Positions 1-64,000 of a stretch of 64,000 bases of DNA are shown piece after piece. Both the position numbers and the translations under genes were made by a program. Numbering within the stretch: the first letter of the stretch is position 1; each line of letters opens with the position of its first letter. The notes beneath the pieces are model-generated. The model saw only the letters and a program-made list of their open reading frames with translations, was not told the origin of the DNA and ran no database searches. Origin of the DNA: Escarpia spicata (taxonomy: Eukaryota; Annelida; Polychaeta; Sabellida; Siboglinidae); NCBI GenBank assembly GCA_963995525.1, contig OZ023205.1, positions 46,578,704 to 46,642,703 of the forward strand. Direction: 5' to 3'.

Positions 1-430
1 ACAGTACATGCATCACGCTTGTAGATCTCAACTGTAAACATACGCAGTACACACATCACACTTGTAGATCTCAACTGTAAACACACACAGTACATGCATC
101 ACGCTTGTAGATCTCAACTGTAAACATATGCAGTACACACATCACATTTGTAGATCTCAACTGTAAACACACGCATTACATGCATCACACTTGCAGATCT
201 CAACTGTAAACACACACAGTACACACATCACACTTGTAGATCTAAACTGAAAACAGATGCAGTACACACATTACACTAGTAGATCTCAACTGTAAACACA
301 CACAGTACATGCATCACGCCTGTAGATCTCAACTGTAAACACACACAGTACACACATCACACTATTATATCTCAACTGTAAACACATGCAGTACATGCAT
401 CACATTTGCAGATCTCAACTGTAAACACAC
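1..430. repeat. 43-bp tandem repeat, about 10 units
   Basis: The core is tgtagatctcaactgtaaac followed by CA-rich spacer. Units alternate between a gtacatgcatcacgc type and a gtacacacatcacac type, suggesting an 86-bp higher-order dimer. It continues beyond the left edge and lies in the plexin intron after exon 699-792. Confidence 0.85.
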
Positions 431-698
431 GCATCTTGTAGATGTAACCTGTAGACACATGGCAATACATGTGTATGATACATGTTGCCTGGTAATTTTC
501 TGATGAAGCTTGCTTATAGCAAACAAAACCTCACACGATGAAACAGTAAACTGACTACAAAATAAGTAAAAATAATACTGATCTGAACTATCCAGTCTGA
601 TTAACCTATTCACTCATAAACCCAATCAATACTATGTGGAGTATTGCTGCAACAGACGTGCACATCAACATACATGTCACCTCAATGTGCACTCTTAC

Positions 699-792
699 CA
701 TGTGTCTTGTTTGGACTGTCCAGTGACTTATTGTCTCCCCACAACACGTCGACGGCCACCGTCTTGAATGGCTGATTCTCTTCAAAGTTGAA
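699..792 (-). CDS. Plexin exon: end of IPT-2; leftmost exon in the window
   Basis: 94 bp, phase 0 to 1. It encodes FNFEENQPFKTVAVDVLWGD, matching the plexin strand (LPVxVxVxWxG). Acceptor gccttcag at 793, donor GTAAG at 698. The next exon is outside the window. Confidence 0.82.
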
Positions 793-3700
793 CTGAAGGC
801 ATCACCAACACATGAACACATCACATCACTTATCTATCTCATACAACTTGTTTACTTGGAAAGTTCTTGCAGGACATTGAACTCTTCAGAAAAAACATGG
901 CACAACAATTTGTTTGTGCTAGCTACAACTGTAAATGGTTGTGTTGTTTATAATACGAATACTCTGCGGACACTTTTTTTGTTTTAAACATTATTCTTTT
1001 ACACTTGTTGTACAAATCTAGTTTTACACTTCTAGTTTTAAACTTATTGTTCTACTATTGTTGCTTGATTGCTTTTTGTTTAAAGCTATGTTTAAAACTT
1101 TTGTATTTTACAATGTAGCTCTATTTCCTTTACACTTGTCATTATCTGTGGCTCATTTACAAGCAGTGATTTGATATATATCGACTGGTCAAACATTGAA
1201 AACATTTAATCAAATTTGTTTCACTTCTTGAAATCCATAGCTACATTAGACAGAGTCAAAATATAAAATTCTGCACAAATAGTCAGACAATGATAGAGAT
1301 AGAGGGGTAACTCTGTGACAATCTCTTTGAGGTATTCTGCACTGAGTAGACATCATTTACTACTTAGTGCTGGTTGATCAGAAGTGGTCATTCTTTGAGT
1401 AACAACTCTGGTCACTCACCTCAACAGCATGACAGGTAACATGAGTGGCTTCAGGAGTGACCGGTTGTGACACATTCGCAGACACAATCAGTCCTCCTCC
1501 AAGAGCAAACCGACACTTCAAGTTCTTGGCATACTGCTCCTAGAGTTAAACATAAATACAACCACTCATTCACAATGCTCTACTAAATGTTTTCTTAAAC
1601 ACTGCAGAAAATTCTGTATTGCATAAAAGATATAAAACATATATACAGAGTGGGGTTAATTATTTAAAAAAGAAACGGTGTGTTATTGTGTATCATGACA
1701 TTCATTCAAAGTGCCGCTTCAGGCCTCTTTCCAATAACAGCTATGAAATATTCAGCCATACAATATTACTGAGAAAAAAATGGGCCAAGTGGCCCTGAAG
1801 TCCTTTGGACTAATACGTCTATAAGTGTCCCCTGACCAAATGAGTGATAAGTCGGAAAAATTGTAACATTGTTTTCTTACATTCTTGTAGAGGTTGGGTA
1901 GGGTGCTTTACACAGTTTCAAAAATTATGACTGTTACAAAAATTTGTGAAGTTATGAAGCATTGAACATGGTAGGGATCAAAAAGTGAAAATGAAGAAAA
2001 CGGCTATTGAAGTTTTACATTATATATGCAAATGGACTGCATGGAAATATTACATGCATGACATTCAAATGTGGCACACAGTACGTATGTTATGTTGCAA
2101 TGATACACTGGAAGTACAAATGTGCTGCTACAAAAACTTATCAAGTTGTGCTAGATTATGTCTTTATATGTAAAACTAAGAGGACAGATTATTTGAGAGC
2201 AAAAGATAGACTCGCTGTTTGACAGTTTACAACCTACAGGCAGCTGTCCAGTTTAACAGGAGTCTATCAAACAATAGCAGGCACTACCACATGAAATGTC
2301 TATGAAAAATTAGAGAAAAAATTACTGAACAGTTTTTGAAAAAAATGGGCCAAGTGGCCCTGAAGTCCTTTGGACTAATAGGTCTATATGTGACCCCGGC
2401 TGACCAAATGAGTGATAAGTCGGAAAAATTGTAACATTATTTTCTTACATCCTTGTAAAGGTTTGGTAGGGTGCTTTACACGGTTTCAAAAAATATGACT
2501 GCTACAAAAATTGGCAAAGTTATGGAGCATTGAACATGGTAGGGATCAAAAAGTGAAAATGAAGAAAACAGCTGTTGAAGTTTTACATTATAAAACAAAT
2601 GGATTGCATGGAAATATAACATGCACAACATTCAAATGTGGCACACAGTATGTAATATGTATGTTATGTTGCAATGATACACTAGAAGTACAAATGTGCT
2701 GCTACAAAGACTTATCAAGTTATGCCAGATTATGTCTTTATGTGTAAAACTAAGAGGACAGATTATTTGAGAGCAAAAGGTAGACTCACTGTTTGACACA
2801 GTTTAAAACCTAGAGGCAACTGTCCAGTTTAACAGGGGTCTAGTGGCTTAATGCTGTCTGTTGACACAAGCTACTGCCAGTGACCAATTACACATTAGTC
2901 ACAGTTTCCATCAAATAGCAGGCAGAAAATCTTAGCTCCACAGCTGGGTGTAATACACAACCAGAGCCACCACTGATTCATGGTCAAGTAGATTAGCTCA
3001 ATGCACCAACTAAGACAATACACAACACTGTGAGTGACAGTGTCCAGAGTGAGGCCTAAGCAGTGTCCTCATTGCTGAATAGATCAATTAAACCTGCCAA
3101 GTGGGTGACATTCTGCACAAGTGTTCATTAATCCTTAGTGATTGTTCAGAACACCAGACTGACCACATACCTAAACAAAGCGAATGTAATAGGTGAAGAA
3201 CAGGCAGTGTTCAAATAGGGGTATTGGTTGAATTGTATTTGTCTCGACGCAAAAGGCTTTATTGTGCCTTCATCGATTATAAGAAAGCATTTGATTTAGT
3301 AGACCAGTCCTCCCTGTGGTCTAAGATAATTTCATGCGGTATTAATGGTATTGTGTTGAAAGTTGTATACAACATATACAAAAAAGCTAAATCATGTATA
3401 GATCTGTCTCGTCCTCATAGAAAGGTCGTAGTCTGTCCACTGAGACAGTATCCTCGCTATTCTCCATCTGCAGACGGAAGCACTTGCCCCAGCGGCGCAA
3501 AACCCGAAATGGGCCCGTGTACTTCGGAACGAGTGACGGTTGCACCTTGTCTGCGCGCACCAACACTCGCGTCGCCGTCCACAGATCATGTGAGCGACCT
3601 CGCCGTTTTCCATGCCACGGATTTTCGTTGAATGTCTGAGCCGCCATAGCCGATGACAACTCTTTGCCGAACAAGGAGGTGTCATCGATACTAGCTCGCT

Positions 3701-6700
3701 GTACAACCTGCTGGCCTGGTAGTGCAGGTTGCTGACCAGTGACTAGGATGGACGGAGAAACAACAGTGTCGAGGTTAGCAGCCGCTCTCAATCCAAGCAT
3801 CACCCATGGGAGTTCTGCTAGCCAATTCGTTCGTCCAAGAAGACGGGCACGAAGAGAGTTCTTCAAACAACGATGCATACGTTCAATTTTCCCATTGTGC
3901 TGGGGATGGTAACTTGTAGTTGGGTCTCGTGCAATTCCCATCAGGCTGCAAACCTCCAACCACAAGTCTGACACGAACTGGGACCCGCGGTCGGATGTGA
4001 TGACATCTGGCATGCCCCACCTGGAGAGCCACTCACGCACTAGCACCGTTGCACATGCTTTAGCGTTTGCTGCGTCACCGTGCATCGTCTTGGGGTAAGC
4101 CTCTGGCCAGCCTGTCCATCTGTCGATGATAGTAAGAAAAGTGTTCTTGCCTTCACACGCTGGGTTTAGTGGACCAACTATATCGATGTGAATATGGCTG
4201 AATCGTTTAGTAGGCGCAGGCAATCGTTCCAGTGGCATTTTCGTATGCACGTGAATCTTGGCTTTCTAGCAAGATTCACACGATTTCGTCCATTTCGCGA
4301 CATCCCTGCTGATACCTTGCCACCAGTAGGAACACTTGATGAGGATCAGTCCGGCCTTTAAACCTGGGTGTGCGAGACGATGGAGATTGTCAAACACAAT
4401 GCGCTGTAGCGTGGTCGGAACGAGAATGCGCGCGGGCGTAGCGCTGATGTCCGCCCACACACTAGTGCCGTCCTCACATTCGACCAAGGCTGGTCTGAAC
4501 CTGGATGCCGAAGAACGATGATGAGCAATCCAGTTCTGCAATGGCTGATCGCGTTCTTGTACAGACCCGATATCTGAAGGTGAAGGCAAGGCGACGAGTT
4601 GCGCTGGTGGTGGTGTGAAAATCGCACAACACGCTTGCACTCACGCAGTACGGTTATCAGCGTCTGAGAACTGTGACGAGTGGAGACGAAGTTGACACCT
4701 CTGATGAAGCCGGTGTTGTCACGCAGTCTGCCAATGACGTGTTGGCAACATTGAGTGACGGCGTTGCTGGAACAAATACCGGAGCCCGTAGCTGCTTCCA
4801 ATGCATGTCTCGCTGATGTTTGAGTCGCTGTACGAACATCTGATCAACGAGCACGTCTTCCTGTATCGCATGACGTGATCCTTCAGTCGGTAAGGTATCT
4901 GCATGGCACAGATCAACCTGCTGCGACGACCAGATGCCGATGGCGTTCATCGCAGTGGCGACTTTCGACTGCAACAGCACCCGAGACAGTGCATCAGTGA
5001 CGCCGTTCCGTTCTCCCTTCAGGTAGTGTAGTTGGTCCACAAACTGTGCGATTTTGAGTAAATGGCGCCACGGGATCGGAAGTGCAGTGTCAGCCTTCTT
5101 GGTAACGGAACCAACAAGAGGCTTGTGGTCCGTCCGAACGATGATAGGCTGACCTTCGAGGTATGAACAGAACTTGTCTACCGAGTATAACACAGCGAGC
5201 AGTTCTCGGTCCGTGGCCGAGTAGTTGCGCTGTGCTTTGCTAAGTTGCCTACTCTAGAAGCTGAGCGGTTTCCACATTCCACGTTGAAGTTGAACAAGAA
5301 CAGCCCCAACCGCGATGTTGGACGCATCACACCAAATCTTGGTCGGCGCGTCTAGCAGAAGGTGGACGAGTAGAGTGGCGGTAGCGATTGCGGCTTTCAT
5401 GTCCGCAAACGCGCGGTCATGTTCCGGCCGCCACGCCTCTTCGAAATCCTTCTGGCGGTTGACGCTCTTCAATCGTGAAAGCGATGCCATTTTCCCGGAT
5501 GCATGCGGCACGAAGCGATGGAAAAATGCACAGATTCCCAAGAAGCGTTCCAACTCTTTTGGGGTCGTTGGCACCGGAAACCGTCTGATGGCCTCTACTC
5601 GCTCCGGGGGAATTGCAATGCCTTGCAAGTCTACCACGTGACCAAGAAACGTAAGTGATGCACTTTATCACTGTCTATTGTGCGATTGTTGCGTTTGATT
5701 GAGCACAGAATGTATTTTGATCTCAACTAAGTCTCTAGAATAATCACGTCAGGGTCACCATTGTTAAGACCGTGAATATAAGCACAATAAAGACGATAAC
5801 AAACAACAGTGTGAGTGATAAATGACAAACTGTATTTCTCTAGTTTCCGTCGTCGATCCCAGTGAACGAAACTGTATGTTTAGTGTCACTACATACAACA
5901 TGTACAAAAATGCTAAATCATGTATAAATCAGGGCCAGGCTGTGTCAGCCTTCTTCTCATGTGATGTATAGGTATGGCAAGGAGAAAACTTGTGTCCTTT
6001 GTTATTTGCTATTTACCTGAATCATTTTGAACACTGTTAGTCACAATTATAACGGACTTGACATGGCAGCTGGTGAAATTTACAACAACTTTAGTGATGA
6101 TGATGATGTAGAAAATGTATGTTCTACTATATGCTGACGACACTAGAGTTATTCAATCAAATACAGATTTCTTGCTTGTGTATAGCAGAACTATGTCAAC
6201 TCTTCTAATGGTTGACATTTGGTTGTTTCAGGTGTCAACTATATTGTGAATCTGTAATTATTAGTCTATATTGATACAATTGATTTACACAGTACCCTGT
6301 CTACACAGGGCATGGCAAGCGTAAACAGAACAGTAGAATGCATTTGATATCAATAAAGTGTAGGATATTTCACCCTATAGTTGTCCAGAATATAAATTTT
6401 CTATGTTTGTCACCTACAGGTTTCTACAAACAATACATCTTTAACCAATAGACACCACAGTCACACCATTTTATAATAATTAAATGAACATCAAAATAAA
6501 CACAACTTGCAATTATAGAAAATCAATAGTTTTGAAGATAAAAAGTGTTAGGCAACTGTTCAGTCTAACAGGGGTCAAGTGTGTCTACTCTGCCTGGGCA
6601 CTGTGACCAATTAAAGATTAGTCAAGGTCTCAATGGAACAGTAGCCCTAGGCTGCAGAGTTTAGTCATGGTGTTGACTTTGTGGCACATTAAACAAAATC

Positions 6701-9700
6701 TACTGTAGGGGGTGGTCTCAAGGGCCCTTCTCAAAACCACATCACTAGATAATGTAAAACTTTTCCACTTTGGGGGCCCCTTAGAATGATTCAATCAAAT
6801 ACAGATTTCTTGTATATAGTGGCAGCACCCTAAGATACATCTATGCAAAATTAGAAAAAAGTTGCTGAACAGTTTTTGAAAAAATAGGCCAAATGTTACA
6901 TTTTTACCAGTTTTGGGGTCCTTGGAGGCCCTAGGGCGCCCTTAAAATGATTCAATCAAATACAGATTTCTCGTGCATAGTGGCAGTGCCCTAAGTTATG
7001 TCTATGCAAAATTAGAGAAAAAGTTGCTGAACGGTTTCTGAGATACGGCAGCTAACGGCGGACGGCGAACGCAGATTGATGGCAATAGTCCCTTCGACCT
7101 TCGGCCAAAGGACTAAAGACAGCCCCACAGAACTAATTATAGTTATTGCTAAGATGTTTATTATCTATTATCTGACATTGCGCCAACAGACTGGTGTATT
7201 GGGATCATTAAGCCTATATAATTATTATATAAACATAGCAGCAGACACTGGGACAGTGTGACTGCTGCCTAGCTAAATGGATGCAATGGTGCTTTGAAGT
7301 TAGTTCTTCTGCCAACTATCATTTTCACACATGCCTATAGGTTTAGTAGCTGCCAGCACACTACTGAGCCTAAACTACCATGTGTAACCCTGGTGGATAT
7401 TCTAGTACTATATATATATGTTAATTCACCAGAGGCCACTAGGGGTTAGAGGCCACACCCTGCTAGTTGAGCTAAACCGGTCAGCTATTGTATCAGGCGC
7501 AGTTTGCCCTGGGCCATTGACAGAGATACACCCACACTGGTAGAGTCTCTGGGCCCAGTAGTTCGTTTATACCTACGGTCTGGTAAGTTAGTCTTGTTAT
7601 GTGTATGCGTTATTGGTAGTGGGGTTTTAATCATTGCATTGTATTAGATTATTATTATATGATACATTAGAATAATACGTAACGTTAAATTTATTATTAA
7701 TCGTGTTATGTTTCCAATTTAGACGGGGATTATAAGGGCGTGGCGGTTATATATACTGGGTAGTTCAGTATTGTCATATAACTAATGCAACTGCATAGGC
7801 AGATGCTAGGTAATGTAGTGATACGAAGTACTATCTCGAATTCACTTGTGTGTATTGCTATGTCTCTTATTGTTGAACTATCCAGTTGTAACATTATGTG
7901 ATTATGTGTTACAGAACGTTGAGTATCCCTCTGGGAGCTGAAACATTGACAATTCAATAAACTCTGTCGTGCCCAAACAAGCACAGTCGTCTGACTTGTT
8001 TACAAGTGGTACCAGAAGTGGGGTCCGACAGAGTAAGCTCCCAGGGGAGTCGAGAAAGCATGGCGTCGGCAGACGAGAAGTTAGAGCGACTAGAGGAAAT
8101 GGTGGAAACGCTCAAGCGAAACCAACAATCCATCAACGTCACGGTTACCGCCCCTACGACCCGAAAATTAAAGACGTTCGAGGGTCGTTCGTGTGATCTA
8201 CACGACTGGATGGAAGATGCCCGCAACTGTTTGTCTTCCATCTCATCGGTCGAGCGGTTACATTTCCTGATCGCACACCTGGATGGACCTGCCCGGGAAG
8301 AAGTCAGGTATGCGCCAGAGGAGGAGAAAGACTCAGTCGATAAACTATTTGCTTTACTTGTGTCCACTTTTGGGGAAACCCGGAGTAATGCGCAGTTAAA
8401 GAAAGAGTTGTATGATAGAGGTCAAGGAAATAGAGAAAGCGTTAGGGATTTTTCCCGGGCACTTCTAGAAATCTCCGAAGGCTTATCAGACAAATCACAG
8501 AGTAAGAATGAAACTTTGATAGAGGTATTCTGCGAGAATCTGGTTGATCCACAAATCAAACGGGAAATGAAAAAATCGGTCCGCAACCAGCCTACGATTT
8601 CATTTAGTGCTCTGAGGTCGGAGGCGATCCGTCTCGAGGAGGACGGATTGAGCAGTATGTGTAAAAATGCATGTATTCGGGGAATTCATGAACCTCACCA
8701 CACCTCCGTCGACCCGAGTATTCTGGAACGAATTGCCACCCAGCTAGAACTACTCGCGACAACTCAGACGCAAATTGTTTCTTTGTTGCGAGCACAACAG
8801 TCGTCGGTGGGTGTGGAGAGGGGCGATAGAACTAGCAGACCGAAGCCCCGTAACAGTGGCTCGGTCTCTTGTGAATATTGTGGCCGAAGCGGGCACACTT
8901 ACACTAATTGTTGGAAACGTGCTGGGGACATGCGCCGTACTACAGATCAAACCGAAAATCGGGCATACGGGGGGCAACCAAATTCTAGCGCAACACCCCG
9001 TAATAATCAGGAAAACTAAGTAGCCCTACTGTCGAGCGTCACGCAGGCGGGTGTAGTAACATAGACTCTATGTTAGTTGACGCCATCATTGGTAAGACAC
9101 CAGTAATTTCGTGTTGTATATCCGGTGAAGACACCAATATGGTTTTAGACATGGGCTCTGAAGTAACGATTTTACAGGAGTGGTGGTTCAATGAACATTT
9201 AATGACGTCAGTCAATGGGTTAAAGGACGCATCAGCGTGGTTACGGCTGGAAGCAGCCAATGCTCTAGAGTTCCCTTATATAGGATACTTCACAGCCGAT
9301 ATAAATGTGTTGGGCACGGTCGTTAAGAACAAAGGTATTTTGGTACAAAAAGATCCACCAGGGTTTGTCCCCTCCCGACCAACGTCTGGAATACTGGGTA
9401 TGAATGTTTTGGGTGACATGCCAGAGATAAGGGAACTACTTCATACTATTGAGACCCATGATACTAACCCGAAACAGGATATCGATGGAAGAGTAGTGAA
9501 AATTGCAGGTGATACTAGAGTTAAGATACCAGCATGGTCGTCGTGTAACGTAACAGTATCAGGTCCACATTGCACCGGTAACGGAATGGTAGAGCCATTC
9601 GATGTTCCCCTGAAGGGAGGTTTACTACTCCAAACTTGTTTAGTAGGTTCCATCAACGGACATTTCGAAGTAACTATCCTCAACCCGACCTCCGAAGATG

Positions 9701-12700
9701 TGTGGCTACGTTCCCATTCACCTGTCGGGAGGATATATACGGTAGATGTAGTCGATCGGAATCAGGAACACTTCGTTGATTTCGAAGAATTGGATGACGG
9801 CTTGCGAGTGTCCCTGGAACCACGACAGGTAACTGCTACTACACGACAGGTAAGAAGCGAGCAATGTAAATATATATCTGATGCGTCACCCCTTGACCCT
9901 GAGTACAACTGGATGGAAGAGGTACACATAGGTGAGATACCGCCAATAGACAAAGATCGACTAATGGAATTATTGCATAACCATCAACAAGTTTTTGCCC
10001 AGGACGAGAATGACGTGGGATTGACGGACACGGTTAAACACCGAATATACACTTCAGACGACAGCCCTGTTAAGGCGGCCTATCGTCGCATTCCACCACC
10101 TCAGTTTGAGGAAGTTAAAGCGCACATTAAAGATCTAGTCCACAAAGGGATAATTAAGCCCAGTCAGTCGGAATTTGCGAGTCCGATTGTTATTTGTCGA
10201 AAGAAGAACGGTAAGATTAGGATGTGCGTGGATTATCGCAGGCTTAATACCAAGACAAGAAAAGATGCGTTTCCACTTCCCCGAGTGGATGAGATCTTCG
10301 ACCACCTATCGGGAGCAAAGTATTTCTCGACTGTCGATTTGAAATCGGCTTATAATCAGGTGGAGATAGACGAGGTTGATCAACACAAGACAGCGTTCAC
10401 CACCCCCATGGGGTTGTACGAGTACATGAAAATGCCATACGGGCTTTGCAATTCACCAGCAACCTTCCAGAGATTAATGCACATTGTATTCAGGGAAGAG
10501 ATGAATGAAAAAGTACTTATTTTCTTGGATGATATAATCATCTACTCCTCTACCATTGAAGAACACTTTGAACGACTGAATTTGGTGTTCCAACGACTGG
10601 CATCTCACGGTCTAAAGATTGAGCCCACTAAATGTTACCTATTTCAGGAATCAGTTTCTTATTTGGGACAGATAATCTCTAATGAAGGGATTTCTGGGGA
10701 TCCAGAGAAGGTGAACGCAGTAAGGGAATGGCCAGTACCTGAAAATGCGAGAGAACTCAAGGTTTTCTTGGGAACAGCGGGATATCACCGACGTTACATT
10801 CATCACTTTTCACAGTTGGCATCACCTCTATATGAATTGGTGGATCAAGATCCCAACAAAGGAAAGAAGAGAAAACCAGGTAGAAAGTGGAATTCAGCCA
10901 AACCGGTACTGTTTGTGTGGAGGCAGGAACACCAAGAAGCATTTGATTCACTGAAACATGCTCTTACTACAGCTCCAGTCTTGGGATTCGCTGATTTCAC
11001 GAAACCATTCATTCTGGAGACAGACGCCAGTCACCAAGGACTAGGAGCGTTACTACTCCAGGAACAGGAAGGGAAAACCCGAGTTATAGCCTATGCTAGC
11101 CGTAGTCTCAGGGGTCCTGAGAAGAAACGAACGGCTTATAGCTCTATGAAATTAGAATTGTTAGCAGTGAAATGGGCAGTGACTGAGAAATTCCGCGACT
11201 ACTTGTTGAGCGTGCCGTTTGTAGTATATACCGACAATAACCCATTGTCGTATATTCAGACTTCGGCAAAGCTAACGGCGGCGGAACACCACTGGCAGGC
11301 AGAGCTAGCCAGGTTCAATTTCAGCATTCGCTATCGTTCCGGAAGACTTAATGCATCGGCGGACGGTCTGAGCCGGAAACCACTTCAGACTGAAACAAAA
11401 GAGTTCACAGTCATCGAAGAAGACGAAATAGCTGACATCCTCCAAGTAACAGTGTTGCCGTGCGATTTGCGACATAAATTACTCAAGGCAGCAGTCTGTA
11501 CCACCACAGCACAGGTGCGATATACATCCAAGTATGTAGAGTCGCCGATCCTACCAAGTCTTAGTTCGGACGCGATCCAGGAGGCACAACGTTATGATCC
11601 GGTTTTGGGTCGAGTCTGGCAATACATAGACAGAGGGCGAGAATCGACACTCGGAGAAAGACGGAAAGAACAACCAGCAGTAGCGAAACTGCTACAACAA
11701 TGGGACCGCATTCAGGTCTGTTCAGGAAAATTGTGCAGAACCCTAATAGACCCAATGAGTGGAGAAAAAGTAAGCCAGTTGTTGTTACCGCGTACAATGA
11801 GAGAGGAGGTATTACAAGAATTACATGATCGGATGGGACATCAAGGCATTGATAGAGTTGAGAAGCTAGTACGAGCAAGATTCTACTGGCCGAATATGCG
11901 TTCCGACATCCTGAATTGGATTTTGAAGTGTGATCGTTGTAATCTTGCAAAGATGCCACATTTCAAGGTACGGACTCCAATGAATAGTATTGTGACAAGG
12001 GGCCCATTAGAAGTCATCGCAATAGACTTCACACTTCTCGAACCAGCTAGTAACGGCATTGAGAATGTCCTGGTCATGACCGACGTGTACAGTAAATACA
12101 CAATAGCCGTGTCGACGAGAAACCAAACAGCCCTAACGGTAGCTAAAACCCTGGTACGGGAATGGTTTCTGCGTTATGGAGTTCCGTGTCGTATACACTC
12201 TGATCAAGGGAGATGTTTTGACGCAAAAATTGTCAATGAGTTGTATAAGATATACGGTATCGAGAAATCTCGTACGACACCGTACCATCCCATGGGAAAT
12301 GGACAATGTGAGCGATACAACAGAACAATGCATGGATTGTTACGCACACTGACACCCGCTCAGAAGACCAAATGGCCGGAATATTTGCTAGAACTTACGT
12401 ATGCATATAATGTGACCCCTCATGCTGCAACGGGGTTTAGTCCATTCTATCTCATGTTCGGTCGTGTTCCGCGCTTACCGATCGATATCAAATTGCACAG
12501 TGACGACCCCCTCCAATTACAAACGGTTCATGGAGCCAACCTGGACTGGGTTGACTATCATCAGGCTAGACTGACAAGTGCCTATGCTAAAGCTACGGAA
12601 CAGCTGAAGTTAGACATTGCTAAACGAAAAGCAAGTTATGACAAGCATGTCGGGGAGAATGCACTGCGAGTTGGGGAACGTGTACATTTACGCAATAGGG

Positions 12701-15700
12701 TGAGAGGGCGTAACAAGATTGCGGATGCATGGGACCCGGGAGTGTACGTAGTGACAGAACAAAAGGACGACACATACGTAGTTGTACCGGCCAGGGGCCA
12801 CAAGAAACGCATAATTAACCGCCAAGACTTGCGGGTTTGTGTCCCAGAGACTGCGAAAGGGTCAAGACTGAGCAGACTAGGTCAAGGCAGTGAGGAAACT
12901 GACCACCCACCATACGAGGTGACAATCTCTGGTCAACCGAATAATAGCCATTTAGACTTGAACCCGGACGTAGAAGAATCAACTACTCCGAACACACCGT
13001 TACGACGGTCAACGCGAAGCAATGCGGGGTACCATAGTAATCCACACCGAGAACCTAGGTCCGTCCTTAGTTAATGATTTCAATTTATTATGTTAGCCGC
13101 GGCCGGCTAAAATTTAAACTTGGGGGACATGTAACCCTGGTGGATATTCTAGTACTATATATATATGTTAATTCACCAGAGGCCACTAGGGGTTAGAGGC
13201 CACACCCTGCTAGTTGAGCTAAACCGGTCAGCTATTGTATCAGGCGCAGTTTGCCCTGGGCCATTGACAGAGATACACCCACACTGGTAGAGTCTCTGGG
13301 CCCAGTAGTTCGTTTATACCTACGGTCTGGTAAGTTAGTCTTGTTATGTGTATGCGTTATTGGTAGTGGGGTTTTAATCATTGCATTGTATTAGATTATT
13401 ATTATATGATACATTAGAATAATACGTAACGTTAAATTTATTATTAATCGTGTTATGTTTCCAATTTAGACGGGGATTATAAGGGCGTGGCGGTTATATA
13501 TACTGGGTAGTTCAGTATTGTCATATAACTAATGCAACTGCATAGGCAGATGCTAGGTAATGTAGTGATACGAAGTACTATCTCGAATTCACTTGTGTGT
13601 ATTGCTATGTCTCTTATTGTTGAACTATCCAGTTGTAACATTATGTGATTATGTGTTACAGAACGTTGAGTATCCCTCTGGGAGCTGAAACATTGACAAT
13701 TCAATAAACTCTGTCGTGCCCAAACAAGCACAGTCGTCTGACTTGTTTACACATGCAGGTGTGAAAAACGTCCTGATGTATTTGAACTTGACCCACTAAT
13801 TAACTGTCCACCAAGCAGTAGCAGAACAGTTTATAATAATAATGATCCACAAGTTAAGTGGCAGTGATCTTCCTTTTATCATTCATGTGATGTTTATTGT
13901 GAGCAGGGCAGACAAATGGTTATCATACGTAGACAGGTACAGAAAGAAACTGACGTTTTCTATAAAAAGAACACGTTTGCCTATCAATGGCATGTATTTC
14001 CTATTGTTGCCATTTCTGCCGGGCAGAAACAGTTTCTGCCCGGCTGAAATCAAACAACCCTGTAGGTAATTATTAATCAAATGTTTTTTGGTGAATCATA
14101 GTTACAGATCATTAAGGGTTATGATGGAAATCAAATGTTGACATGTTTACTGCATTTTGGGGGGCTGTGTCAGCCTTCTTCTCATGTGATGTAGAGTACA
14201 AGGAGAAAGCTTGTCTCCTTTGTTATTTGCTATTTACCTGAATGATTTCGAACACTGTTAGTCACAATTATAATGGACTTGACATGACAGCTGGTGAAAT
14301 TTACAACCTTAGTGATGATGATGTAGACATTTTCTTGCAAATGTATGTTCTACTATATGCTGATGATACTAGAATGATTCAATCAAATACAGATTTCTTG
14401 TATATAGCGGAACTATGTCAACTCTTCTAATGGTTGACATGTGGTTGTTTCAGGATGACCCCTTAGAATGTAGGCACAACTGTTCAGGGGTCTAGAGGGT
14501 GTTGTGTGTCTGTTGACCCAAGCATCTGCCAGTGACCAATTACAGATTAGTCACACTTTCCACCAGCAACCACAGTGAGGTGTGACAGATGTTGTGGGAA
14601 AAGGGATTAGTTGAACAAAAGAACTGCTAGCCTGCTAGATCATCTGCTGCAGTATACCATTTAGTTAGCAAATTTAGCATTTTAGGGGACCTTTGGTGCC
14701 CTTAGAATGATTCAATCAAATACAGATTTCTTGTGTACAGTGGCACTACCACATGAAATGTCTATGCAAAATTTGAGAAAAAGTTATTAAGAGTTTTTTT
14801 TTTAAATAGGCAAAATGTGAAAATTTGGGGTCCTTTTTGGGGGGTCATTAGGTGCCCTTAGAATGATTCAATCAAATACAGATTTCTTGTGTACAGTGAC
14901 ACTACCACATGAAATGTATATGCAAAATTAGAGAAAAAGTTGCTGAAAAGTTTTTGGAAAAAATAGGCAAAATGTTACAGTTTTGGGGTCCTTGGAGGCC
15001 CTAGGGAGCCCTTAGAATGATTCAATCAAATACAGATTTCACGTGCATAGTGGCAGTGCCCTCAGATATGTCTATGCAAAATTAACAGTACAGTCTGTAC
15101 CACCACAGCACAGGTGCGATATACATCCAAGTATGTAGAGTCGCCGATCCTACCAAGTCTTAGTTCGGACGCGATCCAGGAGGCACAACGTTATGATCCG
15201 GTTTTGGGTCGAGTCTGGCAATACATAGACAGAGGGCGAGAATCGACACTCGGAGAAAGACGGAAAGAACAACCAGCAGTAGCGAAACTGCTACAACAAT
15301 GGGACCGCATTCAGGTCTGTTCAGGAAAATTGTGCAGAACCCTAATAGACCCAATGAGTGGAGAAAAAGTAAGCCAGTTGTTGTTACCGCGTACAATGAG
15401 AGAGGAGGTATTACAAGAATTACATGATCGGATGGGACATCAAGGCATTGATAGAGTTGAGAAGCTAGTACGAGCAAGATTCTACTGGCCGAATATGCGT
15501 TCCGACATCCTGAATTGGATTTTGAAGTGTGATCGTTGTAATCTTGCAAAGATGCCACATTTCAAGGTACGGACTCCAATGAATAGTATTGTGACAAGGG
15601 GCCCATTAGAAGTCATCGCAATAGACTTCACACTTCTCGAACCAGCTAGTAACGGCATTGAGAATGTCCTGGTCATGACCGACGTGTACAGTAAATACAC

Positions 15701-18700
15701 AATAGCCGTGTCGACGAGAAACCAAACAGCCCTAACGGTAGCTAAAACCCTGGTACGGGAATGGTTTCTGCGTTATGGAGTTCCGTGTCGTATACACTCT
15801 GATCAAGGGAGATGTTTTGACGCAAAAATTGTCAATGAGTTGTATAAGATATACGGTATCGAGAAATCTCGTACGACACCGTACCATCCCATGGGAAATG
15901 GACAATGTGAGCGATACAACAGAACAATGCATGGATTGTTACGCACACTGACACCCGCTCAGAAGACCAAATGGCCGGAATATTTGCTAGAACTTACGTA
16001 TGCATATAATGTGACCCCTCATGCTGCAACGGGGTTTAGTCCATTCTATCTCATGTTCGGTCGTGTTCCGCGCTTACCGATCGATATCAAATTGCACAGT
16101 GACGACCCCCTCCAATTACAAACGGTTCATGGAGCCAACCTGGACTGGGTTGACTATCATCAGGCTAGACTGACAAGTGCCTATGCTAAAGCTACGGAAC
16201 AGCTGAAGTTAGACATTGCTAAACGAAAAGCAAGTTATGACAAGCATGTCGGGGAGAATGCACTGCGAGTTGGGGAACGTGTACATTTACGCAATAGGGT
16301 GAGAGGGCGTAACAAGATTGCGGATGCATGGGACCCGGGAGTGTACGTAGTGACAGAACAAAAGGACGACACATACGTAGTTGTACCGGCCAGGGGCCAC
16401 AAGAAACGCATAATTAACCGCCAAGACTTGCGGGTTTGTGTCCCAGAGACTGCGAAAGGGTCAAGACTGAGCAGACTAGGTCAAGGCAGTGAGGAAACTG
16501 ACCACCCACCATACGAGGTGACAATCTCTGGTCAACCGAATAATAGCCATTTAGACTTGAACCCGGACGTAGAAGAATCAACTACTCCGAACACACCGTT
16601 ACGACGGTCAACGCGAAGCAATGCGGGGTACCATAGTAATCCACACCGAGAACCTAGGTCCGTCCTTAGTTAATGATTTCAATTTATTATGTTAGCCGCG
16701 GCCGGCTAAAATTTAAACTTGGGGGACATGTAACCCTGGTGGATATTCTAGTACTATATATATATGTTAATTCACCAGAGGCCACTAGGGGTTAGAGGCC
16801 ACACCCTGCTAGTTGAGCTAAACCGGTCAGCTATTGTATCAGGCGCAGTTTGCCCTGGGCCATTGACAGAGATACACCCACACTGGTAGAGTCTCTGGGC
16901 CCAGTAGTTCGTTTATACCTACGGTCTGGTAAGTTAGTCTTGTTATGTGTATGCGTTATTGGTAGTGGGGTTTTAATCATTGCATTGTATTAGATTATTA
17001 TTATATGATACATTAGAATAATACGTAACGTTAAATTTATTATTAATCGTGTTATGTTTCCAATTTAGACGGGGATTATAAGGGCGTGGCGGTTATATAT
17101 ACTGGGTAGTTCAGTATTGTCATATAACTAATGCAACTGCATAGGCAGATGCTAGGTAATGTAGTGATACGAAGTACTATCTCGAATTCACTTGTGTGTA
17201 TTGCTATGTCTCTTATTGTTGAACTATCCAGTTGTAACATTATGTGATTATGTGTTACAGAACGTTGAGTATTCCTCTGGGAGCTGAAACATTGACAATT
17301 CAATAAACTCTGTCGTGCCCAAACAAGCACAGTCGTCTGACTTGTTTACACATGCAGGTGTGAAAAACGTCCTGATGTATTTGAACTTGACCCACTAATT
17401 AACTGTCCACCAAGCAGTAGCAGAACAGTTTATAATAATAATGATCCACAAGTTAAGTGGCAGTGATCTTCCTTTTATCATTCATGTGATGTTTATTGTG
17501 AGCAGGGCAGACAAATGGTTATCATACGTAGACAGGTACAGAAAGAAACTGACGTTTTCTATAAAAAGAACACGTTTGCCTATCAATGGCATGTATTTCC
17601 TATTGTTGCCATTTCTGCCGGGCAGAAACAGTTTCTGCCCGGCTGAAATCAAACAACCCTGTAGGTAATTATTAATCAAATGTTTTTTGGTGAATCATAG
17701 TTACAGATCATTAAGGGTTATGATGGAAATCAAATGTTGACATGTTTACTGCATTTTGGGGGGCTGTGTCAGCCTTCTTCTCATGTGATGTAGAGTACAA
17801 GGAGAAAGCTTGTCTCCTTTGTTATTTGCTATTTACCTGAATGATTTCGAACACTGTTAGTCACAATTATAATGGACTTGACATGACAGCTGGTGAAATT
17901 TACAACCTTAGTGATGATGATGTAGACATTTTCTTGCAAATGTATGTTCTACTATATGCTGATGATACTAGAATGATTCAATCAAATACAGATTTCTTGT
18001 ATATAGCGGAACTATGTCAACTCTTCTAATGGTTGACATGTGGTTGTTTCAGGATGACCCCTTAGAATGTAGGCACAACTGTTCAGGGGTCTAGAGGGTG
18101 TTGTGTGTCTGTTGACCCAAGCATCTGCCAGTGACCAATTACAGATTAGTCACACTTTCCACCAGCAACCACAGTGAGGTGTGACAGATGTTGTGGGAAA
18201 AGGGATTAGTTGAACAAAAGAACTGCTAGCCTGCTAGATCATCTGCTGCAGTATACCATTTAGTTAGCAAATTTAGCATTTTAGGGGACCTTTGGTGCCC
18301 TTAGAATGATTCAATCAAATACAGATTTCTTGTGTACAGTGGCACTACCACATGAAATGTCTATGCAAAATTTGAGAAAAAGTTATTAAGAGTTTTTTTT
18401 TTAAATAGGCAAAATGTGAAAATTTGGGGTCCTTTTTGGGGGGTCATTAGGTGCCCTTAGAATGATTCAATCAAATACAGATTTCTTGTGTACAGTGACA
18501 CTACCACATGAAATGTATATGCAAAATTAGAGAAAAAGTTGCTGAAAAGTTTTTGGAAAAAATAGGCAAAATGTTACAGTTTTGGGGTCCTTGGAGGCCC
18601 TAGGGAGCCCTTAGAATGATTCAATCAAATACAGATTTCACGTGCATAGTGGCAGTGCCCTCAGATATGTCTATGCAAAATTAAAGAAAAAGTTGCTGAA

Positions 18701-21700
18701 TGGTTTCTGAGATACGGCAGCTAACAGCGGACGGCGGACGCAGAGTGATGGGACTAGTCCCTTGGACCTTCGGCCAAAGGACTAAAAAGCTGTTCAAGCA
18801 CACAATTCCACAACTTTCTTTCGGCTTGTGCTCATAAATACAGAGCAAAATACAACACAAATAACAATGACTGCAGTCTTTATCACACATCTACTACCTG
18901 CAAGTTGATGACAATGACATCGACTGCAGATGACACCCCCGCAGGGATGAGTAGTTCCTTCGTCTCAGACGTTGGGAGACCACCCGCTCCCACCAGGGAG
19001 CTCACCCATGGGCACGAGGAAGAATTCTGAAAGTAAAAGAAAAAAATTCGCTAAATGTATCCAGAATGTTTGCATAAATTAATTGACGGATCCATACATG
19101 ACCTGTTGCCTAGCAAGCCATAAAAAAGGCTGCCAAACTCGTGGAGCATTTGCATATTCCATCCTATATATTGTTGAAATTCTCGCCCCGAACATTTTTC
19201 TTTATAACAAAAACAGGTTCTTTTACTTCCCCTCGCATAGACACCAGATAGAAGGGAATTCCCCAAGTTTCGACACGGCAACCGAACCAGTACCGAACCA
19301 CCGTCCTGTGGCACCAGAATTCGAACCCCGATCCCTCCGAACTCTAACCACTCGACCACTGCACCCCACATGACACTCACCGATATATCCTGGTTGTTAG
19401 TGCACTCAGACGCATTGTTGACACAGCTGCCATCTAGTGGACACCACACACAACCAAACTTTGTTTCCGTACAACGAGCACAGCTGAAAATAGTTTCAAA
19501 AATTATATCAATTTATATATTATGTGACATGGTTGGAAATGACTACTATCAATGATGTAATACAATACTTAACAATAACTTTATTGTCATTTATATAACT
19601 GTGTGTGTGCATGAATGCATGCATGTAAACATGTGTATGTGTGCATGCGCAGAAGTATTTGGGAATTTAATAATCACAAACCTTAACTACCTTTGGTCAA
19701 CTAATGAAAACTCATTGTACAAAGACTTAATGTTCCATGTCCGTAGGTTCAACCAACCTGTCCATGAAGGAGCACTGGTAGACAAAGACTGGCCTCGAGG
19801 CAACCTTTGTGTCATTCATCACAACACTGAACTCCAGCTTCACAAAACCTACAACATCAAACACATCTTCTATTGTTTGATGCCCCAAACATTTGAGGGT
19901 GGTACATACACAAGGCGCAGTGATGCTTTCGCCAACACAAGGGGTGTACAATTTACATAGCATTTTTGTCATACATAGTAGTACTCTGATACTAAAATGT
20001 AGAATTAGCCAAACAAATCAATTTTATGATCTGAACATTAAAATATACAAATTTCTTACAAATTACTTAATGTAAAATGTTTAAAACGTATGAAACAATA
20101 ATCTATGAAGACAACCCCACTATTCTATGCATCATTTATTTAGTTTCTTTGCTGTTTACAAATTTGCTAATTACTCTTGTAATTTTTAGTAATTATGCTC
20201 CTGGTGTAATAGGTGTTTCATAATTATTGCACTGCGATAAAGATGGCATACAATAAACATTGTCAGATGGTTACTTGGATATCTCCGACTTCACATAAAT
20301 GTTGATTGAAACTTAGTTGTGAGGTGACTGTATTACCAAGGTGACCTTAGTTGTGAGGTGACTGTATTTCCGAGGTGACCGTAAAACAAGGTTCAGCTGT
20401 ATTGCTTTTCAGTGCAAGAATGTTGAGATAGATAACCAGATGGTGAGGGGTGAAGGGGCGGTACCTGTGTCTTTGGGCACTGATGGGGTGGATATGAAGG
20501 GTCGACAGGTGACCGTGTCAGAGGTCACACCCTCTGTCGTACTACTCAGCTTCAGCTGGGTCGACTGAAGTTCACATCCGAGTCCCGACTGATCCACAGT
20601 GAGTTGTACATTGCGCAGGTTCACAACAAACTATAACAAAGTTTACAATAAACTGTCAACAAGCAAACACATAAGTTGTCATATAGACAGGGAACCTGTT
20701 CATATCATCAACATGTAATCTGAAATGATTACAATTAGCAGATACCAAATTTCACAGGGTTCTGTCAATAGTCTCAAAGCCATTTTCAAAGTCAAAAAGC
20801 ATAGTATCATGAATGTGTAAAATTCATCATCAGAATGGAGGAATGCCAAGGATTTAGGGTGAAAATGAAATTTCAGACAAAATTATGTCAAGTTTTTTGC
20901 ACAGGATAGCTATAGTTTCAGGTGATTCTGAAGTGATGGGGAAGGTAAATCCAGATTTTCTGCCGAGCTACAGCGAAAGCATGCTGTGAGATAGATGATC
21001 TCAGTGGCCTGGGTTACCAGTTGTGAACTTTTGACCATACAAGGGAGAATCACGACACACAAACCAACCTACCTTTGTATCGCGGAATCTTGATTGGTCA
21101 ACCATGTATGGGGTCAAGGCACTGATGGCTGGACAGCCACTGCCTAGAAAGGAGACCCAGTTGTGGGCGATGTCCGAGCCTGCGCACTCGGTGGGCAGCG
21201 TGCACCTACAGTCAGTGAGACAGTGGTCAGAAGATACTCATAGAGGTAACAAGGTAACTAGTGCTGACAGAAAGCTGGTGCCTGAGTGTATGAGGAGCAT
21301 AAGAGGAGTGAGACAGCCAGTTTGTGTAACTCAGAGACAGAGACTCGAAACAGACAGACAGACAGACAAACAGACAAAAAGTGCTGGAATGAAAGTTTCA
21401 AGCAGGAGATGAATCACGGATACCTGTTCTGTAGCTTATAGCAGCCGGGGGTGCTGATGCGACATGACGGTTATGACCATTGACTCACCTGTTCTGTAGC
21501 ATGTACCAACCATAGTGGGGGTCTGAGGTGAGATGACCATTGACTCACCTGTTCTGTAGCATGCAGCAGTCACCGTGGGGGGGTCTGAGGTGAGATGACC
21601 ATTGACTCACCTGTTCTATAGCATGCACCAGCCACAGCGGGGTTTGAGGTGAGATGACCATAGACTCACTTGTTCTACAGCATGCACCAGCCACAGCGGG

Positions 21701-24700
21701 GTTTGAGGTGAGATGACCATTGACTCACCTGTTCTACAGCATGCACCAGCCACAGCGGGGTTTGAGGTGAGATGACCATAGACTCACTTGTTCTCTAGCA
21801 TGCACCAGCCACAGCGGGGTCTGAGGTGAGATGACCATTGACTCACCTGTTCTACAGCATGCACCAGCCACAGCGGGGTTTGAGGTGAGATGACCATAGA
21901 CTCACTTGTTCTCTAGCATGCACCAGCCACAGCGGGGTTTGAGGTGAGATGATCATAGACTCACTTGTTCTCTAGCATGCACCTGCCACAGCGGGGTTTG
22001 AGGGGAGATGATCATAGACTCACTTGTTCTCTAGCATGCACCAGCCACAGCGGGGTTTGAGGGGAGATGATCATAGACTCACTTGTTCTCTAGCATGCAC
22101 CAACCACAGCGGGGTTTGAGGGGAGATGATCATAGACTCACTTGTTCTCTAGCATGCACCAGCCACAGCGGGGTTTGAGGTGAGATGACCATAGACTCAC
22201 TTGTTCTCTAGCATGCACCAGCCACAGCGGGGTTTGAGGTGAGATGACCATAGACTCACTTGTTCTCTAGCATGCACCAGCCACAGTGGGGTTTGAGGTG
22301 AGATGACCATAGACTCACTTGTTCTCTAGCATGCACCAGCCACAGCGGGGTTTGAGGTGAGATGATCATAGACTCACTTGTTCTCTAGCATGCACCAGCC
22401 ACAGCGGGGTTTGAGGTGAGATGATCATAGACTCACTTGTTCTCTAGCATGCACCAGCCACAGCGGGGTTTGAGGGGAGATGATCATAGACTCACTTGTT
22501 CTCTAGCATGCACCAGCCACAGCGGGGTTTGAGGTGAGATGACCATAGACTCACTTGTTCTCTAGCATGCACCAGCCACAGCGGGGTTTGAGGTGAGATG
22601 ACCATAGACTCACTTGTTCTCTAGCATGCACCAGCCACAGCGGGGTCTGAGGTGAGATGACCATTGACTCACCTGTTCTATAGCATGCACCAGCCACAGC
22701 GGGGTTTGAGGTGAGATGACCATTGACTCACCTGTTCTATAGCATGCACCTGCCACAGCGTGGTTTGATGTGAGATGACCATTGACTCACCTGTTCTATA
22801 GCATGCACCTGCCACAGCGGGGTTTGAGGTGAGATGATCATAGACTCACTTGTTCTCTAGCATGCACCAGCCGCAGCGGGGTTTGAGGTGAGATGACCAG
22901 AGACTCACTTGTTCTCTAGCATGCACCTGCCACAGCGTGGTTTGATGTGAGATGACCATAGACTCATTTGTTCTCTAGCATGCACCAGCCACAGCGGGGT
23001 TTGAGGTGAGATGACCAGAGACTCACTTGTTCTCTAGCATGCACCAACCACAGTGGGGTTTGAGGTGAGATGACCATAGACTCACTTGTTCTCTAGCATG
23101 CACCAGCCACAGCGGGGTTTGAGGTGAGATGACCATAGACTCACTTGTTCTCTAGCATGCACCAGCCACAGCGGGGTTTGAGGTGAGATGATCATAGACT
23201 CACTTGTTCTCTAGCATGCACCTGCCACAGCGGGGTTTGAGGGGAGATGATCATAGACTCACTTGTTCTCTAGCTTGCACCAACCACAGCGGGGTTTGAG
23301 GGGAGATGATCATAGACTCACTTGTTCTCTAGCATGCACCAGCCACAGCGGGGTTTGAGGTGAGATGACCATCCATAGACTCACTTGTTCTCTAGCATGC
23401 ACCAGCCACAGTGGGGTTTGAGGTGAGATGACCATAGACTCACTTGTTCTCTAGCATGCACCAGCCACAGCGGGGTTTGAGGGGAGATGATCATAGACTC
23501 ACTTGTTCTCTAGCATGCACCAACCACAGCGGGGTTTGAGGGGAGATGATCATAGACTCACTTGTTCTCTAGCATGCACCAGCCACAGCGGGGTTTGAGG
23601 TGAGATGACCATAGACTCACTTGTTCTCTAGCATGCACCAGCCACAGCGGGGTTTGAGGTGAGATGACCATAGACTCACTTGTTCTCTAGCATGCACCAG
23701 CCACAGTGGGGTTTGAGGTGAGATGACCATAGACTCACTTGTTCTCTAGCATGCACCAGCCACAGCGGGGTTTGAGGTGAGATGACCAGAGACTCACTTG
23801 TTCTCTAGCATGCACCAGCCACAGCGGGGTCTGAGGTGAGATGACCATAGACTCACTTGTTCTCTAGCATGCACCAGCCACAGCGGGGTTTGAGGGGAGA
23901 TGATCATAGACTCACTTGTTCTCTAGCATGCACCAGCCACAGCGGGGTTTGAGGTGAGATGACCATAGACTCACTTGTTCTCTAGCATGCACCAGCCACA
24001 GCGGGGTCTGAGGTGAGATGACCATTGACTCACCTGTTCTATAGCATGCACCTGCCACAGCGTGGTTTGATGTGAGATGACCATTGACTCACCTGTTCTA
24101 TAGCATGCACCTGCCACAGCGGGGTTTGAGGTGAGATGATCATAGACTCACTTGTTCTCTAGCATGCACCAGCCGCAGCGGGGTTTGAGGTGAGATGACC
24201 AGAGACTCACTTGTTCTCTAGCATGCACCTGCCACAGCGTGGTTTGATGTGAGATGACCATAGACTCATTTGTTCTCTAGCATGCACCAGCCACAGCGGG
24301 GTTTGAGGTGAGATGACCAGAGACTCACTTGTTCTCTAGCATGCACCAACCACAGTGGGGTTTGAGGTGAGATGACCATAGACTCACTTGTTCTCTAGCA
24401 TGCACCAGCCACAGCGGGGTTTGAGGTGAGATGACCATAGACTCACTTGTTCTCTAGCATGCACCAGCCACAGCGTGGTTTGATGTGAGATGACCATAGA
24501 CTCATTTGTTCTCTAGCATGCACCAGCCACAGCGGGGTTTGAGGTGAGATGACCATTGACTCACCTGTTTTATAGCAAGCACCAGCCACAGCGGGGTTTG
24601 AGGTGAGATGATCATAGACTCACTTGTTCTCTAGCATGCACCAGCCACAGCGGGGTTTGAGGTGAGATGATCATAGACTCACCTGTTCTCTAGCATGCAC

Positions 24701-27700
24701 CAGCCACAGCGGGGTTTGAGGTGAGATGACCATAGACTCACTTGTTCTCTAGCATGCACCAGCCACAGTGGGGTTTGAGGTGAGATGACCATTGACTCAC
24801 CTGTTCTATAGCATGCACCAGCCACAGCGGGGTTTGAGGTGAGATGACCATTGACTCACCTGTTTTATAGCATGCAACAGCCACAGCGGGGTTTCAGGTG
24901 AGATGACCATAGACTCACCTGTTCTCTAGCATGCACCAGCCACAGCGGGGTTTGAGGTGAGATGACCATAGACTCACTTGTTCTCTAGCATGCACCAGCC
25001 ACAGCGGGGTTTGAGGTAAGATGATCATAGACTCACTTGTTCTCTAGCATGCACCAGCCACAGCGGGGTTTGAGGTGAGATGATCATAGACTCACTTGTT
25101 CTCTAGCATGCACCAGCCACAGCGGGGTTTGAGGTGAGATGATCATAGACTCACTTGTTCTCTAGCTTGCACCAACCACAGCGGGGTTTGAGGGGAGATG
25201 ATCATAGACTCACTTGTTCTCTAGCATGCACCAGCCACAGCGGGGTTTGAGGTGAGATGACCATAGACTCACTTGTTCTCTAGCATGCACCAGCCACAGC
25301 GGGGTTTGAGGTGAGATGATCATAGACTCACTTGTTCTCTAGCATGCACCTGCCACAGCGGGGTTTGAGGGGAGATGATCATAGACTCACTTGTTCTCTA
25401 GCATGCACCAGCCACAGCGGGGTTTGAGGGGAGATGATCATAGACTCACTTGTTCTCTAGCATGCACCAACCACAGCGGGGTTTGAGGGGAGATGATCAT
25501 AGACTCACTTGTTCTCTAGCATGCACCAGCCACAGCGGGGTTTGAGGTGAGATGACCATAGACTCACTTGTTCTCTAGCATGCACCAGCCACAGTGGGGT
25601 TTGAGGTGAGATGACCATAGACTCACTTGTTCTCTAGCATGCACCAGCCACAGCGGGGTTTGAGGTGAGATGATCATAGACTCACTTGTTCTCTAGCATG
25701 CACCAGCCACAGCGGGGTTTGAGGTGAGATGATCATAGACTCACCTGTTCTCTAGCATGCACCAGCCACAGCGGGGTTTGAGGTGAGATGACCATAGACT
25801 CACTTGTTCTCTAGCATGCACCAGCCACAGTGGGGTTTGAGGTGAGATGACCATTGACTCACCTGTTCTATAGCATGCACCAGCCACAGCGGGGTTTGAG
25901 GTGAGATGACCATTGACTCACCTGTTTTATAGCATGCAACAGCCACAGCGGGGTTTCAGGTGAGATGACCATAGACTCACCTGTTCTCTAGCATGCACCA
26001 GCCACAGCGGGGTTTGAGGTGAGATGACCATAGACTCACTTGTTCTCTAGCATGCACCAGCCACAGCGGGGTTTGAGGTAAGATGATCATAGACTCACTT
26101 GTTCTCTAGCATGCACCAGCCACAGCGGGGTTTGAGGTGAGATGATCATAGACTCACTTGTTCTCTAGCATGCACCAGCCACAGCGGGGTTTGAGGTGAG
26201 ATGATCATAGACTCACTTGTTCTCTAGCTTGCACCAACCACAGCGGGGTTTGAGGGGAGATGATCATAGACTCACTTGTTCTCTAGCATGCACCAGCCAC
26301 AGCGGGGTTTGAGGTGAGATGACCATAGACTCACTTGTTCTCTAGCATGCACCAGCCACAGCGGGGTTTGAGGTGAGATGATCATAGACTCACTTGTTCT
26401 CTAGCATGCACCTGCCACAGCGGGGTTTGAGGGGAGATGATCATAGACTCACTTGTTCTCTAGCATGCACCAGCCACAGCGGGGTTTGAGGGGAGATGAT
26501 CATAGACTCACTTGTTCTCTAGCATGCACCAACCACAGCGGGGTTTGAGGGGAGATGATCATAGACTCACTTGTTCTCTAGCATGCACCAGCCACAGCGG
26601 GGTTTGAGGTGAGATGACCATAGACTCACTTGTTCTCTAGCATGCACCAGCCACAGTGGGGTTTGAGGTGAGATGACCATAGACTCACTTGTTCTCTAGC
26701 ATGCACCAGCCACAGCGGGGTTTGAGGTGAGATGACCATAGACTCACTTGTTCTCTAGCATGCACCAGCCACAGTGGGGGTCAGCTGCAGCATGGCACGC
26801 ACCACAACTCTTGTAGGGAGAACAGTTTGATAACTGCACCATGTGCACCTGGAACAAATAAAAAAATATAATATTGTATATAAAAGGATGGTCTCATGGG
26901 TTTACATGGTCCAATGTCACATTATGCATCTAGAGTTGGTTCAAACCAACGCCTCATATAATATAGAATACACTGGAGAAAACAATGAGGCATATAGAAT
27001 ATACTGGGGAAACACAACAATCTAAAATATAATAGGGAAAACAACGATATATCTAAAATAACATGGGAAAAACAATGATATATCAAGAATATAATGGGGG
27101 AAACAGTGATGTATCTAGAATATAATGGGAGAAACCAATGATATATCCAGAATATAATGGGGGTAACAGTGATATATCTAGAATATAATGGGAGAAACCA
27201 ATGATATATCCAGAATATAATGGGGGAAACCAATTATATATCTAGAATATAATGGGGAAAACAATGATATATCAAGAATGTAATGGGGAAAACAGTGATA
27301 TATCTAGAATATAATGGGAGAAACCAATGATATATCCAGAATATAATGGGGGAAACCAATTATGTATCTAGAATATAATGGGAAAACAATGATATATCTA
27401 GAATATAATGGGTAAAAACATTTATATTTCCTGTATTTCAGTCTTCACAATTTTTTTGAAAACTTACTATTTTTTATATAAATCAAGAAAAGCTCAATCA
27501 TTCAACCAAATATACCCATTGAAGGGTTCATAAACATTCTAATCTGCTGACTACATTAAATTGTAAAAATATTTTTCTTCCATGTATTATATACATAAAT
27601 AATAGTTTTACCATTATCAGCTTTCATGTACCCCATATTAATTTATGTGTGCATGTTGAACATACCTGTCGTTAGCTTTGTCAAGTTATCTACACTACTG

Positions 27701-30700
27701 ACCCATATACTTTGTACTGTGCACTTTACACGTCCTTATTTAGGTGTTGACATATACACTGTCATTATGTTGTGAAGAGGCATCAACTGAAGTCCTCCAT
27801 TCAATAAGCGGGGCACATTAAGCTGAGATAATCTCTAACAAGATCAGATTGTATGCATCTCCTACAAGTTCACCATACCAAATTTATACATTTAGTAGTC
27901 GTGTACATAATGGGTTATGGCACCGATACACACCACACAAATGTATCTACATGCTTAAAACATAATTACTTATATTTAGGGCAAGACTGAACACCGCTGA
28001 GTTCTATATTACTAGGTTGTGCCCTTACATTTCTGCCGAGGCAATGCCATTATGTCGCTTATGAATGTCATTAGAAATTGAACATGACACTCTAGAAATA
28101 TGAATAGACCACACACTGTCTGCAAGTCATGTTAAGCAAACCGAAGACACACATTTAATGTCAAGGTCACAATCAAGGTCAATCTCACAAAGGTCAAATA
28201 TTATAATACACATTCAGTGTCGTCACAATCAGATCAACATCAAAATTATATAGTAAAAAATGCACAAAAATACACACTTTATGCAAAACAAAATATTCAA
28301 GAACATCAAAATTAAATCCAAGGTCAAGACAGATAGTCAAGGTCAAGTTCCGTCTGATGCACTGTTACCTTTGAAGATGTTAATACGTATGCATGTGTGT
28401 CGCTGGAGTTCAGTAAGAGGTCATGCTGGATGGCCATTCCAAGTTCAATGTCCACTATACCATAGACAGGGTCGGGTGTCTGTGGTCCAGTGCTTGGCCA
28501 AAGCACCATCTGGGAGACAACAGGTAGGACAGCTCTATCAATGGCAGCAAGACAATCAGTGATCCAGAATTTGATTTTAAAATAGACAGAAATGAAACAA
28601 GTTGTCTTTTTATTCGGTTTAGTAATAAATGAAAAACATATGGTAATTAAAATGGTTTTACAACAAATGACAAACATAATTAAAATGTCTTTATTAGTAT
28701 TTGTTTGTTGCTTATTTAAATATGTATTCAGTTGACAAAATCACAACTCCGAAATCACAACACTGGAATAAGTATATAATATGAAATGTGTACAGAAATC
28801 AAATAAAGATTTATAAATGAAAAAAACCGGCCTTTTGGGATGTTGTACACCAAAAGAGAAAAAAACACCCTGAAAAGCTATGAATTAAACCCTAACCAAA
28901 TATTTTAATTCAAAAATGTTCACATAAAAACCTGGCCAGGGACAACATTGCCAACATTTTGAGGGCAAACATTTTTTTATTTCACATGACTCTTTGTAAA
29001 ATGAACAAGAAAAAAATTGATTTGTCCACCACCAAAATTGTGTATTTGAGAAGTGTAATAAGTGACCTGAATATTATTAGGGTCATTACGGAATAATTTA
29101 CTCCCCCATGACAAGGCACCAGGGGAACTGAAGAAGGAATTTGAGTTTTAGTGTCTACTTAGCATTATTAGACATGTGTTTCCAATGTCCTCCCCTTATG
29201 CAAGTGCTAGGATGGTGGCAATTAAGATGTGCTGAAATGATTGAAACACTGACTCACTGAGTGGACTTGGTGACTGCTGATTACCAAGAAGAGGCATAAT
29301 CTTAAGCCATGGCTGGTAGCCTTGTACTGTAGGCCTGTAGCTATAGAGCACAGACCACAATAGTATCAGTGCTAACATTTTTGTTTTATTATAAGGAGAC
29401 TGGGCCATCAAAAATGCTGAAACGTCCTTTCAGTCTCAGCCACTGCAATAATTTCATTGATTATGCTGGACAAGTTTAGTTTAAATTGTATCTCTCTAGT
29501 GTCTTTTAATCATGCTTACCCTAAAAACCGGCAGTCTTCACCCAATAATAATATGCCCAATATTATTGTGTTACCACCAAATACTTACACACCACTAAAT
29601 GCATACAGACTGCTTCATGTTTGACTCTTTTAATCATGCTTACCCTCAAAATTGGCAGTTTTCACCCAATAGTAATATGCCCAATATTATTACTTTTTGG
29701 AATGCTACAACCAAGCATCTACACACCGTGAAATGCTATCATGGAATTCACACTGCATGACCTAAATTCTCTTGGGCAAATTTGGCTAAAAGGAGTCATT
29801 TTGTTTAACTAAATAAAATATTTGTTAACAAATTTTTTAAAATATGAATTGTGATCTATCCCCAAGACTGAAATTAAAGATAAAGTTGCGCCACCTACCG
29901 GATTTTCCGGTGGAACTAACGTATACATGTAAAGCGAGTGAATTTCTTGTATATTTTGATCGATAAGACAGTACATTTATTTTTTTAATCACGTGACCAG
30001 TGTATATGTGTACAGTAGGTAAAGTAGATATATGATGTGAAGTTTGGTGACTATAGGTGACCGTTTTCATGTTTTTTTGGAGGTGCGGGTCTAAACTGCA
30101 AAACTTAAACTTTCAGTTTTAAAGTACAACTTGTTTCTGATTTTCTTCCGACCGTGCATGTATTTCGACTCCGGCCGGCTTGACTGTGATATGTCACATG
30201 ACAGATTTGTGTTAAATGGTTTAAGGGATATTTGTGTTATCTTTTAACAATAATTTGCCTATGCATTTAAGGATTTTCTTTAAATTAAAGGAAAACAAAA
30301 GGCAACGTTTTGGTGTTGAGCATCCAAGAGAGTTAATACAAACTAACAATTTCCAACTACAATCAAATTTTTAATGTCAGCGGTTTACCAGGAAACATTT
30401 TTTAACACACAACTACCGAATTTCTATGGACTACGCCATTGTTAGAAGAAAATGACATCACACTGTCGTAACTCACTTCGTAAATTTTCTGCGTACTGTT
30501 TGTTCCCAACTCCGTTAGGTGGCGCTATGGTAAGTGTACCAATTAAACTATGTGCGCATGCGCTGTGACTGTGTAAATAAGATGGCTTTCCAATTCTTCG
30601 GAAGACAACGAAAACCAAATCGATTTCGAAGCAGCTGGTTACCAGGTTTGAACTACAAAAACAAGGGCCTGTGTTGGAAGATAGGGCAGAGGCGCGTGCC

Positions 30701-33700
30701 AGTGGGCACGAACAGGAAGGCCCATGGGCAGTGGAAATGTCGAGGCACATACCATGCCGAGATGACATTAACTGGTGTCGGTGTGGAAAATGCTGCAGCG
30801 ATCTCCTTGTTCAGGAACAAGAACTGAATATGTCTGTTGCCAGGAGGCGGTTGCTACTCGACAGCAATGCTGTTGGTGAAGGTAATTATTAATCTGTTTA
30901 GCTTATAGTTTAAATAACCGATGAGCCTAAGTTCCGGGCTGCGTATGAACAGCGAGAGATGATCGCTCGGGCAGGGACACGTCACTTGTCTTACATTTGG
31001 GATTGGTTGACGTTTAACTTAGACGTTAGATCTCACTCTCAGTGCCACTGAACTCAGTGTTTGAACTTTGACATGTCCATTTTCGAATACCACCCATGGC
31101 TGTACCCTCACTTTTTAAAAGAAATGTAGTTGAATGGTTCCATGATTCATGTGATCCAAAATTGTACAGGGCAGAGCTATGATAGAAAATAAGCAGGAAT
31201 TAACTCCCCTTTTGTTCTATCCATGTCGACACTCTTCACATTCGCAATAATGGCTATGCATGTATGAACAATATGTGGCAGTACTACTTTTTAAACACAT
31301 GGCAGGTAGATAGATTATTTTTAACTTAATGCATATTGCAATTTTTCCATCCAAAGTTTACATTGGCTCTTATGAATAAAATATACCTTGAACATTTTTT
31401 AGCCAGAGCCCCCATTTGTTTTGGTGACAAAGAAAATGACCACCGTTTTGTGCAAATATTGACACATTTCAAAACGGCCTTCCTTAATCTGCATGATATT
31501 TCTATGGATCCAGGTATAATACTGGGATGAATACAGTTAGAGGATCGTGATGCATTCATTGTGAAATTTGTTCAGAATAATAATCCATGTTTGCTTAACA
31601 TTTGTGTAAAACTATTATTTAAATGCTTAATTCTTTGTTACAGGTGGACTGCTGTGCATTACAAACAGCAGGGGATTTAGAATTCTTTGTTTGGAGCAGG
31701 TGATGCTGCAGAATGGGAATTATGCCGTCCAACAAACAAGTACATATATATGTGCATGCATTGTTACAAGACCAGTGAAATATGTTGTTAAATATTTATT
31801 GAAATGTATTAATAATGAACACAATACAACATCATAGTAGCACTAGCAATAAAAATATATATATATAATTTTATCAGCAATCTCATGCCTGATGCCAAAA
31901 TTATTAACAATCTTCCAGGGAAAGTACTTATTGGACTTACCATACGTCATCTACCATAGACATGCTAAGCAAATTCACATCATTGAACTGACTACCATTT
32001 GAACCTAACATCAAGAAAGATCATGTATTCAAAACTAACAAGTATGTTGCACTAATCCATGATGTAAACAATAACGGAATAAAATCAGAATTAACATGCA
32101 TTGAAATAGGTTGCAGAGGCTATGTATCTGATCCCAACAAATCTAAGACTGACAACCTCCTTAAAATCTCTTTGAATAAAACCACCAACAAAACAACTAA
32201 TTCAATCGTATGCTTGTCTAAACTAGCCCGGCTAACGTCATTCACCCTTTCTAAATGTAAAGACGAACCACACTGGTTTGACCCAAGACTAATTTAAATA
32301 TGATGACCATCACCCTAATATGACAATTACAAAATAAAATTCCCCTCAACAGCAAGTAATCCTACATAAATGTGTTCATTTTCAATATGACTTACTTTAA
32401 CCGTTAGTCATTATTTACCTTAGCCTGCTACAATATACTACTATACATAGTTATTTACTGTATTCACACATGTACTTGGGTTATCGTTTCACACTTTATT
32501 GTATTCTACTGTATGAATAAAGTGATACTCTCTCACTACAGAACAAATTATAATGGTTCCACTTAAGTTATCATAGATACAATGTTTGTTGCACCGTCAT
32601 AATTTGTTCTGTAGTGTAAAATTATCAATATTTGCCTTATTCCAGATGAACACATGTTTAAAGGTAAACAATTTATATAACGGAATGGTGTCGTTGTAGA
32701 ACCGATTTTTATATGTCATTTATTTACAATGTCAGATGTTTGTTTGAGCCTAATTTATTTCAGGTCTCTCAGGTGGGTTTACCTGGTGGATCCATGGCAA
32801 GCTGGGATGAATGGTACAGAGAGTTCTACCAGCATGCGCCAGCCATGGAATAAGATCAAGGTTCCCTGCCCCCGATGGGGGACAACACAAGGGATACCAC
32901 GCTGGACTTGAAAACTAAACTAGACAATGTACATGTGACCTATGAAGGTGTAGGTTGATGGTGGCAGTATTTACTGTTTCTTTACAAATTGACTGACTCT
33001 TGCTGCCAGCAGATCCTCCTTCTCTGGTTTTGGGACATCTGCCCCAGTGACTGATCGCATGCAGTGTGATATTTCTTTATAAACACATCTGTCACTCGAT
33101 CCGTGAGCATTTGTAGGTCTGTTATGCAGCACCCATTGCTTGCGTCTTTTAGACCACATGACACCAGTCTCAACAGGTTTGTCTGGGCTGGGACGTGGTC
33201 GGTAGTTCCACGCCAGAGCAGACAGCATCAATCTAGCTTTCATTCCTACAGTGAAGAATAGTGCATGCAGTCTGCAAACAACTGGTGTAACACACCAGTC
33301 TATATGTTGTTAGTAAGCTGCTGTTATTTACCTTATGACTGTAGCATTCAGTGAACTTTAAAGTGCTTTTCCTGTGTAAAGTGTTGGTTGTTTTTAGTAA
33401 CAATACAATGGTCAATCATGGTAATCATAATGGTACATTAGTAAACCGATACTGATCCTTATAAATAAGGCATTCCATCATCAAATTCCTTCACATAATT
33501 TATTATAACTTGTTTTTTCTTCTTAATTTCTATATCTACTGTATATACAGTCACTGTATTTGGTCATCAAGTTGGTCATCAGGAACTTTGACTATGTAAC
33601 ATTTTTGGTCCCATACATAAGTTGGTGGTCCACATATTAACATATAACATGTAAACAGCATTTACATTATCAGTTTGGGAAGTCTGAATAAACACATTTA

Positions 33701-36700
33701 CTGATAAGGTAGTAGTCATGCTGGCTGGTACTTTTGAGTAGCCATCCTGAAAAAAACGAGTTGGATGCCTATGAAATGCAGTAATTTCGAAAACTTATTA
33801 TAATGTTAGTTATGCATAGGAGCTGATTTAGTGTATTTGGGATTCAAGTCGGTAACTGGAATTCACCTTACACTACTTGGATCGTGGTCCCTACTCATCA
33901 TCTACTCATTGCAAATCTAAAGGTTACTTGTTGCTTTGGACATGCCCCAGGTATAAAATGAATACATATCAAGTTTGGTACTTACTCCAGCAACTGTGCG
34001 TCACCGTTGCATGTTGCACAACACCACCACAGATGGTTTGATACATTCTGTATCCAATGAAGGAGGTCCTCGCATCCCTCGCCACGGGCCTTCACAGTAA
34101 ACTTGCGGCTGATGCCTTTCCCCATGTGCCACATCATGTTGGTGATCGAGCTGAAATGCAAATTACAATTATTTCTATTTTTTTATCCAAATTCAAGATA
34201 TTTTCACAACAGCTGTTACCTGTTTTTGCTGTTAGTGTGCAAAAAAAACAAGTTAGTGAAGATGTGTGCACATGGTATATTATTAAAGATATATAATATA
34301 TGATTATTGAGTGATGCCAGTATTTTATAATACAAACATGGTGTATCTGGTGAGCTCATTGATAACTATATTTGGATCACATAATTACTCCCAGAGATAT
34401 CCTTCCAAATGCAGAATTTAAATGTTTTTTTTAGAAAATGGCCATCAAATGTGGCATAATGGATAAAAATTACTTGATACTGGCACCCTTATTCCATGGA
34501 TAAGAGTGGTTTAAATGTATGTAATTGTTGTAAAATGATATCTATTCACAGTAAACATAATAAGCTATCATAATCTGGCATAAAAAAAACATTTTAGTAT
34601 TTTTTTCTATAAAAAAAACACTTTCACCTGGGTTGTATCCCCTTAACTAAAATTGAGTAACATTATGTAATTTTACTAAATACAAATGAAGCCATTTTAA
34701 ACGTTTTACAATAGAGTAAATAGTGATATTCTTCATCACATAAACAGTAGTCACACATAATTATATAGAAAGTCCAATTATATAACATCATGACATAAAT
34801 AATAGGCCAAACATTTCGATATATTACAATGTCTAATGCAATATTATTGAATGCAGAACATATTTTTGTTCATTTAACACAAAATACAGTAAGTTTTGCA
34901 ATGTTATTATAAACGACAATCATTCCAGCCCATGTTAATCCGTTACTGTAATATCGCTCACGCAACTTAATTGCCGTTAACTTTTGCTATTCGGCTATCT
35001 TCTAAAGACTAAACTCTTTGTGGTGCAATATAGCACATTCTGGTACTGTTCTGGCTTGCCTCCAGCATATCTTGCATCTCAAATGTCAACAGATTTTAAT
35101 TGGATACCAAGTAACTCGGTACTAACCTTCTTGCGATTGATTTCTCGGCGGCGGCGCGTTTGACCGAAAATATGCGTCGCTTCGACGGCTGAGGTCCGTT
35201 ACTAAATATCGTAGGCACTGCACCTGGCTTCAAACATCGACGTCGACGATGTTTTGTCGGATCTTGTGTCATTAACTGACGATATAGATTTCCTTCGAAG
35301 CACGTTTCTTCAAAATGATCTGAACATAGTGCGTTGTATTTCGAAGGCTTCCAACCAGCTCGTCCACAGTTGTGAATCCACTATTTCACTTCTGGTTGTT
35401 TCAAAGGGAAACAAAAAAGACAGCTCATTATCCTTCGCTGTACTATTGTTACAACCGTATGTAGAGCAGTGTGGCATATTGCAAGTCACGTTTTCACTGT
35501 AAGCTCAACTTATACTAATACAACGAACCGCATCCGATGAACATGAACCAACTACGCGAACTACACAAGACAGTGTGTCGTACACGGCAAAAATAATGCT
35601 GCTCATTTATTGGTTGCTTTCGGCCAAATGAACGCGTCATCAGTAAGATGGCAGTCTACATGTTATCACAGATTTCGTTAGAATGTTCCACTTTAAGACT
35701 ACATTCCGAGTAAACCACTGAACTGAAAATTTTGATTGTAGATGCAAATGGTTAGATTGTGCGAACTCTTTTAGGTGCTAAACACCACAACTTTGCCTTT
35801 TGTTTTCCTTTAAATACAAACTTACAATCGTTGTGTCTTGTGCAGACGCCATGCTAGCCTTAGGAAGTTTGGTTGTGCGCGGCCAAATTTGTGATAAGAA
35901 TTCTCATTGGCTAGAACCCTGCGGCTATTGACCAACAACAGTTCAGTTAACATAAATTGTCATAAAAGCGTCCTTCACAGCTGAACGATCAGGTGAATGC
36001 AAGAAATTGAAGAACAATTTGAAATCAGTGACATTTAATCAAATAAAGATATAAAACCAGCATTTCGCATCAGTATTTCTTTCATGTTTCGCAAATTTGG
36101 CGATCATGTGCATTTTTCTTTTTGCCAAACAGTACAAAAATTAGTGCATGGTGAATGGCGAAACCGTAGCGCAAACGCTGACTGCCAAACATCTGACATT
36201 TCATGCAATCCAACCAAGCTGGCTGAATACAGACTTTACTTCTTGGCACTTATGTCACTAACATCAGATAGATTGAGTATTTGTAGGCACTACATTTCCA
36301 GAAGTATAATTCTGGACTGACCCCTGTTATCATCAATCACTCACCTTCACTAGTTGACCCTGGTCAGTTCCCAGCAGGGCCACTATAAACTGACCAACAG
36401 GCTTCATTGCAAGACTGGTCACCACGTGTCCAGTCAGGGGGTGTACACTAAATGGACGGATGGGGTGTTGCCCCTCGATTGGGTAATTACCATTATTTTG
36501 TCCACAGCCAACATAATTCTGAAAAACAATGTACCAAGACATAATAATAAAAGTAAAAATTAAATTCCAAACAAACAAACTAGTCATTTCACAAGAGTGC
36601 AAATGTGAATATATAATGATTAAGAAAATGACAGCATTTTGTGTTTTCAACAGTAAGTCTCATTTATAAATTTATATTCACAGTAGCCAAGGTATATTTA

Positions 36701-38836
36701 TGAAACTGAAATAGATGTTTCACAAGTTTCATTCACTGGATGTATTTAATATTTTAAAGTTGATTTAAAATAGCATTTGTTAAAATCAGTATGCATATTC
36801 AAGACTTTTAAAAACTTAGAGAAATTAGACCTAGATACATTTGTGACATTATTCATTTCAAATGTAATTCTTCCACATAAAACACAGATCGCAATCGTAG
36901 TAAAGGCCATTAGTAATGTTACAGCTTGCATATTAACACATCTGCTGTGATATTGATACCATCAGCATTTTGTGTTTAATGTAATTTGTTGGTGGGACAA
37001 GTAGATTTCTGTTCAGACAAGAAAACATTCATGAACTTGAACTTGTCCTACAGGACAAGTGGTTTCTGGGAATTAATGTCGAGCCCTGACATCTGAAATA
37101 AGAAAGGTGAAATAAAATGATGTCAAGACCAACTGTTTCAAGAGAAAAAAGTGGCATTACATTAAACAAATTATATCCTAGATTTTCTATCCAATAATAT
37201 ATGTTATCATGGAGTTTATAAAACATGCAGAAAATGGAAAGTAATAGTTATACTAAAAATATTCACATTTCAACAGCTCTACAATGAACTAGCATGACCA
37301 CGATATTTCAAACATTTAAAGGTCCTCAATTTGGGTTTTTCTTTGCTTGTCTTGTTTTAAAACTATTTCATGTAAAATTGAATCCATCTACTGGTAGTAT
37401 TGGCTAAAACATGCTAGTATAGTAGCTTGTTTGCACAAATATGTTATAATATAATTTTGGTGAAATCATCAAACAAAGTATGGAACTATGTTTACCTTGA
37501 TCTGCAAAAAAATTGGCGATTGCGGGAAAAGTACTCCAGCTCTATATTTATTATAACTTATGGCTATTTACACTTCAGCAAGTTTCCCGATTTAACCACC
37601 AAAGTAAACTTTGCAACAGCAGCACATCATGAACATATATAAATATGTTTTTCAAAAAGGAAAAGTAATATGGTACATACTGCTTTTGTACAATCCTGAG
37701 GCGACACGAGATGAGCAGGTCCAGTCGTCCCCTCGCCACGGAAACATTCTCTAATATTCCGCATAAACACAACTTCCACACGCCCCATCGAGTAAGCACA
37801 GATAGCAGCATCCTTAGTCGTCTTTGCCGTGTTTCCCTCCGCTGTAGAGAACGACACAAACAACGCATCCCCAGCATCGTTGAATTGGGGAAATCGCTGA
37901 TTTGGGCGGGCAAGATGAGCGGCCGTCGCAAGGGTGTATGTGCGATTGTCCACCGAGCATTCAAGCGGAACTTCGATGTACGATTGGAAGTGATCATCCC
38001 CGTGACATACGCGCACCAGCCATGTCGAGTACATATGCAGATCATTGACAAGTTTTGGTCGTACGACGACAAAATAGGTGAATGTGGCATGCGAGAATCC
38101 AGCCTTGAAGTAGACCTTGAATTTGTTGTTAAGATACCGTGGTAGGAGGCCAATGAATGAGGACCCTGTTAAGCTGGTGATGTACTTTAATGTGTTCACG
38201 TCACGGCTTGAAACCATTGGGACTTTGTTATTGAATCTGGCAAGACCTCTAGTACTGTGCGTGGCTCCGATGTACAGCCTCGCAGGGCGTGAACCCCCCG
38301 CATCAGTGTCACCACCATTGATCACCATGACAACCGGTTCATTTTTGTCATTAGAAACGACGTGTGCATACACTGTCTCCACGTGTGTCAGATTGTACAG
38401 GCTGAATTTCTCGCAGTAGCCATAGTAGAGGGTACTGCAAGCAATCAGGAGACCTTGCCAAGGCACGATCACGAGTGCCTGGTTTATGCTGTCCTCAGCG
38501 ACGCGACTGTAGTTGACGCTGCATGCCTGCTTTGGATTCGGCTGACAGTTGAGATTGTCTGGATGTGGTCCAGTCTCAACGTGAGCCAACAGCTCCAGTG
38601 ATGCCGACAGCTTGTAAAGGACATTGACGCCGCCGACATAGACATCACCTGTACTGCCGTCAATGGTGACATGTCGGAATATTGTGTCTGACACCGATGA
38701 GGGGCTATCAAAGTGGTGCACAACCTGTGTCTGGCCTTGACCAGTCAGCATTGCCACAGCCAACCATAATGACCACAGCGACAGTGACATAGTCTCTCAT
38801 TTAGTTCTGTAGCCGGTTCCTAAACCTGTCAAGCAT
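699..38836 (-). CDS. Plexin (semaphorin receptor), N-terminal ectodomain; 5' part of the gene, 11 exons, 3' end outside the window
   Basis: Plexins are single-pass cell-surface receptors for semaphorins that steer axons and migrating cells. I joined 11 exons from splice sites and reading phase: 38836-37681 (start codon 38790), 36518-36345, 28509-28369, 26848-26748, 21205-21073, 20630-20465, 19848-19758, 19483-19381, 19026-18898, 1539-1420 and 792-699. Every junction keeps frame, giving 787 codons plus 1 nt. Order in the protein: signal peptide (about residues 1-20), sema domain (about 25-475), PSI-1 (about 480-520, CGWC motif), IPT-like region, PSI-2 (about 635-673, CARC and CVWC motifs), start of a second IPT. 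The remaining IPT domains, the membrane segment and the cytoplasmic GAP domain must lie left of base 699. Exon content and order match the plexin family; I cannot separate plexin A from plexin B. No in-frame stop is seen, so the gene looks functional. Confidence 0.9.
793..1419. other. Plexin intron, nothing recognised
   Basis: AT-rich sequence between two plexin exons; T-rich runs but no coding or repeat signal that I can name. Confidence 0.4.
1420..1539 (-). CDS. Plexin exon: IPT-2, middle strands
   Basis: 120 bp, phase 0 to 0. It encodes EQYAKNLKCRFALGGG and later THVTCHAVE; the Y/L-x-C-x-F and V-x-C strands are the IPT hallmark. Acceptor ctctag at 1540, donor gtgagt at 1419. It is 17.4 kb from the previous exon because of the retroelement nest. 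Confidence 0.85.
1765..2870. repeat. Two diverged direct copies of a ~565-bp repeat
   Basis: The first copy starts near 1771 and the second near 2336; both contain atgggccaagtggccctgaa, gtcggaaaaattgtaacatt and gaacatggtagggatcaaaa. Differences are scattered, so the duplication is not recent. The palindromic tggactaat/ccaagtgg motifs resemble those ending the repeats at 7100 and 18780. No coding function is visible. Confidence 0.75.
3224..3402 (+). pseudogene. Non-LTR retrotransposon reverse transcriptase fragment (first catalytic block)
   Basis: The frame encodes CAFIDYKKAFDLVDQSSLW and then GINGIVLKVVYNIYKKAKSC, RT palm motif with the first catalytic Asp (FIDYKKAFD). It stops abruptly at 3402 where a minus-strand Ty3/gypsy fragment begins. 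Matching sequence resumes near 5889. Clade (RTE or CR1-like) is not settled. Confidence 0.75.
3387..4250 (-). pseudogene. Ty3/gypsy integrase core and C-terminal domain (fragment)
   Basis: A 287-codon open frame. The DDE catalytic triad is visible: D in HIDIVGP, D in SDRGSQF and E in HNGKIERMHR. The GPF/Y-type C-terminal module follows (PKYTGPFRVLRRW). The zinc-binding part is in another frame upstream (4266-4640: CSYWWQG, CESC). A frame break at about 4255 separates them. Confidence 0.82.
4657..5193 (-). pseudogene. Ty3/gypsy RNase H fragment
   Basis: It encodes YLEGQPIIVRTDHKPLVG and LKGERNGVTDALSRV, the C-terminal half of a Ty3/gypsy RNase H. The N-terminal half is in a different frame at 5254-5637, so at least one frameshift lies between. 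Confidence 0.8.
5254..5637 (-). pseudogene. Ty3/gypsy RT thumb / RNase H start (fragment)
   Basis: It encodes PERVEAIRRFPVPTTPKELE, RFLGICAFFHRFVPHASG and WCDASNIAVGAVLVQLQ, the RT-RNase H connection. It ends at a stop at 5254. Upstream of 5640 the RT core is absent. Confidence 0.8.
5660..5890 (-). other. Possible LTR end and primer-binding site of the minus-strand gypsy fragment
   Basis: On the minus strand the sequence near 5765 reads ...CTTAACA then TGGTGACCCTGACGTG; TGG plus GC-rich bases right after ..ACA is how a retroelement primer-binding site looks. If so, gag and the RT core have been deleted between about 5750 and 5640. This is inference from one site only. Confidence 0.3.
5884..6240 (+). 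pseudogene. Non-LTR RT fragment, second piece (LSPLLFAI / YADD region)
   Basis: It begins with a near copy of the 3367-3402 sequence (YNMYKNAKSC), then decayed frames encoding SAFFSCDV, LLFAIYLN-type and, at about 6130, a YADDT-like block in broken frames. It is an older sibling of the copies at 14161 and 17760. Confidence 0.6.
6500..7140. repeat. Interspersed repeat with ~155-bp units ending in a hairpin
   Basis: Units carry agaatgattcaatcaaat, then a gtggca..ccctaag spacer, then gcaaaattagagaaaaagtt. The last unit runs into agatacggcagctaac and a hairpin-like end with ccttcggccaaaggact (about 7090-7115). The same end occurs at 18770-18785. Confidence 0.7.
7383..8004 (+). repeat. 5' LTR of the Ty3/gypsy element (622 bp)
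   Basis: Ends TGTAAC...GTTTACA. It contains AATAAA at 7956-7961, the likely polyadenylation signal. Equivalent LTRs are at 13130-13751 and 16729-17350. Confidence 0.95.
8007..8024 (+). promoter_or_regulatory. Primer-binding site, probably tRNA-Leu
   Basis: TGGTACCAGAAGTGGGGT lies 2 nt after the 5' LTR. The complement has the CCA end and an acceptor stem like animal tRNA-Leu (UAA type). The tRNA match is from general knowledge, not a search. Confidence 0.65.
8060..9019 (+). CDS. gag: Gag-like polyprotein of the Ty3/gypsy element
   Basis: 319 residues, starting at the first ATG of the frame (8060). Gag forms the virus-like particle and binds the element RNA. A coiled-coil-like N-terminus (KLERLEEMVETLKRNQ) is followed by a retrotransposon-gag region (about 50-200) and a CCHC zinc knuckle CEYCGRSGHTYTNC near residue 273. 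It ends at TAA 9017-9019; pol follows in the -1 frame with an overlap of only 13 nt (9007-9019). The frame is intact. Confidence 0.9.
   Translation: MASADEKLERLEEMVETLKRNQQSINVTVTAPTTRKLKTFEGRSCDLHDWMEDARNCLSSISSVERLHFLIAHLDGPAREEVRYAPEEEKDSVDKLFALLVSTFGETRSNAQLKKELYDRGQGNRESVRDFSRALLEISEGLSDKSQSKNETLIEVFCENLVDPQIKREMKKSVRNQPTISFSALRSEAIRLEEDGLSSMCKNACIRGIHEPHHTSVDPSILERIATQLELLATTQTQIVSLLRAQQSSVGVERGDRTSRPKPRNSGSVSCEYCGRSGHTYTNCWKRAGDMRRTTDQTENRAYGGQPNSSATPRNNQEN
9007..13074 (+). CDS. pol: Pol polyprotein: protease, reverse transcriptase, RNase H, integrase
   Basis: Open from 9007 to 13074; first ATG 9070, residues numbered from it. Protease site reads D27-M-G-S instead of DTG/DSG. RT: active site FLDD 485-488. 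RNase H: catalytic Asp 652 in ETDASHQGLGALL. Integrase: zinc ligands H919, H924, C954, C957; catalytic D986, D1045, E1081 (35-residue D-E spacing); GPY/F-type module near the end (WDPGVYVV); no chromodomain seen. Expression probably needs a -1 frameshift from gag because the pol frame is closed by a stop at 9004-9006. No internal stop. Length is normal for the family. Confidence 0.93.
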   Translation, partial: SGKLSSPTVERHAGGCSNIDSMLVDAIIGKTPVISCCISGEDTNMVLDMGSEVTILQEWWFNEHLMTSVNGLKDASAWLRLEAANALEFPYIGYFTADINVLGTVVKNKGILVQKDPPGFVPSRPTSGILGMNVLGDMPEIRELLHTIETHDTNPKQDIDGRVVKIAGDTRVKIPAWSSCNVTVSGPHCTGNGMVEPFDVPLKGGLLLQTCLVGSINGHFEVTILNPTSEDVWLRSHSPVGRIYTVDVVDRNQEHFVDFEELDDGLRVSLEPRQVTATTRQVRSEQCKYISDASPLDPEYNWMEEVHIGEIPPIDKDRLMELLHNHQQVFAQDENDVGLTDTVKHRIYTSDDSPVKAAYRRIPPPQFEEVKAHIKDLVHKGIIKPSQSEFASPIVICRKKNGKIRMCVDYRRLNTKTRKDAFPLPRVDEIFDHLSGAKYFSTVDLKSAYNQVEIDEVDQHKTAFTTPMGLYEYMKMPYGLCNSPATFQRLMHIVFREEMNEKVLIFLDDIIIYSSTIEEHFERLNLVFQRLASHGLKIEPTKCYLFQESVSYLGQIISNEGISGDPEKVNAVREWPVPENARELKVFLGTAGYHRRYIHHFSQLASPLYELVDQDPNKGKKRKPGRKWNSAKPVLFVWRQEHQEAFDSLKHALTTAPVLGFADFTKPFILETDASHQGLGALLLQEQEGKTRVIAYASRSLRGPEKKRTAYSSMKLELLAVKWAVTEKFRDYLLSVPFVVYTDNNPLSYIQTSAKLTAAEHHWQAELARFNFSIRYRSGRLNASADGLSRKPLQTETKEFTVIEEDEIADILQVTVLPCDLRHKLLKAAVCTTTAQVRYTSKYVESPILPSLSSDAIQEAQRYDPVLGRVWQYIDRGRESTLGERRKEQPAVAKLLQQWDRIQVCSGKLCRTLIDPMSGEKVSQLLLPRTMREEVLQELHDRMGHQGIDRVEKLVRARFYWPNMRSDILNWILKCDRCNLAKMPHFKVRTPMNSIVTRGPLEVIAIDFTLLEPASNGIENVLVMTDVYSKYTIAVSTRNQTALTVAKTLVREWFLRYGVPCRIHSDQGRCFDAKIVNELYKIYGIEKSRTTPYHPMGNGQCERYNRTMHGLLRTLTPAQKTKWPEYLLELTYAYNVTPHAATGFSPFYLMFGRVPRLPIDIKLHSDDPLQLQTVHGANLDWVDYHQARLTSAYAKATEQLKLDIAKRKASYDKHVGENALRVGERVHLRNRVRGRNKIADAWDPGVYVVTEQKDDTYVVVPARGHKKRIINRQDLRVCVPETAKGSRLSRLGQGSEETDHPPYEVTISGQPNNSHLDLNPDVEESTTPNTPLRRSTRSNAGYHSNPHREPRSVLS
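9010..9016 (+). promoter_or_regulatory. Candidate -1 frameshift site between gag and pol
   Basis: The heptamer GGAAAAC is read G GAA AAC in the gag frame, one codon before the gag stop. The overlap of open gag and pol frames is just 9007-9019, so a -1 shift must occur here. The heptamer is close to, but not exactly, the X-XXY-YYZ consensus. Confidence 0.5.
13130..13751 (+). repeat. 3' LTR of the Ty3/gypsy element
   Basis: Same length (622 bp) and apparently same sequence as the 5' LTR; preceded by the purine-rich cttgggggaca and followed by target duplication CATG. Confidence 0.95.
14161..14440 (+). pseudogene. Non-LTR RT fragment (LSPLLFAIYLNDF ... LLYADDT)
   Basis: One frame gives LSPLLFAIYLNDFEHC then a stop; another (from 14242) gives the catalytic LLYADDTRMIQSNTDFL. 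This is the RT block holding the second and third catalytic Asp, broken by at least one stop or frameshift. It is flanked by the 155-bp repeats. Confidence 0.75.
14690..15085 (+). repeat. ~155-bp tandem units seeded by RT coding sequence
   Basis: Three units start near 14702, 14855 and 15010 with agaatgattcaatcaaat, the same bases that encode RMIQSNTDF right after YADDT in the RT fragment at 14372. Each unit then has gtgtacagtg and gcaaaattagagaaaaagtt. The duplicate set is at 18290-18700. Confidence 0.75.
15091..16673 (+). pseudogene. Duplicated pol 3' fragment (integrase), no promoter or start of its own
   Basis: Second copy of pol from just before the integrase domain to its stop. The frame is intact (zinc ligands and DDE residues as in the parent), but gag, protease, RT and a 5' LTR are missing; an ATG-initiated product would need an outside promoter. 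It arose by the tandem duplication, not by transposition. Confidence 0.9.
16729..17350 (+). repeat. Third LTR copy, product of the tandem duplication
   Basis: Counterpart of 13130-13751 at an offset of 3599, with one C-to-T difference at about 17271. Confidence 0.93.
17760..18039 (+). pseudogene. Non-LTR RT fragment, duplicated copy
   Basis: Identical by eye to 14161-14440, carried in copy B of the 3594-bp duplication. Confidence 0.75.
18290..18790 (+). repeat. ~155-bp units and hairpin end, second copy
   Basis: Counterpart of 14690-15085, but continuing past the duplication border into agatacggcagctaac and the hairpin cttggaccttcggccaaagg (about 18760-18785), the same ending as at 7115. 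It marks the 3' end of the interspersed element. Confidence 0.7.
18898..19026 (-). CDS. Plexin exon: start of IPT-2
   Basis: 129 bp, phase 0 to 0. It encodes SSSCPWVSSLVGAGGLPTSE and then LLIPAGVSSAVDVIVINLQ; CP near the start and an (I/L)xxPAGV strand are typical after PSI-2. Acceptor ctttcag, donor gtagta. Confidence 0.85.
19180..19375 (-). mobile_element. tRNA-derived SINE
   Basis: On the minus strand, box A TGGTCGAGTGG (19348-19358) and box B GGTTCGAATTC (19317-19327) have the order and near-tRNA spacing of an RNA polymerase III promoter. The tRNA-like head is followed by an unrelated body ending near an A/T-rich run. It cannot be a working tRNA gene because the acceptor stem does not pair and no anticodon arm is evident. 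It starts about 6 nt after the plexin PSI-2 exon donor. Confidence 0.7.
19381..19483 (-). CDS. Plexin exon: PSI-2 domain
   Basis: 103 bp, phase 2 to 0. It encodes SCARCTETKFGCVWCPLDG and SCVNNASECTN, a complete PSI cysteine pattern. Acceptor ttttcag; donor TCG|GTGAGT at 19380. A tRNA-derived SINE begins only about 6 nt into the following intron. Confidence 0.9.
19758..19848 (-). CDS. Plexin exon: strand leading into PSI-2
   Basis: 91 bp, phase 1 to 2. It encodes FVKLEFSVVMNDTKVASRPV and FVYQCSFMD; the FxVYxC strand directly precedes PSI-2 in plexins. Acceptor tgttgtag, donor GACAG|GTTGGT. Confidence 0.88.
20465..20630 (-). CDS. Plexin exon: IPT-like region between PSI-1 and PSI-2
   Basis: 166 bp, phase 0 to 1. 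It encodes FVVNLRNVQLTVDQSGLGCEL and later VTCRPFISTPSVPKDT. Acceptor ttatag at 20631; donor CAG|GTAC at 20464. Confidence 0.85.
21073..21205 (-). CDS. Plexin exon: end of PSI-1 and start of the IPT-like region
   Basis: 133 bp. One base completes the split codon, then CTLPTECAGSDIAHNW closes the PSI-1 disulfide knot, followed by GSGCPAISALTPYMVDQ. Acceptor actgtag at 21206, donor gtaggt at 21072. It joins the 26748 exon in frame (..ENK|CTLPTEC) across 5.5 kb of minisatellite. Confidence 0.9.
21420..26747 (-). repeat. 59-bp minisatellite made of a plexin exon end plus its 5' splice site, about 90 units
   Basis: On the minus strand each unit has TGTGGCTGGTGCATGCTAG, AGAACAA, then GTGAGTCTATGG and CATCTCACCTCAAACCCCG. 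The first 28 nt equal the last bases of the PSI-1 exon (encoding CGWCMLEN) and the rest equal the start of the intron. The array abuts the authentic exon at 26748, so it grew from that junction. Units vary at few sites: AACAA|GTGAGT or AACAG|GTGAGT, CATAGACTC or CATTGACTC. No acceptor-like site recurs in the unit. 59 is not a multiple of 3. Confidence 0.95.
26748..26848 (-). CDS. Plexin exon: PSI-1 domain, first half
   Basis: 101 bp, phase 0 in and phase 2 out. It encodes VHMVQLSNCSPYKSCGAC and then HCGWCMLEN, the classic PSI pattern C-x5-C-x2-C-x8-C-x2-C. The donor is ACAA|GTGAGT at 26747. The last 28 nt of this exon and the first 31 nt of the intron are the founder of the 59-bp minisatellite that fills the following intron. 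Confidence 0.92.
26935..27420. repeat. ~31-33-bp AT-rich minisatellite
   Basis: About 15 units of the type gatatatctagaatataat plus gggg(a)aaacaat in the plexin intron. It produces a repetitive 103-codon ORF on the minus strand that is not a gene. Confidence 0.85.
27430..28368. other. Plexin intron, nothing recognised
   Basis: AT-rich, unique-looking sequence without a supported ORF, RNA or repeat. Confidence 0.4.
28369..28509 (-). CDS. Plexin exon: last strands of the sema domain
   Basis: 47 codons (MVLWPSTGPQ...HAYVLTSSK). The end resembles the plexin motif HLYVMTSxK that leads into PSI-1. Acceptor tctcccag, donor gtaaca, phase 0 at both ends. An alternative acceptor 25 nt upstream (gatag) would break the frame, so I chose the inner one. 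Confidence 0.82.
28700..30430. other. Plexin intron, nothing recognised apart from one short internal repeat
   Basis: A ~50-bp motif (aatcatgcttaccct..., cacccaataataatatgccc) occurs twice near 29510 and 29630. No coding signal. Confidence 0.4.
30550..30890 (+). pseudogene. Cys-rich coding relic (WCRCGKCC), possibly P2X7-C-terminal-like
   Basis: An open frame encodes PVLEDRAEARASGHEQEG and then CRDDINWCRCGKCCSDLLVQ before a GGTAATT that could be a donor. WCxCGxC is reminiscent of the zinc-binding domain seen at the P2X7 C-terminus and in many invertebrate transposon-linked proteins. Possible further exons (31433-31512, 31644 on) contain stops. Identity is tentative. Confidence 0.3.
31918..32300 (+). 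pseudogene. Retroelement polyprotein C-terminal relic
   Basis: The frame from about 32010 encodes NIKKDHVFKTNKYVALIHDV, then GIKSELTCIEIGCRGYVSD and a tail to a TAA near 32297. The pattern (HIIELT, then KY..L..D, then EIGxRG) resembles the C-terminus of reverse-transcriptase proteins common in cnidarian and molluscan genomes. Upstream frames are interrupted. No start. Confidence 0.45.
32971..33245 (-). pseudogene. Last exon of the THAP gene
   Basis: Acceptor actgtag at 33246 requires phase 1 (GMKARLMLSALAWNY...), whereas the exon upstream ends in phase 2, so another exon is lost or unseen. It stops at 32971. Confidence 0.5.
33986..34150 (-). pseudogene. Second exon of the THAP gene (transposase-like region)
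   Basis: 55 codons, phase 2 in and 2 out, acceptor tttcag, donor gtaagt. WIQNVSNHLWWCCATCNGD matches the style of a C-terminal region found in many invertebrate THAP and transposon-derived proteins. Confidence 0.6.
35127..35477 (-). pseudogene. THAP zinc-finger exon, broken
   Basis: It carries the whole C2CH finger but in two frames: CSTYGCNNSTAKDNELSF in the ATG frame, and CFPLKQPEVK, stop, WIHNCGRAGWKPS and the rest in the other. Sequencing error in the T-run could explain the shift but not the TAG as well. Confidence 0.65.
35853..35960 (-). promoter_or_regulatory. Candidate promoter with CCAAT box for the THAP gene
   Basis: On the minus strand a GCCAATGAGA box lies near 35905-35915, upstream of an ATG at 35852 with 9 codons (MASAQDTTI) and a perfect gtaagt donor at 35825. 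That mini-exon does not join the THAP exon in phase, so it may be a leader or belong to another transcript. Confidence 0.3.
36345..36518 (-). CDS. Plexin exon: sema domain, C-terminal part
   Basis: 58 codons starting NYVGCGQNNG and ending TDQGQLVK, the blade that precedes the last sema strand in plexins (pattern L-G-T-D-x-G-Q-L-x-K). Acceptor ttttcag at 36519, donor gtgagt at 36344, both phase 0. Confidence 0.9.
37681..38836 (-). CDS. Plexin exon with start codon: signal peptide and most of the sema domain
   Basis: The start codon is at 38790. The first residues are a hydrophobic signal peptide (SLWSLWLAVAMLTG). The next 350 residues show sema-domain features: FRHVTIDGSTGDVYVGGVN, CSTLYYGYC, and several Cys pairs. 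A polypyrimidine tract and acceptor (ttgcag) end at 38837 and a GTATGT donor begins at 37680. Coding length is 1110 bp, phase 0. The ORF runs on past the donor only into a short intronic tail, so the donor decides the end. Confidence 0.92.
38801..38836 (-). promoter_or_regulatory. Upstream ORF in the plexin 5' leader
   Basis: An 11-codon ORF (MLDRFRNRLQN, then TAA) begins with the ATG that is the first three bases of the exon after the acceptor and ends 10 nt before the plexin ATG. It is in another frame. Such a uORF would tend to lower or condition plexin translation; that role is inferred. Confidence 0.45.
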
Positions 38837-41299
38837 CTGCAAGGAAGAAGGTATATATAATGATGTATATATATGCCAACATATAGTACGTGAGAGCCAT
38901 GTGATGGAACTATAATAGCCATATATGCATGTGATATAGTGATATAGTAAGACAAATAATAATGTATTGGTGGCATTCACAAAAAATTGACAATTGTCTA
39001 GGGCTAAAAACTTGCCATGTAGCTTATAATGGTGTCCCCCCAAATTATAAAGTCTTGGCCAACTGGTCTTGTCCTAAAGTTTGCCAATTTTTTAGGTCTG
39101 CATAAGGAATCTAGGTACATTTAAAGAATGGAAACTTCTTGGCTTCCCTAGCAAATTGACACCCGGTGTCAGATGTCAAATTTGAGATGGAGTGCCCAAA
39201 TGTGTACACAATTGGATTGGGATACACGTCAGGATTGAGTTTATAGAGACAAGCAAACAATCACACGATTACTAAATTCAATCTTACATTCCTCCATCAC
39301 ACCTATTCAGCATGCAATTGATCCAAGGACTGATAAGCAGTCTATAGTATAAGAAAATATTTGGGACATAGTTTACTGTAATATTTAGAAATATTGATAG
39401 ACTAAACTAAATCAAAGGCTTCTGAGCCAGGCATAAAATGTCCTATGGAGAAATCCTGATATGAAGGGTCCAAGTCCATTACTATGATAATATTTGGCTA
39501 TGAAATCAATGACTCTGTACATGCTACCTGACATTTGGGAGGGCGGGTACTTTTATCATAGGGCAGTTCGATATATCACAGGGTCCAAATATCATATGAT
39601 ACTGGGAAGACCTAATCGTGGTGAAATTTATGTATGGGTATGATTTTATCAACTTGAGTAATAGTAAGTTCACAATATAATGTAGAATTCAGTAAAGCAC
39701 GGCCAAAAAGCATTGCATTCTCCACAAAAGATATGCATTTCTGCATAACTACCAAACTGTTGGACGACCCAATTTAAATATTTAGCTTTTTCATTATGTA
39801 CAAAATATGAAAGGTAGCTTCCTGGTGATCTTTTTTCAATAGATAATTGTTTACCAATTTACTAGAAAATGTCATACATATTTATTTATCATGAAACGAT
39901 CTACCAAGGGCATTGATGCAAAAGCCTACACCAATATAATACTTGAACATATCAATGTATTCATGAAAGAAAAAAACATTTTATTCTACTAAGAAATCAT
40001 GGTAGACCATGAACAACTTTGACACTAGCTAAATTATGACAACTAGATCTTACAAGGATGAATTAATCAAACATTTGTATTACATTTAAGAAAAAGTTCA
40101 TAAACAATCAAAGTATGCTTAAATGCAAAGATCTTCTTTTCCATCGATGAGAGGTGAACATTTTGTATAGTAGTAACTTAGAAAATCAACATGTGGTTTT
40201 ACAATTTAGTGTTTATAAAGCATAATATTTAGTAGCTGTGTTATTCCTGTATTTGTCAAGACTTTTTGAAGAAACTCAACCTTGTGAACAATTTATAAAC
40301 ATCAGTTATATTATTTTGTGAAAAATGTATTACATTACTTTTCATTAGGGGCCTGAAGAAGAAGACTCAACTGCAGGTATATGACATACTAAAAGTAATA
40401 ATACAAGACAATTGTGAAGCCTAGTAAGGACATAATATCTAGGAAAGGCAAGTGGTTGCAAGTGATTGGCAGTAATTTGATCTAGATGTTGTGCAGTAGC
40501 ACTGGCATCAGACAAGTGCATCACTCTTAACTAAAGTGATTTGAGTGCCTAGAGCAATATTCTTAAGTGGAAATGGCTGCTCATACAGTATAAAAACAAT
40601 AACCTAAACCAATGACTGCACAGTGCACAATGTAAGCCTAGCAACGATAACTATCTAAAGTTAGAATCTAAGGCTGTAACAGAACGGTTTATTATGCCAA
40701 GTCAAAGAGCAAGCCAAGGCTAAGACTAAGATCAAGGTTGCATACACACTTGTAACAGGACAACTGACCTATCAGATTGGAACCGAAATCATATAGTAAC
40801 ATAATAATACATGTGTGCCCAAAATGATTGTAAAACGATTGGCAAAGTTACGACTACGCATGAAGACGTTATCTCTGTCAGAAATTAATGCTCGGCTCTG
40901 CCTCACCCAGGCTCTGGCCGGACTGGAAGCGGAGCGGTTTTAAGTTAACTGACAACGCAGACTTAAAAAAAGTGAATGGGTTTGTCGAACTTCTGTACCG
41001 ATATCTTAGCCATTGCAATGCGTGATGCCGATGCGACGACACTGGTAGTAATATAACGCATATTTTGAAATGCATTAATGAATTCCGGCGTAAATTCTTT
41101 CCCGGAAGTAAATGACCGGTCTGTCATCGCCATCGGTGCCGTTGCCATTCTATGCATTCCCGGACCGATCCTTCCCGGAACATATTGAAATAATTTGGAA
41201 CGCTCTGAACTAGCAAAATAAAAAAACACATAATGAACCTGCATGAACGTTCTGGTTTTCGCTACTTGATGATGTGGGTTTAAATTTTGACGGTATTCC
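38837..41299. other. First intron of plexin (inferred), no genes recognised
   Basis: AT-rich DNA with no ORF or splice pattern I can support on either strand. The ORF-like stretches at 40878-41307 (minus) are short, lack a recognisable domain and overlap the CpG-rich edge. Confidence 0.4.
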
Positions 41300-41470
41300 A
41301 TAAACATGACCTAAACTTACGGTCCCCGTTTCCCCTTGCAAGTTGGGAGGTCCGCCACTTTCACAAACTTCCGGTCATTCCCCGCCTGTGGCGACGTGTA
41401 GCGGGTGGCGCAGGGTGAACGCAAGGCCGCGCAGAAGGCAGCGCCACACCGCGGCGTCGGCATAATTAAA
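41300..41470 (-). promoter_or_regulatory. Candidate plexin promoter / 5'UTR exon, CpG-rich
   Basis: This is the only strongly CpG-rich stretch upstream of the plexin start. On the minus strand it has an ETS-type ACCGGAAGT (41368-41376), a GGCGGGG GC-box-like run and, near 41322, a GACC|GTAAGT donor that could splice to the acceptor at 38837. Position fits a non-coding first exon. No TATA box is seen. It could instead serve a gene on the other strand. Confidence 0.4.
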
Positions 41471-41693
41471 GGTAGGTACGAGTTTGTTTTTACGATTGTT
41501 ACGCCCTACACCAAAAATAAAGGGAACATTCTTTCACGAAATCATGCCTTTTTAATGTGGATAAATGTTGCGGCTATATGAGCTTGGTAAAGGATATTTG
41601 TATGTGCTCTGTGTAACTGATGTTGCTGCCAGTGTTGCTATATCACCGGATAATTAGTTCGGTACATGGAACCCCCAGAGCAGTAGAAAAAAT

Positions 41694-42124
41694 TGAGTGA
41701 GTGAGTGAGTGCGTGCGTGCGTGCGTGCGTGCGTGCGTGAGTGAGTGAGTGAGTGAGTGAGTGAGTGAGTGAGTGAGTGAGTGAGTGAGTGAGTGAGTGA
41801 GTGAGTGAGTGAGTGAGTGAGTGAGTGAGTGAGTGAGTGAGTGAGTGAGTGAGTGAGTGAGTGAGTGAGTGAGTGAGTGAGTGAGTGAGTGAGTGAGTGA
41901 GTGAGTGAGTGAGTGAGTGAGTGAGTGAGTGAGTGAGTGAGTGAGTGAGTGAGTGAGTGAGTGAGTGAGTGAGTGAGTGAGTGAGTGAGTGAGTGAGTGA
42001 GTGAGTGAGTGAGTGAGTGAGTGAGTGAGTGAGTGAGTGAGTGAGTGAGTGAGTGAGTGAGTGAGTGAGTGAGTGAGTGAGTGAGTGAGTGAGTGAGTGA
42101 GTGAGTGAGTGAGTGAGTGAGTGA
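41694..42124. repeat. (GTGA)n tetranucleotide microsatellite, about 430 bp
   Basis: More than 100 GTGA/GAGT repeats with a single (GTGC)6 block near 41710-41738. Reading it on the minus strand gives a (THSL)n ORF without biological meaning. Confidence 0.97.
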
Positions 42125-42221
42125 AAAAGTCAGCGAGGCATTGACGTGGTGCATGAATAGATAGGTCTCCATTTTCTAATTTAAATCTTAAGCACAGTTA
42201 GAGGGTTTTGCTGAGCATCGA

Positions 42222-42386
42222 GGGGTGCATTTTAACGTCTCAGGTAGGGGTGCATTTGGACGTCTCAGGTAGGGGTGCATTTGGACGTCTCAGGTAGGGG
42301 TGCAGTTGGACATCTCAGGTAGGGGTGCAGTTGGACGTCTCAGGTAGGGGTGCAGTTGGACGTCTCAGGTAGGGGTGCAGTTGGAG
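42222..42386. repeat. 25-bp tandem repeat, about 6.5 units
   Basis: Unit ggtgcagttggacgtctcag plus gtagg. Early units have cattt, later units cagtt, showing stepwise spread of a variant. Confidence 0.9.
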
Positions 42387-43435
42387 TGATATTGTAGGTA
42401 TAAGTCTGTTTTATAAAGCATTGACACGTTTGGTTGACACTTAGGGCCCTACAATAAATATGAACACCTTTGAAAAAAACTGCAACAAACATCACACCAC
42501 AAGCAATTACATGTAACTCCCCCCAACACCCCAGGGAAGAGAATAAGAGGAAAAACAAGGCCGAGAAACACTTCGCAGAGAGATACTGAAAGGGTTAGAA
42601 AGCAGATGGGATACACTGGGCCTGGGAGATAAATTGAGAAATGGCATCAAATCGACAAGAGTGGAGGACCATGGTCGGCTAAACAGGCCTTAGTAAGTAT
42701 GTAAATAAGTTTGAAAAAACCTGACTACACGACTCTGCGCACAACAGGCATGTCCTCGTGGTTTAGACACACTTAAGAAATAGGGTTCTGCGTTTTACGG
42801 AAAGTTGTCCCATTATTTAGTAAACCTCAAACTTTACCATCTCTGGAGGCTCACCGAAACCCCCAACTGTGCCGCTCCCCGAGTTTCGACAGAAATATTC
42901 ACTCAGTTGAGAACATATTCTGTCAAAATTGCGGATTCGTTTTTATTATTTTTCACACAAGTATTTTCTCAAAAGGGGGTAATTTTGGACAGATATTGCC
43001 ATTTTAAACAAACATTCTCTCAAAATTTGGTTCATTCGAACTCACCGAAAGCCCCCCCCCCCATACAGGCAAGTCTTATTGTTAAACTATTACACTTGTA
43101 AGTAAAATCTTATTTGAAATTGAAGCTAAACCACCTAGGCTGCGATGTGTGTGTGTCGACACAAATAAGTATGTGTGCTCTAATCTTTTATTTATAGAAG
43201 TCATTTTTGCGACAAACTTAAATCCCATAACATATTGGGCTGTTCCGATATACATTTATATAGACTCTACAGAGTTGGGTGAACTCTACCGATTCCCCCT
43301 GTCGCTCTGTGTCAGCCACAACGCTACGATATCTCGGTGGGCAGGTGACTTAATTTTATGGATGGATTTAGCCGAATATGTGCACGTGGTCTCCGCTAAA
43401 CTAACGGGTTTAAGCCTTAAACCCTTAATAAGGAG

Positions 43436-43825
43436 AACTACAAACACAACAAACTACTTGAAATAGTCAGTGAATATGGTTTAACAAATATGGTAAATGA
43501 ACAGACCCGACTAGACTCTGGAAATATCCTTGACCTTGTGCTTACATCAAACCCCGCCCTTATCTCCAGCGTAAACACAGTGACAGGCATGAGTGATAAC
43601 GAAGCTGTTCTCTTTCACATTAATATGAACCCAATGAAGAAATCCAAATCTCCACACAAAGTGTACAACTTTAAGTCTGCTAACTGGGAAGCCCTCAGAT
43701 CAAACTGTACCCTTCTTGCTCAAAAGTACTTTGCCCGAAATCCTGATAATCTAGACATTGATACAAATTTGAACTTTTTTCACCAAAACTACACTCAACT
43801 CAACAATCTATCCCTAGCCGCATGA
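43436..43825 (+). pseudogene. Endonuclease C-terminal fragment of the LINE
   Basis: Continuous frame HNKLLEIVSEYGLTNMVNEQ through GMSDNEAVLFHINM, the APE endonuclease end with the conserved SDHxxV-type motif altered to SDNEAV. TGA stop at 43823. Confidence 0.75.
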
Positions 43826-43851
43826 CAAAATCAAAACCGCATTTACCCTGG

Positions 43852-44650
43852 ATCAAAAAAAAACAGAATCAGACTACAACGGAAACGGGACAAAAGTCAT
43901 GCTAATGCTAAGAAAACAAAGAAAAACAAACACTGGGAACACTTCAAGAACCTAAGAAAAGAAGTCAACAAAGAAATAACCAAATCCTACAACAGCTACA
44001 TCAATAACAGCATAAGTGAAAGCCTCACCACAAACCCTAAGCGATTCTGGTCCTTCATTAAACAAACAAAAACTGAAAACCTTGGCATCCCAACACTAAA
44101 AGCAAACGGCAAGATCCAAACAACTGATCACGACAAAGCAAACACACTAAATGACCACTTCAAATCAGTTTTCACCAAAGAACAACTTCCTATCCCAACT
44201 AAAGGCCCATCACCATTCCCTTCAATCGAAACACTTAATATCGGAATAAATGGCATCATAAAACAGCTTGAATCTCTAACACCAAATAAGGCATCAGGAC
44301 CAGATGAAATCCCAGCAAAAGTATTAAAGGAGACTGCCAGAGAAATATCTACAATAATACAACACATATTCCAGCAATCATACACTGCCAGCAAACTCCC
44401 ACAAGCCTGGACCACAGCTCTTGTCACCCCAGTATACAAGAAAGGCAGCAAAAATGATCCTGTAAATTATATACCAATTTCCCTGACATGCATTCTGTGC
44501 AAGGTGGTGGACCATATCGTTCTTAATCACATGTGGAAACACTTCAGTGCTAACAACGTTATCCTCCATCACCAGCATGGATTCCTAACTGGACTATCCT
44601 GCCACACACACAGCTTGTGGAAGCAGTCCATGACTGGGCTTCCTCTATGA
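43852..44650 (+). pseudogene. LINE reverse transcriptase, N-terminal half
   Basis: Open frame encoding RFWSFIKQTKTENLG, LTPNKASGPDEIPAKVLKE and DPVNYIPISLTCILCKVVD. The usual NYRPISL motif reads NYIPISL here. It ends at TGA just before the first catalytic block, which continues in another frame. Confidence 0.8.
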
Positions 44651-44659
44651 ACGACCAGA

Positions 44660-45020
44660 ACAAATACACGTCATCCTCCTCGATGTTTCCAAAACTTTCG
44701 ACAAGGTTCCCCACAAACGACTTCTCAATAAATTAAACTACTATGGTATCACAGGTCACACACTACAATGGATAAAGTCATTTCTATCAAACCGCACCCA
44801 GTTTGTATCAATAAATGGTTCCCACTCAGCTCCTACAAATGTCATCTCCGGCGTACCCCAAGGCTCAGTCCTTGGCCCTGTCCTTTTCCTACTGTACATA
44901 AATGACATCACATATTCAATCAACTCACCTATCAGACTCTTTGCCGATGACTCGATCTTATATAGAGAAATCCAAACACCTGCATACCATAACATCCTTC
45001 AAACAGACTTAACAAACTAG
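44660..45020 (+). pseudogene. LINE reverse transcriptase, catalytic half
   Basis: Encodes ILLDVSKTFDKVPHKRL (usual A in KAFDxV is T), GVPQGSVLGPVLFLLYIND and the catalytic FADDS, then a TAG near 45018. Confidence 0.82.
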
Positions 45021-45904
45021 CCGACTGGACAGACAAGTGGCAAATCAACTTCAATATCCCAAAGTGTCAACTTCTCAGAATTACCCATAAACGCAAATCA
45101 AGCCACTTCACTTACACCATCTCAAACCAACCAGTTTCCCAAGACGATTCACACCCCTATCTTGTCCCATGCTCCCGTACACGAAACAGCGATCCAAACA
45201 AATACATACAAATACATGCACGCATAGATACATATGCATACTCATTCTATCCTAGAGTTATAAGAGCTTAGAATCTACCCCCCCCAGAAACAATAAGCCT
45301 ACCCACACTACACCCATTCCAACAAGCTCTGAGTACCTTCCACCTTGTTGCTCCAGCCCACCTTACCAGACCATAGATAAAGACAGAGACTGTTTTTAAT
45401 CTGCACAAATTATTGCACTTGTTTTACATCATTACTTGGTTTTATTTTTATTTTAAAATTGTCAAATTCAGTTTCACGCACCCATTGCAATGCGCACTGT
45501 TCAACTCCTAGGTTAGCCCCAGAAGGGGTTGTGTGGAGAAGCAACACTTAAGTGCGACTTTTTACTCAATCGAGCACAGACAGTGTAGCATAGACGGAAA
45601 TAGCAAAAAAACTGCACATGTATTCAAACGCTGAAAACACTTGATTCATAATTGCATTAAAAACAACAAGCCAACCAAAACGAACACTTTCTTGCAAGCA
45701 ATAAACACAGAAACCTGTTTGCCTTGGCGGCAAACATTTTCAAGCGAACTAGAATGATATAGTATTAGTCTATTTATGTTGAAAAGCGATGAGCCCCCTT
45801 GAATGAAGACGATAACTACGATTGCAGGTTTTACGATATTTGTGTATGACGTAATGGCAAATCCTGCGCTCACAATGCAGACGGAGAAAACTCTCGTATG
45901 CTCG

Positions 45905-46048
45905 TATAAAAGGTTGAATAAAATGTTAATTGGTAATAAGGAAATTGTGTTGACAAGAAAAAATAACTGCGTGTAGTAACACCGCTTTCACTGACGGCCC
46001 TTTTAGCGCAGCATTTCTTAGCGGCTTCGCAGACAATGCGTGACGTCA
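45905..46048 (+). promoter_or_regulatory. Candidate promoter of the membrane coiled-coil gene: TATA box and CRE
   Basis: TATAAAAG at 45905-45912 lies 212 nt upstream of the start codon. A perfect CRE palindrome TGACGTCA is at 46041-46048, 76 nt before the ATG. If the TATA box is used the CRE would be in the 5'UTR; a TATA-less start between the two is equally possible. Confidence 0.35.
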
Positions 46049-46123
46049 TCAGACCTGGAAACTATCCGCTCATGTGCGCGTTTTAAACCACGGGCAGAAC
46101 GGAAGAGAACATACAAATCAATC

Positions 46124-60767
<14,644 letters not shown>

Positions 60768-61046
60768 TCCAGACCTATGATTCGTTTCGCTGGTGCCACA
60801 TCAGTTGACACCGAGTGATGACCGCGATGCATCCGTGGCTCAACGGCAGAACCGGTGATTACGTCACTGGGGCAGTTTGTCGTAGCCGCATAGGAGGGTG
60901 AATCGATGTGTGCGTGTGTGCGTGTGTCCGCGTTTGGACCGTGGTCAGACGATCGTAGGCACGTGGCGTGTATAGTAAGATAGAATGGACAATTTGCGTC
61001 AGTTGTTCCGTACTTATGAATAACACTGTATTGCAAAAGTTTTGAT

Positions 61047-61052
61047 AATAAA
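61047..61052 (+). terminator. Candidate polyadenylation signal of the membrane coiled-coil gene
   Basis: AATAAA 280 nt after the stop codon; nearest canonical hexamer on the plus strand that I noticed. Confidence 0.4.
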
Positions 61053-61234
61053 TATAGTGCGAAATAGACGTGTAAGGTACTTGTAACATCACACTATCTA
61101 TATCATCGTCGTCGTTGTCGCATTTTACGTCGACCTCGTCATCTATAATTGTCGATGGTTTTCGATAGTCGTACATGGTCGTCGTCATCAATCGTTGGTC
61201 ATCGATCATCACCGTCTTCAATTGGCGTCGTGTT

Positions 61235-61560
61235 CAAACGTCGTTGTCGTCCATCGTCGTCCATCGTCGTCCATCGTCGATCATTGTTGTCTATCGTCGC
61301 CGTCGTCCATTGTCGTCCATCGTCGTCGTCCATTGTCGTCCATTGTCATCCATCGTCACCCATTGTCGTTCACCGTCGTCCGTCGTCGACCGTTGTCGTA
61401 TATCGTCGTTGTTGTCGTCCATTGTCGTCCTTCGTTGTCCATTGTCGTCCATCGTCGTCCATCGTTTTCCATCGCCGACATCGTCGTCCGTCGTCGTCCG
61501 TCGTTGCCCATCGTCGTCGCCGTCGTTGCCGTTATCACCGCCGCCGCCGCCGCCGTTGTC
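61235..61560. repeat. (CGTCGTCCAT)-type trinucleotide/decamer repeat
   Basis: Irregular runs of cgtcgtccatcgtcgtccat, passing into (CCG)n near 61535. Three overlapping Ser/Val/His-rich ORFs and a minus-strand Asp/Gly/Thr-rich ORF result from the repeat and are not genes. Confidence 0.9.
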
Positions 61561-62080
61561 GTAATGCACGTTTGACGTGGTTGTTAACTACCATACAATC
61601 GTCCGTAACTTTGATACCCCCATTGTCCACCGGTTCTCAAACTGGGTGTTTTGGCCGCCTGGGGGTCGTTTGGCAATTTCAGGGGGGCCGTGGGACGACA
61701 CCTCGTAAAAGTAATTCGTGTGCTGTTAAAACGTACTATTACTCGCACTTGATATTCACAAAACGCACAAATCAATTCATTATGCCGCTGCAGAATTCTT
61801 GTTTTGAGATGACATCGAGTTAACATCCAAAGGGGAAGAAGACGTGATGGATAAATTGACTGAATTATTTGAAGCCGAAGGCCTTGACTGGAACAATCTA
61901 TGTGGTGTGCGTGTGTGTACCGACGGGGCTCCTGCAATGCTTGGATCTCGATTAGGATTTGTAATCTTCGTCAGATGAAAAGCTCCACGTGCCTTCTCAC
62001 TTCATGATACACATACAGGCCCTTGCGCCAAAGACACTGTCCAGGCGGTCCTGGATACCCTTGACACAATCAAGAAAACT

Positions 62081-62284
62081 GTGAACTTTGTGAAAGCAAG
62101 TGCCCTCAAATCATGCCTGTTCAAGAAACGTTGTCAGGACATGGACTTTGTTTATGAAACCCTTCTGTTCTACACACAACTTCGCTGGCTCTCCAAAGGC
62201 AATGTTGTCCGACGTGTGCTTGCTCTCAGAGAGGAAATCAAACTTTTCCTCCGTGTCCAGAACAAAGTGGATATTCTTGATTAA
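62081..62284 (+). pseudogene. hAT transposase fragment (middle)
   Basis: 67 codons: VKASALKSCLFKKRCQDMDF and TQLRWLSKGNVVRRVLALRE; the RWLSKG motif is diagnostic for the ZBED5/SCAND3-like hAT group. TAA at 62282. Confidence 0.82.
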
Positions 62285-62331
62285 TTGATTTTGTTGAAAA
62301 AAATCAAAGCTTTCGTGCGTAAGCTGGATAA

Positions 62332-62652
62332 TTGGAGGCGCAAGTTTGGAATGCAATATTGGAAACGGTATCAGAAGTCACCAAAGACTGTGATGACACA
62401 ACACAGAGTTTTATAATTGAGCACCTGAAAGCACTGGGTGTGGTATTTACAAGATACATCCCGGAGATATCTAGTCAAACAACTCGGTTGTTGAGGAATC
62501 CATTCGCTGTGCCAGTGACACGTGTAACAGATGACAACGATGCTGCACAAACAGAGCTTCTTGGTGTCCAGGAAGATTCAGGTGCCAAGATGAAGTTCGA
62601 ATCTGAAACTGCCACAGTGTTCTGCTCATCCATGGAAGTTAAACTTGTGTGA
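62332..62652 (+). pseudogene. hAT transposase fragment (C-terminal half)
   Basis: Frame with FIIEHLKALGVVFTRYIPEI and RLLRNPFAVP: the IIEHLxxLxxxFxRYxPE and WLRNPF blocks of this transposase group, the latter with W changed to L. Confidence 0.78.
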
Positions 62653-62843
62653 CTTTTCCCTGCGTCTCCTGCTACCATTCGCTTCAACCTACCGCTGTGG
62701 GGCTGCGTTCTCTGATACACATTAAGACAAAGTGTCGCAACAAACTAAAGGTGGAGCATGATCATCGGTGTGAACTCGCTATAACGAAACCCAGAAACAA
62801 TAAGCTTGTTGATGCTTTGCAGCATCATCACCCCTTTAATTGA
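62649..62843 (+). pseudogene. hAT dimerisation domain fragment
   Basis: Frame with RSLIHIKTKCRNKLKVEHDH, then CELAITKPRNNKLVDALQHH. The KTKxRNxLxxExxLR pattern is the hAT C-terminal dimerisation motif. Confidence 0.78.
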
Positions 62844-62959
62844 AGTTTGAACCGACCAACACTGAGAGTTCTTTGTGCAACGTCAGTAAGATATAATAAT
62901 AATAATAAGTTAACTTCTATTGCGCCTAATTCTATTCCAGTTGTCAACAGATGGGTCAA

Positions 62960-64000
62960 GGCGCTAGGGAGCTATGGTGGATATGCAAGGTTATAAAGAT
63001 AAGTTTTTTAAATGACGACGGAATTTTGTAATATTTTCAACTGATATAATACTAAGAGGGAGCATATTCCAAAGATTTGGTGCAGCAACAGAAAAAGCCC
63101 TGCAGTGGTGGTACAGAGCGAGAAAAACGAGGAGATTTTGTAACTACTCTTGCTAGACAATTTTGGACTCGCTGAAGTTTGTGCTATCCTTGCTAGCGAT
63201 ATTATAAAGGAGGGAATTGCAATAGTTAAATCTGCTGCTAACAAGCGCTGTTGGGTTAGTTTTAGCATCAGAAGATGACATATACCGACGGATACGACGA
63301 AGTTCACGAATATGATCAAAACAGCCGCGACACATTTAAGATGTGTGTTGTCGGAAATTGAAGTTACTATCAAAGATCACTCCTAGATCCTGCACCGAGG
63401 TTGCTGGCGTGATATACTGATTTAAAATACGCGTACGGAAAAACCACCAAGTTTACTACGCTACATTGAAGTACCAATAATGATCAATTAAGTTTTATTT
63501 GCATTTAATTTCACCTGTCAGTCATCCAGTGGAAGATATCTTGAAGGCAATCACTAGTTGGTTAAGGGAGCGATTTGTATCCGCGGTAGCCAACGAAATG
63601 TAGATCTGAATATCAACAGCATAAAGATGATGATCCAAGTTATGTCTTTGTATAACAAAGCTTAGTGGCGTTGTGTAAAGAGTAAAAAGCAAAGGCCCAA
63701 GAACAGAACCCAGGGTAACACCAAATAAAGTCGGCAGTGCAGCTAAAAAGCAGTTCCCAATCTTTATAGTTTGGTATATATCAGTTAGATATGAAGAAAA
63801 TCAGCTTAGAGCTGTGTCAGATATGCCGTACCACTTTAATAAGCGTTCAATGAGAATGTTGTGATCAGTCGTGTCAAAAGCGGCAGAGAGTTCTAGTAAG
63901 GTAAGTGCAGTAATTTTACCATTATTAATGTTCAAGTTAGTGTCATTATGAACCTTCAAGAGGGCAGTCTCTGTTGAACGAAACTGCCTATATGCTGATT
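62960..64000 (-). mobile_element. LINE (CR1/L2-like) reverse transcriptase relic, runs off the right edge
   Basis: Minus strand, read from 64000: LLELSAAFDTTDHNILIERL, SSYLTDIYQTIKIG, TLGSVLGPLLFTLYTTPLS and YAVDIQIYISL (usual YADDTQ altered), then SRFNYCNSLLYNIASK near 63200 and APNLWNMLPLSI near 63060. Multiple stops. The 3' end is near 62980. Confidence 0.78.

Follow-up and report, generated by a model that had tools for sequence, protein, structure and literature searches.

This locus raises the question of how a plexin intron came to consist almost entirely of tandem copies of its own exon/intron boundary, and which of the many splice donors it carries is used. The window, that is, the whole stretch of DNA that was analyzed, is 64,000 nt long (C1:46578704-46642703) and lies within a 1.06-Gb assembly of 1,097 contigs.

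The Plexin Gene and Its Fourth Intron

Exons 1-6 of the gene join as a single open frame of 608 residues. The features, in positions of the window, are the following:

37681..38790, minus strand: plexin exon 1, signal peptide and most of Sema (open frame, structure match)
36345..36518, minus strand: plexin exon 2, Sema (open frame)
28369..28509, minus strand: plexin exon 3, end of Sema (open frame)
26748..26848, minus strand: plexin exon 4, 101 nt, first part of PSI-1, ending in ...CGWCMLEN plus 2 nt (frame, PSI match)
21206..26747, minus strand: intron 4, 5,542 nt (frame joining of exons 4 and 5)
21418..26782, minus strand: 59-bp boundary array of 91 donor-like units, unit 1 being the authentic exon end and donor (TRF and donor anchor)
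21073..21205, minus strand: plexin exon 5, second part of PSI-1, KCTLPTEC... (frame, PSI match)
20465..20630, minus strand: plexin exon 6 (open frame)
20619..20662, minus strand: two-copy 22-bp repeat across the exon-6 acceptor (TRF)
19381..19482, minus strand: PSI-2-like exon piece, CARCTETKFGCVWC... (assignment by eye)

The Sema part matches the Plexin A structure 6fkm (E 6e-45), an entry from Drosophila. PSI-1 matches Plexin A of the same entry (E 2.2e-23), where CGWCSLENKCS stands for the CGWCMLENKCT found here, and it matches the Pfam PSI family with 42.5 bits. The domain order found is Sema followed by PSI domains, with PSI-2 assigned by eye. Five Sema relatives showed 59-75% identity; a search with P0001 for related loci in viral and genome contigs confirmed none, and Rfam gave 0 matches on the whole window.

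A Minisatellite Built from an Exon End and Its Donor

TRF places the array at 21473-26779 of the window (minus strand, period 59, 89.8 copies, 95% matches). When anchored on the donor, it resolves into 91 donor-like units, whose first intron bases run from 26747 (the authentic exon-4 donor) to 21423 and whose spacing is 59 in 86 of the 90 intervals. The sequence-only reading of this DNA had described a minisatellite of about 90 units, made of the end of the PSI-1 exon and its 5′ splice site, which starts at the real exon at 26748 and fills almost the whole intron. The unit number and the starting point are borne out, and the array takes up 5,331 of the 5,542 nt (~96%) of intron 4, which splits PSI-1.

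Compared with the authentic boundary of exon 4, the consensus of units 2-88 has the same base at 32 of 35 exon positions and at all 24 intron positions, which confirms the relation of the unit to the exon end. With three mismatches in 35 positions and none in 24, the unit shares about 35 nt of exon end and about 24 nt of intron start; a 59-bp unit spanning the boundary is thus upheld, but the split is nearer to this than to the 28 and 31 nt first given. The edge of the array fell on an exon boundary in 1,571 of 100,000 random placements, and that of the second array of the same gene copy (copy a, see below) in 1,465 of 100,000, a rough control since both arrays were picked after the fact. For the 59-bp array, chance is excluded by these placements together with the fact that the unit itself contains exon sequence.

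The center of the array is homogeneous when units are compared with the consensus, whereas the far edge has diverged: units 89, 90, and 91 retain 49, 43, and 26 of the 59 positions, respectively, and unit 91 carries GTATCC in place of the donor. This diverged edge probably represents the old start of the intron. The 91 units fall into 30 types in patchy order, and block duplications are found within the array, the longest exact repeat spanning 1,095 bp with a shift of 18 units. A gradient of exon identity along the array was considered and rejected; the correlation in units 2-91 (Spearman -0.22, p 0.035) depends on the last three units and becomes -0.15 (p 0.18) in units 2-88.

Possible Competition among the Donors

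The donor, with the slash marking the splice site, reads CAA/GTGAGT in 68 of the 91 units, CAG/GTGAGT in 19, CAA/ATGAGT in three, and CAG/GTATCC in one. GT is kept in 88 and GTGAGT in 87 units, in agreement with the earlier description of one authentic donor followed by about 90 near-copies. Selection could be an alternative reading of the intact donors; among units 2-88, one of the six donor positions is variable against 27 of the 53 others (a number inflated by one unit with a 4-bp insertion), and the variation is too sparse to tell.

A donor matrix gives the real site (CAA/GTGAGT) a score of 5.2 and the 19 CAG/GTGAGT decoys 8.5; for pairing with the U1 end, the predicted values are -5.4 and -11.9, respectively. 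Since these 19 decoys outscore the real donor, fidelity to the first donor is not self-evident. The plexin frame stays open only with donor 1, which is proximal to the exon. With any of the 90 donors downstream, a stop follows residue 509 (...DPHCGWCMLENK); the 509-residue product is the same in every case, since the donor sequence, read as AAG TGA, supplies the stop. Therefore, donor choice cannot diversify the protein further, and unit number could alter only the amount of the single truncated form. Of the isoforms depending on copy number that had been envisaged, the variety falls away and a variable amount is what could be left.

The identical product of all decoys and the higher scores of 19 of them would also suit a regulated, non-productive splicing, in which the decoys would turn a fixed proportion of the output into a soluble protein of 509 residues (Sema and half of PSI-1) or lead to decay, the length of the array tuning that proportion. 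This is unlikely. A tuned device fits poorly with a unit number that varies widely between near-identical gene copies, and regular splicing is reported for other mirages, that is, the boundary minisatellites compared below (PMC3087553, PMC3902484).

By the same matrix, 87 sites in the 5,331 nt of the array equal or exceed the real donor, against nine in the other 58,640 nt of the same strand, and the signal A(A/T)TAAA is absent from intron 4 against 0.97 per kb on the minus strand overall. These figures are what would be expected of a landing platform where U1, held on the transcript by some 87 good sites within 5.3 kb, would suppress early polyadenylation or delay release. However, the missing signal follows from the repeat sequence itself, and 68 of the 91 sites are CAA/GTGAGT with weak predicted pairing. 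The CAG sites are predicted to be buried, with a mean unpaired value of 0.23 (n = 19) against 0.53 for CAA donors (n = 68) and 0.41 for 150 random GT sites. Titration of a cell's U1 by one gene would also be implausible, and the platform is judged very unlikely.

Two further candidates were tried and rejected. AGGTGAG can pair with CTCACCT in a putative donor hairpin, but when five folds were compared with 200 shuffles, none stood out clearly in stability (z 1.63, -0.21, -0.26, 1.49, and -1.29). A recursive splice site consists of a pyrimidine tract and an AG immediately before GTRAGT, and CAG/GTGAGT resembles a zero-length exon; AG/GTGAGT occurs in 19 units, but the preceding GTGCATGCTA.AGAACAG is without a pyrimidine tract, as judged by eye.

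Acceptor-Like Units and Candidate Microexons

An acceptor had been said not to recur in the array. This holds for 85 of the 91 units by the pattern used, whereas six (units 48, 51, 71, 85, 89, and 90) contain a weak acceptor-like CACCTCAG/A, in which CAG replaces CAA before the exon-like part. The putative microexons behind these CAGs are in frame in five of the six cases (four of 33 nt and one of 36 nt):

23975..24007, minus strand: exon-like part of unit 48 behind CAG, candidate in-frame 33-nt microexon (sequence pattern)
23798-23830, 22614-22646, and 21788-21820, minus strand: further candidate 33-nt microexons (sequence pattern)
21549-21584, minus strand: candidate 36-nt microexon (sequence pattern)

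Spliced in, such units would lengthen PSI-1, and mirages have been proposed as a route to small exons (PMC3087553). The acceptor context is weak, though, and the part of unit 90 (34 nt) is out of frame; hence, the array as a source of small exons is highly improbable.

Gene Copies and Array Length

A 201-bp query across the boundary gave 157 matches in the genome; among the matches listed, each falls in one of four places within a single cluster, whose sequence was examined outside C1:46642704-46700000. Exon 5 with its flanks has at least four genome copies, at the same four places, and all four loci with the 59-bp unit are plexin copies beside almost identical exons. In copy a, which is the one in the window, there are 91 donor-like units; the others are as follows:

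46751825-46749444: donor array of copy c, 40 units with one interval of 116, TRF 39.8 copies (donor anchor and TRF)
from 46737068: donor array of copy x1, 17 units, 16.7 copies (donor anchor and TRF)
from 46723666: donor array of copy x2, 15 units, 14.7 copies (donor anchor and TRF)

Over exons 5-6 and the intron between them, the pairs a/x1 and x1/x2 are identical at all 741 bases, and the pair a/c at 739 of 741. Since the unit numbers differ while these exons agree, the arrays evolve much more quickly than the sequence around them. Upstream, a and c share 97.5% identity across 12.9 kb and differ at nine positions in exon 1 (five silent codons and four non-silent); they may be paralogues or uncollapsed haplotypes.

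This similarity of a and c, the identity of x1 and x2 over 741 bases and the 1,095-bp exact repeat could point to an assembly artefact, where, through misjoined repeats or uncollapsed haplotypes, a real array has been given a wrong length or gene copies have been added falsely. Against it stand the 30 unit types in their patchy order, the four arrays that differ in both length and unit sets, and a window with no N, so that there is very little likelihood of such an error.

An Acceptor Array and Chimeric PSI Exons

The same plexin gene carries the mirror image of the donor array at another exon, a link that the sequence-only reading had not drawn:

2..433, minus strand: edge of a 43-bp acceptor array (intron end and exon start), continuing to the left of the window (TRF)

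In copy a, this array runs on to C1:46577382 (40.8 copies), and across the loci 34-56 copies are found upstream of the PSI-3 exon. Each unit comprises the intron end (...GTGTTTACAG) and the exon start (TTGAGATCTACAAGTGTGATGC); the array stops at an exon at C1:46577403 reading VEIYKCDAMEDTCGQCLILEPHYHCGWCVEHC...CPYPQITT, whose best match is the third PSI region of Plexin-A4 (764-825, E 6.2e-9). Exons resembling IPT follow the PSI-3 exon, as seen by eye. In total, three of the 13 exon boundaries examined in copy a lie within tandem arrays, that is, the PSI-1 donor, the PSI-3 acceptor, and the exon-6 acceptor.

The PSI exon of x1, at C1:46737165-46737069, and that of x2, at C1:46723763-46723667, are chimeric, with the start of PSI-3 and the end of PSI-1; where the two parts join, around TGTGGCTGGTGC, the parent exons have a stretch in common. 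The chimeric exon is in frame and matches Pfam PSI with 36.4 bits (cut-off 23.1). Arrays flank it on both sides, with 33.8 acceptor units upstream in each copy and 16.7 (x1) or 14.7 (x2) donor units downstream. The chimeric exons would have arisen by unequal exchange between PSI-1 and PSI-3 exons, which carried the arrays along.

On a more elaborate view, the donor array is a fail-safe, length-tunable splice switch. Any decoy would yield one defined, secreted Sema fragment because each carries an in-frame stop, and unit number would set the ratio of this soluble decoy receptor to full-length plexin. The boundary arrays, both brought to one exon by recombination, would also serve as exon-shuffling vehicles that lengthen the stalk. 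This we consider quite unlikely; against a working lengthened plexin, an in-frame TAG lies close to the end of the PSI-3 exon in copy c, and between PSI-2 and PSI-3 no IPT exon was recognized.

Comparison with Known Boundary Repeats

The original paper on the mirage of Adh3 is reportedly Canestro et al. 2002. In the plexin gene, tandem units in the intron span the exon/intron boundary in register with the real one, and the 59-bp array has the structure of a mirage minisatellite. Mirages occur in the amphioxus globins BflGb6 and BflGb9 and in Adh3 (PMC3087553), and also in PGBD5 and TnC (PMC3902484). Their units measure 10-160 bp, they affect either type of boundary, and they have a homogenized center, a distinct edge, and an unstable length, with three and six units in two BflGb6 haplotypes (PMC3087553). 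The plexin arrays agree with this description in the position and register of their units, in affecting both the donor (59 bp) and the acceptor (43 bp) with units within that range, in their instability (91, 40, 17, and 15 units between gene copies), and in the distinct edge (units 89-91). They differ in size, with 91 units against three and six, and in the presence of both donor and acceptor arrays in one gene, which flank a single exon in the two chimeric cases. The 59-bp array is therefore a known kind of repeat, a scarcely studied one, and here extreme in size. Within a limited search of partly accessible literature, no array this large, no exon with both arrays, and no so-named mirage outside lancelets was found. 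As to a cephalochordate host, the GFP family (PF01353) matched neither this genome nor any of 14 control genomes.

Another relative is the minisatellite of human IFI6 (6-16), whose unit is said to be short and in frame (12 bases). As in plexin, the repeat supplies several splice donors at an exon end (Turri et al. 1995, cited in PMC4526556). In IFI6, splicing also makes use of donors in the downstream repeats, which yields other isoforms (PMC4526556), whereas the plexin unit breaks the frame and carries a stop, and not one of its 90 downstream donors keeps the frame. Intron gain, as in the Rogers model and potato RdRp (PMC4974935), and human tandem repeats at exon-intron boundaries (PMC2812944) likewise involve a boundary segment that contains splice signals and is duplicated in tandem; the plexin array, in contrast to the intron-gain cases, enlarged an existing intron and no new intron is shown.

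Origin and Significance of the Array

The array is probably a largely neutral, fast-changing mirage minisatellite which splicing tolerates, the exon-proximal donor being used and the array removed with the intron. We infer this donor use, the near-neutrality, and the mechanism of exchange from the structure described above. A 59-bp segment across the exon-4/intron-4 boundary would first have been duplicated in tandem, and unequal exchange on the intron side would have amplified and homogenized the units; since an intact exon would be kept at the 5′ edge, each added copy would be intronic. The exon-proximal donor is most likely used, so that the whole array would leave with the intron, while its length would drift fast. 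If a decoy were used now and then, the outcome would be the same stopped transcript each time, and the array would therefore add at most some non-productive splicing and a recombination-prone stretch.

With about 90 near-identical donors competing at one exon and about 40 acceptors at another, this plexin gene offers a natural test of how a spliceosome settles on a single site. Across the four loci, the unit numbers of 91, 40, 17, and 15 already provide a dosage series. Boundary minisatellites are tied to exon recombination by the chimeric PSI exons, each of which lies between an acceptor array and a donor array, and, if the host is not a cephalochordate, mirages extend beyond that group.

Repeats at Exon Boundaries

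The acceptor and the start of the plexin PSI-3 exon form the unit of a 43-bp array (~41 copies by TRF), which occupies window 2-433 and runs on to position 46577382 of the contig (C1; stretch L017). Two chimeric PSI exons, at L012 7069-7165 (C1:46737165-46737069) and L011 3667-3763 (C1:46723763-46723667), start as PSI-3 and end as PSI-1, and each is flanked upstream by an acceptor array and downstream by a donor array. The PSI-3 exon of copy c, another plexin copy of the cluster, has an in-frame TAG close to its end (~C1:46709390, L009).

The exon-6 acceptor is overlain by two copies of a 22-bp repeat (window 20619-20662), as found in all four copies examined. A short way upstream of exon 4, intron 3 carries a 31/63-bp array (window 26965-27412), with a recurrent minus-strand TTATATTCTAG that is acceptor-like in look and lacks exon sequence. 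The plus strand of the 59-bp array (window 21418-26782) has 67 donor-like sites, 63 of them GAGGTGAGA.

Neighboring Reading Frames and a Possible Duplicated Block

The following were recognized by eye in the window:

~3400-5700, minus: LTR retrotransposon-like, long reading frames
~8000-13100, plus: LTR retrotransposon-like, long reading frames
~15000-16700, plus: LTR retrotransposon-like, long reading frames
~52600-57500, plus: LTR retrotransposon-like, long reading frames
35096-35504, minus: THAP domain-like, two overlapping frames taken together

Several tandem arrays (25, 16, and 10 bp) lie in matching order in C1:46577000-46640000 and 46709000-46780000. This shared order indicates that copy a, the plexin gene of the window, and copy c would be parts of a duplicated block or two haplotypes.
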